This document shows positions 1 through 64,000 of a DNA stretch of 64,000 bases, piece after piece. This stretch comes from Multifurca ochricompacta (taxonomy: Eukaryota > Basidiomycota > Agaricomycetes > Russulales > Russulaceae): contig WTXG01000088.1 in NCBI GenBank assembly GCA_022496185.1, positions 62,001-126,000 of the forward strand, in the 5' to 3' direction. The position numbers were made by a program, and so were the translations under genes. Position 1 is the stretch's first letter. The number at the start of each line of letters is the position of its first letter. The notes under the pieces are model-generated. The model was given only the letters and a program-made list of their open reading frames with translations. It was not told the DNA's origin and searched no databases.

Positions 1-2249
1 CTATTCCCGATCACACTGACGGCCTCACTACCATTCCAGACTGTCGCGATGGACTTCATTGTCAAACTCCCCATCTCCAGAGGATTCGACTCTATCCTGA
101 CCATCACTGACCATGATTGCTCTAAAGCAGCACTGTTCATACCCTGTAATGAGTCCGTCACAGCAGAAGGAGTAGCCAAACTCTACCTGGATCACGTCTA
201 CAAACACTACGGTCTCCCAGAAAAGATCATCTCTGACTGCGACCCACGTTTCACCTCCGCATTTGCCAGAGCGCTCTGTAAAACCTTAGACATCACCCAA
301 AATATCTCGACTGCCTACCATCCACAAACTGATGGACAATCAGAAAGAACAAACCAGTGGCTAGAACAGTACCTTTGGTTCTGGTGCAATGGACAACAGG
401 ACGACTGGGCTGACTGGCTGGCAATGGCGGAGTTTGCACATAACTCATGGCCCAATGGGACTACTAAGACCCCTCCATTTTCACTTATCATGGGATGGAT
501 GCCACAGACCAACTGGACCAAGAAACCCACGAACGTCCCTTCGGCTGCGCAGCATATCAGCCAATGGGAAGAGATAGTGTTTAAAAGTCCGGTCCAGTCC
601 GGTTTTTTCAATATATTTCATGTGGACTGGACTGGCAACTGGTCTACAGTAACTCAAATATACTGCAACTGCAGACTGGACCGCTTAGGACCGGTCCATA
701 CCAGTCCGGTTTCAGTCCAACAACCAGTTGCAACCGGTTTTCATGCAACCAGTTCACAACCGGTCTGAACCAGTCCGAACTGGTCAGAGGTCAGTTCCCA
801 GACACTTTCAAGACAAGAGATAAGCTAAAGTTAACCACATAAACTAAACTGTAGGAATATTGGTCATATATCATGGACTGGTTATTACAAGGAAAGATTA
901 GATTAGATAAAGACAGAGCATTCTAATATAGATAACTACCATTAAACACTGCACAGAATGCAGATAGTGATGGATGCATAAGGCTTAAGGCAATCAGAGA
1001 CACTCAGAATTGTGCATAGAGCAAGTATATTACTATTACTACTATCCTACAAAGTTTCAGATCAGATCTTGCATCTGATCTGAAGTGAGACAAGAATCAG
1101 TTGCAGTGACTCAAAAAGGTGATTCAATGATGCATCAGATTAAATTGCCTATATCTCCATGAATACCACTCATAATTACATCATTCCTTTTTTGGTATAA
1201 AGCTATTATGTACATCTGCCAGGCCTACACCAAACACGTGGCTCTGTTTGGCCTAGCTTTGTTATTAATTTACAAATAACCAGAGAGTGCCAAACATTGA
1301 ATCACATTTTTGAGTCACTGTAACTGATTCTTGTCTCACTTCAGATCAGATGCATGATCTGATCTGAAACTTTGTAGGATAGTAGTAATAGTAATATACT
1401 TGCTCTATGCACAATTCTGAGTGTCTCTGATTGCCTTAAGCCTTATGCATCCATCACTATCTGCATTCTGTGCAGTTTTCAATGGTAGTTATCTATATTA
1501 GAATGCTCTATCTTATCTTATCTTTAAGGCACCAAAAAGACCGGTCCAGACCGGTCCATACCGGTCTAGTCCGGTTTTTAGGCAGTCTATCATTGTTGAT
1601 GGACTGCAGACTGCATGTGTGAAAAATTGGGGCAACTGCAACTGGTGGTCCGGTTGCCATCAGTCCGGTCCGGTCCGGTTTGCGGTCTTTTTTCGGTCCA
1701 ATGGACCGGACTTTTAAACACTAGGAAGAGATCAGGAAATCGGCCAATGAGAACCTGCTGAAGGCGCAAAAAACCCTGTCTGAAAGGCCGTCGACGTTCA
1801 CACCTTATCGGACCAATGACCTTGTCTGGCTGGAAGGAAAGAACATCCATATGTCACACCCTACCGCCAAATTAGCTCCTCGATGTCACGGGCCCTTCAC
1901 GATAACACGGAAGCTGTCAGATGTGTCATATGAACTCAAACTCCCACCCACATGGAAAATTCATCCTGTCTTCCATGCTTGACTCCTGACGCCTTACAAA
2001 GAAACGTCCCTGCATGGGGAAAACTTCCCAAGACCCCCTCCTGACTTAATCGATGGAGAAGTGGAGTGGGAAGTGGAGCAAATTCTAGACTCCTCACGTA
2101 AAGGCCGAGGGCGCAAGCTACATTACCTAGTCAAGTGGAAAGGATTCCCAGACTCTGACAGCTCGTGGGAGCCTGCTGGAGATATCTTTGCCCCGGTCCT
2201 TATCTCGGAGTTCCATGCCCGACATCCTGAAGTGCCCAAGGGCAGTTAA
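1..2249 (+). pseudogene. Integrase core and chromodomain of copy A, interrupted
   Basis: The integrase catalytic core runs from 49 to 574. The expected D,D,E residues lie in MDFIVKLP, ISDCDPRF and GQSERTNQ. After the foldback insertion the frame resumes at 1732 with the GPY/F-like region, then a chromodomain (2061-2249) with the aromatic positions of WEVEQILD, YLVKWKGF and SWEPAGD. An in-frame TGA near 1980 occurs where copy B has a lysine codon, so this copy cannot make a full integrase even without the insertion. The chromodomain places it among chromoviruses, whose integrases are steered to modified chromatin. Confidence 0.9.
575..1723. mobile_element. Non-autonomous hAT-type foldback element (1149 bp)
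   Basis: Both ends carry the terminal inverted repeat TAGTGTTTAAAAGTCCGGTC, and the element is flanked by the 8 bp duplication ggaagaga (567-574 and 1724-1731). An 8 bp TSD with a TAGNG end is typical of hAT elements. No transposase ORF is present. Inside, about 905-1130 and 1295-1515 are near-perfect inverted copies, so the centre can fold into a hairpin with arms over 200 bp. Subterminal regions are full of short CCGGTCC-type motifs, which could be transposase binding repeats. A diverged relative lies at about 37150-37455. Confidence 0.88.
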
Positions 2250-2286
2250 AAGGGACAACCCACATCCCAAGTAAAGTCCCCAGTAC

Positions 2287-3525
2287 ATGCTCCCACAGCA
2301 ACGTTCTACCACCACACAATCTATCATGTCTTTCATTGCCGCCAACACCGCCATCGACGCCTTCACCGCCACCACTGTAGTTGTCGAGAACTTCCCCTCT
2401 GCTCATCCCTCCACACGCCCTTCTTCCCCTATCGACTATGAAGCCACCAAGGCTCGAGTCAAGAACCAGTCCCCCAACCCCAACGATGACTTCGAACACT
2501 GTGAAGAGCCACACCCAAATGACCTGGTGGGTATGGAATCAGATGACGAGGTCCCAGAATTCCCTTTCTTTGTTAACAACCCCAACTCCTCCATGTACTA
2601 CCCATTGGAGATCACCATGGGCGATGGAACAGTTGCAATCGCCAAGTATATCTTCTACACCAACGGAGGGATGGATGTCGCCGGGTGCATGAAGAAGGAT
2701 GGTCCGGTTTATGGGGCTCCGGTTTATCTGGAGGAAAGGTATACAGGTTGTCTGCATCACACAATGACCGACGAGCAGCTGGGGCACTTAGCTGCCAAAG
2801 ATTCCCGGGCCTTTGCCATCAACGAAGTATTGAGTGACATGCGACTTCCACACCTCAAAGCTGAGGTAATGAGGCTGCGGAAGAATCTGACCCTGCGCAA
2901 CACACTCAACCGACAATACAAAGAACATGCCAAGATGATGGCCCGGTTGACCAACGGGATGTTCCAAATCAAGCAGGAGCTAGTGGAGATCCGAAAGAGG
3001 TTGGAGAAGGGGGACACATACCAGACGATCACTGAGAGGTACGCTGACACCTATGCCCGACCCCTCCCACCGCGATCACTGGGGGCTGCCCCGGTATTAC
3101 TGCCAAACCGATTCGAGATGCCACGCATGCATGAGAATCCTCGTGGGGAGACATGCTGGCGGTGCGACAGTAAGTACCACATCAGCTGGAACTGTCCTCT
3201 CAATCGCAAGTGGTGCCGGCACTGTCGTAGCAACCTGCATTGGAGCAGGTTTTGTATCTTCCGCCGAGTAGGAGTTGCCCCGGCGATTAACAACCCGTCC
3301 AGGTGGTGTGGCAAGTGCCTGCGTCACAATTCAGGACATCGGGAGTTGGACTGTCCCATCCACGACCTGTGCTGTCTATGTGGACAACGTGGCCCCTACA
3401 GGTTCCTCCGTACTCACCAGTGTCCCCAGGACGCTGACAAGGAGAACTATGCCATGGACGATCGTAATGTAGCTGATGACTATTTGGAGTTGGTACAGGA
3501 TGATGATGGTACGAGTCGTTTCTAG
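2287..3525 (+). CDS. Third ORF of family-1 chromovirus, zinc-knuckle protein (copy A)
   Basis: This intact 412-codon ORF starts 37 bp after the chromodomain stop, in the position where retroviruses carry env. It has no signal peptide or membrane segment. The N-terminal half is acidic and Pro/Ser-rich. The middle holds a charged, probably helical stretch (about residues 190-250). The C-terminal third has four cysteine clusters: CWRCDSKYHISWNC, CRHCRSNLHWSRFC, CGKCLRHNSGHRELDC and a last C-x2-C-x12-C cluster without the usual histidine spacing. The homologous start is probably the second Met at 2326, which aligns with the start in copy B. Copy B keeps the same ORF open (34514-35704), while pol is broken in both. 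A nucleic-acid-binding role is inferred from the knuckles; the function is unknown. Confidence 0.75.
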   Translation: MLPQQRSTTTQSIMSFIAANTAIDAFTATTVVVENFPSAHPSTRPSSPIDYEATKARVKNQSPNPNDDFEHCEEPHPNDLVGMESDDEVPEFPFFVNNPNSSMYYPLEITMGDGTVAIAKYIFYTNGGMDVAGCMKKDGPVYGAPVYLEERYTGCLHHTMTDEQLGHLAAKDSRAFAINEVLSDMRLPHLKAEVMRLRKNLTLRNTLNRQYKEHAKMMARLTNGMFQIKQELVEIRKRLEKGDTYQTITERYADTYARPLPPRSLGAAPVLLPNRFEMPRMHENPRGETCWRCDSKYHISWNCPLNRKWCRHCRSNLHWSRFCIFRRVGVAPAINNPSRWCGKCLRHNSGHRELDCPIHDLCCLCGQRGPYRFLRTHQCPQDADKENYAMDDRNVADDYLELVQDDDGTSRF

Positions 3526-3530
3526 CCGGG

Positions 3531-4114
3531 TGTCACAGCCAGGTGCGTGCTGTGTCAAGACCAGAGAGTCGTTCGGATTCAAGGTAACTAAGTCAAGATC
3601 AAGACTACAGTCAAGTCGAGTTAAGCCCACACAAGATAGAGGGGTGCGTGCGAGATGTGGAATCGAACAGCGACACTAGGTCCTGTCACAAGCTACTGGG
3701 GTTCGAAGTCCCTCTAAGTCGCGACTTAAGAGGGTTCAAGGGAGGGGGTCTTTCAGTGAGTCAAAGGAAACACCTGTATTGACACAGGAGAACAGACTTA
3801 GAGTCTGTTCATCTCAGAACTACAGGTTAAATACAGTCCAGTCGCTATCAGAGATAAAGGTCTAGCCAGTAAGATAGGGTGATGTAGATATAGTAGAATG
3901 ATATCATAACTATGTCATAGTGATCTCATGGCTACGTCAAACTACGTCATGTAAGTACAAAGGATGGGCTAGACCAAGACACAAACAAGCAACAGAGGGG
4001 TTGCGCCCTCTGTGATATACAGTCAGTTAACCTAGTTAGATAGATCAGCTGATACAGCCCATGCAGTCGTTCCAGACAGTCAAGAAGAAAAGAAAGGAAA
4101 ATCAAACTGTCACA
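3531..4114 (-). repeat. 3' LTR of the family-2 chromovirus
   Basis: This 584 bp repeat is almost identical to 10403-10985. Read on the minus strand it begins TGTGACAG and ends CTGTGACA, giving the usual TG...CA ends. Confidence 0.95.
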
Positions 4115-4152
4115 TCACCCCTCTGTTACAGTGGTGCTTGCCTCAAGCACAC

Positions 4153-5366
4153 TCAGTCATCACCCGTGAGGTCTATGATACGAGGTGGGGCAATGCGAAG
4201 ATGACGACGACGAGGCAGATGGGAGCTACCTATACCCCCAGCCTGTAGGACAGCACGCAGTTCTGGGTGGGGTGCAAAGTGAGAGGCAACTGCTGGCGTC
4301 ATGCGAGGGTTGTTGGAGTATGCATAGGTTAAATAGGGATAGAGTCGATGATAAACATCACCACGAGACATAGCATGAACAGCAAGGCGGATATCTTGGT
4401 TGGCCCTCTCAGCCATTCGCCTCCAGTGTGCAAGGTTTCGATGGGCTTCATCCAAACGTCGAGCACCATAACGGTAGCGAGACACCTCTGCCCAGGCCCC
4501 AGGGTCATCCATGTCATCCAGAGCACCATTGACAATGGTGGTGAAGTTTTGATCAGCTTCAAAGAGTCGCTGTTGCATAGATGTGAGGATAGGATTGGGG
4601 CCGCGGTCAAAGCGTGGGTGTGGAGTGATGTAGAGGGGAATGTAGTATATTGGCTGATGAGCCCCCATAGTGAAGGCTATGCATGGGTCAGGACGTCGAT
4701 AATCATAGGCCAACCAACGAGCAACATTGATGCGACCAGCGTTGTCTGAGATGCGGTGATCGATATAGTGGTGCGAATGTTCGTGATTGCGCATGAAGGG
4801 GAGAGGGGGTGGGTCATATCAAGCAGCATGTTCTTGTTCTTCTTCGAGCTCCTGTTGGGTCTGTTGTACTATGGCATCATCAGGGAGTTGGCCAGATTCG
4901 GGCTCCAGAGAAGTGGGTCGATAGGTCGTGGCAGGGTCAACAGTCGGGGAATCATCAGCCTCCAGTCGCGCTCTGACTTCCTGCAGCAAAGTCAGCACCC
5001 TAGACGAATCTCCTGGTCTATCGTTGGTCCTGCGAGGCCAGAGTGATTGCCTGAGTTATATTTTCTACTGGGATGTCAGTCATGGTGAAGGAAAAGTGAG
5101 AAGGTGGTGGAGTTGGCGGAAGTCGATTCTGGTGAAGGAGGGAGAGTGGGAGCGTCAGAAGGTCGTAAAAGGGCACCCAGAGTGGCCGCATCATTGGCAG
5201 CCGCAATAGTTCGGTCCAGAAAGCAATGTCGATGATGGGAACTGGTGGGGTGTCGGTCTGGGATGGCAAAGCGGGGCGGGACGTTGTCATTCTTGGGGTA
5301 GGTTTGAGAGATCGGCGTGGGGCAGAGAGACGAGTGAGGTTCTTGATACGAGCCAGAGTGACACAA
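4153..5366 (-). pseudogene. Third ORF of the family-2 chromovirus, downstream of the chromodomain
   Basis: A 213-codon open frame (4153-4794) with upstream open pieces to about 5366 lies between the chromodomain stop and the 3' LTR. The pieces need at least one frame correction to join. The protein is rich in His, Arg and Pro, has a Gln/Glu-rich stretch (around 4830-4880) and ends in a short basic then acidic tail (IIDLTGDD). It has no zinc knuckle, signal peptide or membrane span, and no clear sequence similarity to the third ORF of family 1. Function unknown. Confidence 0.5.
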
Positions 5367-5434
5367 CTTGTGGGCTAGAAAAGAAAACGCAAAATTCGAT
5401 GAAAAACGCGAAAACCAACGAAAATCACCCCCCC

Positions 5435-8400
5435 TTAAGGGAGGCGACGACCCTGGCGCCTAGATAACGAAGAATGGTACCTCGTGAGAAGGTCTGGGGC
5501 GTGACAGTCGTCCTTATCTACCCAAGAGTTTTCACTGGTCGGATAACCAACCCAGCTGACTAGATATTGAAGCTTCTTCTGACGTCCAAAGAACCGGTGA
5601 GCTAAGATGGCGGCAACTTCATATTGTTCTTCCTCGTTGATAAGGTCTGGCGGGGGACGTAAATAGTTGGGGCCATGAGCCGTTGTTTCACGATAAGGAG
5701 ATAACAGGTTAGCATGGAATACATTGTGGATGTGCATGTGATGGGCAAAGACAAACGAAAAGCGAGAGGAGATATTTGCGCGGTAATTGTAAACGGGCCA
5801 TAACGCCGAGGAGCGAGCTTGGTCGAGGGGAAGTATGTTTTTAAATGTTTTCCCTCGAGCCATACTTGCGCGCCGACGACGAAGTCGGGTTGGGCGGTGG
5901 AACCGAAGCGGATGTTCGAAACGCACGCTCCGCGCGAGAGCGCGCAGTTTGTAAGTTCTGTAATCGTTCGTTGACCTGGGGACGTGCGTCTCGTGTATTT
6001 GCGCATTCCAATCGAAAGTGACGCCATGGAGAAGTTCATGTGGGGAGAGTTTTGTTCGATCGTGTGACCAGGTATTATGGACATACTCAGCTAAAGGGAG
6101 ATAATCGGGCCACCGATATTGGTCATCGCCCAGCCAAAGGCGTAAGTATTGCTCTAGCCACAGGTTCATGCGCTCGCTAGCTCCGTCGGTTTGTGGGTGA
6201 AAGGCCGTCGATAGGTTTTGTTGAATTGCAGAACATCAGCGAGCGCGCGGGTAAAATGGGAGGTGAAACGGGGTCTCTGTCGGAAAGAATGCGCCTTGGG
6301 ACTCCAAAGAATGGAAATAGATGTCTATAGTATAATATTGCGATTCCTTCACCAGTGATATCTTTAGAACATGGTATAAATTTTGCTGCTTTCGTACATC
6401 CTTGGTCGACGATCGTTAACACAGCATCGTATCGACCTGACGATGGGAGATCTGTAATGAGGTCCATAGCCACGTACTGGAATGGACCAGCGTGGCGGGT
6501 ACGTCCAAGGGATACGATGGTGTTTTCCCCACCAGTCGAGGTTTATTCTCCTGACATGTGGCGCATCCACGTATGTATTCGCGTACGAACGGCTTTAGAT
6601 CCGGCCCTTCGTACTCTTGTTGGATCCTTCGTGTCGTTTTGTCAACGCCTGGATGTCCCGCTAGTAAGTGATCGTGATACCGCTGAAGAATTTCGCGGCG
6701 TTCGGAGAGCGTCCGGGGAAACGGGAGTTTGTCGTCAGTTACTGTCTTGATAAATAATTCATCGGGGAGGACTGTAACCTCTTGGTTGTCGTCCTCGCCA
6801 TGATCTGCATCGGGTCGACGAGATAACATATCGGCAATGGTGTGTAATTTTCCTGGGACGTGCTCAAGCGAGAAATCAAAGTCTGCAAGCTCCTGGAGCC
6901 AACGAGCTTGTCTACGATTCAATTTTTGTGGTTCTTTAAAGTACTGAAGGTTATTGTGATCAGTACGAATTAGGACTTTATGTCTAGCACCCATGAGATA
7001 TTGTCGCCAGGAGCGGAGTGCGACGATGACTGCAAACAACTCGCGATCATAGATATCCCAGTTCCTTTGTGTCGCATCCAGTGTTTTTGATAGATAAGCG
7101 ATTGGGTGAAGGCGTCCTTCGAATCCTCTTGACTGAGGGTGGCGCCAGTGCGTATCCTGATGCGTCGGTATCTACGATGAAAGGTTTACCGAAGTCGGGT
7201 TGGGCTAAGACTGGCTGAGATGTGACTCGTCGTTTTAGAGTATCGAAAGCGTTTTGTTCTTCTGTCGTCCAGCGCCAAGTTTTCTTTATACTAGTCAGAG
7301 CGTTTAGTGGGGCTGCATTTTACTGAATCCCTGAATGAATCGTCGATAGAACTGGCAGAACCCCAGAAAGGATCGGACTCTTTGACATTTGTGGGCGTTT
7401 TCCAGGTGGCGACGCCTTCTACTTTTACAGGATCCATGTGAACGCGGTCAGCCTCCAGAATGAGACCTAAGTATTCGATGCGTGTTTGTTCAAATGAGCA
7501 TTTCTCCGGTTTAAGATAGAGGTCCAAATTACTAAGTTTATTCAAGATGCGATGTACTTTTGCGTGATGATTGACCAGATCGTGATCAGTATGGATGAGG
7601 ATATCATCCATGTAAACGGTGAACCAAGCCCTTCTGTTAGCGTCGCACTCGTCCAGTTCCTTTCGGAATTCAGCATTCATCATAGTTTGAAAGGTTGCTG
7701 GAGAGTTAGTTAACCCAAAGAACATCACGTTTGGTTCAAAGAGACCGCGGTTCGTTTTGAATGCCGCCTTCCAGCGATCTTCTGGGACGATGCGTATATT
7801 GTTATAGCCCCAGCGTATGTCCATCTTTGTGAATAAGGTACTACCGCGGACGCGGTCTATTAATTCTGGGATCAGCGGAAGAGGTACGTATTACGGATCG
7901 TCCAGTCATTTAGCTTTCGATAATCTTGTACGGGTCGGAGCTTGCCGTCTTTCTTCTTAATGAAAAAGAAGGGGGACGCGTAGGGTGATTTCGACTCCTG
8001 AATATACCCCTTTTGTAAATGTTCCTCCAAAAATTTGTTTAATGCATCTTGCTCTCCTGGTCCGAGAGGGTAGATCTTGCAATCTAGAGTGGCTGGTGCA
8101 TCGGGTTTTAATTCGATTCGATGATCCCAGGGGCGCGGCGCTGGGAAGCGCTGTGCCTCCTCGTTGCTAAAGACTTTGTGATGTTCATGATATTCAGGAG
8201 GTACGACCTGGTCCCACGATCTGTCTATTTTATCTTGCGCCTTGATGGCAAGTTCTTGTGCAATATTGAGACGTCGGATCCTGTCGCTAGGGAGGGCGAA
8301 GTGGATCTGTTGATTTAGTCGTCCGTTCTGCCAGTCGATTTGTGGATTGTTGCAGCAAACCAAGGGTACCCTAGGATCATATCGTCAGTGCCGATGGATG

Positions 8401-9049
8401 CGATGTAGAAGCGATGCCGTTGGAGTCTGTCGTCAGTAGATACTAGTAGATCAACACATTGGGTGATTTTATTAGTGGCGTTAGGGGATCCATCTGTGTT
8501 TTGTAGTTGTTTTGGAATCGTCAGACGTTTAACTGGGAATCTGTTTTAATAACCGTCCGATAACTGATGAAATTTTCCGTGGCTCCACTGTCCACAAGTG
8601 CTTGTATATGGGCCTCTTTTTTTGTCACTCCATGTAGGGGAACAGATATTTTCATTGCTCTGAGTGGTGATCTGAATACATGATGTGATACTAGTGCTCG
8701 AATGAAGGCCGCGCCATTCAAGCGATATAAAAATCCTCGTCTCCTTTGAATTGATTCTGTAGCTCCAATCGCTGTTCATCAGTCATGGTTTTTAGCGCAG
8801 CCGCCAACGCGGAATGCTAATTGCAGAGACGGAGGGTGCGTGAGCGCTGGAGAGGGGCCTGCAGGCGCAGCGGGTACTGCTGCGGTTGTAGGTGTCACCT
8901 CCGAGATGGTGGCAGTTCGAGCCGGCGCGTTTCACTAGATCTAGGTTTTTTGTTTGGGCAGTCACGAACTAGGTGACCTCGTCGGCCGCATTCAAAACAA
9001 CGTCCTTCTTTCTTATACTGCTCCTTTTCTTCAGCAGTGACAGCCTTCT
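5435..9049 (-). pseudogene. Pol of the family-2 chromovirus (PR-RT-RH-IN-chromodomain), frameshifted
   Basis: Read on the minus strand the order is: gag-type zinc knuckle CFECGRRGHLVRDC near 8960-9000; aspartic protease motif LVDSGATENF (near 8570-8610); reverse transcriptase 7291-8363 with the YMDDI catalytic motif near 7600; RNase H 6416-7039 with a TDHNNLQYF motif; integrase 5435-6473 with ILSDRDP; and a chromodomain ending at 5435 with YLVSWVGYP and SWVDKDD. At least four frame breaks separate these blocks, so no full polyprotein can be read as given. Every expected chromoviral domain is present in normal order, so the breaks look like small indels. Confidence 0.88.
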
Positions 9050-10408
9050 TTATAGTGTCCACATCCATGGCGTTAGGATCGGTTTCCTGTAAAAGGTGAA
9101 CTTGTTTCCACGCGGAGACGGATCTGTGTTCTTTTTCTTGCCGACGATGCCTCGGAGAAAGACCCAGTTAGCTTGGTGTCGTCTAGCTGAGTCAGTGGCC
9201 TCTTCTAGCGTTTGCGGCTGGTCCTGGGTCAGGATTGTGGTAGCTAGTCCAGTGGGTAGTCCGCGATAGAAGTACTGTCGAACACTGGCGTCATCCAGAT
9301 GTAGCTCGGCCCGAACGGCTAGATCGCGGAACTCTGCGATATAATCATCAATGTTGCCATCTTTCATTTGTAATTTCTCGAGCGCTTGTAGCGCTCTTTG
9401 TCCGGCTGCTATGTCGGACCAGGCGGCAATGAAGGTCTGTCGGAAGACATCCCACGGCCGTTGAACTCTAATTCGATTTTGAGCGATGTCGACTAGCCAA
9501 CTGGTCTGCTCTTCGACCCATCGATCAACTTTCGGTCCTCTCATCAACACCAGTACGTACGCTATGCGGCTCTGCTCATCTAGGATGGTGGCCGCATATT
9601 TGTTCAAAAACAAATGCAATTCAAGCTGAGCAAACCATCGTTTTGCCGTGGAGCGATCTCCTTCGAAGAAAGGTGGGGGTGCTCCCTCAATTCGTCCCGC
9701 TACTGGGATGTTTGGCGCTAACCCTGGTGCAGGACCGAGTGGGCCTCCTCCTGGTGGGCCTCCTCCTGGTGGGCCTCCTCCTGATGGACCTCCTCCTGGT
9801 GGGCCTCCTCCTCCTCCTGGGCCACTTCCTCCACCTCCTGGTGGGCCACCTCCTGACAAGGTTTGTCCCGTCCCTGTGAATTGGGGAGGGATCGTCGTTT
9901 GGATGGACGCTCCGAAGGAAAGCCTTCGGGGTCGTCCCAGGGTTGTACTGACTGTGGTAGGGAATGCTGTCGTCATTGATGTCGTCGGGTTGCTCAAGAG
10001 TGAGGCTGTTGGTGGTAACGTGGGGAGCGCAATGGGTGTGAGGAAAGGTTCCTCAGGTAAGTTCAGTCCAGTTTCTTCGGGTGCTACGCGCACTGCTTCA
10101 ATCTGACTCAAGTTATTAGGGTGTATGTGGTACCAAACGCCTCGGTACCAGTCAACGGCAAGATTGGTCTGTCGATACGGGACCCAGTAACCGCGGAAGG
10201 GAACGTCTTGTTCGCGCGCTTCAAGCCAACACGCGGATCGCTTCAGATGCTGAGGAAGGTTGTCACTGGTCCTAGGAGGGAGTACAAAAGGAAATCGAAT
10301 GGAAGTCGTGGTGTCGGGAGTCGGGGCAAGGGACGCGTCGTCATCTCCTTGCGATTCGGGTGCGTTTCTCTGGTGTCTATGAAGTCTGTAAGTCTGTTCT
10401 AATGTCAC
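9050..10408 (-). CDS. Gag of the family-2 chromovirus
   Basis: A long open frame begins at the 5' LTR boundary. No ATG is visible near its 5' end, so the true start is uncertain. The first half is Pro/Ser/Thr-rich with a striking Gly-Pro repeat (about 9700-9850). The second half is a typical retrotransposon gag capsid region with FFEGDRSTAKRWFAQLELHL and QALEKLQMKDGNIDDYIAEF. The zinc knuckle that should follow is in another frame just downstream (about 8960-9000), so the gag end appears frameshifted. Confidence 0.8.
   Translation of the reverse strand: MTLEQTYRLHRHQRNAPESQGDDDASLAPTPDTTTSIRFPFVLPPRTSDNLPQHLKRSACWLEAREQDVPFRGYWVPYRQTNLAVDWYRGVWYHIHPNNLSQIEAVRVAPEETGLNLPEEPFLTPIALPTLPPTASLLSNPTTSMTTAFPTTVSTTLGRPRRLSFGASIQTTIPPQFTGTGQTLSGGGPPGGGGSGPGGGGGPPGGGPSGGGPPGGGPPGGGPLGPAPGLAPNIPVAGRIEGAPPPFFEGDRSTAKRWFAQLELHLFLNKYAATILDEQSRIAYVLVLMRGPKVDRWVEEQTSWLVDIAQNRIRVQRPWDVFRQTFIAAWSDIAAGQRALQALEKLQMKDGNIDDYIAEFRDLAVRAELHLDDASVRQYFYRGLPTGLATTILTQDQPQTLEEATDSARRHQANWVFLRGIVGKKKNTDPSPRGNKFTFYRKPILTPWMWTL
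10389..10400 (-). promoter_or_regulatory. Self-priming primer-binding site, family 2
   Basis: Two bases inside the 5' LTR the minus-strand RNA reads AGAACAGACTTA. It is perfectly complementary over 12 nt to TAAGTCTGTTCT within the LTR (10661-10672), which lies about 33 nt downstream of a TATTTAA box. This is the arrangement of Tf1-type elements, where the mRNA 5' end folds back to prime reverse transcription. I saw no match to a tRNA 3' end here. Confidence 0.65.
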
Positions 10409-10985
10409 AGCCAGGTGCGTGCTGTGTCAAGACCAGAGAGTCGTTCGGATTCAAGGTAACTAAGTCAAGATCAAGACTACAGTCAAGTCGAGTTAAGCCC
10501 ACACAAGATAGAGGGGCGCGTGCGAGATGTGGAATCGAACAGCGACACTAGGTCCTGTCACAAGCTACTGGGGTTCGAAGTCCCTCTAAGTCGCGACTTA
10601 AGAGGGTTCAAGGGAGGGGGTCTTTCAGTGAGTCAAAGGAAACACCTGTATTGACACAGGAGAACAGACTTAGAGTCTGTTCATCTCAGAACTACAGGTT
10701 AAATACAGTCCAGTCACTATCAGAGATAAAGGTCTAGCCAGTAAGATAGGGTGATGTAGATATAGTAGAATGATATCATAACTATGTCATAGTGATCTCA
10801 TGGCTACGTCAAACTACGTCATGTAAGTACAAAGGATGGGCTAGACCAAGACACAAACAAGCAACAGAGGGGTTGCACCCTCTGTGATATACAGTCAGTT
10901 AACCTAGTTAGATAGATCAGCTGATACAGCCCATGCAGTCGTTCCAGACAGTCAAGAAGAAAGAAAGGAAAATCAAACTGTCACA
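10403..10985 (-). repeat. 5' LTR of the family-2 chromovirus
   Basis: This 583 bp repeat pairs with 3531-4114. On the minus strand a TATTTAA box (about 10692-10698) precedes the inferred RNA start near 10672. Confidence 0.93.
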
Positions 10986-11016
10986 CCGGGTCTGCTAGAA
11001 CCAGAAGAGGGGGTGA

Positions 11017-11607
11017 TGTTACAATCCCTGCCAAGCAACCCTGTTTTCTTCACTCTTCCCAACGACAACCCCTCTTTACCACCCACCCTACATTTCAGAT
11101 CACGTCTCCGTCCTGGGACCCATCATGTGCTCTCCTCCCATCCCCGTGACCTCCTTTGTACTTGTTGACTCGCTGTTTGCCCATGTTTCCCTTTATCTTG
11201 TTATCTCGTATCTCTTTATCTTTATGACCGGACACTTACTTAATACCCTATCAGAAGCTAGGCTGTACGCCCTCCGCTTTCGTATATTTGGGCCCACCTG
11301 ACCTCATTATCCTTATCTCGTTGACGCCTGTTTACTTACGTATATAAGTCCACTGTAGCTACACTGTAGACCTCAGACTCGACTTATTGAATACATCGGT
11401 GCTTGTCTTCTGGACATCCCCTTTGATCTCTGACTCAGTATCTCAAGTGCTTCCGGCACTTTTCTGTTCAACATCGTCTTAGGGAAGTGCCCCTTTGATG
11501 TTGACTCGTCCCACTTACACTCCAAGAGACCTTATTGGTTTCTTATCTGAACCTATGAACCGCACTGTCACACAAATTGTGTGGAACGTCCCGCACCAGG
11601 CGTAACA
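11017..11607 (+). repeat. 3' LTR of chromovirus copy A (family 1)
   Basis: It begins TGTTACAATCC after a purine-rich tract and ends GGCGTAACA. It is clearly related along its length to the LTRs of copy B and to the solo LTR at 21180, including the TATATAAGTCC box and the AGACTCGACTT segment. Confidence 0.9.
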
Positions 11608-11853
11608 ATCTGACTTCAAAAAGAACCTGTTCTTGATATCAAAACATTCCACAGATCTTGAGAATATTGAGGTTATCAGCAGGTAGGATGTTTCCTTTCA
11701 TATATTCTAGGACATTTTCCATGGCTTGATAAGAACAGAGTGTCACTTGTATATTTAGTTGGATTTTTGAACATTTTTGATGATGCTCATGCTCATACAG
11801 TGCCTCACAAAACTGAGTCAATGTTTTGCACTTTTGCACTGTTTGTTGAATAT

Positions 11854-12509
11854 TGTACAGACGTGGTCCGCGGTGAGTAAGAGGCAAAGTGCGTTTCCCG
11901 AGAGGAGAGAGAGAGACAGAGGAGAGAGGAGGAAGGAAGAAACCCAGGATAACTTTGATGTCGAAGGAGAGATGTCGTTGTACTTTTTGAACTTGCAAAT
12001 ATGTGCTTGCTGGTTCCGTTTGACCTTGCGCTGGACGATGTTGAGGTTCTTTGGCACACAAGAAGAGAAAAGAGAGAGAGAGAGAGAGAGATTCCTAGGT
12101 TGCTTGTTCACTGGCTCGTCTACTACAAGCATTGTATGTACCTTTATATACTTGTGGAGAGACCTAGCTGAAGGAATGTTTTAGAAAATAAACAGAGGTG
12201 AAGCCATGTGGGGTGAACGAAAGTGGAATAAGTAAAAGGGAGTAAGGGAGAAACCGGGTAGCCGGGTGTACGGAAAAGAATAGGCAGGCGGCCCGGAACG
12301 CGCACAATCCCTGTAATATGCTAAGTAAAATTACTTGTACCATAGATCAATCACGCTTTGCACCAGTGTCAGAGTCTGTCCGAAACTAAAGTCAGGCAAA
12401 TGTTAGAAAATTTATTGACAGTATAGTATGGAAGAATGAGAGCAAACGGGTCCTGCCAGAAGTGGTGATGACCGGAGGTTTCGCGTCCAACGCCCGAGCC
12501 ATCCTTACA
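11854..12509. repeat. Candidate solo LTR inside the palindromic mariner element
   Basis: The insert begins TGTACAG and ends CTTACA. The direct repeat atat flanks it (11850-11853, 12510-12513). Subtracting it restores the arm sequence seen at 14310-14320. Its middle resembles 45420-45660 and 54420-54665 (shared motif around TATACTTGTRGAGAGACCTAG), so it belongs to a dispersed family. Only short terminal inverted repeats are visible. Confidence 0.5.
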
Positions 12510-12819
12510 ATATCACATCAGCCAAAACAAATATAAACAAAGTTTTGGTAGACCATAAAAGGTACAAGATAAGGGTTATGTAATGCAACAATGATTATGT
12601 AATTCTGATCAAAACTTGTGGAGCTATGCCCATTTCAAATTGGGGACTCATTGACTCAGTTTTGTGAGTGGGTATCAGAAATATCAGAATCTGATGCTCC
12701 ACCAAATGTACAGCAACCAATCCTTAATATATGGTTACCATAGTTGTCTTAATATTGATGGGACCTGGAATAGAGCTATTTAACCATGGTTTACATTCCC
12801 AGAATATTATAATTTCCCA

Positions 12820-13020
12820 ATGCACCCCACCTCCTCTGCTCAGAAAGAAAACATCCTCTCTCTGGCCTCTGAAGGTCATTCCACTCACACTATTGCCTCC
12901 AGACTCAGCCTCAGCCAGTCCACAGTCTCTAGGACACTCAGAACCCTCCTCCCAACCATCAGTCACCTCATTTTGGTCATCTTTCCAAGCTCTCTGCTAC
13001 CTCTGAACATGCTATCATGA
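12820..13020 (+). pseudogene. Tc1-type transposase N-terminal fragment (helix-turn-helix), left arm
   Basis: The reading frame contains QKENILSLASEGHSTHTIAS and RLSLSQSTVSRTL, a paired-like helix-turn-helix of Tc1/IS630 transposases. It stops after 66 codons; the rest of the domain continues in another frame. The identical protein is encoded on the minus strand at 13804-14004 in the other arm. Confidence 0.8.
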
Positions 13021-13076
13021 TACAAATCACCACAGGAAAGGTTGCCAATGCTGTCCAGGCCACAAAGCACATCAAT

Positions 13077-13357
13077 TAGTGATGTGCCTGGCCCGGCTCA
13101 AAGCCGGAAGCCGGGCCAAGCTGGGCCTGTTTGGGCCGGGCCAAGCCAGGCCGTTGTGACGGCCCAGCAAGGGCTTTGGCCCGGCTCAGAGAAACTAAAA
13201 GCCAAAGCTGCCGGCTCAGGCCGCGGCTTTCAACAGCACATACAAGTGCATTAGCAATCGTCAAAATCAGTAGAAATCTGATCACAAAGTGGTTGATTTG
13301 GGTCACGTGATCATGTTTATCGCGGCATTTGGGCCAAGCCGGGCCGGAACATCACTA
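13077..13357. mobile_element. Small hAT-type MITE, GC-rich (281 bp)
   Basis: Its ends are TAGTGATGT and ACATCACTA, flanked by the 8 bp duplication acatcaat (13069-13076, 13358-13365). The interior is made of CCGGGCC/GGCCCGG motifs. Similar GC-rich stretches occur at 41866-42010 and near 46885-46935. It has no coding capacity. Confidence 0.88.
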
Positions 13358-13426
13358 ACATCAATTCCATCATCCCCAACCATGTCTCTTCACAAACTGT
13401 GCACTGGGTTCTTAAACAACATTCAT

Positions 13427-13807
13427 TCAAGGCTGTAACAAAGAAGAAAAGGCCACTACTCTCTGCAGTACATTGCAAGAAGCACTTAGCCTTTGCTTTG
13501 AAGTACAGAGAGTGGACTGTGGAGGACTGGCATCTGACCCAAACCTGTTGATTTTGGTCTCATCTGACCAAATCACCCTCTTCCAGTCCTCCATAGTCCA
13601 GTTTTGGTACTTCAAAGCAAAGGCTAAGTGCTTCTTGCAATGTACTGCAGAGAGTAGTGGCCTTTTCTTCTTTGTTACAGCCTTGAATGAATGTTGTTTA
13701 AGAACCCAGTGCACAGTTTGTGAAGAGACATGGTTGGGGATGATGGAATTGATGTGCTTTGTGGCCTGGACAGCATTGGCAACCTTTCCTGTGGTGATTT
13801 GTATCAT
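13427..13807 (-). pseudogene. Tc1-type transposase fragment reaching the first catalytic Asp
   Basis: The minus-strand frame contains a second DNA-binding segment and then DWKRVIWSDETKINRFG, which holds the first Asp of the Tc1 DDE catalytic core. The sequence then crosses the palindrome centre into antisense sequence, so the second Asp and the Glu are missing. The fragment is therefore non-functional. Confidence 0.8.
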
Positions 13808-14004
13808 GATAGCATGTTCAGAGGTAGCAGAGAGCTTGGAAAGATGACCAAAATGAGGTGACTGATGGTTGGGAGGAGGGTTCTGAGTGTCCTAGAGACT
13901 GTGGACTGGCTGAGGCTGAGTCTGGAGGCAATAGTGTGAGTGGAATGACCTTCAGAGGCCAGAGAGAGGATGTTTTCTTTCTGAGCAGAGGAGGTGGGGT
14001 GCAT
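13804..14004 (-). pseudogene. Tc1-type transposase N-terminal fragment, right arm
   Basis: It encodes exactly the same 66 residues as 12820-13020, in inverted orientation. It joins 13427-13807 as the uninterrupted right-arm half of the transposase. Confidence 0.8.
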
Positions 14005-14368
14005 TGGGAAATTATAATATTCTGGGAATGTAAACCATGGTTAAATAGCTCTATTCCAGGTCCCATCAATATTAAGACAACTATGGTAACCATATATTAA
14101 GGATTGGTTGCTGTACATTTGGTGGAGCATCAGATTCTGATATTTCTGATACCCACTCACAAAACTGAGTCAATGAGTCCCCAATTTGAAATGGGCATAG
14201 CTCCACAAGTTTTGATCAGAATTACATAATCATTGTTGCATTACATAACCCTTATCTTGTACCTTTTATGGTCTACCAAAACTTTGTTTATATTTGTTTT
14301 GGCTGATGTGATATTCAACAAACAGTGCAAAAGTGCAAAACATTGACTCAGTTTTGTGAGGCACTGTA

Positions 14369-14753
14369 TATTACAGTCACGTGCCCACGTGACCGGGTAA
14401 ATTACTGCCTCCCACAGCAGCCCAGTAATTTACTGGTAAATATTGGGTTGGTAAAAAAGTGAATATTTTTTCCGCAACCCTAGCGAGTCCTCCAATGTCA
14501 CAAGACCAAGACACACATGATGATCAAGATGGGACTTGCTCTAAGCACGCTCAATAAACAGTCGCAACGGTGTTATTCGATTCCACAATGATATATCATA
14601 GGTCCTACATGTGGACGCTTTAACGTCATTATCCGAATCAACCAAGTATCTTCCTCATCACCCTAACATGACTAATCAAGGTCACTCAAAATGCTGCGCG
14701 AAAGCAGGACCACAGCAGCAAGCAAATCTTCCGGTCTGGGGAAGTAAATCCTG
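14369..14753. other. Spacer between the mariner palindrome and the repeat-protein gene
   Basis: I see no gene. It holds a short AGTAATTTAC-type inverted repeat (about 14395-14440) and forms the 3' flank of the minus-strand gene that ends at 14754. Confidence 0.5.
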
Positions 14754-17141
14754 TCAATATAGTATGCTTTTCCTAGGAGGAGATGCACCGTACGCTACGC
14801 CGTCGTCCCTTTCAAGGAGCCCCGGGGAGATAATAAACGGAGGGCGGATGACCGTGCGCTCGGAGACTTCGCTGTCGCGATCGAAAACGCTGGACGGGTG
14901 GCTCTGCTGAAACTCGGAAACAAAGTCGGCAAATCCATCGATGAAATCTCGGGAGAAGACTTCGTTCGGATGGCTCGCAAAGAACTTGTCAAAGAAGTCA
15001 TTGACGGCACGCGGCCCTGTAAAATTCAGATTAATGACGCCAAATTCAGGGAGGAGAGATAATCTGAACAAATACGCACAAATGGGAGTATTTGGGAGGG
15101 GTTCGTTGGGATTGTCAGACGCGGAACCACTCGTGCCAGATCGCTCAGACACGATGTCGGCACGCCGCCCTGTGAAATTCAAATTAATGACGCCGTTTTC
15201 GAGGAAAAATAGTCTGAAGAAATATACGCACAGATTGGTGTATTCGGGAGGGGCGCGTTTGGATCGGGATTGTCGGACGCAGAACCACTCGTGCCAGATC
15301 GCTCAGACACCAAGCCAGCACGCCGCCCTGTGAAATTCAAATTAATGACGCCGATTTCAAGGAGGAAAAATAGTCTGAAGAAATATACGCACAGATGGGT
15401 GTATTTGGGAGGGGCGCGTTGGGATCGTCAGACGCGGAGCCACTTGTGCCAGATCGCTCAGACACGATGCCGGCACGCCGCCCTGTGAAATTCAAATTAA
15501 TGACGCCGATTTCAAGGAGGAAAAATAGTCTGAATAAATATACGCACAGATGGGTGTATTTGGGAGGGGCGCGTTGGGATCGTCAGACGCGGAGCCACTT
15601 GTGCCAGATCGCTCAGACACGATGCCGGCACGCCGCCCTGTGAAATTCAAATTAATGACGCCGATTTCAGGGAGGAGAAATAGTCTGAATAAATATACGC
15701 ACAGATGGGTGTATTTGGGAGGGGCGCGTTTGGATCGGGGTTGTCAGACGCAGAACCACTCGTGCCGGATCGCTCAGACACGATGCCGGCACGCCGCCCT
15801 GTAAGATTCAGATTAATGACGCCGATTTCAAGGAGGAAAAATAGTCTGAATAAATATACGCACAGATGGGTGTATTCGGGAGGGGCGCGTTTGGATCGGG
15901 ATTGTCAGACGCAGAACCACTCGTGCCAGATCGCTCAGACACGATGTCGGCACGCCGCCCTGTAAAATTCAGATTAATGACGTCGATTTCAAGGAGGAAA
16001 AATAGTCTGAATAAATATACGCACAGATGGGTGTATTCGGGAGGGGCGCGTTTGGATCGGGGTTGTCAGACGCAGAACCACTTGTGCCAGATCGCTCAGA
16101 CACCAAGCCGGCACGCCGCCCTGTAAAATTCAGATTAATGACGCTGATTTCAAGGAGGAAAAATAGTCTGAATAAATATACGCACAGATTGGTGTATTTG
16201 GGAGGGGCGCGTTTGGATCGGGGTTGTCAGACGCTGAACCACTCGTGCCAGATCGCTCAGACACGATGCCGGCACGCCGCCCTGTAAAATTCAAATTAAT
16301 GACGCCGATTTCAAGGAGGAAAAATAGTCTGAAGAAATATACGCACAGATGGGTGTATTTGGGAGGGGCGCGTTGGGATTGGGATCGTCAGACGCAGAAC
16401 CACTCGTGCCAGATCGCTCAGACACGATGCCGGCACGCCGCCCTGTAAAATTCAGATTAATGACGCCGATTTCAAGGAGGAAAAATGGTCTGAAGAAATA
16501 TACGCACAGATGGGTGTATTTGGGAGGGGCGCGTTTGGATCGGGATTGTCAGACGCAGAACCACTCGTGCCAGATCGCTCAGACACGATGCCGGCACGCC
16601 GCCCTGTAAGATTCAAATTAATGACGCCGATTTCAAGGAGGAAAAATAGTCTGAATAAATATACGCACAGATGGGTGTATTTGGGAGGGGCGCGTTGGGA
16701 TCGGGGTTGTCAGACGCAGAACCACTTGTGCCAGATCGCTCAGACACCAAGCCAGCACGCCGCCCTGTAAAATTCAAATTAATGACGCCGATTTCAAGGA
16801 GGAAAAATAGTCTGAAGAAATATACGCACAGATGGGTGTATTCGGGAGGGGCGCGTTGGGATCGGGGTTGTCAGACGCAGAACCACTCGTGCCGGATCGC
16901 TCAGACACGATGCCGGCACGCCGCCCTGTAAGATTCAGATTAATGACGCCGATTTCAAGGAGGAAAAATAGTCTGAATAAATATACGCACAGATAGGTGT
17001 ATTTGGGAGGGGCGCGTTTGGATCGGGATTGTCAGACGCAGAACCACTCGTGCCGGATCGTTCAGACACTAAACTAGATGCGGCTAATGAAGGAGAGGCA
17101 GCCAAGGCCAGAAGAACGTAGGCAGCAACAGAGGAACGCAT
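14754..17141 (-). CDS. Secreted repeat proprotein encoded by a tandem exon-intron array (candidate kexin-processed precursor)
   Basis: The ATG at 17141 opens a signal peptide (MRSSVAAYVLLALAASPSLA) followed by a partial repeat. Twelve internal exons follow on the minus strand: 16830-16925, 16669-16764, 16508-16603, 16347-16442, 16186-16281, 16025-16120, 15864-15959, 15703-15798, 15548-15637, 15393-15482, 15232-15327 and 15080-15169. The last exon is 14754-15016. Each internal exon is 96 or 90 nt, phase 1 on both sides, and encodes a 32 or 30 residue unit starting W-R-R-A-G/D and running through SERSGTSGSASDNP and PLPNTPI. Introns are 62-65 nt, with donor GTGCGT, branch-like CTGAAT/TTAAT and acceptor CAG. 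The spliced CDS is 1548 nt (515 residues). The unique C-terminal part starts W-P-R-A and is rich in Phe, Asp and Ser. The dibasic RR in each unit suggests Kex2 cleavage into about 12 peptides, as in fungal KEP, pheromone and RiPP precursors; this is inference. No tailoring enzyme lies nearby. A cell-wall or effector-like repeat protein is the alternative. Confidence 0.72.
15017..16990 (-). repeat. Tandem array of intron+exon units, period 155-161 bp
   Basis: About 12.5 direct units, each one intron plus one exon of the gene above. Units have 161 bp (96 nt exon + 65 nt intron) or 155 bp (90 + 65), with two slightly shorter introns (62, 63 nt) at the 3' end of the gene. Introns and exons are about equally conserved between units. 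The most diverged units lie at the 3' end, so the array probably grew by unequal exchange near its 5' side. Confidence 0.92.
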
Positions 17142-17370
17142 TGTTGGAGTCAAAAGGAAAGTTGATAGTTTGTCGTAGACGAAAAGTGAGCGAAAAGCGG
17201 TAAGACGAGGTCGTGAAAACGAATAAAAATGGCTAGTAAGCCATAGTGAGCAATGTGACAAGACAGGAAAATAAGAGGGAGGGACAACTCACCAACCAGT
17301 GCCTTGGAAAGGAAAGGAAAAGAAATGCAACTGTGAGCTGAAGCTGGAGTATTACAGACCCTCCTAAGTC

Positions 17371-17382
17371 CCCTTTTATAGA
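17371..17382 (-). promoter_or_regulatory. TATA box of the repeat-proprotein gene
   Basis: The minus strand reads CTATAAAAGGG about 230 bp upstream of the ATG. The leader between them contains a possible 60 nt intron (17233-17292, GTGAGT...CTAG). Confidence 0.5.
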
Positions 17383-18117
17383 GCGCCAGGAAGCCACTGC
17401 AGCAGAGGCACGAGCTCAGCAATTGGTACCACCAAATTACGTTCAGAGAGTAGTGGTCATGCTTCACGTCTTTCTTCGCCGATGTGCATGATACTACCAA
17501 TGGTAATTGATGGCATCATGCTCAATTGAAGCGCCATAAGAATTGACACCCTCCCTGGCCGCCTCACTTGGCCCGACATCTTTGGAAATTTTTTGAGCAG
17601 GGAACGGATCAGGTAGGCTGGACCGGACCAGAGGTGACTGACCGGTGTTGATTATAAACTCGCTCGTTAGATCAGAATCAAGCAGCATGTGAATTAAACG
17701 AAGTGTTGTCAGCGGTGGAATGAGTAGGTCTCCAACATTTTATGACTTTTGACGGTTTCCAAAAAGGGGGGATTTTTCTTTTTCTTTTTCTTTTTTCAAT
17801 CACTAAAATTAAATTAAAAGGAAAAGACAGAAGTGGATGTGGATAACCGGTGCAAGACAAACTTAAGTGGACATTGTAATATATTTACTGACATTCCACT
17901 CATTTATTATGATTACTATAATTAAGATACAATCCTTTATGACTACAGCACAGTACACTCTTTACAGTATTTAAGGACAGTATTTCTGTATCTTACACTT
18001 CAGTTTTGACCTTTCACAACTGAAGTCTTTACTGCGCGTGTAGCTAACATTATTTGTGTAGTTATCTTGCCACCCGTTTAGGTAAAGACTAATTAATATA
18101 CCATTCACAATTAATTC
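17383..18117. other. Intergenic region between the repeat gene and a LINE fragment
   Basis: No gene is recognised. It contains a CCGGACC-rich patch (17615-17650) resembling sequence near 43490, a T/C-rich tract (17770-17800) and AT-rich DNA. 18060-18090 resembles 18745-18775, probably host sequence on both sides of the LINE fragment. Confidence 0.4.
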
Positions 18118-18731
18118 CGTGCCGTGCCTAACTCTGGTCCACCGCGCCGCATACCACCTCGGCACCGATGCGCCTAGCCACCGGGCATGCATTCACTCCC
18201 GATTACTCGGAGCAAGTTTAATCCGACGCTCCCTGCCTCAGACCGCGCCTGCCTGTTCGACAACTCCACCCCAGCTACGTTCATTCATGTCATGCTTCAC
18301 TGTTCCCTGTACGCCGCCCCCCCGCGCGTCTTACGGCATTACCCCCCAAGACTTGGGTGACCTTTCCTGGCTCCATGTCTTCAATCACAAACGCCACGTC
18401 GAATCCCTCCTGGGATTCGTCTAAGACACGCAGGCCTTCTTCAAACCCGTCTCATCGCCGAGGCCGAGAGAACCGGATTAAGTCGGGTCGGTCACTTGGG
18501 TTGACGGGTAAGTGGTCTCTGTTTACTTGTGCTTCCCATACGGCCTTTGGTTTCCTTTGTGCCCTCTCCACTGGCACACTCATAGCCTACACTGCACCAT
18601 GATGTTCATGTCGACTCCACTCTTTGTTTATCCACACAGTAGTTACATTGTCCAGTAGATGTAGCTGTGTGATTTGGTGCCATCCTGAAGCACCTAATAA
18701 AATTGATTCCAAAAAAAACAAAAAAAAAACA
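18118..18731 (+). mobile_element. 5'-truncated LINE copy (C-terminal end of ORF2 plus 3' UTR)
   Basis: The plus strand encodes a degenerate match to the C-terminus of the full-length LINE: a FNHKRHVESLL segment against FNHRGTVGHLL, then a stretch ending in PRPREPD and a stop, against RRPREPD. The 3' UTR ends with the shared tail (GTAGTTACATTG ... AATAAAATTGATTC) and an A-rich stretch. Flanks attcacaattaattc and attcataattgaatt look like a degraded target duplication. Confidence 0.7.
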
Positions 18732-18738
18732 TTCATAA

Positions 18739-19167
18739 TTGAATTATCTTGCTACTCGTTTAGGTAGAGCCTATCTAACCTCAGCTGTGTTTATTACCTT
18801 TGCCACCACCCTCCTTTTATTACCTGCAATGGACCCGGGCCGCCTTCAGGCCTATAAGCGACCTCGGGATTTGATCGGGGAGCTGGGCCTCTGGTACGTG
18901 GTCTGTCTTTGTTTCCCCTGTTGCCCCTGTCGCTCTTTACCATCACTACCTCGACGGGCCGACCCCGGTGAGGTCTGCCTTTCCTTGCCCTTACCTGAGC
19001 CTTACTCTATTTTTTCCCTCAGGTTTTCCATGGGTAGTGTAATCTCTACTTGCACCTCTTTCCTGTCCATCTTACAGTAGTTACTATGTACCTTGTAGTA
19101 GCCGCACGGCTTAGGCTTTGTCCTTGCAAGCACTTAATAAAGTCAAATTCAAAAATAGAAAAAGAAG
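18739..19167 (+). mobile_element. 5'-truncated LINE copy (mostly 3' UTR)
   Basis: It ends in the same family tail (CAGTAGTTACTATGTACC ... GCACTTAATAAAGTCAAATTC followed by A-rich sequence). The 5' limit is uncertain. No ORF of note. Confidence 0.6.
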
Positions 19168-19409
19168 CGCAGGTCCCTGTCCACCTTCCTCCTCTGTGAT
19201 CCGTAATCAAAATTGACCCGCGACCGGGAATGATCGGTGTTCAGTCTTCGCCATCACGTGTCTTGTAGCGTTGGCAATGACCATTGAACATTGGAGATGG
19301 GTATCAGTGAGAGACGCTCCTCTGTAATTCAACACTACGACGGCATGGCACATGAGAGTAAAGTTAAAAAGACAGTACAGTACATAGCATTAATGTCTTT
19401 GCCTGTGAT

Positions 19410-20636
19410 TCAGGCATCAGAAACCAATAGCTTCAACGTTCGCTCGGGCTCATCCCAATGACCCTTAAGTCCATATTGTCCGAATTAGAAGAAAGATTAT
19501 CCAGCGTGATAGCAATTCACTTACACAATGATTCGCACCACTCATGCGCACAATGGAATGCCTCCTTACCTGCTTATCCAACTCCTTCGCCGACTCTATT
19601 TCCGCATTGAATGACCAAATACCCCATGGCATTTGCCATAGAGAGCGGTCGCACCAAAAATACCTGAATTCCACATTGCACCATCCATCCTCAGTACCAT
19701 CGGGAACGAAAACCGCGCTCATGCGAAGTCGCTCGAAGAGCCCGCTTTTAAGACCATTTCGGAGAAGTAACATATCTACTCCATCAGGCAACGAAGGCGG
19801 TACGTAGAAGGCCAACTCAATGTCTTCAGCTGACATTGCAAGAATCGTAGGACGAGGGTCGTCCAATGCAGTACGTGACAGTGTTTCCAATGTCTCACCA
19901 TGCGTGTAATAACTTGTGCCCACAATGGAAACGATTTCATGTCGTCATCCTTGCCCTCGGATAGGTAGTAATACCCATCAGGAGCTGGATATCCCATGGC
20001 GATTGACGGAGGATCTAGAAAGGTCCATTTCCATCTCAGGGCAATGTTTCCATGGTCTCGCACCATAGCCATAGTCACCGAGACGCACCATATGCAATGA
20101 CTCGTCGGATGTACCTGCTTAGTTCAATATCATCTGCCTCGAAACTGGGAGCATAAGCGAGGAACGCCGTCATAAATGCAGCGCCAAGTGACCAGCCTGC
20201 CAGAATGATGCTATTCGTAGGTAGATCCTCTGACTTCACGATCTCGCAAAGGAAGTCGTAAAGCTCTTTAGTACGTGCTTTCATGAAGAGGTCAGCATTC
20301 TCTGATGTCTCTGGGGTGTCATGTGTTGCGGAAGCAATGATAGCGTGGTCTTGGTCACTGAATGGATCAGAACCTGGATATCCACGTCTGTTGATGAGAA
20401 TGATACGTGCGCCAACGACTTTTGCAAGTGGTAAAAAGTGCTTGAAAAACTCTGGGATGTAAAGAGACTTGAACCAAGGAGGTTGAAGAGAGTGAAAAGA
20501 GAGAAAATAAGCTACCTGCGGTCACTGAGAGACCATGTAACATAAGGAGTGTAGGATAATATTTTTGGTTGGTGAACGGAGGGCCAGTGTCTAGGAAGGC
20601 AAATACGCCAAGCTTTTTCCAGTTGTTGTTTGACAT
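19410..20636 (-). pseudogene. Alpha/beta-hydrolase-fold protein, one single-base frameshift
   Basis: Four exons on the minus strand: 20516-20636, 20089-20451, 19525-20014 and 19410-19463, with introns of 64, 74 and 61 nt. The product, about 342 residues, has the oxyanion-loop LMLHG, an INRRGYPGSDPFS segment, the nucleophile elbow AGWSLGAAF (G-x-S-x-G) and a C-terminal histidine at GHWDEPERTL, which needs the last intron removed. The class is a serine hydrolase (esterase/lipase or similar); substrate unknown. The frame breaks once, near 19925-19930, between FPLW and TSYYTHGETL. Total exon length is exactly one base short of a multiple of three, so a one-base deletion or sequencing error explains it; otherwise the gene looks intact. 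The full-length LINE inserted 122 bp upstream of its ATG. Confidence 0.75.
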
Positions 20637-20749
20637 TAAGGGAAAAGGGATAGTTGGAGAGGATTGAACGAAGTGAACACAGACAAGTGACACGGGTTGA
20701 TACTGGAGATGCCGGCCCGAACCAACAATTCTTGTACGTGTTTAATCAT

Positions 20750-20757
20750 TTATAAGA
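20750..20757 (-). promoter_or_regulatory. Candidate TATA box of the hydrolase gene, inside the LINE target duplication
   Basis: The minus strand reads TTATAAAT about 115 bp upstream of the ATG. It lies within the 16 bp duplicated target (20743-20758), so the gene kept the box while the sequence further upstream was moved to 36415 and beyond. Confidence 0.4.
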
Positions 20758-20906
20758 TCATCCTTCTTTGTCTTGAACCACCACCATCAAGCTTGAGCCT
20801 TGCTCGCTTTGGGGTGTTTTAGTCTAGCATAGAAGTTGTGAATCCAAGTCTTTGTCGTTCCTCTCATTGCACACCCTCACAGTGCACCTCGCCCTACCTG
20901 CCCTCA

Positions 20907-23900
20907 ATGTCTGGGGGTTCACAAAACCCCATCCTGGTGTCGTCGGCTTCGTCCAACGCATCGATTGAACTCATCAACCCTGCGGTTCTTGAACCGTCCC
21001 CACCGCCAGCATACGAACCTCCCCCTCGTCAAGGGGGCTCCCACCTTATCCAAGGGGTTCCCAATCCCCTAGACCTCCCACCCCACTTAGTGAGTGTGGA
21101 TGTTGCTGACTCCTACGCTCGCCCAATGCTCTATGATCCCATGGATGCCCCTGCTGCTGAACAGGGCACCGTGGACGACTGTTACGAACCCCGTCTTTGC
21201 CCGTATTCTTTTTCTTGCCCAACGACGATCCCTCTCTACTGCCCACACTTCACTATCAGATCATGTCTCCATCGTGGGATCCGTCACATGCTCTTCGTCC
21301 ATCCCCGTGACCTTCTTGTTTGTTCATGTTTACCTACTGTTATCTTCGTTATCACTTATCTTCTTATCATACAACCAGACACTTACTTAATACCCTATCA
21401 GAAGCTAGGCTTTACGCCCTCCGCTTTCGTATATTTGGGCCCACTTGACTCCGTTCCCTTATCTCGTAGACGCCCACTGCATTACGTATATAAGTCCGCT
21501 GTAGCTACCCTGTAGACCTCAGACTCGACTTATTGAATACATCGGTGTTTGTCTTCCGGACTTCCCCTTGAAACCTTTGACTCGATCGTCTCAGTGCTTT
21601 TGGCACTTTCCGCTCAACATTGTCACTAGGGAACGGCCCCTTTGACTTTGACTCATCCATTTGAAACTCCAAGAGGTCTTATTGATCTCTTATCTGAATA
21701 ACACGTACGAAGCTGTCGCACAAGTCATGCAGAACGTCTCACACTGGACGTAACAACGACAACACTCGCCAGGTTGCTCGACACACCCTCAGGGCCACCA
21801 GACACCGCGATGTGGCTCAGTTCTCTGAGTCACACATGGGCTACGGCCTCTATTACTACGCTGCCGACTTCCGCATGGATGTCGACGCTACCTTCACCTT
21901 CCAAGACCAAATGGCCAGTCGGGCTGCCATGGTCGCTGCCTCTCTACTCGACGCTGGCATTCATCGTCAGGGAGAACAGGAAGTTTACGCCATCGGACTT
22001 GAGACCCCCTTGTGGGGTCGGCTTGTCTGTGGCATACTCGCTGCTTTAACACGGGGCGCCCTGCGCTCCCCCAATTTACGTTCCCTCCTCGATTATTCAG
22101 AAGGGGACTTTACTGATTCTGTCTCCCTAGCCTCTGGGATTCCGATCCCAGAGACGCCCCTAGCCCATATTCAGGCAATGCTCTCCCAGCTCAATGGAAT
22201 TTTTCATGCCGACCGGGAAAACCCCTCCCTCTACGCCAAGGCGATTGAACTCGAGGCTCGACGACACGCCCTCGATGCCATACGCCAACAGGTCCTGGAC
22301 CGTCTCCAAGAGGAAGGCGCGCATGCCCGCGTACGCGAGGACTGCCTTGCCATTCTCAAACAGAACATGATGGCTGAACTCAAAGCTGATCGTGTACGTA
22401 TATACGATGGGGCCCGTGCTGACCTCATGACCCAGGCCCGTGCCGAGGTCTCTCAGGAAGTTGCCGCTTTCCGCGTTCAATACGCTCACGAACGTCATGA
22501 ACATGCCATGGCCGAGATTAATGCCATGCACATCACTCCACCGCTCCCCATGGGAGACACTGACCACACTCCGCGTCGCCGAACGAAGGGCCCTCACCAC
22601 CCCTCCTCCCCGACCACGCCCACCCAGCCGCGCCACGCCTTACCCATCCCACGCCCCGTCGCGCTCCAACCCAACTTGACGCCGCCGATTGACTTCCGTC
22701 GTCTCCACGTCTCAATCACAAATCGAAGAACCCATGGAGCTCTTCACCGAGGCCAACCCGACCCCTCCTATCCACACCCAACCTCCAGTGTTCGACCGTG
22801 CCGTCCGTGGACTTGGCGCCTCTGACTACGCTGATGATGAGATGGCTGCGTCTGATACGTTGCCTGCCCCCTCCTTGCCTCCGCTCGCTGACCTTCCAGC
22901 TCCCGCCCCTGCTCCGACCGACCCACTCAGCCACATCGAATCCGTGCTTGCACGGATCGTCGACCGTCTGGACAGGCTGGAACAGGGACGGGCACCCCCT
23001 CCACCAGCACGCGCACAGGCTCCCGCTCGCCATCCTACGGCCGCTGCGACTGTCCCTACCGCTGGCCCTCCTCCTGCTCCTTCGGCGACTGGCCCTATGG
23101 GCCCTGTCCTGGGCGCCACCCCCACCGACGCTTTCCAAGTTGTCACCCTGGCCACCATGGCCCAACAACTCAAGGCTGTTTCCTTCGCCCAGGCGGCTAC
23201 CCGCGCCCAGGGCCGCACCATTGCTGGCCAGCCCAACCTGCGTGCGCGGGCCCCGGCCACTACTTCGACCACTCGCGCCCCGCCAGTGGCACACACGACA
23301 GACATCACGGTCCTCCTTCCTCCGCTCCCTGCTGGCACTACGGATCAAGGCATGGCCCCTGTGCCAGAACTCGTACTCATTGCCTGACAGGCACTACAGC
23401 GCATCAATGCTTCTGCCCCCCACCTTTTGGGGGGCCAATGGTCAGTGGGTCTTGGCAATAGCCAAGGAAATTTTATTTTCTCTTTTGCTGGCGACTTGCC
23501 TTTCCAGTCGCTCTTATTCTACGAACCCGCCCTGGTGAAATCCTTCCCAGGCGGCGCACTCGTCCCCACCCGGGGCTGGAACTGGCTCCAGCTCCGTGAT
23601 GTTTACGTCTCAGCTGGGGACGGTGTCGTCTTCTCCAATGCGGTCCTTTGGAGCAAACTCCGCCGCAACGGCCCCTTCACTAGGGCCCTTTTCCCATCAC
23701 CCCCTCGTTGGCAGGTCGACCCGTCCCGCATTCAATCTCCCCGCTCGACAGTCTCCTTCGCTATGCACGGCCTCTCTCCCACCGACATCGCCCAACTTCT
23801 ATGCACCCCAATCTATATGTTCGGCCGCGCAGTCAAACTCGTTTCCTGCGGGGACTCGCCTGCCCTCGTCCAATGCGGCCGATGCCACCTTCTCAGTCAT

Positions 23901-24761
23901 CGCACAGGTCAGTGTAACCGAGCTAACAACAAACTGATTTGCTGGCAGCCCGCTTTGAAGCCCAAGTGCTACAAGTGTGGCGGCCCCCATACTTTCACAG
24001 ACCACGCCGCGCAGTGCCAAGGTGCACACGCCGTCGCGGGTGTTTGCAACTGCAAATACAAATGCCTCCTCTGTGGTAAGTTCGGCCACCACGCCCGCTC
24101 TACCACCTGCCCCAAGCGCAGTCCCTTCGCCCCACCGCCCCTTGCGGACACCATGGAGACCTCAGCCCCCGCGCGTTCCCCCGCGGCTCTGGTGGGTTTG
24201 TCCCCGGGCCCTGCTCCCTCCACCGCTGCACCCGCTCCAGGCCCCTCGACAGCCCAACACGCGGCCATGCAAACTGGCAGTTTCACGATCGTCGAACAAC
24301 GCCCGCGCACACACGTGCCTGGCGCCCATATGACCACGAGTAAAGTTTGTAGGCCACCGGTGCAGGTGGCCCCCAGTACGTCCTCTGCTCCCTCCTCCAC
24401 CCCCTCTGCTGTGCCCTCGGTCACCGCCCCCACTCCCACCCCCCCAGTTTTCCCTGCTGGGGCCCCCGGCTCACGTGCGGCTCAACGCGCCCTGATGCTG
24501 GATGCCCACGGCATCATGCTGGGAGAGTTGGGTCTTCAACACCTCCGCCTCGTTGTCGGCAGCCGTGAACGCCATGTCCGCAACGTTGATCTATATTTCC
24601 TCGACCGGCTCCTCGGTGGTGACGGCAATGGCTGCCAAATTATTATGTGCATCCCCAACGTCCCCGATGGCAACAAGCTCACCGTCCACATCGAACAGTT
24701 CATGGAAGACTCCATGGGCCACCCCGCTCCCTCTGCGAGCCAAGACCCATTCCATGTCTGA
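20907..24761 (+). pseudogene. LINE ORF1, gag-like nucleic-acid-binding protein
   Basis: The frame from ATG 20907 runs into the solo LTR at 21180 and continues in the same frame at 21761 once the insert and one acgac copy are removed. It then shows frame changes near 22715 and 23420 and an in-frame TGA at 23385-23387. The N-terminus is Pro/Ser-rich, the middle (22150-22500) is a charged coiled-coil-like region, and the linker is Pro/Ala-rich. The C-terminus has three knuckles: CGRCHLLSHRTGQC, CYKCGGPHTFTDHAAQC and CLLCGKFGHHARSTTC. The stop TGA (24759-24761) overlaps the ORF2 start. The product would coat LINE RNA. Confidence 0.85.
21180..21755 (+). repeat. Solo LTR, family 1, inside LINE ORF1
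   Basis: A 576 bp LTR (TGTTACGAACC ... GGACGTAACA) related to those of copies A and B. The 5 bp duplication acgac is exact at 21175-21179 and 21756-21760. Removing LTR plus one duplication restores the ORF1 frame. It arose by recombination between two LTRs of an earlier full insertion. Confidence 0.95.
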
Positions 24762-27700
24762 TACGTCAATACTTACGGTCAACATGCAACACAGCAACCA
24801 CAACATCCATGCTGTGCTAAACACTAACCGCTCCGACCACATACTACTGATCCAGGAACCCTGGTTTGGTAACATTGGGGTCGCCCGTTCTGATGTTTCT
24901 GCTGACGGCGTTGACACCCTTGGCAGCCCTGTCCACCCGGCGTGGCAGTTATTCTACCCTGCGGTCCCTGCTGGCGGCCGCACGAAGACTCTCATCTACA
25001 TTTGACGTTTCCAACCCACAGACCCGTCCGTTCTCTATACGGCGATGTTCACTACCCGCCACGATCTTGTGGCCCACCCATGCATCCTCATGGGTGACCT
25101 CCGAGTTGATGCACTCACTCTGCGCATCCTTTCCTTCTACAACGATGTACGTGATCCCTCTGCCCTCACCACTCTTTTAGGGCTGGACCTGGACCTGCAC
25201 ATCCCCCACCTCTTGGCTGGAGATTTCAATCTCCACCACCCTGAGTGGTCGCCTCTGGACTGGCAGGTGTCAGCGCATGCCGGTGTCTTCCTGGACTGGG
25301 TAGCTGACCAGGACCTCACGCTGGCCTCCCCCCCAGGTGTCCCCACCAGGCGGGGCTCTGAACCCTCTCGATCTAGTGTCTTAGACTTGGTCTGGACTTC
25401 ACCCGCTCTCACAGCGTCTGCCGCACTCAGCCCACCTGAGTTAGACTGGACAGCTGGCATCACCTCGGACCATGCTGGCTTCTGCATGTCCTGGCGCCAC
25501 TCGCTTCTGGCGGCCTCACCCTCTGCCGAGTGCGTCACTTACCTCACTGGAATCTCTGATGACACTCTAAAGAGCTTCTTGGATCATCTCCGCTCCGATC
25601 TTCCCCCACGCCGCCCCCTGCTCATGCCTCTTGACGTCGAGACTCAGGCTGATGACATTCTGGACATGCTGATGGCTGCTGCAGACCGCTGGCTCGCTGT
25701 CAAATCCACGCCTCATGCCAAACGATCGCACTGGTGGAAGCCTGCCTGCACCCAGGCTGTCCATGCTCTCCGCTCTGCACGGGATGACCCTGATGCCAAA
25801 CGTTTGGCCCAGGCTGCCCTTCGTAAAGAAATTCGACAGGCCAAACGAACCTGGGCCGACGATACCATCGCGAACTCCAGTGTCTGGGAGGTTGTGAAAT
25901 GGCGCCACGGCCGTCGTGTCACGCTAGTCCCCGCCATCCGCCAACCATCCGGCCTGCTTATATGGTCCCAGCTGGAGATCGAGTCGATCTTCGTCGAGCA
26001 ATTCTTTGGCTCCACATCCTCTGCTGTCCCTGATTCCTTCCTGGACGACCCTCTGCCCATGGCACCTCGCCCCTTCCTCCCCTTCACGGCTGATGAGATC
26101 TCGGCTCTCCTCACTGCCACATCCTCTTCCTCTGCCCCAGGGTTTTCCCGTGTTTCCTGGCGCATCCTCAAGTGGGCCTGGCCTGTTCTCTCCGCCCGCG
26201 TTGTCGATCTGTTCAACGCCTCTCTCTCCCTCTCTTACGTTCCCTCCCGCTGGAAGCGCGCGCTCACTGTAGTCCTTCCCAAGCTGGCACAACCAGACTA
26301 TTCCCTTGCTAAGGCTCACCGGCCCATCTCACTCCTCGAGACCTTGGGCAAGCTCCTCGACAAAGCCGTCGCTCGGCGCCTGACCACTGACATTGACAGA
26401 TACCATACCCTGTCTTCGGCTCAGTTCGGTGCCCGCTCTAACTCCTGCTGTCTGGACTCGGCCTTGTCTCTGGTCCACGATGTTACCACGACTTGGTCTT
26501 GGGGCCTCGTCTGCGGCATCGTGCTCTTCGATGTGTCAGGCTTCTTTGACCACGTTCACCCCTCCCACTGTGCCTCAGTCCTCCAGCTCCTGGGTCACGA
26601 CCCCGCTTTAGCCGAATGGGTTCGATCCTTTCTTACTGGGCATACGGCCTCCCTCTCCTTCAACAACGAGGTTGGCCCTGCCCACCCGGTTCTTGTGGGC
26701 ACCCCCAGGGATCCCCCCTTTCTCCGGTCTTGGCGACCCTGTACACCGCCCCGCTTCTCACGCTTGCCTCCTCGTGGCCTGGCTGCCATCTGTCTATGTA
26801 CGTAGATGATGGACTCCTCTTTGCCTGGGGCACCTCGTGGGATGAGGTCACCGCTTCCCTCCGCACCCAATTTAGTCAGGTGCTTGACTGGCTTTCCCGC
26901 GCTGGCATGTCCATTGATATGGCCAAGATGGAATGCCTCTTCTTTTCCTGCACACGCAAGCGCAACTTACCCCCTGCGGGCATTTATTTGCCCCTGCCGT
27001 CGCACAACACGTACTCTTATGTCGTGGCAGGGGCCCAGGTGCGTTACTTGGGTTTTTTCTTCACCAAGTCGCTCTCCTGGCGCCCCCACACACAGATCAT
27101 GTGCCATCGTGCCCAGGCCTCGCTATGGGCCCTCCGCACCCTTGGCAATTCCGAACGGGGCTTATCCATGGCCAATTGGAGACTTCTGCTTAACGCGGTC
27201 TGTCTCCCAGTTCTCACTTATGGCTCACAACTTTGGGTCCACAGCAAACAGGCCTCGGGCCTCATCAAGCTCTTACAGGACGTTGCCAACATGATGGTCC
27301 ACACCATCTCTGGCTCTTTCCACATGGCTCCTCGCCAGCCCCTACATGAGCTCACCCACTTGCTCCCAATGCGCCATTTCGTGCACAAACTGGCCGATAC
27401 GACGTCCCTTCGCTACACCTCACTCCCGGCCCACTCCCAACCGGCCCTCCGCCTCCGCTTGACAGCGGACGCCTCCCTCTGGGCCCCCTTGTCCTGACAC
27501 CGCGCCCGCCCACCCCACCCAACCCTGCTGCGCCTACTGGCTGCCCACACCCCACCCCTCTCCTGCCCGGTGGACCCCTTGGGCCTGACCCCCTGGGAGA
27601 TCCTGGACTGGGGAGAACGGGTTTCTTACGTGGGCCCATGCCCCCCAGCTGACAGGAAGGCCGCCGTGACAGCGCTCTTACACGAGCCTCGCGCCTCTGT

Positions 27701-28712
27701 CATGTTGATCCACGTCAGCTCAATCCTAACACGTTTGGGCCGGTCTGACAACAAATCCGTGGGTGCCGCGGCGGCGACCCTTATGGACTCCCGAGGCGAA
27801 TGGACGATGGAGTGGTGTCGAGGCACCAACGTGTCTCGTCACGAGGTGGCCCTCTTCGGATTAGCTCGCACCATGTCGTGGTTGTGCGGCTTCCTTCGTG
27901 GGTCCCCTCTACCTGACCGGGTTGTACTGACGGCCACCTCCTCTGCCCCCCTCCTCTCCCTTCACTCTCGAGACCCTCGACGGTTCACCGGAGATTTCAT
28001 TCTCTTCCAACGCTCCCTTACAGACTTTCTCTCTTCCTTCCCATCCACAAACCTGGAGCTCATGTGGGTCCCTGGTGGTAAGTACTATCGCGCCATCACC
28101 GTCTCCACTAAAGCTGCAGAACGCACGGCCTCCCACACCCCTCTGGGCTTCCTGGAGGAGAAACCTTCCCCGCTCCAATGGCAGGCCCTCTCACGCCTTC
28201 GCACTTATGACAACTGGCGCGAAGAGTGGCTCTGGGATCGCGCCGCGGCTGCGCCCACAAACGACAACCCCTCAGGCTCTGACTTCAAGGCCTATGTGAT
28301 CTCCATCTCCGGCCCGCCGTGCGGATCGAACCACCCACTCTGGACTGCCGCCACCTGCCGTCGCAAGGACCCCTTCGACCAGCACACCACCTCCACTGCC
28401 ATGCGCCTGGCCACAGGGCATGCCTTCATCTCAGAATACGCTGAACGTTTTCACGCCCGCCGGCCAGCTTCTGAACACACCTGCCAGTGCGACAATTCCA
28501 CTCCATCCAGCTTTACCCACATACTGCTGGAATGCCCCTTGTACGCCCAATCTTGCGCGACATGGCAGCTCACCCCGTTCAATCTGGAGGGCCTCACCCC
28601 CACCGACTATTTTAATCACCGAGGGACGGTAGGGCATCTCCTGGAGTTCCTCCAGGAGACTGGTGCCTTCTGGCGGCCGATTTTCTCGCGGCGCCCCCGT
28701 GAGCCTGATTAG
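24754..28712 (+). pseudogene. LINE ORF2: AP-type endonuclease, reverse transcriptase, RNase H-like domain
   Basis: The ATG at 24754 overlaps the ORF1 stop. Endonuclease motifs include LIQEPW, AGDFNLHHPEW and SDHAGF. Reverse transcriptase motifs include HRPISLLETLGKLLDK, AQFGARS, LFDVSGFFDHV, a GxPQGSPLSPVL block and YVDDGLLF. The C-terminal part (27690-28130) aligns in pattern with RNase H but seems to lack most catalytic acids; it is followed by a C-Q-C ... H-x4-C knuckle and ends RRPREPD. Breaks: TGA at 25003-25005, a one-base deletion in a C run near 26705, and TGA at 27495-27497. It is inactive as given. Confidence 0.88.
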
Positions 28713-28876
28713 GGTTGAGGAGTGTAGGACGAGGACCTAGTGAGTTTTTTCTTTCTTTGTCTCTTGAATGGTCTCTGGTTTCGGACGGCCTCTCCACTTA
28801 GAATTTATTTACGGTTTTCCTTCTGGGTTTCCACACATGACTTTGTCGCTCCATCCTTTGTTTGTAGTAGTAGTAG

Positions 28877-29463
28877 TGTTACGAACAGGGCCCAGTAGCC
28901 CTATTTTCTTTACCCTTCCCAACAGAGATCCCACTCGCCCACCGACTTTACACTTCCTCATCACATCTCCTTCGTGGGACCCCTCATGTGCACTGCTTCC
29001 ATCCCCGTGACTGTTGTTTGGACTTGTATATACACTGTTTACCTATGCTTGCCCTTCTTATCTCGTTATCCTCTTATCTTACAATCGGACACTTACTTAG
29101 TTCCCTATCAGAAGCCAGGCTTTACGCCCTCCGCTTTTGGATATTTGGACCCACTTGACTCCGTGTTCTTATCTCATAGACGCCCACTGAATTACGTATA
29201 TAAGTCCGCTGTAACTACCTTGTAGACCTCAGACTCGACTTATTGAATACATCGGTGCTTGTCTTCTGGACTTCCCTTTGAAAGCTCTGACTCGACCTTC
29301 TCAAGTACTTCTGGTACTTTCTGTTCAACATTGTCTTAGAGTGCAGCCTCTTTGACTCTGACTCTTTCATAACGAACTCCAAAGGACCTTATTGGTCTTT
29401 TACCTGATAACGAACGAACGCTGTCACACAAGTCGTGTGGAACGTCCCGCACCGGACGTAACA
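28877..29463 (+). repeat. 5' LTR of chromovirus copy B
   Basis: This 587 bp LTR has TG...CA ends. A TATATAAG box (about 29197) is followed about 33 nt later by AGACTCGACTT (29231-29241), the inferred RNA start. Confidence 0.95.
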
Positions 29464-29465
29464 TC

Positions 29466-29476
29466 AAGTCGAGTCT
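29466..29476 (+). promoter_or_regulatory. Self-priming primer-binding site, family 1
   Basis: AAGTCGAGTCT begins two bases after the 5' LTR and is the exact 11 nt complement of AGACTCGACTT at 29231-29241. The spacing and logic match the family-2 element and Tf1-type self-priming. Confidence 0.65.
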
Positions 29477-29485
29477 CCTCCCAAC

Positions 29486-30860
29486 GTGGCTTCATCCAGC
29501 TGCAGTCAAACCCTGTTCAAAGAAGAGCTCATCAAACGCAGAGACGAGAATAATCTTTCACAACAGACACTTGGCTCTGCTGTCTGGAAAGACTTTGAAA
29601 CCGAGTTTGGATACTATGTCTATCACGATGGAAGATACCAACCGGTAGAGTACGACGACGAAAAGAGAGTTTGGTATTGTATCCGATACTCGGATAGCAG
29701 ACATTCGTGGGTTACTACCGCTCCCGCTCCACCAGAATTCGGTCTTGGACCGTGGAGAGAGAACCCGCCCGCGATCATCACCGACTCAGAACCAGAAGAA
29801 TACGTCGAAGAGAATAGTGAAGACGCACCAGTATTAGCATCGTCTACACCCCTGGTTGCACTGGCAGTTGTCACGATCAGAGCCCCTGCTTTGACAACCC
29901 CCCAGATATCCATACAATCCGCAGATACCATTACCCCATTTCACCAGAACATGTCCACCATCGCTGCCCAACTCCCCGATCCCGTCCCTCCTCCTCCCCG
30001 CCCCGGTTGTCCCGAACATCCCTCCTCCATCAGGACGCCTGTCGGGAATCTTGCCCCAGACCTTCACAGGAGATCGCTCCCAGAGCAAGAAGTTCATGTT
30101 GGAGTTACCACGTTTAAAAACTTCAACCATGATGTGGCCCAAATCGTCAACCCCTTCCAGCGTGCCAACCTCTTCCTCTCCCTCATCAGGGGTGACGCCG
30201 TCGACGATTGGACCATGGAACAGCTCGAGTGGTTGAACGAGCAGGTAGAGAGTGGCCGCCGTACTACCAGTGAAGGCCTCTGGGAGACCATAGCTCAGAG
30301 ATTCAAAGACGCCTTCACTGATGGACAGGCAAAACAGAAAGCAGCCAGGGAATTAAAGTCCCTGAAAATGGAAAAGGGGAACTTGACGCCTATGTGGCAA
30401 ATTCCGAAGCCTGGCAAACCGAGCAGGCTATGATACAGATGAAGAAGCAACCTTGGATCTCTTCTCCCAAGGACTGCCAACCCACTTGTCAAAAACATCA
30501 TTCAGTTCCATCACCTCATGACTGGGACGAATGGGTTGATGCTGCTCGACGACAGCAGCAGGATATCTCGACTTCCAAACACGATTTGGAGTCGACACCA
30601 AGAAAGGAAAAACTCGAGAACAATGGAAGGCCGCGTTTGGAGTCAAACCAGCGCACACTACTCAGAGGGATCCCAATGCTATGGATACCTCAGCCGACAG
30701 AGTCAGGGCAAGAGTCACGCTCACAGAAGACGAACGGCAACACTGATGAAGGAAGGAAGGTGTTTTCGCTGTAAGGGACAGGGGCATATGTCCCGAGACT
30801 GTCCAAAGAAGGGAGTACGGGTTGCGCAGCAAACGCGGCGCCAGCAGCCCCGTCAACAAT
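29486..30860 (+). pseudogene. Gag of chromovirus copy B, frameshifted
   Basis: An open frame to 30433 begins with a non-ATG codon in the listed frame, so the start is uncertain. It has an acidic N-terminal third, a Pro-rich linker and a capsid-like region with IRGDAVDDWTMEQLEWL and AARELKSLKMEKG. Frame breaks near 30390 and 30700 separate it from the zinc knuckle CFRCKGQGHMSRDC (about 30755-30800). Confidence 0.8.
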
Positions 30861-30999
30861 AACCCACCGGCTGTAGACAAGCGGACTAAGGAAGAGAAGG
30901 CCCAGGACATATGGGCGAATATGATGAAAGAGAGCGAGGAAGTGCGAGCCATCCTTGTGGAGAAGGCATTCGCAAAGAAGGATTTTTGATAAGCTCTAC

Positions 31000-33900
31000 C
31001 CCATTGGCCTGGGCAAGAGCACTCCATGTTACCTCTGTGTACACTAGTCGATTCAAATCATTAAAAATACCAGTTCATTTCGAGACTACACAGAGGACGG
31101 CCGATGAGACATCTTAGTGGACTCTGGAGCTACGGATAACTTTATCAGTCCAAGGATGATCAAAACTTTGGGACTAGGGAAGCAGGCTCTTCCCCAAGAG
31201 AAAAATATCTGGAATATTGACAGAACTGCCAACCGTGCTGGAAAGATCACCACTACACCGACCTAAATGTCCAAGTCGGGGAAATAACAAAAGTCATTCG
31301 CTTTCTGATCACCGACTTAGGGGACGAAGACCTCATTTTGGGATATCCATGGCTTGCTGCATTCGAACCCAGGATCAATTGGGCCGATGCAACAATGGAT
31401 AAGGATTCATACCCCACCATCATTACGTCAGAGGCTACGATTATGCATCAGACATGGGGCGACAAAAGATGCAGATGCCAACAAGGAGACCTAGGTCGCT
31501 GTTATGCCACAGGCTTCAGAATTAGCCCAGAAGCGATACAGGGGCAGGCAGAGAAAACTTATGATGACATAGTACCGCGCACCTACCACCGCATTGGAAG
31601 GTGTTCTCAGAAGAAGAGTCACAGCGATTCCCACCCTCTCGACCCTGGGATCACGCCATAGACCTGCTCCCCGACACGCCGGCAGCAATCGACTGCAAAA
31701 TCTATCCACTATCCCAGTCGAGCAGGTGGCGTTGACGGAATTCCTCGAAGAACATTTGGCGAAAGGATACATTCGCCCATCCAAGTCACAGTATGCCTCC
31801 CCTTCTTCTTCATCAAGAAAAAGGACGGCAAGCTGCGACCAGTCCAGGATTATCGACAATTAACGCTCACACAGTGAAGAATGCCTACCCCCTGCCGCTC
31901 ATCTCCAACTCATAGACACCATGAGGGATAAGTCCCTCTTCTCAAAAATGGACGTGGGTGGGGGTACAACAATGTCAGGATCAAGGAAGGTGATCAGTGC
32001 AAAGCGGCGTTCAAACAAATCAAGGATTGTTTGAACCGAATGTCATGTTCTTTGGCCTTACAAACTCACCAGCGACGTTCCAAGCCATGATGAACCACAT
32101 CTTCCGCGATCTCATTCTTACTGGAGAAGTAGTGGTCTACATGGACGACATATTGGTGGCCACCCCAGACAACCTAGATCACCACCGAGACCGTGTACAT
32201 CAGGTGTTAGATATACTCCAAGAACACGACCTGTATCTCAAACCCGCAAAATGCTCTTTCGAGCAGCGCAGTGTTGAGTACCTAGGAGTCATCTTAGAAG
32301 GAGGACAAGTGCGCATGGATCCCGTTAAAGTACAGGGGATCCGGGAGTGGCCAGTGCCGACCTGTGTCAAGGATGTCTGATCGTTCATTGGATTCTGTAA
32401 CTTCTACCGACGCTTTGTCAAAGGATTCTCAGGCATCGCACGACCATTGAACGATCTCTTGAAAAAGGACGTGCCATGGCATTGGAGTTCAGCACAACAA
32501 CAGGCGTTTGAACAGATCAGGGACCTAGTCGGCTCCGAGCCTGTACTTATCCAACCAGATCTGCGTCATCCCTTCGAACTGGAAGTAGATGCCTCACACT
32601 TTGCGAATGGGGCAGTATTATACCAAAGAGATACCGCACAAGTGCTTCACCCAGTGGCATACTATTCCGAGACCTTCTCCCCAGCAGAGAGGAATTATGA
32701 CATCTGGGACAGAGAGCTCTTAGCCATAGTCAAGGCATTACGACACTGGCGACCTTACCTGGCCGGGACCCCACATAAGACCATCATCCACACCGACCAT
32801 TCCAACCTATTGTATTGGAAGGAACCCCACAAAATCAGTCGACGTGTGGCGCGAGAGGTTCTGGAGTTAGAAGAGTATAACTTCACCCTGAAACACATTG
32901 CTGGAAGCCAGAATGCTAGAGCGGATGCACTGTCACGCAGACCAGATATGCACACAGGCGAGGATGACAATAATGACATCACTGTCCTCCCAGAAGAAGT
33001 GTTTGCGAAGGCTGCTGTAGTCAGCCTCCATGATATGGACCTATGGGCACAGATTCCCAAAATATGAACCAAGAACTATGCCATTCATGGGCCGATGCAC
33101 ACAATTTGAAAAAGGTCAACGGCCTTTGGTGGAAAGACGGCGATCGACTGGTTGTCACCGGTGGCGACAACATTAAGAGGGGGGTGATCCATTTTCACCA
33201 CGACCTTCCCTCTGCAGGACACCCCGGTATCCACAACACCTACGCCTGGCCAAAAGAGACTATTGGTGGCCCAACATGAAAAAAGACGTCGAAAGTTATG
33301 TGCAAGGATGTGCAGCGTGTCAGGCAACAAGGTCAACACACACCCGAGAGTCCCGCCAATACACCCCATCGCTCCCATTACGTCGACCCCCTTTCAGACT
33401 ATTGCCATGGATTTTATCGTCAAATTACCCAATCACAGGGCTTTGACACCATCCTTACAATCACCGACCACGACTGCTCCAAAGCGGCCCTGTTCATTCC
33501 CTGTCACGAGACTATCACAGCTGAAGAAGTGGCAAAGCTGTACTGGATCATGTATACCGCCATTATGGACTCCCCAAGAAGATCATATCCACCGTGACAC
33601 CAGGTTACGTCAACGTTTGCTAGAGCCTTATGCAAAACGTTAGACATCGCGCAGAACATCTCCACAGCCTACCATCCACAGACGGACGGGCAGTCCGACG
33701 GACAAATCAATGGCTTGAACAATACCTCGGTTCTGGTGCAACAGCAGACAAGACGACTGGGCAAATGGCTATCAACTGCGGAGTTTGCTCACAACTCATG
33801 GCCCAATGGCACCACGAAGACCACCCCCTTCTCCCTTATCATGGGCTGGACCCCGCGCACCACGTGGGTAGATAAGCCCACTCAAGTCCCTTCCGTAACC

Positions 33901-34491
33901 CAACGGATAAGCCAATGGGAAGAGCTGCGACAATCGGCCAATCAGAATCTGGTAAAGGCACAACAGCTTCTGGCAGCACAGCCAAGCACTTTCACACCTT
34001 ATCAGACCAATGACTGGGTATGGCTCGAGGGCAGGAACATTCACACGTCACACCCCACGGCCAAGCTAGCGCCCCGACGTCACGGACCCTTCCAGATCAC
34101 AAGGAAGCTGTCAGACGTATCCTATGAACTGCAACTGCCGCCGAAATGGAAGATCCACCCGGTCTTCCATGCTAAGCTTCTAACCCCTTACAAGGAGACC
34201 TCCATTCATGGAGAAAACTTCCCGAGACCCCCGCCTGATCTTATCGATGGCGAAGAAGAATGGGAAGTGGAGCGCATTCTAGACTCCAAGCGACAAGGCC
34301 GAGGGCGCAAACTGTACTACCTAATCAAGTGGAAGGGATTCCCAGACTCTGACAGTTCGTGGGAACCAGCCGGAGATATCTCTGCTCCGATTCTTATCTC
34401 AGAGTTCCACTTACGACACCCCAAGCGCCCAAGAACAATTAAAAGGAGGACAGACTCCCGACATCTTTTCCCCAGAACAACGCTTCACTAG
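31000..34491 (+). pseudogene. Pol of chromovirus copy B (PR-RT-RH-IN-chromodomain), frameshifted
   Basis: Protease motif LVDSGATDNFI near 31115-31150. Reverse transcriptase 31640-32390 with FFGLTNSPATFQAMM and YMDDI (about 32138). RNase H 32447-33050 with EVDASHFANGAV and HTDHSNL. Integrase 33060-34200 with the core motif MDFIVKL. Chromodomain about 34250-34420 (YLIKWKGFPDSDSSWEP). The RT motif before YMDD is broken by a missing base near 31952 and another near 32020; further breaks lie in the integrase (33400-33720). Confidence 0.88.
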
Positions 34492-34513
34492 CAACGTCCT
34501 AACCACAACCAAT

Positions 34514-35704
34514 ATGTCTTCTTTCATTGCTGCCTCCGCCGCTATCGACGCTTTCGCTACCACTCATGTGGTTGTAGAGGCTTTCCCCTCCGCTCATCCC
34601 TCCACTCGCCCTTCCTCCCCTATTGACTACGAGGCCGCAGAAGAACGAGTCAAGAACCAGTCACCCAATCCCGACGACAACTTCACCCATGCCAAAGAGC
34701 CCCACCCCAATGACCTCATCGGTATGGAACAAGATGACGAAGTCCCTGAGTTCCCGTTCTTCGCCAATAACCCCAACTCATCAATGTACTTCCCTCTCGA
34801 AATCACCATGGCTGACGGAGAAAAGGCCATAGCAAAGTACATATTTTACACCAACGGAGGGATGGATGTCGCAGGATGTATGAGGAAGGACGGGCCTGTC
34901 TACGGGGCCCTGGTTTATTTGGAAGAGCGGTATACAGGCCGTCTTCACCACACAATGAGTGACGAACAGTTGGGACACCTTGCAGCTGACGACCCCCGAG
35001 CTTTCGCAATCGACGAAGTGATGAACGACATGCGACTCCCACGTCTCAAAGCCGAAGTCATGAGGCTGCGAAAAACCCTCACACTACGTACCACGCTCAA
35101 CACCCAATACAAAGAATATGCAAAACAAATGACAAGGCTCACGAGGGGGATGTTCCAAGTGGAGCAGGAGCTGATGGAGATTCGGAAGAGACTGGAGAAA
35201 GGGGACGCGTACCAGACAATAGCTGAAAGGTACGCAGACACCTATGCACGACCCCTGCCCCCGCGATCATTAGGAGCGGCGCCACAACTATTGCCGAACC
35301 GATTCGAGATGCCACGTATGCACGAAAACCCCCGTGGAGAGACTTGCTGGCGATGTGACAGCAAGTATCACATTAGCTGGAATTGTCTGCTCAACCGCAA
35401 ATGGTGTCGTCACTGCCGAAGCAACCAGCATTGGAGTCGATTCTGCATATTTCGACGTCTGGGTGTCACTCCCACCATTGTCAATCCCTCAGGTTGGTGC
35501 GGAAAATGCCTACGACATAATGCGGGACATCGCAAGCTCGATTGCCTGGTCTACGACCTGTGTCGCCAATGTGGACGACGCGGCCCATACAGGTTTTTGC
35601 GCACACACCAATGCGCGGCAGAAGAAGCTTACACTATGGAGGATCGGAATTTGGCGGACAATTATGTGGACTTGGTCCAGGATGACGACAGTGCGCGTTT
35701 CTAG
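34514..35704 (+). CDS. Third ORF of family-1 chromovirus, zinc-knuckle protein (copy B)
   Basis: An intact 396-codon ORF, starting 22 bp after the end of pol. It aligns over its whole length with 2287-3525, differing by substitutions and a few codon-sized changes, and keeps the same four cysteine clusters (CWRCDSKYHISWNC, CRHCRSNQHWSRFC, CGKCLRHNAGHRKLDC, CRQCGRRG). The central part conserves YIFYTNGGMDVAGCM and MRLPRLKAEVMRLRK. There is no signal peptide or transmembrane segment, so an envelope protein is unlikely. Of all family-1 frames in the window only this one is unbroken in both copies. Confidence 0.8.
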   Translation: MSSFIAASAAIDAFATTHVVVEAFPSAHPSTRPSSPIDYEAAEERVKNQSPNPDDNFTHAKEPHPNDLIGMEQDDEVPEFPFFANNPNSSMYFPLEITMADGEKAIAKYIFYTNGGMDVAGCMRKDGPVYGALVYLEERYTGRLHHTMSDEQLGHLAADDPRAFAIDEVMNDMRLPRLKAEVMRLRKTLTLRTTLNTQYKEYAKQMTRLTRGMFQVEQELMEIRKRLEKGDAYQTIAERYADTYARPLPPRSLGAAPQLLPNRFEMPRMHENPRGETCWRCDSKYHISWNCLLNRKWCRHCRSNQHWSRFCIFRRLGVTPTIVNPSGWCGKCLRHNAGHRKLDCLVYDLCRQCGRRGPYRFLRTHQCAAEEAYTMEDRNLADNYVDLVQDDDSARF

Positions 35705-35735
35705 CTGGGTCAGCTCGAACCAGAAAGGAGGGTGA

Positions 35736-36322
35736 TGTTACGAACAGGGCCCAGTAGCCCTATTTTCTTTACCCTTCCCAACAGAGATCCCACTCGCCCA
35801 CCGACTTTACACTTCCTCATCACATCTCCTTCGTGGGACCCCTCACGTGCACTGCTTCCATCCCCGTGACTGTTGTTTGGACTTGTATATACACTGTTTA
35901 CCTATGCTTGCCCTTCTTATCTCGTTATCCTCTTATCTTACAATCGGACACTTACTTAGTTCCCTATCAGAAGCCAGGCTTTACGCCCTCCGCTTTTGGA
36001 TATTTGGACCCACTTGACTCCGTGTTCTTATCTCATAGACGCCCACTGAATTACGTATATAAGTCCGCTGTAACTACCTTGTAGACCTCAGACTCGACTT
36101 ATTGAATACATCGGTGCTTGTCTTCTGGACTTCCCTTTGAAAGCTCTGACTCGACCTTCTCAAGTACTTCTGGTACTTTCTGTTCAACATTGTCTTAGAG
36201 TGCAGCCTCTTTGACTCTGACTCTTTCATAACGAACTCCAAAGGACCTTATTGGTCTTTTACCTGATAACGAACGAACGCTGTCACACAAGTCGTGTGGA
36301 ACGTCCCGCACTGGACGTAACA
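35736..36322 (+). repeat. 3' LTR of chromovirus copy B
   Basis: Nearly identical to 28877-29463. It is preceded by the purine-rich tract agaaaggagggtga (35722-35735), the expected plus-strand primer. Confidence 0.95.
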
Positions 36323-36414
36323 AGTAGTCACATTGTATCCGGATGTGGCCACGCAATTGGGTGCCATCCCGCAAGCGCGTTATAAAATTGATTCAAAAAA
36401 AAAAAAAAAAAAAA

Positions 36415-36602
36415 TAATCATTTATAAGATAGATACTGCGTTAGTTTAGAACCCAGTCTTCTACCACAAAAATTGAGGTTAGTACTATTCTCACCTGTAG
36501 CTATAGCATTCTTAAACTGACTCTATTACTGTAGCTATTTGCTTTATAGTCTCCCACACTGACCATGCATATATAAGTAGCTCACTAGTTTGGCTGGGTT
36601 CA
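36415..36602. other. Displaced upstream region of the hydrolase gene
   Basis: This sequence directly follows the LINE target duplication, so before the LINE insertion it lay just upstream of the hydrolase TATA box at 20750. No ORF is seen. Confidence 0.45.
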
Positions 36603-36935
36603 TGTTACAGTTGGCTGACAATTCTGCATGAGTTCATAGTCAAGAATAGTTCTGACTAGTTTGACAGTGAGACAATTGCTGAGTACACAATGCAGAGCAA
36701 AGAAGAGGGTTCTGGGATTTGTGAGTCCTTCAGCCAATAAGATACAGGAGCTCAAGACTGAAGTCTTTGAGCTAGCTTCCTATGATATATATACAAGCCA
36801 GAAAGGACGACGTCACCTATTGAGAACATAGTGGAATGTTATGGAAAGCAGGAGTGGCGTTGAGGGCGCTGCCTGTTGAGAATGAATAAAGTAGAAGATC
36901 GTAGAATGAACACAAAAGGAAAAAACTATTGAATA
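36603..36935. repeat. Solo-LTR-like repeat related to 41314-41641
   Basis: It starts TGTTACAG and shares GAGACAATTG, GAGCTCAAGACT and TTTGAGCT blocks in order with the solo LTR in the RNase T2 gene. The end is approximate and no target duplication is seen. Confidence 0.45.
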
Positions 36936-36950
36936 TTAATGTGCCTCAAA

Positions 36951-37143
36951 GCTTTTTTTTTTGAAGAAATCAATTTTATTCAAGCTTCAAGGCTGTGCCC
37001 AAATTGCGTGGCTACTACTGGTACATAATCTACTGTGATGAAAAATGCAGGGAAGAGTGGGAACCACCATGTCTCTTGGTAGAGGAAAAAGAAAGGAAGG
37101 AGTGGAGTCAGCAGCCAAAGGCCGCGGACCCGTGTGGGGAGTA
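36951..37143 (-). mobile_element. LINE 3' end, minus strand
   Basis: A T run followed by the complement of the LINE tail (AATCAATTTTATTCAAGC ... CAAATTGCGTGGCTACTACT). Only 3' UTR remains. Confidence 0.65.
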
Positions 37144-37149
37144 GGGTGT

Positions 37150-37455
37150 GAAGGTCCGGTTAACTTAACCGGAAAAAACTGGAAACTGGACCGAACTTGA
37201 CCGAAAAAGACCGGACTTGTCGGTTCTGGTTACTTCCACCTCACGCAGTTATCAGTCTTACATTTTTTTATATCATGAAATTCTTAACTCCTTTGCTGTC
37301 ATATAGTGCTGTCATATAATGTAGATAACAAGGAAGATGCCTGTTGAAAAATGCACAGAATATGGAGATTGATGCATGCATAAGACTTGAGGCCATCAGA
37401 TACATTCAGCATTCCTTATAAAGAAAGTATATTCCTATTACTGACATATGATGTA
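37150..37455. mobile_element. Diverged relative of the hAT foldback element
   Basis: It carries CCGGTT/GGACCG motifs then a block similar in order to 945-1045 of the foldback element (GCACAGAAT, GATGCATGCATAAG, AAGTATATTCCTATTACT). One half only; no paired ends found. Confidence 0.5.
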
Positions 37456-37559
37456 ACGCTTTTTGTCGATGTAACGTTTGTGACCCGTGTGTGACGTGTT
37501 TGTGACGGATTTGTACTTCTCACTCCAAGTCATGTGACGATGATCATTTCTTATCTAAT

Positions 37560-37653
37560 CACCAGATTCCTCAGAGTTACTCTGTCCCTGGCGCAACTTG
37601 GGCGAGGCCCTGAAGCGTGTAACTAAACTCGATCCAAAAAAAAAGAAGAAAGA
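37560..37653 (+). mobile_element. LINE 3' end, plus strand
   Basis: It contains CGCAACTTGGGCGAGGCCCT and AACTAAACTCGATCC followed by an A-rich run, a variant of the LINE tail. Confidence 0.5.
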
Positions 37654-37890
37654 AGAAAAGGCGATGCCAGCACATTCTAGGTTCTGTACTTGAGGGCGAG
37701 CCGGATTAGGCCGAGTCGGTGACATCAAGCGTCTTCAGTAAGTTCACCCTTACGTTCCCCTCCTCAGGCTGTGCCACAACACATCTCCCCCTCTTTTCAC
37801 AACTCCTTCTTTTTCATTTTAACAATGGGTTTTACTACAGTAGTACACTGCCACTCTCTCATGTTACAACAGTAGTTACTGATAAATGCA

Positions 37891-38120
37891 GCTGTAAAAA
37901 GGGTTTTTAGCTATCTATTTAGATAGCGGATAAGTTCAGTTATTGTGGTCAAAACTGAACTGAAGTGAATGCATACAAAGTAGTGTCCTTATATACTGCT
38001 AAAATAGCATGACGATAAAGGGAGAAACATGACTAATTAATTGTGACAAGATATGAAGGAGTGTGTTGTGCCGTGCAATATGGAATTGTCTTTGAATCAG
38101 TTAATGAAGATCAAGTCCAC
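37891..38120. repeat. Dispersed repeat, complete copy of the one split by a LINE at 58558
   Basis: The block from GCAGCTGTAAAAAGGG through TAGCTATCTATTTAGATAGC and onward to GAATTGTCTTTGAATCAG recurs at 58558-58737 plus 59103-59125. A partial match lies at 45345-45430. Class unknown. Confidence 0.6.
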
Positions 38121-39361
38121 CCAGGTGTCCGGCTGTCCGGTTTTGAACTATCCGGTCGCTATCGGCCGGTCTCAACACCCGGTAGTAACCGCGCAATTTT
38201 GGTTGGTCTGTATGGTCTCTTTGCGTTTCTCTTTTCCCTAGCTGATGCGAGTAAACCAGGTGGACCGGAAGGCTTATAGTCGCTCACGAACCTAAAGACG
38301 ATAATTGTCGATCGCTGGCCATAGCTTTTACAGACGAGTATTCCCCGTCCACTGGACTACCCAGTTCGTTCACCTACACAAGCCTGGTAGATTTTTGACA
38401 TATCCGACAGTGACTGGATATGTTTCAGGGACGTCGCAAGTGGCGTAGTCGATGGCTAGTACGCCGATGGATGGCGCGAAAGCTGGGAAGGTCTTCAGCG
38501 CCTCTTCACTGCTGTGCGGCGACATTAGCCTTGAGTCACAACGTTGGGGTGTCCCATATATCCACGGTTCCTGCCGGCATGGGGCTCTTGTTTTTTTTTA
38601 GCAAAGGCCACGGAGAGTAATGACTTACGACCTGTTGGTCACTATTTGGTCTCACGACGGAATGCGTAATATCTCACGATCTAATTTAATTGTTGTTGTC
38701 TATGATGCACAATTTGAAGGAAGGAAGAGGAAGGCGAAAGAAGGGGGAAAGGTGTTCTATGGTATTTTTTTTTATGAGAACACTTGATGGTAGCGTGTGC
38801 AACTGTAACTGCAACTGCAAGAGAGTCACCAAGTCACCAACATTAAGGTGCGGGGTCACTTATACTTACGGTTACAGATGGAACGGATTCGTAGAATCGT
38901 AGAATCAGAACGCGCGCGAACATTCTCGGCGTTAGCGATGTGGGTGGTAACAACGTGGTTACAACGTGGTAACAAACAACGTTCGGAATCTCGGGTCGGG
39001 TAAATGATCTCATCTCACATGGTAGCAACTTATCTTTGGGCTCGTCTTAAAACTAAACTCAACTGGTCACACATGGACGAACGGATGGACGAAAGCAAGC
39101 ACGCACCTTCTCCAAAAGCGTTGACAAATCTATGACCGAGGTGCATTCCTTAAGTGGGCGTATCACTGGCACCCGCATATGTATTTCCCGCGGGTTTCAA
39201 AGACGATGCACGTTGTTGTCAAGTTCCATGCCCCACCTCACGACATCTCACTCCAAAAAACCAATCCTGGGATGTAACCGCGTGCACTGTCGAGTTTACC
39301 ATGTGCAACATTGAAACGATCCATACGATAGTAAGAAGTGTTATCGACCCCCTTTTACCGC
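38121..39361. other. Intergenic region upstream of the RNase T2 gene
   Basis: No gene recognised. Only short open frames and a CCGGT-rich patch (38130-38170). Confidence 0.4.
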
Positions 39362-39362
39362 A

Positions 39363-39368
39363 TATAAA
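39363..39368 (+). promoter_or_regulatory. TATA box of the RNase T2 gene
   Basis: TATAAA lies 46 bp upstream of the chosen ATG (39409). This favours 39409 over an in-frame ATG at 39382, which would leave almost no leader. Confidence 0.5.
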
Positions 39369-39408
39369 GCTTGATAGTGGTATGCTGGCTCCATATCTTG
39401 CAGGCACG

Positions 39409-41863
39409 ATGTTTACACTCTTCGCTGCCCTCGTCAATGTAGCAGTCACTTTAGTGTCTGCGCAAAGCCTCGTATCAGCCGATATGGGCCATCTCTTTGA
39501 CAAACGATTGTCATCGGGCTGCAGCACATCCGGACCAGCCTCGTGTAGTACCTCAAATCCGTCGGACCTTTGCTGCGTCGAGTCTCCAGGAGTACGTTGT
39601 TTCAAATACTTTTTTTTTTCTCCCTCACTCACATCGCGGGATACTGACGCATCAATTAGGGTTTGTTACTCCAAACACAGGTGCGTTATGAGATCGCTCG
39701 AATAAACTGTGTAAGTTCGAACGCGATTAGTTCTGGGATACCAACCCGTCCACAGGACCCAGTAACAGCTGGACAATTCACGGTTCGTGTGTTGTCATGG
39801 TCTATGCCCTTTTGTTAGCTAACTGAGGAGACCAGGTCTCTGGCCAGACAAGTGCGCATACTCGCCATTAATAATGGGAAGCCGTCTGATCTGAGTGCTT
39901 CTACAGCTGCGATGGCTCCTTTTCCTCGAACTGCGATTCCAGCCGTGCTTATACTGACATTGCTGGAGTGCGTTCTCTGCCTTTGGTCACTCCACTCTCT
40001 AACGCGTGGTGAAATTCAGCTTTTGACCGATCAAGGCGCTAGCGATACGCTGTCATTCATGCAGGAAAATTGGGTCGACATCAATGGTCAGAATGAACGC
40101 TTTTGGGAGGTACGACCCCGCTGGCATTTCATGATCTCTTCACTCATGGCCTTTTCAGCATGAGTGGTCAACCCACGGGACTTGCTACAGCACCCTGCAA
40201 ACTTCTTGCCTTCCCTCTGGCAGTCCCCAAGGAGCAGAGGCAGTCGCCTTTTTCCAGCAAGTCGTGGCATTGTTTAAGACCCTTCCCACATACGACTGGC
40301 TTGCATCGCAAGGCATCACCCCTAGCACCACTAAGACATACACGCTGGCCGAGCTGACTAGCGCGCTGAAGGCTGCATCTGGAGTTCGTTAAGATCTTTC
40401 TTTCTGCCTCAACGCTTTCACTGATTGCGCCGATTCACAGTTTACACCGGCCCTCGGGTGCTCCGGGTCTGCGATCAATCAGATCAGCTGGTATTTCCAC
40501 CTCTCAGGCTCACTCCTTGACGGACAATTTATCCCGATCGGTGAGAGGACAGATTCCGCAGCACATGGGCATCATGCTGATAGACATCAACCCCAGACTC
40601 TCCTATCAAGAGTAAATGTGCATCAAGCGGCCTCAGGTACCCTCCAAAGTCCTGACAAGATAGATGGATATGAAGGGCCTTTTGTGCTTGGACACACAAG
40701 GGATTGTAGAGAAGGGAAATGAGGCTTAAGTTAAATGACCCTTCTCTACAGTCTTTATATACATGCAGAGTGTGGATAATATAAATAATGATCCATAAAT
40801 AATTGTGGAAGGAATAGGTTGAAACAGACACGGTGATTCGTGGATGAAGATCTCCATGATTATTGAACAGATTGTGGAGGTGAGCGGCACATTGGCATAT
40901 AGAGTCAATTCAGGTGCAGGCTGCATCTCTTTGAGACCCCAAGTAACAAGTCTGGCTCCCCTGGCACAGTAAGTTGTAATCTTACTTCTGCGCATGTTGT
41001 GGCACCCCCCATAAGCTCTGGATGACAAAAGCTAACTGACATCCACATGCAGGTTACAACCAGTTGTACCGGAAGTCCTACCACCGCCTCCGTGGGCCTT
41101 GTTAACCCTTAATTTCGCTGTTGCGTGCTAAAACTCCTTTTCTAAGCCTGCTACAAGTCTTCCAACTAGAGCCACAATTAGTGTTGTCACGAGTTCTGGC
41201 CCTATTGGCAGGCTCCTTACTGCAAGCAACTGGTCAACACAGACGCCAGCCACCTTCACCATTTCCGGCACGACGTCAAGTTTCACCCTACAGACGTTCA
41301 AAGGCAGCTGTGGTGTTATGCTTGTTAGCTTAGTCATTCTGGAGTTCAATAGTTCGAGTGATTAGACAATTGCGACACAACGTGCAGCAAAGAAAGACAA
41401 CTTGGATTCCTGGGTCTATGGCTAGTGAACACAAGAGCTCAAGACTAGATAGAGTCTTTTGAGCTGAGTCCTTATTGTATTTAAGCAGTCTGAAGCGATG
41501 TCATAGAGAGGAATGTAGTAGAACATAAAAGAGAAAATGTTGAGGACGTTGTTTGGTTGAGAATGAAGAAGGGGCTCGAATACGAGCGAAATTATACACA
41601 AAATGGTCATCATAAGGGTTATCAGTCAGCTATTCGTAATATGTGGCGTCTCGAGTGGCATGTTCACGTGCGGCAATGGAGTGTCTGCATTCCACATTCT
41701 CTGCTGTGAGTTGGCTTCCGGACTATACGACTTTGAATCATTGACGTATGGACGGCCAGGTAAACAGGTGTCATCTGGCAGTAACACCATCGTTGCCTTC
41801 CAAGGGTCAACGAACTTCTCTAGCACCCAGTGGTACTTTGCAAGAGAAAGTTTTCACCAGTAG
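39409..41863 (+). pseudogene. Secreted ribonuclease T2 with C-terminal extension, interrupted by a solo LTR
   Basis: Eight catalytic-domain exons are clear: 39409-39591, 39660-39680, 39731-39782, 39836-39851, 39907-39967, 40020-40109, 40159-40383 and 40441-40540. The signal peptide starts MFTLFAALVNVAV. Spliced, it gives the T2 signatures WTIHGLWPDNCDG (CAS I) and FWEHEWSTHGTC (CAS II) with both catalytic His and the Glu, paired cysteines, and ISWYFHLSGSLLDGQFIPI near the end of the domain. Exons 2 and 4 are only 21 and 16 nt. The seventh donor is GTTCGT. The eighth intron appears enlarged (about 40541-41052). The C-terminal domain follows (TFTISGTTSSFTLQTFKGSC...) and resumes at 41647 (SSGMFTCGNGVSA) after the solo LTR 41314-41641. 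The nuclease part looks intact; the C-terminal domain is cut. RNase T2 enzymes cleave single-stranded RNA outside the cell or in vacuoles. The 3' exons after 41053 are uncertain. Confidence 0.85.
41314..41641. repeat. Solo LTR in the C-terminal domain of the RNase T2 gene
   Basis: A 328 bp insert, TGTTATGC ... TTCGTAATA, flanked by tgtgg (41309-41313, 41642-41646). Removing it restores the coding frame through the Gly-Ser-Cys-Gly-Val junction. Ends TGTTAYG/CRTAAYA suggest an LTR family. Confidence 0.75.
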
Positions 41864-41865
41864 CT

Positions 41866-42010
41866 AGTGTTGTGACGGCCCCGGCTCGGCCCGAGAGCCG
41901 CGGCTTAGGCTCGGCTTTGGGCGGCTCAGGCTTTTCAAAACTCAAGCCTGGGCCGTAGCGACGGCTTCCGGCCGGCTTAGGCCCAGCTTAGGCCCAAGCC
42001 GTGGCTTTAC
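41866..42010. repeat. GC-rich hAT-MITE-like fragment
   Basis: It starts TAGTGTTGTGACGGCC and is built of GGCTYRGGCC motifs like the MITE at 13077-13357. No right terminus is seen. Confidence 0.45.
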
Positions 42011-42146
42011 AGCTTTTGCATCTTGTAGTTTACTACTAGTTTACATTATGTCAACCCCTGGCCACTGCTTTGGCCTCCTGCTTCGACTCCATCATATTAT
42101 GTCTTCTATTTAACTCCTGTAACATAAATTGTATAAAAACCTCTTA

Positions 42147-42427
42147 GTTGAACCAGAATACTGGTACAGAGATACTGAGAAAGCAGTCCAACATAATTGT
42201 GATCACATTTAGACTAGACAAAAACATGTCTCACATTAATTAGATACTGAGTATATACATCTCAGATTGATCATGTGATTAAATCACATTGTGAGATAAT
42301 TATCTTGCTTGTTAATGAATGTGATTTAATCACATGATCAATCTGAGATGTATATACTCTCATCTTTTGTTTTACAATGCGAGCGGACCACTATCTCGGT
42401 ATCTCTGTACTGGTATTCTGGTTCAAC
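42147..42427. mobile_element. Foldback/MITE with 29 bp terminal inverted repeats
   Basis: GTTGAACCAGAATACTGGTA starts it and its inverted copy ends it, with a second inverted block (GATTGATCATGTGATTAAAT) flanking the centre near 42295. No ORF. Confidence 0.65.
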
Positions 42428-43099
42428 ACCATCCTTACACTGTAAATTGCCCAGTTGAAGTTCACAAAAATCCAGATTGATTCCACGCTTCATGTGATAC
42501 TCCTTCCTGAGGAGTACAATGTTCTGCACTGCAGTAGCAGATGATGATTCCGTGCCTGATGAGATACACACCAAGTTGTTCACAAGCTATTTTGGGGGAC
42601 AAGGCCAAGGTTAGCTCATCTCATTTACACGAACTGGCGACGAGTGACGAGGTCTCGATCGTAAGCCCGACTGTAGGGGGGGCGACAAGGAGAATGGCAC
42701 TGTTAAAGTTAAAGATTGCTGGTCCAATAGATTTAGGTAGGTTTCATGTTCTTGAACATGATGGTTAGATGGCTGGGTAGATGCCCCAATGGCGATTCAC
42801 GCAGAAATGACAGGCGTAATTGCAAATTTTACAGGTCTTCTTAAAACAGCAGAAGTTTTCGACGTGGTGTGCTCAGAAAGGACACACCGTGAACGCTGTT
42901 TCTGACGCCAAAAATGCAGGAATACAGACTACATCCTCATTCCCGGAGCGAAGGTTGATGTGGCTCGTAAAAGCGCTCAAAGATGATATGATAGCTGGAT
43001 CTTCCTGAAAGAACCACCAAACGAGGCTCCCTGACGAATTAATGCGTCTGCAAAACGATTCCAAAGACAGACTGTTTGAGCTGCAAAGCCATGTCAGAT
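42428..43099. other. Region without a recognised gene
   Basis: A minus-strand open stretch (about 42873-43065) could be a second exon of the ORF at 43100-43471 (an intron from GTATGTTTC near 43148 to a CAG near 43080 would join them), but I recognise no family. Confidence 0.3.
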
Positions 43100-43471
43100 T
43101 TAGATACAATGTGGAAAGGCATTGACAAAGAAACATACAGCGGGGCTGTTGCCTTGCCCGTCAAAGTATGAAAGGACAAATTCCCGCGTCACCCACTCAT
43201 TTTGGATTGCACCAAGGTCTCGTATGATCAGTGTGCGAGGCTTCTTCGGATCTGAAGAGATGTCCAATGGCGTGTCTTTTGTGAATGGCACGTTGGGGAA
43301 CACTTTCATGAGCTGGGAAATAGGGGCTTGGGGCGCGAGTTGCTCGTCCGTGGATGGGTCTCCGTCTTCGTAAGCGAGACGTTTCCGCGCTTGTAGAATT
43401 CGCACAAATGCATCCCAGAGGTGAGTGTACGATGTATTGCGCGTAGGAACTAGAGTTAGGTAGAGGAACAT
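43100..43471 (-). CDS. Hypothetical protein, probably partial
   Basis: A 123-codon frame with no recognised domain. It contains LWDAFVRILQARKRLAYEDG, a Pro/Gln segment and RTLIIRDLGAIQNEW. Normal composition and an adjacent open stretch suggest an exon of a real gene. It is bounded upstream by a LINE insertion (43545), so the 5' end may be lost. Confidence 0.35.
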   Translation of the reverse strand: MFLYLTLVPTRNTSYTHLWDAFVRILQARKRLAYEDGDPSTDEQLAPQAPISQLMKVFPNVPFTKDTPLDISSDPKKPRTLIIRDLGAIQNEWVTREFVLSYFDGQGNSPAVCFFVNAFPHCI

Positions 43472-43544
43472 GTTGAGCCGGGGGTAAGCCGGACCGGATC
43501 AGAGGTGACCGGTGTTGCCGGACTTGTAATATGTAATATACTTA

Positions 43545-43780
43545 GGACTTAGTAGGTTTTTCTCTTACTTTGAACAGTCTCTTTCTCGGACGGCCACTCC
43601 ACGTACATTAGTCTCCCTTAGGTTTTTCTCTTTGAGTTTTCTGCCTCGCATGTCCCTGTAGACACGGCATCTCCATGTACACCCCACAGTAGTTACATTG
43701 TACCCTGATGTAGCCGCGCGATTGGGCTGAGTCCCGCAAGGGCGTCAATAAACTCGAGTTCAAAAAAAAAAAAAAAAAAA
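43545..43780 (+). mobile_element. 5'-truncated LINE with perfect 15 bp target duplication
   Basis: Only 236 bp of 3' UTR matching the full-length LINE (TTTCTCGGACGGCC block, then CAGTAGTTACATTGTACC and the tail) plus poly(A). The duplication tatgtaatatactta is exact at 43530-43544 and 43781-43795, showing recent retrotransposition. Confidence 0.9.
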
Positions 43781-43924
43781 TATGTAATATACTTACTGAC
43801 TTTCCACTTGTTCAATCCTCAACATCTTGACCGGGGTGCCGAAACCTCAACATTCTGTCTGTCTATATCTTCTCATATATCTTAAGTTTATTGCAATAGA
43901 AATAACACACACAATGAAGTCGGA

Positions 43925-45197
43925 CTACACAGGAGGGAGATGACTCCTCCAATCATTAATCTTCTCAACCAGGGCTGTCTGCTCTGCTGCTTGTGCCTTC
44001 TCCTCTGCTTTCCTAACTTCTTCCTGCAGCTATTCTGGTGTCATATTCACAAATGGCACAAATAAGAGCATATCAAGAAAGTCTTTGCGAATTTCGCCAG
44101 GATGCCCCCGTTGAGCTTCTTGGCGTGCATCCCGTTAATCCACCCACCTCTGCCTTCTTTCTACCTCACTTTCTCGCTCATCATTTATCTTCTTCAGCTC
44201 AGTCTCACCTTTGGATAGAAGGTGTCCTTTGTGAACTTTGAAAGTGCATCCTTGAAATCATCAGTGCCAAAGTGGTGAAGTACCACAGATGCATAGACAG
44301 CATCAAATATTATGGCAGGAGGCCAATCGGCACTGTCAGCAATATGCAGTGCTAAGCCTGTATTGAGGCGATCATTTTTGAGCAAGCCTCTGTATTCAGG
44401 ACAGAATAGATGTGTCGTGCACTGTAGAGTCTCTGGGGACTCATCAGGGTCGACATCTTCTGTTGTCATACCATAGTTTGGGGTCTGATCATGGGTGTCA
44501 TCAGTCTCTGTGGGTATCAAAAAGGTGAAACACTCCACTATGAATGCCACTTCTTTCCCAAGAATTCTGTGCGTAAGATTATTGAGCAAAATTCCATTTC
44601 TAGTATTGTCAATGGTCTTCACAATGTCACCATAGCTGTCATCCCGGGTGCACCTCTGGGTAAGGGTCTATGTACTGCTCATCATTGCAATGGTCAGCCA
44701 AAGGCAGCTTAAAAATAACAGATTCATACCCTATCACCTTTGCAATGTGATATAAGATGTACCCCATCACAGAACAGTTCATCATATCCTGTCAAAACGC
44801 AGCTTCCATCCCAGCATAGAAGACGATCACGGAAATACTATTGATAAGTAGTGGCAATACTGGAGGTGACATGAGTGTTGATTAGCCTGAATTCAGGATC
44901 GACAGGGAGCATGCGTTGCTCCTCCTCTTCAGAGATGTGATAATACAATGAGACATCTTCAGTGGGAAGCCCACCAGTGAAGTCAACAGGATGTAACACA
45001 TCAGACCTGGTCGAGAGTGTTCCTTGTGCACCAGTAATGACATATATCACAAAAAGAACCCATTTATAACAGAATGGTACTTCGTTGGTGGGGATCTTGA
45101 GGGCAAAAATCCAGTTCTAATTGCTCGGACCCGGGTTGATGCCAGAGTCTGATTTGTTAGGGAGTGAAGCATAAACTCTAATAACAGGAATGGCCAT
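43925..45197 (-). pseudogene. Decayed HNH-nuclease-like gene
   Basis: The minus strand holds pieces typical of a large agaricomycete HNH-domain family as I recall it: NGILLNNLTHRILGKEVAF, CTTHLFCPEYRGLL, PPAIIFDAVYASVVLHHFGT and a C-terminal helix with LLFVPFVNMTPE and EEVRKAEEKAQAAEQ. The pieces lie in different frames (breaks near 44230 and 44640) with extra stops, and the N-terminal part from ATG 45197 is weak. Family placement rests on memory of conserved blocks. Expressed function is unlikely. Confidence 0.5.
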
Positions 45198-46398
45198 GAC
45201 TAGGAATAGTATGTGGAGGTTGGTCACTTAGCTTAGTGCCACTATCCAATGGCTCCTCTACAAGCTTTTAAACCCCCTGAACATGATTCCGCCCAATGCG
45301 CATCGCGGCACAACCGGCCCGGTACGAGGAAGCAAGACTCAATTGCAACCGTAAAAAGGGTTTAAGCTATCTATTGAGATATCAGATAAGTTCAGTCATT
45401 GTGGTCAAGTCAAACCTGAAGTGAATGCGTTTGATTTCTACTTTTGGTGGCTCACTGGCACAAGCATTTGTATGTACCTTATATACTTGTAGAGAGACCT
45501 AGTTATGAAGCAGAAGAAGATGAATTTGGATGAAAGGAGGCAAGTGGGATAAAACTAGGCAATAAAGGCAGAGAGGTGAAAACGACGACAGGGAGGAGAC
45601 GGAGAGGTGATGAAACTAGTTAAAGGAATGGACAAGCATGCATGCGGCCTGGAATGCAAATGTACTGACTGATAAAAGATATCATATACGAGACTAGCTC
45701 ATAAGTGCTCTAATTCAAGTTAAGTTTGACCAAGAATGCCGGTTTCATGCTAACCCCCGAGTCAACCTTACACTACTGGCTTATTCGGAAATCTGATCAT
45801 GCAGATGCCCTCTCGGATTTTCTATCACTTTTCACGAGATCTGCTGGTAACGCCACAAATTGCCTTTTTACTAGATCTTTTTGTTTTTTTGCGTGTATCG
45901 TTAAACATCTGCTGTGCCCTAATGAGATTACCCCTCGCCTGATACCCCGTGTACGCTCGCTGGGGAAGTAGGTTCAGGGTTCAGGGAAAGGGGCCATCGT
46001 TCAGTCTGTATCGCCTACGCCAACCCGGGGGCATTCAGACGTCCGAGGAACTCGGTTATTAGCTAGAGATGGAATTGCACAGATAACAGCAGGTGCATAA
46101 AGGCATATGTGTTTGTCATAGAATATTTAGTATTTAGTAATAGCAATGAGATGTATGTATGGTATGTGTGTGAAGCACCATTCACAACTTTGAATGACAA
46201 ATTACTGATAATACAATAGAGCAAAGTGGGGGAAAAAAATAAAAACGACAACCCATGATGTATCCCCCATTATACCAAAGAATATAGCATAGAGGTAGCA
46301 ATAGTCGCAATCTGGGGGGGAAGGAGGAGAAATTAGGGATCAGGAAACAAGTCGTCTAATAGGGGAAGCGGAAAGCTGACCTGCCAACGATTATTCAT
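45198..46398. other. Region with dispersed repeats, no recognised gene
   Basis: 45345-45660 resembles parts of 37891-38120, 12060-12180 and 54600-54665 (shared AGCTATCTAT and TATATACTTGTAGAGAGACC blocks). The rest is AT-rich with short frames only. Confidence 0.45.
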
Positions 46399-46727
46399 TT
46401 ACATCTCGACAGCCTGCAGTACAGCGGGCCTTGACGTGGTTCTGATGGAGCTACTAGGGTATGACGCGATTTGCGATCCCGAGACGCTCCCCTGTGTCCC
46501 AAATTCGCAAAATGTAAGCGGCGGAGAGGAGGGGAAATAGAAAGAAAGGGGGGCCTTACCCCACGCCTTCGTGATGGCGGGAACTCCGTCAATGGTACAT
46601 CGGGCATCGATTGTGACTCGGTTAACACATCCGCCATTGGGGTTGCGAACAGACGCGAGATGGTGGACATGACAGAGCGGGAGAGGGTGGGTTGAGAGCG
46701 GGAAGGTGAAAAAGTGCGCGACATCAT
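46399..46727 (-). CDS. Small hypothetical protein, two exons
   Basis: Exon 46560-46727, intron 46492-46559 (GTAAGG...CACAG, 68 nt), exon 46399-46491, coding for 86 residues. It has a Ser/Arg-rich N-terminus (MMSRTFSPSRSQPTLSRSV) that could be a mitochondrial presequence. A TATAAA lies about 120 bp upstream on the minus strand (near 46848). No family recognised. The frame is also open through the intron, so the splice is optional. Confidence 0.35.
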
Positions 46728-48493
46728 GGTCGTTTTTGTCCTCGAGTTTCGAAATGAACGTTGGTCTTTTTGGGAGGATGGGTGCGAGGGGGAATTTTAT
46801 GTATTGCACACTGGGAATGCCAAAGAATGAAGGTCGGGTTGTATCAATTTATATGCGGTTTGGAGGAGGGGAGGGGAGGAGGATAAAGGCTGGCCCGGCC
46901 TTGCTTTGGGCCTGCTGGCCGACTTGGCTTGGCTCGGCGAAGTCGGAATATGGGTGCGGGCGCGGGCGCAAATGACGAAGTTGCGTCATCATCAGTTCGG
47001 ACCAATTCGGAAGCATCTCATGACCAAATGTGAAGTTGGTTGCTTGTTAGATGCTTATTTCATTCATACTCTTTATACACTGATTTTTTTCTGTTGTTGT
47101 ATTCTGAAATGCCTTTCTGCTTAGTGTGAACCTTCACCTCAGACCACTGTGAAATTTTGTTGTTTGTGTGGTTGTGGTTGGTGTTTTTTTTGTGAAATCA
47201 AGAATCCCGCAAACAATTGCGATCCCGATGACATGATAGTGAACTCCGCACCGGGCCTGACTTCCGGGCGAGCACCCAGAACGCTGAAAGGCCCCTTCTC
47301 CAACCCTCCAGCCCCATATTTATGTCACGCACGTACGCCACTCACACAGTAAGCTGTCAAGTAACGTGAGGTCTGAAGATACAACAACAATAACAAAATA
47401 CAGTAAGCATACCCACACAATTTCTAATATGTGCCTGCGCAGGTCTGCGTTTTGTGCGGAGTACGGGGTACGCGATAACACTCGTAGCGATGCTTCTGTA
47501 GTAAATAATGAACTTCGGGGAGCATTGCCGGACTCAAGGGGATGTCGCCCGATCAGCCCGAGATAGAAGCGTGCATATCAACCTAATTCATTTAAAAAAC
47601 AATGTACACAAATGAACAAACGGACTCCCGACCGATGATGCATCGAACTGCTAGGGAATGTAACCTGCTTGACCCGTCGACCCATCGACCCATCGTCTGG
47701 CACGGGTGGGCTCAACTTGATAAGGGACCCTGCACTTAAGCAAAGAATGAAAAAATATATAGCCTTGAGCTTGTAGCTGGATCTTAATGCGTGATGATCG
47801 AATCGGTCACCCCGGGAGCAAAAACGTCTTGATCAACATCGTGTCACGGGCGCCCCAACTCGCACTATCGTGCGCCACCATCTACACCGTTCCTACCCTC
47901 TGAAATATCTAGTGGATGTGGATTTTTACCCCTCCTATCTCCGATCCTCCCCTCCCCTTCTTCCGATTCACCGTTTCTTAGTGAGAAAGGACAACAATAG
48001 GACATCAGCGAAGACGAAACGATGAAATGCTTGCGATTTAAGTTAAGGTTGGAGGGGGGGCCTTGGCCTTTAAAAAAATTAAAAAAAAGTATCTATGACA
48101 CTGCAACCCGGCTCGTCCCGGTGGATCTACGCTCTCGAGAACCGACCTTGAATCCACCCGACTTCCGGATCTATAGAAATCACTGCTAGTGCGTGACGGT
48201 GCCTTGCAGTCCTTCCCCTCGTTGCTCAACTCAGCCCAACTCAGCCCTAAGGAGGAGTTAGTTTCTCTTGCTAGTTGAGATAACTCAGTGTGATGTGATG
48301 ACTCCACAAAGGCGTCCATTCGCCAATGCCATTCCAAAACCAATATTGCCCCCCCCCTTCCCTTTGAACAGCACCAACGAGGTGACAAATGTTTTTTAAA
48401 CATCAAGAGATCATTCGTGTTTCTTTTGCGAATAAGACCCTCTACATCATTCCTTTCATGAGAGGTGCCGGGAAGCGCCTTTTCATTTCCTTT
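46728..48493. other. Intergenic region, no recognised gene
   Basis: 46885-46935 is a GC-rich GGCCCGG patch like the hAT MITEs. The rest shows only short frames. Confidence 0.4.
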
Positions 48494-49850
48494 TTAAACC
48501 GATTTCCACCCGCCCACCCCGCGCTGATCGACATGCCCCGCCCACAAGTCCATCTCGGCATCGTAACGCCACACAAAACGACGCGACGAAATCCATAACG
48601 ATACGCAACGCAAACTTGGACGATATACGTGTAACTCCGTGACGACGGTACGCTGCAACGCACCAGATGGGAGAGGGACCCAAGTACTGATGTCGAACTC
48701 GATCATGACGAGAGCTTTGAACCGGATTAATGCGTCGTGGATCGCGCTTCGCTGGGGTTACCCAAAAAAAAGCCCGACAACCAAAAAAAATAACGCATTT
48801 CAGCGGACGGAGGAAGGGGAAGAGGAGGAGGAGGAGGATTTTAAGGGGGCAAAGAGGTGTTGGGGTTGGAGTTGGAGTTGGAGTTGGAGAGAGAAAGAGT
48901 GGCACACGCACCGGACTAGAGGGCAGAGGAATGATACCAAAGTACAACAGCTGGGAACAATGCTGCGCGACAAGCGCAACAATCATTAATGCGCATGATT
49001 CTGGGACATCATGGAAGCTCAATGAACGTAAAGTCTTGCTTGCGCGTGCGAGGCGTGGGATGAGCCGTTGAGGGAGCAGGTCGTCACTTGTGCCACTGTC
49101 AGTGGCATCCGTCTCACTGCTCATGGTATCTCCTCCTCCTCCCAGGACTTGCAGGTGCGTGAGTGGACAGTTCACAAACGCATGCGCGAGACGGAGTGGA
49201 CACTCTAGTGTGGCCAGGAGGGGTAAGTCCATCGTCATCGTCTCCCTCTTCCTATCCATCTTCGCTTCATCGGGATCTGCAATGCCGGTGCCGGTGCCGG
49301 TGTTGGTGTTGGTGTCGACATCTTTGCTTACGTGAGATTGGGTTTCCGGGGTGGTAGGCGGAGATAGAACGTAATCCGCCGCAAGTTCTAGCACCCAGAG
49401 CGCACGCAGTGTTGGCTGAGCACGCACAAATGCAGCGACTCGGGCGTCCCAAGGGATACCAAGACGAAGGTCGCGCAAACGGAAAGATGGTGTACACGGG
49501 AAAACCCACGATAACTGTACACGGCGTGTATCGAGGGCGAGTGCCTCGAGGTTAGGCAGAAACTCAAAGGTGCGCTTTAACAATTGCCATAAGGGTGGGG
49601 AGCCAGACCCAAGAACCAGTCCACGGACATGAGCGGCGAGTTGGGGTGTATTTCTTAGGGTCTCACAAGCGAGGAGAGCGGAAGAAGGGTTGGTAAGAAT
49701 GAGTGAATGGTAGAGACGCCGAGTGGCATAAGCAGAGAGGGACTTGTTGGTGAGACAGAGGGAATGAAGGTCAGTGATACGTGCATACGAAGTGATAAGA
49801 GAGACAATAACCGGGTCTTGGAGAGCAAGGGATGCATGGGAAGTACCCAT
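48494..49850 (-). CDS. F-box/LRR-like protein
   Basis: Exon 48912-49850 and exon 48494-48751 with a 160 nt intron (GTGCGT...CCCAG) holding a long pyrimidine run; both exons are frame-consistent, 398 residues. The start at 49850 (MGTSHASLALQDPVIV) fits the helical F-box-like start better than the upstream ATG. The N-terminal 50 residues resemble an F-box (SLITSYARITDLHSLCLTNK). Leucine-rich segments follow (LVLGSG, LEALALDT, RLRDLRLGIPW, LRSLSFHDV), with a Thr/Asp-rich disordered loop in the middle and a C-terminal part ending RGVGGWKSV. Such proteins usually act as substrate receptors of SCF ubiquitin ligases; the substrate is unknown. Confidence 0.65.
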
Positions 49851-49994
49851 CCTGACCCAGTGAAAATGAATGGTCAATCACACGTTACAGAAAGCATGCT
49901 CAAAAGTACGTCAAAGAACACCAGGTCGACGATTTCAGAAAAAGAAAAAGAAAAAGAAAAAGGAAAAGGAAAAGAAAATAGGAATTTAAAAAAT

Positions 49995-50065
49995 GCCCGC
50001 TGGCTGGATTGAACAACCGACCTCATCATTACGAGTGACGCGCTCTACCACTGAGCTAAGCGGGC
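49995..50065 (-). tRNA. tRNA-Thr (CGT)
   Basis: The minus strand folds into a full cloverleaf of 71 nt: acceptor GCCCGCT/AGCGGGC, D arm GCTC...GAGC, anticodon stem CGTCA/TGATG with loop CTCGTAA (anticodon CGT), variable loop AGGTC, and T arm GGTTG-TTCAATC-CAGCC. There is no intron and no encoded CCA. Confidence 0.95.
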
Positions 50066-50250
50066 TTCATTTATATTTATAGTAAGAGATCACATGGAAA
50101 GAGCCGAACTACTGTCAGCCACGGCTGAACCCGTCAATTATCAATACAGACACAGGGTAGGGCAGGGGCAGATATAGTCTACACTGTTTTTCTGACCAAA
50201 ACTTCTAGTACCATTTATTTTTCAGACTCACGACCCACGTCCCCTATACC

Positions 50251-52119
50251 ATGGCAGGCCCTACAAAGGCAGAGACAGATCAGGTTTTCAAGATTCTCAA
50301 AGCTGGCAAAGGAAACAAGGTTCGTAGAGTTGTGACCTTGAATGTGATAACAGCTAATCAAACTTTCAGATGTGCTTTGACTGCCAAGCTCGCAACCCGA
50401 CGTGGGCCAGTGTTAACTTTGGCTTGTACATTTGTCTCGATTGTTCAAGTGTGCACCGCAATATGGGCGTGCACATCTCTTTTGTTCGGTAGGTCGCAGC
50501 CCCGCCTGCCAATCTCCACCTGAACCGGGACCAACTGACGACCCCTTTTAGGTCCACTAATCTTGACAGCTGGCAGCTCACACAACTGCGCACCATGAAA
50601 GTCGGTGGAAATGGATCAGCTACCGACTTTTTCGCTCGACATGGCGGCACTTCGTTACTCACCGATAGTGATGTAAAGAAGAAGTATACGAGCCGCGTGG
50701 CCGAACTTTACAAAGAGGAGCTTGCACGTCGTGTCAAAGAAGATACTGCTCAGTGCGCGTCCATGTCATGTTGCGATTATATACTCAGCAAGCTCATCTC
50801 TTGAACCCGTTCTACACAGATTCCCAAGCGGTATTGTCCTCGATGGCATCGATACCTCCAAATCGGCAGCTCAGACCGATGCGCCAGCTGATGAGGAAGA
50901 CTTTTTCTCATCCTGGGACAAACCCGCTGCGACGAAGTCCAAGACCGCTAACCCCCCACCAAAATCCACTCCACCGCCGTCCATTGGGCGTGCTGCCTCT
51001 GCCCCTACTCCCGGTAGCCCCACGGTAGCCTCCGTTCCTGCAGGACCACGTACCGTTACATCCTCTTCATTGCGTGCAAACTCTACTTCAGTAACCAGCG
51101 GCGTGCGCACGCTCACCTCGAGCACCACAGCATCCGCAAGCGCAGGCACAGGCACGGGCACGAGCGTTTCGCGTCCCGCAAGGAAGGGTCTTGGCGCAAA
51201 GAAGGCAGCGGCTCCTCTGGATTTTGCGGAGGCAGAACGCCGTGCGGCTGCTGAAGCGGAACGGATTCGTCAGCTTGGTTACGATCGTGAACGCGAGGAG
51301 GCCGAAGCTCGAGCTGGACGCGAAGCTGCCGCGCTCGAGTTGAAGAACAAGAGCGCCACTGCTGCTGCTGCTGCTGCTGCAAGCGCGAGTTCCCAATCGG
51401 TTTCTGCCGGTGCGAGCACCGGAGACGTAGAAAGGCTTGGGATGGGTGTGAAGAAGCTCGGTTTTGGGGCCTTGCCCCGCGCACAATCCGCGGGGGCACC
51501 TAAAGTGTACGATGCGTCCGTTCCCCTCATGATGGTATTTGTCGGTATCGACTAACTGGACGTCACTTACCTTTTGGTGTCCTTATGCTCTTTGTCTCTC
51601 TTTTTTTTTTCTTTTTTGGTAGTTCTGCAGCACCTGTCGCGGACGACTCGCCAACGACGGCTCGCGATCGTTTTGGAAACCAAAAGGGGATCTCGAGCGA
51701 TATGTTTTTCGAACGGGGCGCATACGATCCTGATACCGTTTCTGAGGGACGTGCACGACTCGCGCAATTCCAAGGGGCGACTTCTATCTCTTCTAACCAG
51801 TACTTTGGGCGTGAGGAAGAGGAGACGCTCGCGCAGGCTTCAGACGGAGGGTTGCTCGGCGATGGCAGCCTTGCGGGAATCGAAAATGCCGCGCGGGAAG
51901 CTGTCGCACGCATCATTTCCAACCCCGATGTGCAAAACCTGGGGGATAGCATACGTTCTGGTGCTCTTAAGGTACGACACATACACAGTCTCTCTTTCTC
52001 TCTCTCTCTCTCTCTACTCGAAGTGGAGAGAAGGCTGACTTTTTAAAAAATCATTTTCCTTGCTTACTCGTGTTAAACATTAGCTTTCGGATTATCTGGC
52101 GCAGATGTCCGAGCGCTAG
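50251..52119 (+). CDS. GLO3: ArfGAP, Glo3/ArfGAP2-3 type
   Basis: Six exons: 50251-50319, 50370-50488, 50552-50752, 50820-51544, 51631-51971, 52084-52119. The N-terminal zinc finger C-x2-C-x16-C-x2-C ([16 protein letters not shown]...CLDC) is followed by [16 protein letters not shown], including the arginine finger region, and LDSWQLTQL. Downstream is a Ser/Pro/Thr-rich linker, an Ala/Glu helix, KKLGFGAL, then the Glo3 signature region [14 protein letters not shown], which recurs as [12 protein letters not shown]. The C-terminal helix ends [10 protein letters not shown]. The protein stimulates GTP hydrolysis by Arf on Golgi COPI vesicles. The fourth donor (51545, GTATCG) is the least certain. 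The 3' half is duplicated at 55434-56160. Confidence 0.88.
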
Positions 52120-52380
52120 AGACGCGAATGGATAGACCAGGGCTGTGGCACTGATGACCGAAGATGTAGTTTCTGTTTTGTGAAGTGATATTTATGTCAT
52201 CCGTTGCATAGGTGATACAACATTGCCCTGGTCTAGCCGGGCTCCATGCTTCATGAATCTGATCTGCGTCAAGCCTTGTGGTTCTGCCATCCTTTTCCAT
52301 CATGATGAATGCATGTGCTGAAGTCGCTGTCTTCTGCCGCCGAAAAACTGTAGAATGAACCCGCCTGTCGGGTACCACGC

Positions 52381-52822
52381 ATTTTTTTTTTTTTTGGAAT
52401 CCATCTTATTACGCACTTCAGGGCCTTGCCCAAATTGCGCGGCTACTACGGGGTACATTGTAACTACTAGGTGAACATGATGTTGTAAGTGTGTGTGAGA
52501 CAAAAGATGGAAAATCCCGGTGGGGAAAGCGGTTCAAGTGAGGGTGTGTGGAAGTGAAGGTAAGGGAAAAAGAGAAAGAAGGAAAGGGAAAAGACTGGTA
52601 AAGAGATTTTTACCCATGACTCCCGAGGCCGTTCCGACGAAAACGTTTTTGTGAAGGCCCATGTGTCCTGGATGAAGGTTAGCAAGTCCTCGGCGTAAGG
52701 CTTTCGATTGAAGGAACTGGAGGCTCTCACGCCTGGCGGCGTAGAGAGGGCAGTCGAGAAGGATGTGGGGGAGGTGGTGTCATCATGTGTACTCAGCGGC
52801 GGCCGGGTGGCTATGCACAAGC
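52381..52822 (-). mobile_element. 5'-truncated LINE, minus strand
   Basis: A T run, the complement of the tail (CAAATTGCGCGGCTACTAC), then minus-strand coding remnants of the ORF2 C-terminus (a HILLDCPLYAAR-like block). It is shared with 56405-56950, so the insertion preceded the duplication. Confidence 0.8.
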
Positions 52823-53033
52823 ACAACAGAGGCTACCACGTGTTCCCCATCCCATCCCCAGTAAGTCGGCAACGCCCGACACCCCTATGAATCCTGTCAC
52901 TCTACTGTCCTGTCCTCAATCGCCGCTCATATAATGCTCCCTAGCGTAGTCGGATAAATACGAGAATCGCCAAGCTGTCGCCTTGGTTCTCACATATCAC
53001 CCCTCAGACACTTTGAAACATACTTGCTCTACA

Positions 53034-53900
53034 ATGACCCACTCCATGCGTCCAGACAACGGAGGCGATCGTATTTTAATGGAGACATACACCGTCAATC
53101 TGAAGAGACATCGCAATTCTATCAGCGCGAGCAGGCAAATGTGCCCCCACATCGTGTAGTGAGTATTTGCGACGGCTCATATTCACCTCGAACTCCTGGC
53201 AGAACTATACTTAATCTTCACATTCTAAGGCTACCGCACAACACCCTGGCTATGCCCCATCTTGGAATGCACCTGCTCCGCATCCAGGCTATCAGGACGA
53301 GCGCTATGCCGCCCCATATGCACACGGTAGTGCTCACGGTTATGGTGTATGGCACAATACCCAGCCCAATGTCTTCTTCGCTCCTCCTCCTGTGGAAAGC
53401 GCACTTTTTCCTCTTTCTGCCTTTTCTCTATGAACTAACCTTCTCTCCCCTCAGAGCGCTGCAGCTCCACACGTGAATCAAAAATCCGGCGATGTCAATA
53501 GCGCTTTTGCCTATCACCCAGATAATGGGGTTCCAGCACTCACAGAAGCTCATGGTCCATTTTATGCGGTACGCTTCACTTTCAGTCACGGTCCCCCCCC
53601 CTCTCTCTCTCCCTCCGCTCTCCCAAAACGCTATTGTAGCATACTCATTGCAACACGCAGGTGGGTAGTGTTCCTACGCTAGGTGCAGCTAATGTTAACG
53701 GTGGGACCGGCGTGGACGCTCAGCCTCATGCTCCCACTTCCGAGGGGCATTCGTCCTCTGAAGGTCTCAGGTCCCTAGCTAGACATTACATTCTTGATCC
53801 AAGGACCCGCGTTTACATAGTCCGCATGGTGTCAAATGGGTGTGGCCGTCTGAACATGTACATCACGCTCGAAGTAGCGGACGTTGTTGGAAACGTATGA
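53034..53900 (+). pseudogene. Unknown Pro/Tyr/Gly-rich protein, proximal copy with one-base frameshift
   Basis: Exons 53034-53158, 53230-53391, 53455-53568 and 53661-53900. The first exon is 125 nt against 126 nt in the distal copy: one A is missing in the TTTTAAATGG tract near 53084. Otherwise the frame, splice sites and the ending LNMYITLEVADVVGNV are kept. It contains QHPGYAPSWNAPAPHPGYQD and a conserved C-terminal block RHYILDPRTRVYIVRMVSNG. No family recognised. The second donor is an unusual GTGGAA. Confidence 0.6.
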
Positions 53901-54032
53901 GCCAAAACTATGTGGTGGTTCTTATTCAAATGACATTATTTTCGAGCCGTTTAATTTACTTCTTCTCTTCGAGAAACTTGGTGCCCTCCTTTAAACATTA
54001 AAGTTGACTCATCAACATTGAGAGAAACCAAT

Positions 54033-54072
54033 TTTTTTTGTTTTAAAAATCGAGTTTCGTTGACGCGCTTGC
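54033..54072 (-). mobile_element. Truncated LINE tail, minus strand
   Basis: A T-rich run then AAATCGAGTTTCGTTGACGC, the complement of the LINE 3' end. It breaks off at GCAAG, while the distal copy at 58461 continues. Confidence 0.55.
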
Positions 54073-54669
54073 AAGTGTACGGATCCAATCCGCAGTGAGT
54101 GCAAGGCAAAGTATTCCTTAAGAGCTAGAAAAGCGAGTAGCTCAGTCTTTGGAACAGAAAGACTATATTGCTAGGTAATACCTAGAAAAGCGAGTAGCTA
54201 CACAAAGAATTAGTAAAATGCAATGTAGCTACGAAGAAAATAATACTGACGTCAGTCTTTGGAACAGAAAAACTGAGGACGCTAACTACGCTGGTAGTCC
54301 TATAATATAGTAAGAAATTTGCACGATACGATACCTCGTGCATTGTGTAGAATGGCCTCAATGTGATCGATCCCGGGCCGCCATCTCCGGTATCAATGTG
54401 GCTGCGTGCCGTGGCTGTATTCTAACAAGAGAGAGAGAGAAGAGAGAAGAGAGCGCGCCCTTTTGAGATAACTAGATCGAATGTAAACGTATTGTGCTTG
54501 AATTCGAGGAAATCGCTGCTTGTTGGTTCCGCTTGACCTTTGCGCTCGATGTCGTCAAGAAGTTCTTCAGCACAAAAAAAAGAAAGATAAAGAGAGAGAA
54601 ATGCCGTTTGATTTCTGCTTCTAGTGGCTCACTGGCTGGTCTACTACAAGCATTGTATGTACACTAGAT
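54073..54669. other. Repeat-rich spacer
   Basis: It holds two AGAAAAGCGAGTAGCT repeats (54126, 54183), a GA microsatellite (54426-54455) and a block (54590-54665) shared with 12100-12150 and 45440-45490. No gene. Confidence 0.45.
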
Positions 54670-55020
54670 GCAATTCACCCAAAAGATTGTGCCGAATCAC
54701 GTGATGTAAAGTAAACAACAGCAAATTCTGTTGAACCAAGATAGCGGCAGCCGGTCTTTCCCGGTCTTTCATTAGGTTGAAAACATTTGTCTATATGTCA
54801 CATGACTTTGATTTGTAATGTTTTTTGTTAATCAACGATAACTTCATTTTTAAAATAAATATTATTACAAATCACAGTTGTGTGACAAGATAACCACCTT
54901 AGGGATGTCAGCGGTGGGGGAGAGTTGGGTGAGCTCTCTGTACTGCTATCTTGTTTCAACAGAGTTTGCTGTTGTTTACTTTACATCACGTGATTCGGCA
55001 CAATCTTTTGGGTGAATAGC
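54670..55020. mobile_element. MITE with about 80 bp terminal inverted repeats
   Basis: The left end ATTCACCCAAAAGATTGTGC and onward to TGTTGAACCAAGATAGC is repeated in inverted form at the right end (GCTATCTTGTTTCAACAGAG ... GGGTGAATAGC). The centre is AT-rich. Partial copies lie at 59315 and 59508. Target duplication not resolved. Confidence 0.75.
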
Positions 55021-55344
55021 GTCCAGTAATGATCTTGTCACTATTTTTGCATTCTATCCTTATAGTTATAGTTATCTTCTATCCTAATTTTAAATAAACT
55101 ATTTAATTAATCTTATTTTATAATAATATATCGAAATTATATATATATCAAAGATGATAACAAACGAATGGTTATGTAATGTAAGATATGAATCGGGGTT
55201 AGGGTTATGGCACGTGCTGTCATATTATAATCGCGGGTTCATCAGCCGCGCCTCAGCTCTGCCTCAGCAGCTGTACACCCACACACACATACATCAAAGC
55301 GATCTATCCCGCCTCCACTTATTCTACGATTAATCATAGGCGAA

Positions 55345-56160
55345 TCGCGTTCAGACCTTCTTGCATGGGTTAACGAGCTCCTTCAAATCAACTATACGAA
55401 GATCGAGCAGTGCGGTACTGGCGCGGCCTATTGCCGCTGCTGCTGCAAGCGCAAGCTCCCAACCGGTTTCTGCCGGCGCGAGCACCGGAGATGTAGAAAG
55501 GCTTGGGATGGGCGTGAAGAAGCTCGGTTGTGGGGCCTCGCCCCGCGCACAATCTGCGGGGGCACCTAAAGCGTACGATGCGTCCGTTCCCCTCATGATG
55601 ATATTTGCCCGTATCGACTAACTGGACGTCACTTACCTTTTGGTGTCCTTATGCTGTTTGTCTCTCTTTTTTTTTTTCTTTTTTGGTAGTTCTGCAGCAC
55701 CTGTCGCGGACGACTCACCAACGACGGCTCGCGATCGTTTTGGAAACCAAAAGGGGATCTCGAGCGATATGTTTTTCGAACGGGGCGCATACGATCCTGA
55801 TACCGTTTCTGAGGGACGTGCACGACTCGCGCAATTCCAAGGGGCGACTTCTATCTCTTCTAACCAGTACTTTGGGCGTGAGGAGGAGGAGACGCTCGCG
55901 CAGGCTTCAGACGGAGGGTTGCTCGGCGATGGCAGCCTCGCGGGAATCGAAAATGCCGCGCGGGAAGCTGTCGCACGCATCATTTCCAACCCCGATATGC
56001 AAAACCTGGGGGATAGCATACGTTCAGGTGCTCTTAAGGTACGGCTCTCTCTCTCCTCATTTCGAGGAGAGAAGGCTGACTTTTGTAAAAATCATTTTCC
56101 TTGCTTGTTCGTGTTAAACATTAGCTTTCGGATTATCTGGCGCAGATGTCCGAGCGCTAG
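55345..56160 (+). pseudogene. Chimeric EB1-ArfGAP gene remnant
   Basis: The EB1 start codon is ATA here (55343-55345) instead of ATG, and the EB1 frame meets the ArfGAP part out of frame. ArfGAP exons 5 and 6 remain open (about 55700-56040 and 56125-56160) with the [14 protein letters not shown] signature and the [10 protein letters not shown] end. It cannot give a working ArfGAP because the zinc finger is absent. Confidence 0.85.
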
Positions 56161-56404
56161 AGACGCGAATGGATGGACGAGGGCTATGGCACTGATGAAT
56201 GGTTTTTTTTTTGTGAAGTGATATTTATGTACGGCATTGTCCTAGTCTAGCTGTGCTCCATGCTTCATGATTCTGATCCGCCTTAAGTAAGCCTTGTGGT
56301 TCTACCATCATCCTTTTCCATCATGATAAATGCGTGTTGTCCCACTACATTCGGGTGCTCCCGAAAATTTAAAACGAACCTGCCTGTAGGGTACCATGCG
56401 TTTC

Positions 56405-56950
56405 ATTTTTTTTGAAATCGATCTTATCACGCGCTTCAGGGCCTTGCCCAAATTGCGTGGCTACTACGGGGTACATTGTAAACTACTAGGTGAACATGAT
56501 GTTGTGAGTGTGTGTGAGACAAACGATGGAAAACCCCGGTGGGGAAAGCGGTTCAAGTGAGGGTGCGTGGAAGTGAAGGTAGAGGAAAAAGAGAAGAAGG
56601 TAAGGGAAAAGAGAAGGAAAGGGAAAAGACTGGTAAAGAGATTTTTACCTATGACTCCCGAGGTCGTTCCGACGAAAACGTCCTTGTGAAGGCCTATGTG
56701 TCCTGGATGAAGGTTAGCAAGTCCTCGACGTAAGGCTTGCGATTGAAGAGAAGAGGCCAATGGGGGGGGAGAGAGGGCCCAATCGGAGAGGAATTGGAGG
56801 CTCTCACACCTGGCGGCGTAGAGAGGGCAGTCGAGGAAGATGTGGGGAAAGGTGGATGGGTTTTTTGGGTTGGAAGTGCTCTATGAAGGCGTGGCCGATC
56901 GCAAGGCGCAACGCAGTGGAGTTTGGTAAAGCCGGCGGCCCATCTCAAGC
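56405..56950 (-). mobile_element. 5'-truncated LINE, minus strand, distal copy
   Basis: Same insertion as 52381-52822 but longer. Minus-strand remnants include a HIFLDCPLYAAR-like knuckle block, matching HILLECPLYAQS of the full-length LINE. Confidence 0.8.
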
Positions 56951-57391
56951 AACTCTACCGTTCACTTTCTTGCCCTATCTTATGTAGGCTCGACCACGTT
57001 GCATATTTGGCCCCCTGCCAGCTACCCCTAACCAATGGCGTTCCATCCTTATTTACTAGTGTCTCATGCTAGTGCCACAGTTATGAGTTGTTGAGTTGAG
57101 CTGCCAAGCCAACTGGCCCAGAACCTGCCCTCATAACACCTCCAACCTATCCCGGGGGCCCGGGGACCATCCTGTCGGTACTACAGGTTCCTAGGACCAT
57201 CCCATCTACCACGGCAACGCCCGACACCCCTATGAATCCCGCGTCACAGATCACCTCTGTCCCTCAATTGCTCTTATCATGCTCCGTAGCACGTAGCATA
57301 GTTGGATTTGGATAAATACGAGAATCTCCAAGCTGTCGCCTTGGTTCTCACACACCACCCTTCAGACGCTTTGAAACATACTTGCTCTCCA

Positions 57392-58323
57392 ATGACTCAC
57401 TTCATGCGTCCAGAAAACGGGGGCGATCGTATTTTAAATGGAGATATACACCATCAATCTGAAGAGACATCGCAATCCTATCAGCACGAGCAAGTAAATG
57501 TGCCCCCACATCGTGTAGTGAGTATTTGCGACGGCTCATATTCACCTCGAACTCCTGGCAGAACTATAATTAAGCTTCACTTTTAAAGGCTACTGCACAA
57601 CACCCTGGCTATGCCCCCTCTTGGAATGCACCTGCTCCGCATCCAGGCTACCAGGACGAGCGCTATGCCGCACAACACCCTGGCTATGCCCCCTCTTGGA
57701 ATGCACCTGCTCCACATCCAGGCTATCAGGACGAGCACTATGCCGCCCCATATGCATACGGTAGTGCTCGCGGCTATGGCGTATGGCACAACACCCAGCC
57801 CAATGTCCTCTTCGCTCCTCCTCCTGTGGAAAGCGCACTTTTCCCTCTTTCTGCCTTTTCTCTATGAACTAACCTTCTCTCCCCTCAGAACGCTGCAGCT
57901 TCATACGTGAATCAGGAATTCGGCAACGTCAATAACGCTTTCGCCTATGGTAATGGGGTTCCAGCGCTTACAGAAGCTCATGGTCCGTTTTCTGCGGTAC
58001 GCTTCACTTCAGTTACGTTCCCCCCCCCCCTTCTCTCTCTCTCCCTCCACTCTCCCTTAACGCTGTTGTAGCATACTCATCACAACACGCAGGTGGGCAG
58101 TGTTCCTAGGCTAGGTGCAGCTAATGTTAACGGTGGGACCGGCGTGGACGCTCAGCCTCATGCTCCCACTTCCGAGGGGCATGCGCCCTCTGAAGGTCTC
58201 AGGTCCCTAGCTAGACATTACATCCTCGATCCAAGGACCCGCGTTTACATAGTCCGCATGGTGTCAGATGGGTGTGGCCGTCTGAACATGTACATCACGC
58301 TCGAAGCAGCGGACGTTGTTTGA
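57392..58323 (+). CDS. Unknown Pro/Tyr/Gly-rich protein, distal copy, intact
   Basis: Exons 57392-57517, 57589-57825, 57889-57996 and 58093-58323, all phase 0, 233 residues. It begins MTHFMRPENGGDRILNGD. Compared with the proximal copy it has a tandem duplication of a 25-residue unit (QHPGYAPSWNAPAPHPGYQD...) inside exon 2. The C-terminal block RHYILDPRTRVYIVRMVSDG is well conserved and may be a small beta-rich domain. There is no signal peptide or membrane segment. Function unknown. Splice sites are kept in both copies, which supports a real gene. Confidence 0.65.
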
Positions 58324-58460
58324 TACATATGAGCCAAAACTATTTGGTGGTTCTTATTTAAATGACATTATTTTCGAGCTGTTTAATTTTCTTCTTCTCT
58401 TCGAGAAACTTGGTGCCCTCCTTTAAACATTAAAGTTGACTCATCAACATTGAGGGAAAC

Positions 58461-58557
58461 CAATTTTTTTTGTTTTAAAAAATTGAGTTTCGTTGACACG
58501 CTTTGCAAGGCATTGCTTGAGTCGCGCGGCTATCTAGTACAATGGGTTAATAAACGC
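58461..58557 (-). mobile_element. LINE 3' end, minus strand
   Basis: T-rich run, then the complement of the tail with GAGTCGCGCGGCTATCTAGT. Equivalent of the tail at 54033. Confidence 0.6.
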
Positions 58558-59130
58558 AGCTGTAAAAAGGGTCTTAGCTATCTATTTAGATAGTGGATAA
58601 GTTCAGTTATTGTGGTCAAAACTAAAGTGAAGACATAAAAAGTATAGTCCTTGTATACTACTGAAGGAGTATGACAATAAAGAGAAAACATAACTAATTA
58701 ATTGCGACAAGATACGAAGGAACGTGTTGTGTGCAATGTTTTTTTTTTTTTTTTGAATCAATTTTAATTCGCACTTGCGGGATGGCGCCCAATCGCGCGG
58801 CCACATCCGGGTACAATGTGGCTACTGATACTACGAACAGGTGATGGAAGCGACAAAAGTCATGGTGCCAAACCCAGAGGGAAAATGCTAAGTAGGGGGA
58901 TAGGATAGGGAGGCCTTGAGGGGGGAAAAAACCCCTCCCCCGGTTAGCCGTTCAGTGAGCAATAAAGTTGAAATAAAGTTGAAACTTACAAGTCACCTGT
59001 GTCCGACAGACTCAGTCTGGTTCACGGGGTCGTCAGGCAGATATAGGTTTTGTAAAGGCCCTAGTGTCCTGGATGAACTCGAGTAGGTGGTCAACATGGC
59101 GGAATTGTCTTGAATCAGTTAATAACGCCG
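58558..59130. repeat. Dispersed repeat split by a LINE
   Basis: 58558-58737 and 59103-59125 together match 37891-38115. The LINE copy 58738-59099 lies between them. Confidence 0.65.
58738..59099 (-). mobile_element. 5'-truncated LINE, minus strand
   Basis: T run, tail complement (AATCAATTTTAATTCGC ... CGCGCGGCCACATC), and a minus-strand remnant reading HLLEFIQDTRAF then RPREPD and stop, matching the ORF2 C-terminus. Confidence 0.85.
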
Positions 59131-59637
59131 GCCCAAAACTACGGATCTCGAATCAACTTTAAGATGAGTTACGTTTGTTGAGTCATTTGTGCGTTTGCGC
59201 CGTCAGATACCTCCGTGAGTGAGGGCTGAAGTAAATGGAAACCGGATCATAACCTTCCCCTTTGTACGTATATTGATGATCTAGTGATCTAGTGAATGCA
59301 TTCACCGCATTCACCCACCCAAAAGATTGTGCCGAATCACGTGATGTAAAGTCAACAACGGAAATGAACCACCCAACTCTCCCCACCGCCGCTGACAGTC
59401 GAAGTGGTAATCTTGTCACAACTGTGATTTGTAATAATATTTATTAAGTTATCAACTACCTCTACTGCCATGCGCCTCGCCACTGGCCATGCTTTTACCA
59501 GTGAATGCTATTCACCCAACACTTTGTGCCGAACCACGTGATGTAAAGTAAGCAACAGCAAATATTGTTGAACCAAGATAGCGGTACAGAAGTTCCGGGA
59601 TAGCGGTTCGACGTGATTACATACGCGTTCGCAATTA
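59131..59637. other. Mosaic of repeat fragments
   Basis: 59315-59395 and 59508-59590 are partial copies of the MITE at 54670. 59450-59505 matches the LINE ORF2 segment at 28385-28440 (CTGCCATGCGCCTSGCCAC), joined directly to the second MITE fragment. No gene. Confidence 0.5.
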
Positions 59638-60428
59638 CAGTCGACATTCTCATCATAATGCATAGCCCTCGTTCCAGCCTCCTGCTGTGCATGATGGGAT
59701 TTTATGCATGATCATATTTGTGACAAATGTGACAAAATGTGACATTTTTCGAAAATTTATGTTGCTGGCACTCTCAGTGCTCATATAGAAGGTCTAAGAT
59801 GTGATAGAAGTATTAGATTAAAGGGGGGGGGGCACTCCAAAACTTGTCCAATGTGACTTGAGTTTGTAGTAAACTCTAATTGGTGCAAATGGGCACATAA
59901 CTTGTGCAGTTGTTGTAGAATCAGTGTTGAGATACCATTGGCATTAGAGTAATGCAAACAATGTTTCTTGAGCTGCTTGCAAAGTCCCTGTCCCTCCTTT
60001 GCTGATAGCCCTTCATCTCCACTCCCTTCCTCTTCATCATCATCCATCTCCTCATCTGGGGTGTCCATAGTCATGTGAAGAGCTTCTGCAATGATCTCAT
60101 CATTGCCAACAGGGAACTGGTAATCCAAATGGCCAATCTCTGTCTCCTCAATTGGATTGAGGAGATCTTAACTGCCACACTCATTTGAGCTTTACATCAG
60201 CATTTTAGACTTGATGCACGAGCAGACATGCAGTATTTGGGGACCACTTCCAGCCACAAATTACTAAATATGGTAAATATGGTAATGCATAACCCCAAAA
60301 TGTGCCATGCATTATTTGAAATGAGAATGCATGCATAAATCCCTATGTCCCACGTTGGTTCCAGCCTCAAGCCATGCATTATTGGAGGTTATGCATTATT
60401 AGGTCATGCATTATGAGGATATCGACTG
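59638..60428. mobile_element. Internally deleted pogo/Tigger-type element
   Basis: Ends CAGTCGACATTCTCAT and ATGAGGATATCGACTG are inverted repeats flanked by TA (59636-59637, 60429-60430). GCATTATGAGG/ATAATGCAT motifs repeat near both ends. It carries only a transposase C-terminal remnant. The chimeric duplication (55130-55150) lacks this insertion at the equivalent site. Confidence 0.8.
59781..60128 (-). pseudogene. Pogo-type transposase C-terminal remnant
   Basis: It encodes an acidic stretch (MDTPDEEMDDDEEEGSGDEG) followed by a helical KQLKKHC and ILQQLHKLCAHLHQL region, typical of the tail of CENP-B/pogo-like transposases. The DNA-binding and DDE domains are absent. Confidence 0.6.
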
Positions 60429-60622
60429 TATATCAAAGATGATTACAAACGAATGGTTATGTAATATAAGATACGAATCGGGGTTAGGGTTATGGCACGT
60501 GCTGTCATATTATAATCGCGGGTTCATCAGCCGCGCCTCAGCTCTGCCTCAGCAGCTGTACACCCACACCCACACATACATCAAAGCGATCTATCCCGCC
60601 TCCATCTATTCTACGATTAATC

Positions 60623-61755
60623 ATGGGCGAATCGCGTTCAGACCTTCTCGCATGGGTTAACGAGCTCCTTCAAATCAACTATACGAAGATCGAGCAGTGC
60701 GGTACGGGCGCGGCCTATTGCCAAATCCTCGACTCTATCTATCGTGTGTCCCTTTCAAACCCGCTCTCCCGCCCTCGTCCTACTTATGCCACTAACGTTT
60801 ATTTGGAAACTTAGTTGATATACCGATGGCGCGCGTGAAAATGAACGCGAAGCACGAGTACGAATTTATAGCGAATTTCAAGGTGGTTCAGAATATGTTC
60901 AAAGCAAAGCGGATAGACAAGGCGTGTCAACGTTCTCTCCCCTTCAAATTTTTTTTTCCCTCTCCCCCTCTTACATCTGTTCATCCCTTACCTGCTTTTA
61001 CAGCCCATTCCCGTAGAAAAACTTGTTAAATGCAAAATGCAGTGCGTCATTCTTTTATTTATTTATTTACCCTCTTATCTTTTCTGTTTTGAAACCATGG
61101 GTAGGGATAACCTCGAGTTCTTACAATGGATGAAGCGGTTCTGGGATACCAATTATCCAGGCCATCCTTATGATCCTGTCGCACGACGGCGTGGCCAGTC
61201 GACCGAGGCTCCTGCGACACTTGCCCCTCTCGCCCCTCGCACAACAGCTAGTTCCGGCTCTGGAGGGGCGCGCTCTGGGGGAAAGACGCCCATTGGTGGA
61301 CCTCGTGCGGGGAGCGCGTCGGCTGTGAACCATGAACACGTGCTTGGGCTTCAAGCTCAGCTAAAGGAGATGTCTGCGCACCTCGAAGGCCTCGAAAAGG
61401 AACGCGACTTTTACTTTGCCAAGGTTTGTTTGTTTGTTGTTTATTTGTTTTTGTTCTTGTTCTTTATTTTTGTGTTATTTCCGAGATGCCTTTCTCATTG
61501 CTTACCTGGTTTCTCCATCCCCCCCCACCCCAATAGCTCCGCGATATTGAGATCTTGGTGCAGCAACAGACAGAAAAGCTCGCAGAGGAGGAACAGGAAG
61601 ACAAGACGCTGTCTGAAATTCAGAAGATTCTGTATTCGACCGAGGTGCGAAAATCCATGACCTCTTGTTTCTCATTTATCAATTGTCTACTACAGGATGG
61701 TTTCGAGGTACCTGAAGGAGGGGTGGCGCCAGGCGATGAGGAGGAGACGTTTTAG
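60623..61755 (+). CDS. BIM1: EB1/Bim1-family microtubule plus-end binding protein
   Basis: Six exons: 60623-60743, 60815-60921, 61004-61041, 61105-61423, 61537-61644, 61696-61755; 250 residues. The calponin-homology domain ([20 protein letters not shown], then [53 protein letters not shown] and [14 protein letters not shown]) binds microtubules. A Pro/Ser/Gly linker precedes the EB1 coiled coil ([32 protein letters not shown]). The C-terminus EEETF has an acidic-aromatic end as needed for CAP-Gly partners. Intron 2 must start GC (AAG|GCGTGT) to keep the family sequence. Its 5' part is copied at 55140-55434. Confidence 0.93.
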
Positions 61756-62096
61756 GTGGGGAGGCCATCCTGTCTCACACACGCATATCTAAGAGTCACA
61801 GCATCGAGTCATACCCGTAGTTCCCCCCGCCCTCGCTTTGTCCGGCTTCTATTACCGACTGCTGTAATTTCCCTTAACTTCGCTAGTATAAACAATATGA
61901 TGATGAATGGGTTGTGATTGGGCAATATCACGTGTGTGGTTTGGCAAAATATCGTACCTGCCAAGGAACACGGACACTCACCACGTTTAAATTAAACTTG
62001 GGATTTTCCCATTTGATTCAAGGTCAAAGCGGACCTCTGCGCTCGTTGGGATTAACAGCCTCGCCGCGGGGTTCAACTCTAAACATCCGAAGGTGA
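61756..62096. other. Spacer between EB1 and the 2H phosphoesterase gene
   Basis: Same-strand neighbours 341 bp apart. No ORF or RNA gene seen. Confidence 0.5.
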
Positions 62097-63385
62097 ATGG
62101 CAACACGTTGTCGTTTACTTCCACTCTCGTTCAGTTGCGTATCCATATCCCCACCCAGTGCTTGTAGTAAGAGTGGTACCAGGGCCGTCGTCGCAATGAC
62201 ATCCTCTTCAAACTCATCAAAACAACAGCGTCCGCCACCATCAAGACGCGACTTTTCATCCACCACTGTTCGCCACGACAAGAAAAGGCAACGTGAGCCA
62301 CTACCGCCGCCGCCGTCGTCGTCGTCGTCGTCGACAAATCCCAACCGCCCCACCCACTTCCTCGCTCTCCCTATTGGCCACCACGTCGAGCTTCGCAACG
62401 CAGTGGATTCGTTGACTTCCTCATGGCTAGCCCATGAACCACCGATCGATGGACTTGACCCGTCCATCGTCATCAATCCGCGTCGTCTCCACCTCACACT
62501 TGGCGCCATAGCACTTAACACCACCACCACCGCCGCACCATCATCCACTTCCGGCGCCGCTCCATACGACGATCCTCGTGGTCCTCTCGACCTCACTGCT
62601 GCGACGGAACTCCTCGTCAGCCTAGCCCCACGAATTCGCGGGTTGCTCGCACATCATCCGCTTCGAGTGTCCCTTGGAAGACTGGCAATCATGCAACCGG
62701 ATCCTACGAGGGCTCATGTACTTTATGCCGAGCCTGATGTTCACTCAACGGATGGCATCCGCCTTCGCGCGGTCTGTGGTACGTGCTATATCGTCTCTAC
62801 TCGTCTCGAATCCCACTCTTTCCCCTTTTCTCCCCCACCCGCTTTTTTTTTTTTTCTATTTACCGCCATCACTTTTTTTTCTTTTTTTTTTTTTTTTCTT
62901 TCATTCGCCTATCGTTCATTTTTGGAATATCGTGAAACCGGGAAGAGTCTGAACTGAAATGAACTGAAATCGAATTGAATCACAGAACTCGTGCACAGTG
63001 CGTTCAAACAAGCTGGATTTCTCACTGACGCGCGCCGACCACTCAAGGTGCGTCATGTATTCTTTTTCCCTCCTCATATCTCTGAGTTACCAAAATAAAA
63101 AAAAATAAAAAATAAAAACGTCGCATCTCCGTCTAGCTACATTGTACAATCCTCAACACGACATATCGTCGCCCATCACCTGGTCAGCGCCGTCCACCAG
63201 GGCGCATTCCATTTTCATTCGCCACATTCCCGCCGGACTCCAAGGATGGTGGTACCCTTTCGAACCTCGGGACGTGGACGGTCGACGAGGTACAGATATG
63301 TAAAATGGGTAGCTGGGCGCCCGACGGGGCTTACGTGCGCGTTGCGGGGTGCGATCTTCGTTCGATGTCGATTGGATTGGATTAA
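62097..63385 (+). CDS. 2H phosphoesterase / AKAP7-NLS-like (ASCC1-type) protein
   Basis: Three exons: 62097-62778, 62986-63047 and 63137-63385, frame-consistent, 330 residues. Two ATGs are possible (62097 and 62196); the longer form would add a Ser/Arg-rich leader. The core starts PNRPTHFLALPIGHHVELRN. The two histidine motifs of the 2H fold are LHLTLG (residues about 130-135) and LHCTIL at the start of exon 3, followed by NTTYRRP. This pattern matches the AKAP7-NLS/ASCC1 branch of RNA ligase-like 2H enzymes. The first intron is long and pyrimidine-rich. Substrate not known; a role in RNA processing is inferred from relatives. Confidence 0.82.
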
Positions 63386-64000
63386 GGACTGGACTGAGCG
63401 ACCCTGGCACGTGATGTCACTGTGAAGGAGGAATGGCAGAACCTACGAATGGAATTATAATTAACAACGTCCAGTTGATCAGTTGATAAGAAGGTATGTG
63501 TGGATGCGAGCTCGACGTAGAGGACAGTATTTAGTGCGGTGCTTGGAAGATCTCACAGGTACAGAACGGGGGTGAATTCTATGTGGTGAGGTACCGGGAT
63601 ATGGCTCTCACAGATAATCCCAGGTACTAAACCAAATAAGCAGGAGATCGTGAGGACAGACCCCACATTTTTCTGGTTCACACTGGTGCCGAATCGGCAA
63701 GGGCAACCCCCCTCCTCGCTCATGTGGTCTCACGTGCACGCCGTCGTCGCCGTCCCGGCTTACACTCGACACTCAATGCAAGAGATCATCTTCCCTTTTT
63801 CGACTTTCTATTTTCTGTGTGCTCTTCCCTTCTTCGGCAATGCAGAAACAGAAGTTGTGTCATTGGACTAGCTAGCAAACAAAGCCAACTTCATCCTATC
63901 TTGCCCCTGATACAGGCTCCGAATGAATTCTTATAACTGCCGCTTAGCTAACATTTACCGCCGTTGTATGTAAGCGCGCAGTTCCCTCCATCATCGTCGT
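63386..64000. other. Right flank, no recognised gene
   Basis: Only short frames. Possibly the beginning of a further gene beyond the window. Confidence 0.4.

Follow-up and report, generated by a model that had tools for sequence, protein, structure and literature searches.

In the mining of fungal KEX2-processed repeat proteins (KEPs) by Le Marquer et al. 2019 (PMC6339444), three features were required: internal repeats, KEX2 sites that separate them, and a signal peptide. Many KEPs have no homolog at all, and a further survey counts 2560 such stand-alone KEPs (PMC7329392). KEP peptides of Agaricomycetes have been found by mass spectrometry, several of them ending in W and some starting with SG (SGTGEASAADW, SGVAADW). 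In the same work, some KEP products in yeast apparently arose by cuts after a single Arg, no phenotype was seen when six KEP genes of Coprinopsis were knocked out, and the authors suggest a role in biotic interactions (PMC9769878). The exon-intron layout of KEPs is not described in the main texts of PMC9769878, PMC6339444, and PMC7329392, where the word "intron" occurs once, never, and never, respectively; the sole mention concerns intron-less KEP sequences cloned from cDNA.

Several other precursors are of comparable build. The Ustilago maydis proteins Rep1, Rsp1, and Hum3 are secreted; their repeats, 11-17 in number and 18-55 residues long, come with Kex2 sites that are either shown or putative (PMC4617103). 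Neither "intron" nor "exon" occurs in that review. MiSSP8 of the ectomycorrhizal basidiomycete Laccaria bicolor is a repetitive precursor with Kex2 sites, the knockdown of which impairs mycorrhization (PMC7329392). In the plant symbiont Rhizophagus, the SP7-like effectors form a family of secreted repeat proteins that is partly defined by a conserved intron; this intron precedes the first repeat, the effectors are nuclear, and repeats placed one per exon are not described in the portion of PMC11333574 at hand. Several exons that each code for one mature peptide are known from the precursor gene of the honeybee antimicrobial peptide apidaecin (PMC3415428).

The gene described here, gene B, belongs to the basidiomycete Multifurca ochricompacta (Russulales, Russulaceae; milkcap family). 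Russulaceae are an ectomycorrhizal family. Gene B is a repeat-array gene on the minus strand, at 17141-14754 of the analysed stretch of 64,000 nt, here called the window (G000:C593:62001-126000), and the assembly containing it comprises 53.8 Mb in 605 contigs. Long matching stretches of about 95-98% identity extend across gene B and its flanks between contigs C593 and C110, and C110 is taken as the second haplotype of C593. Its allele of gene B has 10 exons and 9 introns and codes for 379 amino acids, with eight repeat exons versus twelve in the window allele. An assembly artefact is an unlikely source of the array, since this layout recurs, with a different number of copies, in the second haplotype.

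In the window allele, the spliced model comprises 14 exons and 13 GT-AG introns of 62-65 nt. Exon 1 (151 nt; 16991-17141) encodes a leader that resembles a signal peptide by hydropathy (approximately residues 1-20/21) and the first core, and ends in phase 1. It is followed by intron 1 (65 nt, GTGCGT..TTACAG; 16926-16990) and by repeat exon 1 at 16830-16925, which encodes WRRAGIVSERSGTSGSASDNPDPNAPLPNTPI, with the W shared across the junction. Repeat exons 2-8 are located at 16669-16764, 16508-16603, 16347-16442, 16186-16281, 16025-16120, 15864-15959, and 15703-15798 and have, like repeat exon 1, a length of 96 nt. Repeat exon 9 (15548-15637) is 6 nt shorter with the frame kept, and repeat exon 10 (15393-15482; 90 nt) is identical to it; repeat exon 11 (15232-15327) measures 96 nt again, and repeat exon 12 (15080-15169) 90 nt, which gives nine repeat exons of 96 nt and three of 90 nt. 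Introns 2-12, situated between these exons, comprise ten of 65 nt and then one of 62 nt, so that eleven introns of the gene have 65 nt. The last intron (63 nt; 15017-15079) has its homolog in the single intron carried by two-exon paralogs. The last exon (14754-15016) completes the W and continues with PR and then AVNDFFDKFFASHPNEVF...LLERDDGVA; final exons of a related kind are found in paralogs A and C. All of these features lie on the minus strand. The positions given by the initial annotation, its twelve exons of 90 or 96 nt, and its unique terminal exon were recovered throughout, and its assertion that the frame is kept when the 13 junctions are spliced at GTGCGT...CAG agrees with the single frame of 515 codons that ends at 14754.

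The array was delimited by Tandem Repeats Finder to 15005-17069 (period 161, 13.0 copies, 93% matches, score 3409); two other arrays with a score above 100 are present in the window, with scores of 134 and 283. Among the 22 introns of both B alleles, 21 start with GTGCGT and one with GTGTGT, while 18 end with TTACAG and four with TCACAG. Retention of an intron would introduce an in-frame stop in 20 of the 22 cases, the exceptions being, in either allele, the final intron of 63 nt. The lengths of all 20 internal exons of both alleles are multiples of three, and any one of them could therefore be skipped without loss of the frame. By eye, a promoter-like box, TATAAAAGGG, is seen at 17371-17380 on the minus strand, some 230 nt before the ATG; a similar box, also identified by eye, precedes paralogs A and C as well as the C110 allele.

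The deposited NCBI protein for gene B (P0001, 312 amino acids) includes exon 1, five whole repeat exons with the boundaries of the spliced model, and a hybrid of two others, from the middle of which it is read in another frame to its end. As far as known, it is an automatic model and not proof of splicing. That only five whole repeat exons and one hybrid were kept out of twelve, followed by another frame, suggests that surveys scanning predicted proteins may overlook or misread precursors with one exon per core.

The encoded protein contains 13 cores that are nearly identical to one another, and exon 1 supplies the first of them. Each repeat unit consists of RR followed by A[GD][IL]VSER-SGTSGSASD...PNTPI, and its W is split over the exon junction. 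There are 12 RR sites at a spacing of 30-32 residues in the window allele and eight in the C110 allele, and the RR-coding start is identical in 20/20 internal exons of both alleles. All 11 fragments between the 12 RR sites share one motif, where KEP mining asks for at least three near-identical repeats between dibasic sites; the cores span approximately residues 23-429 of 515 in one region, the corresponding threshold being at least 15% of the protein. Residues 1-21 contain a basic residue at position 2, reach a hydropathy of 2.66 over nine residues, and include a small-residue S-L-A motif. Where the last repeat gives way to the C-terminal segment, the site reads PR and is not dibasic. Tyr is found at positions 8, 504, and 515 alone, and the repeats contain neither Tyr nor Cys. 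In all fragments, RR is followed by AG or AD, the XA/XP of the STE13 type being absent. An alpha-pheromone-like KEP with a STE13 signature is not supported on this ground.

Gene B is quite probably a KEP gene for linear peptides ending in W that was born by tandem amplification from a single-core precursor. Its precursor would enter the secretory pathway, where kexin would cut after each RR and trimming of the KEX1 type would take off both Arg residues. Secretion would then yield roughly twelve linear peptides, 28-30 residues long and mostly AG[I/L]VSERSGTSGSASDNPDPNAPLPNTPIW; if a monobasic ER|SG site were also used, peptides of 21-23 residues starting with SGTSG would be formed. For the predicted unmodified peptides, monoisotopic masses of 3006.43, 2294.05, 2795.34, and 2082.95 Da were calculated. 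The linear nature of the products is inferred from the 12 RR sites, the KEP mining features, the agaricomycete peptides detected by mass spectrometry, and the one kexin P-domain match in the genome. Purely by analogy, a likely role would be in the interaction with other organisms, such as a host tree. The proposal of a KEP made at the outset stood with respect to leader, repeats, and the RR between them, as far as the sequence features listed in the accessible part of PMC6339444 could be tested, whereas the dikaritin and the alpha-pheromone reading found no support.

In terms of known systems, gene B resembles the Agaricomycete KEPs in its leader and in near-identical cores that are separated by RR and end in W (PMC9769878, with the surveys PMC6339444 and PMC7329392, in their available parts); it differs from them in that each core has its own exon and its own intron. 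With 28-30 residues, its cores are also longer than the agaricomycete peptides named in the available part of PMC9769878. The repeats of Rep1 and Hum3 are amphipathic (PMC4617103), while those of gene B look hydrophilic by eye and are closer to Rsp1. To the SP7-like effectors gene B can be likened as the gene of a putatively secreted repeat protein, and to MiSSP8 by the description of the latter as a Kex2-site precursor. The layout of one exon per peptide is found in the 12 repeat exons of gene B, as a gene model and not as cDNA, and the likeness to the apidaecin gene described in PMC3415428 is one of layout and not of homology. For fungal KEPs, and within the searches made, the suggestion that an intron in every repeat is uncommon and perhaps undescribed holds; it does not hold for precursors at large, in view of the bee apidaecin gene. 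No fungal exon-per-peptide precursor was found in a literature search, based in part on incomplete texts, that left out most subscription journals and the Epichloe gigA paper. The KEP class is known; its arrangement with one exon per peptide is, provisionally, undescribed in fungi.

The reading frame of the array was compared with its two rivals over the 20 internal exons of both alleles. A stop interrupts none of these exons in the frame that reads WRR, all 20 in the third frame, and one in the frame of the deposited model, which is nearly open too; the openness of the WRR frame goes beyond chance. The 16 exons of 96 nt have 14 variable columns (the four 90-nt exons were left out of this count), which are distributed over codon positions 1/2/3 of the WRR frame as 3/1/10 and over those of the deposited-model frame as 1/10/3. 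The third-position excess of 10/14 columns corresponds to a binomial P of 0.004, a test that treats variants as independent, which repeats are not. Synonymous variants amount to 11/18 against 27% expected (P 0.0025), again with an assumption of independence that is untrue of repeats. That variation in the 96-nt exons favours the third position speaks for constraint on the repeat protein. The mean pairwise difference over the 20 units is 6.0% in introns and 6.4% in exons; this approximately equal similarity argues for the copying of whole units.

In the last exon, no purifying signal is seen between B and C (C578), with four synonymous and nine non-synonymous codons and differences at codon positions 1/2/3 of 6/4/3. 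Compared with the C26 allele of C, the numbers are eight non-synonymous and three synonymous codons. The last exon of B is open in the deposited-model frame as well, and confidence in the KEP reading is slightly reduced by this and by the missing purifying signal.

Two paralogs with two exons each are present in the genome. The starts of paralog A and gene B are separated by 35.7 kb on C593 and by 6.6 kb on C110, and paralog C is found on C578 and C26. Common to A, B, and C are the leader, a core start of the type [KE]R-SG[ST]SG, an intron of 63 nt (GTGCGT..TTACAG) that precedes the last exon, and C-terminal tails that are related and start with NDFF. Where B has ER, A and C carry KR (AP[SG]FV[ST]KR-SGSSG), a KR that gene B has lost; the KR of A and C at this position points to it as the start of the core. 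NCBI protein P0002 (paralog C, 145 amino acids) equals the spliced model of the C26 allele letter for letter; as far as known, it too is an automatic model, which agrees on the ancestral intron and is not proof of splicing. The alleles of A differ by frame-shifting indels, several of them in C runs, as do the alleles of C by indels of this kind. As it stands, the C593 allele of A stops after 77 amino acids, and the C110 allele extends to 213 amino acids with another end. The last exon of A contains 84-nt tandem repeats of its own (G000:C110:749-1120 and C593:42720-43109).

The junctions of these genes allow a route for the birth of the array to be proposed. In the frame leading to the tail, exon 2 of A (C593) starts with R-R-A-V; in gene B, the W of the last exon is followed by P-R-A-V, and every repeat exon has R-R-A-[GD]. 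By eye, the repeat unit opens like exon 2, with R-R-A, and then resembles exon 1 behind the leader (G-L-V-S-E-R), the join being GCC or GCT (Ala). The array would have arisen from a two-exon single-core precursor like A and C, in which a duplication or unequal exchange would have joined the Ala codon after the exon-1 leader to the Ala after (P/R)R of exon 2, as far as this can be read by eye. The resulting unit, composed of mature start, core, intron, and KEX2 site, would then have been amplified in tandem. Its exon would be symmetric (phase 1-1), and gain, loss, or skipping of a unit would for this reason keep the frame. With regard to a possible origin of the intron from an introner, the array as a DNA query matched nothing but loci A and B in the two haplotypes, which is weak evidence on this point since very common words were skipped.

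Between the two B alleles, only the last repeat exon is identical. Within the alleles, repeat exons 9 and 10 are identical in the window allele and repeat exons 1 and 2 in the C110 allele, which is the pattern expected from turnover within the array. After ...DDGVA, the stop codon TAG is present in paralog C (both alleles) and in the C110 allele of B; the window allele has TAC instead and reads on for 12 residues (YGASPPRKSILY; window 14757-14792). With two-exon single-core relatives, a multi-core gene, and two unequal alleles in one genome, birth and turnover of such an array can be studied directly, and with them the way in which multi-core precursors, be they KEPs, fungal RiPPs, or pheromones, come by their repeats. 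It is conceivable, if rather unlikely, that the layout of one exon per core acts as a device by which unit skipping in splicing and unequal crossing-over set the number of peptide copies per mRNA and per nucleus; the symmetric exons and near-identical splice sites would make copy number tunable in this way. If so, the dikaryon would carry two different doses, and gene B would be, within the literature searched, the first fungal precursor found with a core number set by splicing.

Instead of being processed into peptides, the product might be an uncut repetitive secreted protein, with the hydrophilic repeats as a flexible spacer or wall-associated stalk and the C-terminal segment as the working part, as in repeat effectors of the kind of Rsp3, which is not predicted to be cut. 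The C-terminal exon common to all three paralogs would fit such a protein, as would the repeat-number length polymorphism also known from Rsp3 (PMC5923269, in part) and the LxKR site of Epichloe SspN, which was not cut under the conditions used (PMC6374014, available part). Yet RR occurs at every repeat boundary, without exception in the internal exons, and the C-terminal segment, for which B and C give no purifying signal, has no Pfam match; a Pfam search with the spliced copies gave one match in one of the four members, at E 0.14, and none above chance, and a PDB sequence search, with a best E of 0.16, likewise returned nothing above chance. Neither is a confident fold predicted: AlphaFold (two-row alignment) returned two helices for the protein of paralog C, with a mean pLDDT of 50.3. 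An uncut protein is rated as unlikely.

Even less probable is a decaying gene, the array of which would be kept alike by unequal recombination in a transposon-rich stretch and would have no product. Retroelement-like ORFs do flank gene B, the TAG stop found in the other copies is missing from the window allele, frame-shifting indels separate the alleles of A and of C, and the last exon is devoid of a purifying signal. Nor was a relative found outside the genome: two protein searches, with the C110 allele (379 amino acids) and with a four-row alignment of the spliced copies, gave only two Multifurca ochricompacta proteins at E <= 10, with 7993 or 7994 top word-sharing candidates scored, so that distant relatives may be missed. 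Against decay stand the B alleles, whose exons (14 in one and 10 in the other) are free of stops and frame errors, the internal exons, which vary by 6 nt only while the introns measure 62, 63, and 65 nt, and the third-position excess in the repeat exons. A dikaritin-type RiPP precursor with cores cyclised by UstYa-type enzymes is highly improbable, since the cores contain no Tyr and none of the eight UstYa (DUF3328) matches, which lie on six contigs of the genome, is on C593, C110, C26, or C578, the contigs of A, B, and C, and a search of the six frames of window 17201-21603 gave no Pfam match either.

The surroundings of gene B were scanned for Pfam families in two segments, 17201-21603 and 36401-46003. 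At E 0.01, no family was found in the six frames of 17201-21603. Over the cut-offs in 36401-46003 were RNase T2, an RNase T2-like C-terminal domain, and a chalcone isomerase-like family; one weak proline-rich match was below its cut-off. The Ribonuclease T2 and the RNase T2-like C-terminal domain matches are located at approximately 40150-41330 on the plus strand. The block of about 15.6 kb at 20758-36415 contains LINE-like and LTR-retroelement-like ORFs, named by eye. No counterpart of it is present on C110 between the matching flanks, and for that reason it looks like a transposon block private to the C593 haplotype. Retrotransposon polymerase-like ORF pieces, also named by eye, lie at 5435-8363 on the minus strand. 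The segment upstream of gene B at 18802-20683 has a second copy beside paralog A, at about 92%, and parts of it are also found on C557 and C163, at 83-84%. Two closely similar ORF pieces on the plus strand at 51585-52046 and 55640-56221, which look ArfGAP-like, represent a local duplication, and a 75-nt tandem repeat in two copies with 96% matches is present at 57595-57746.
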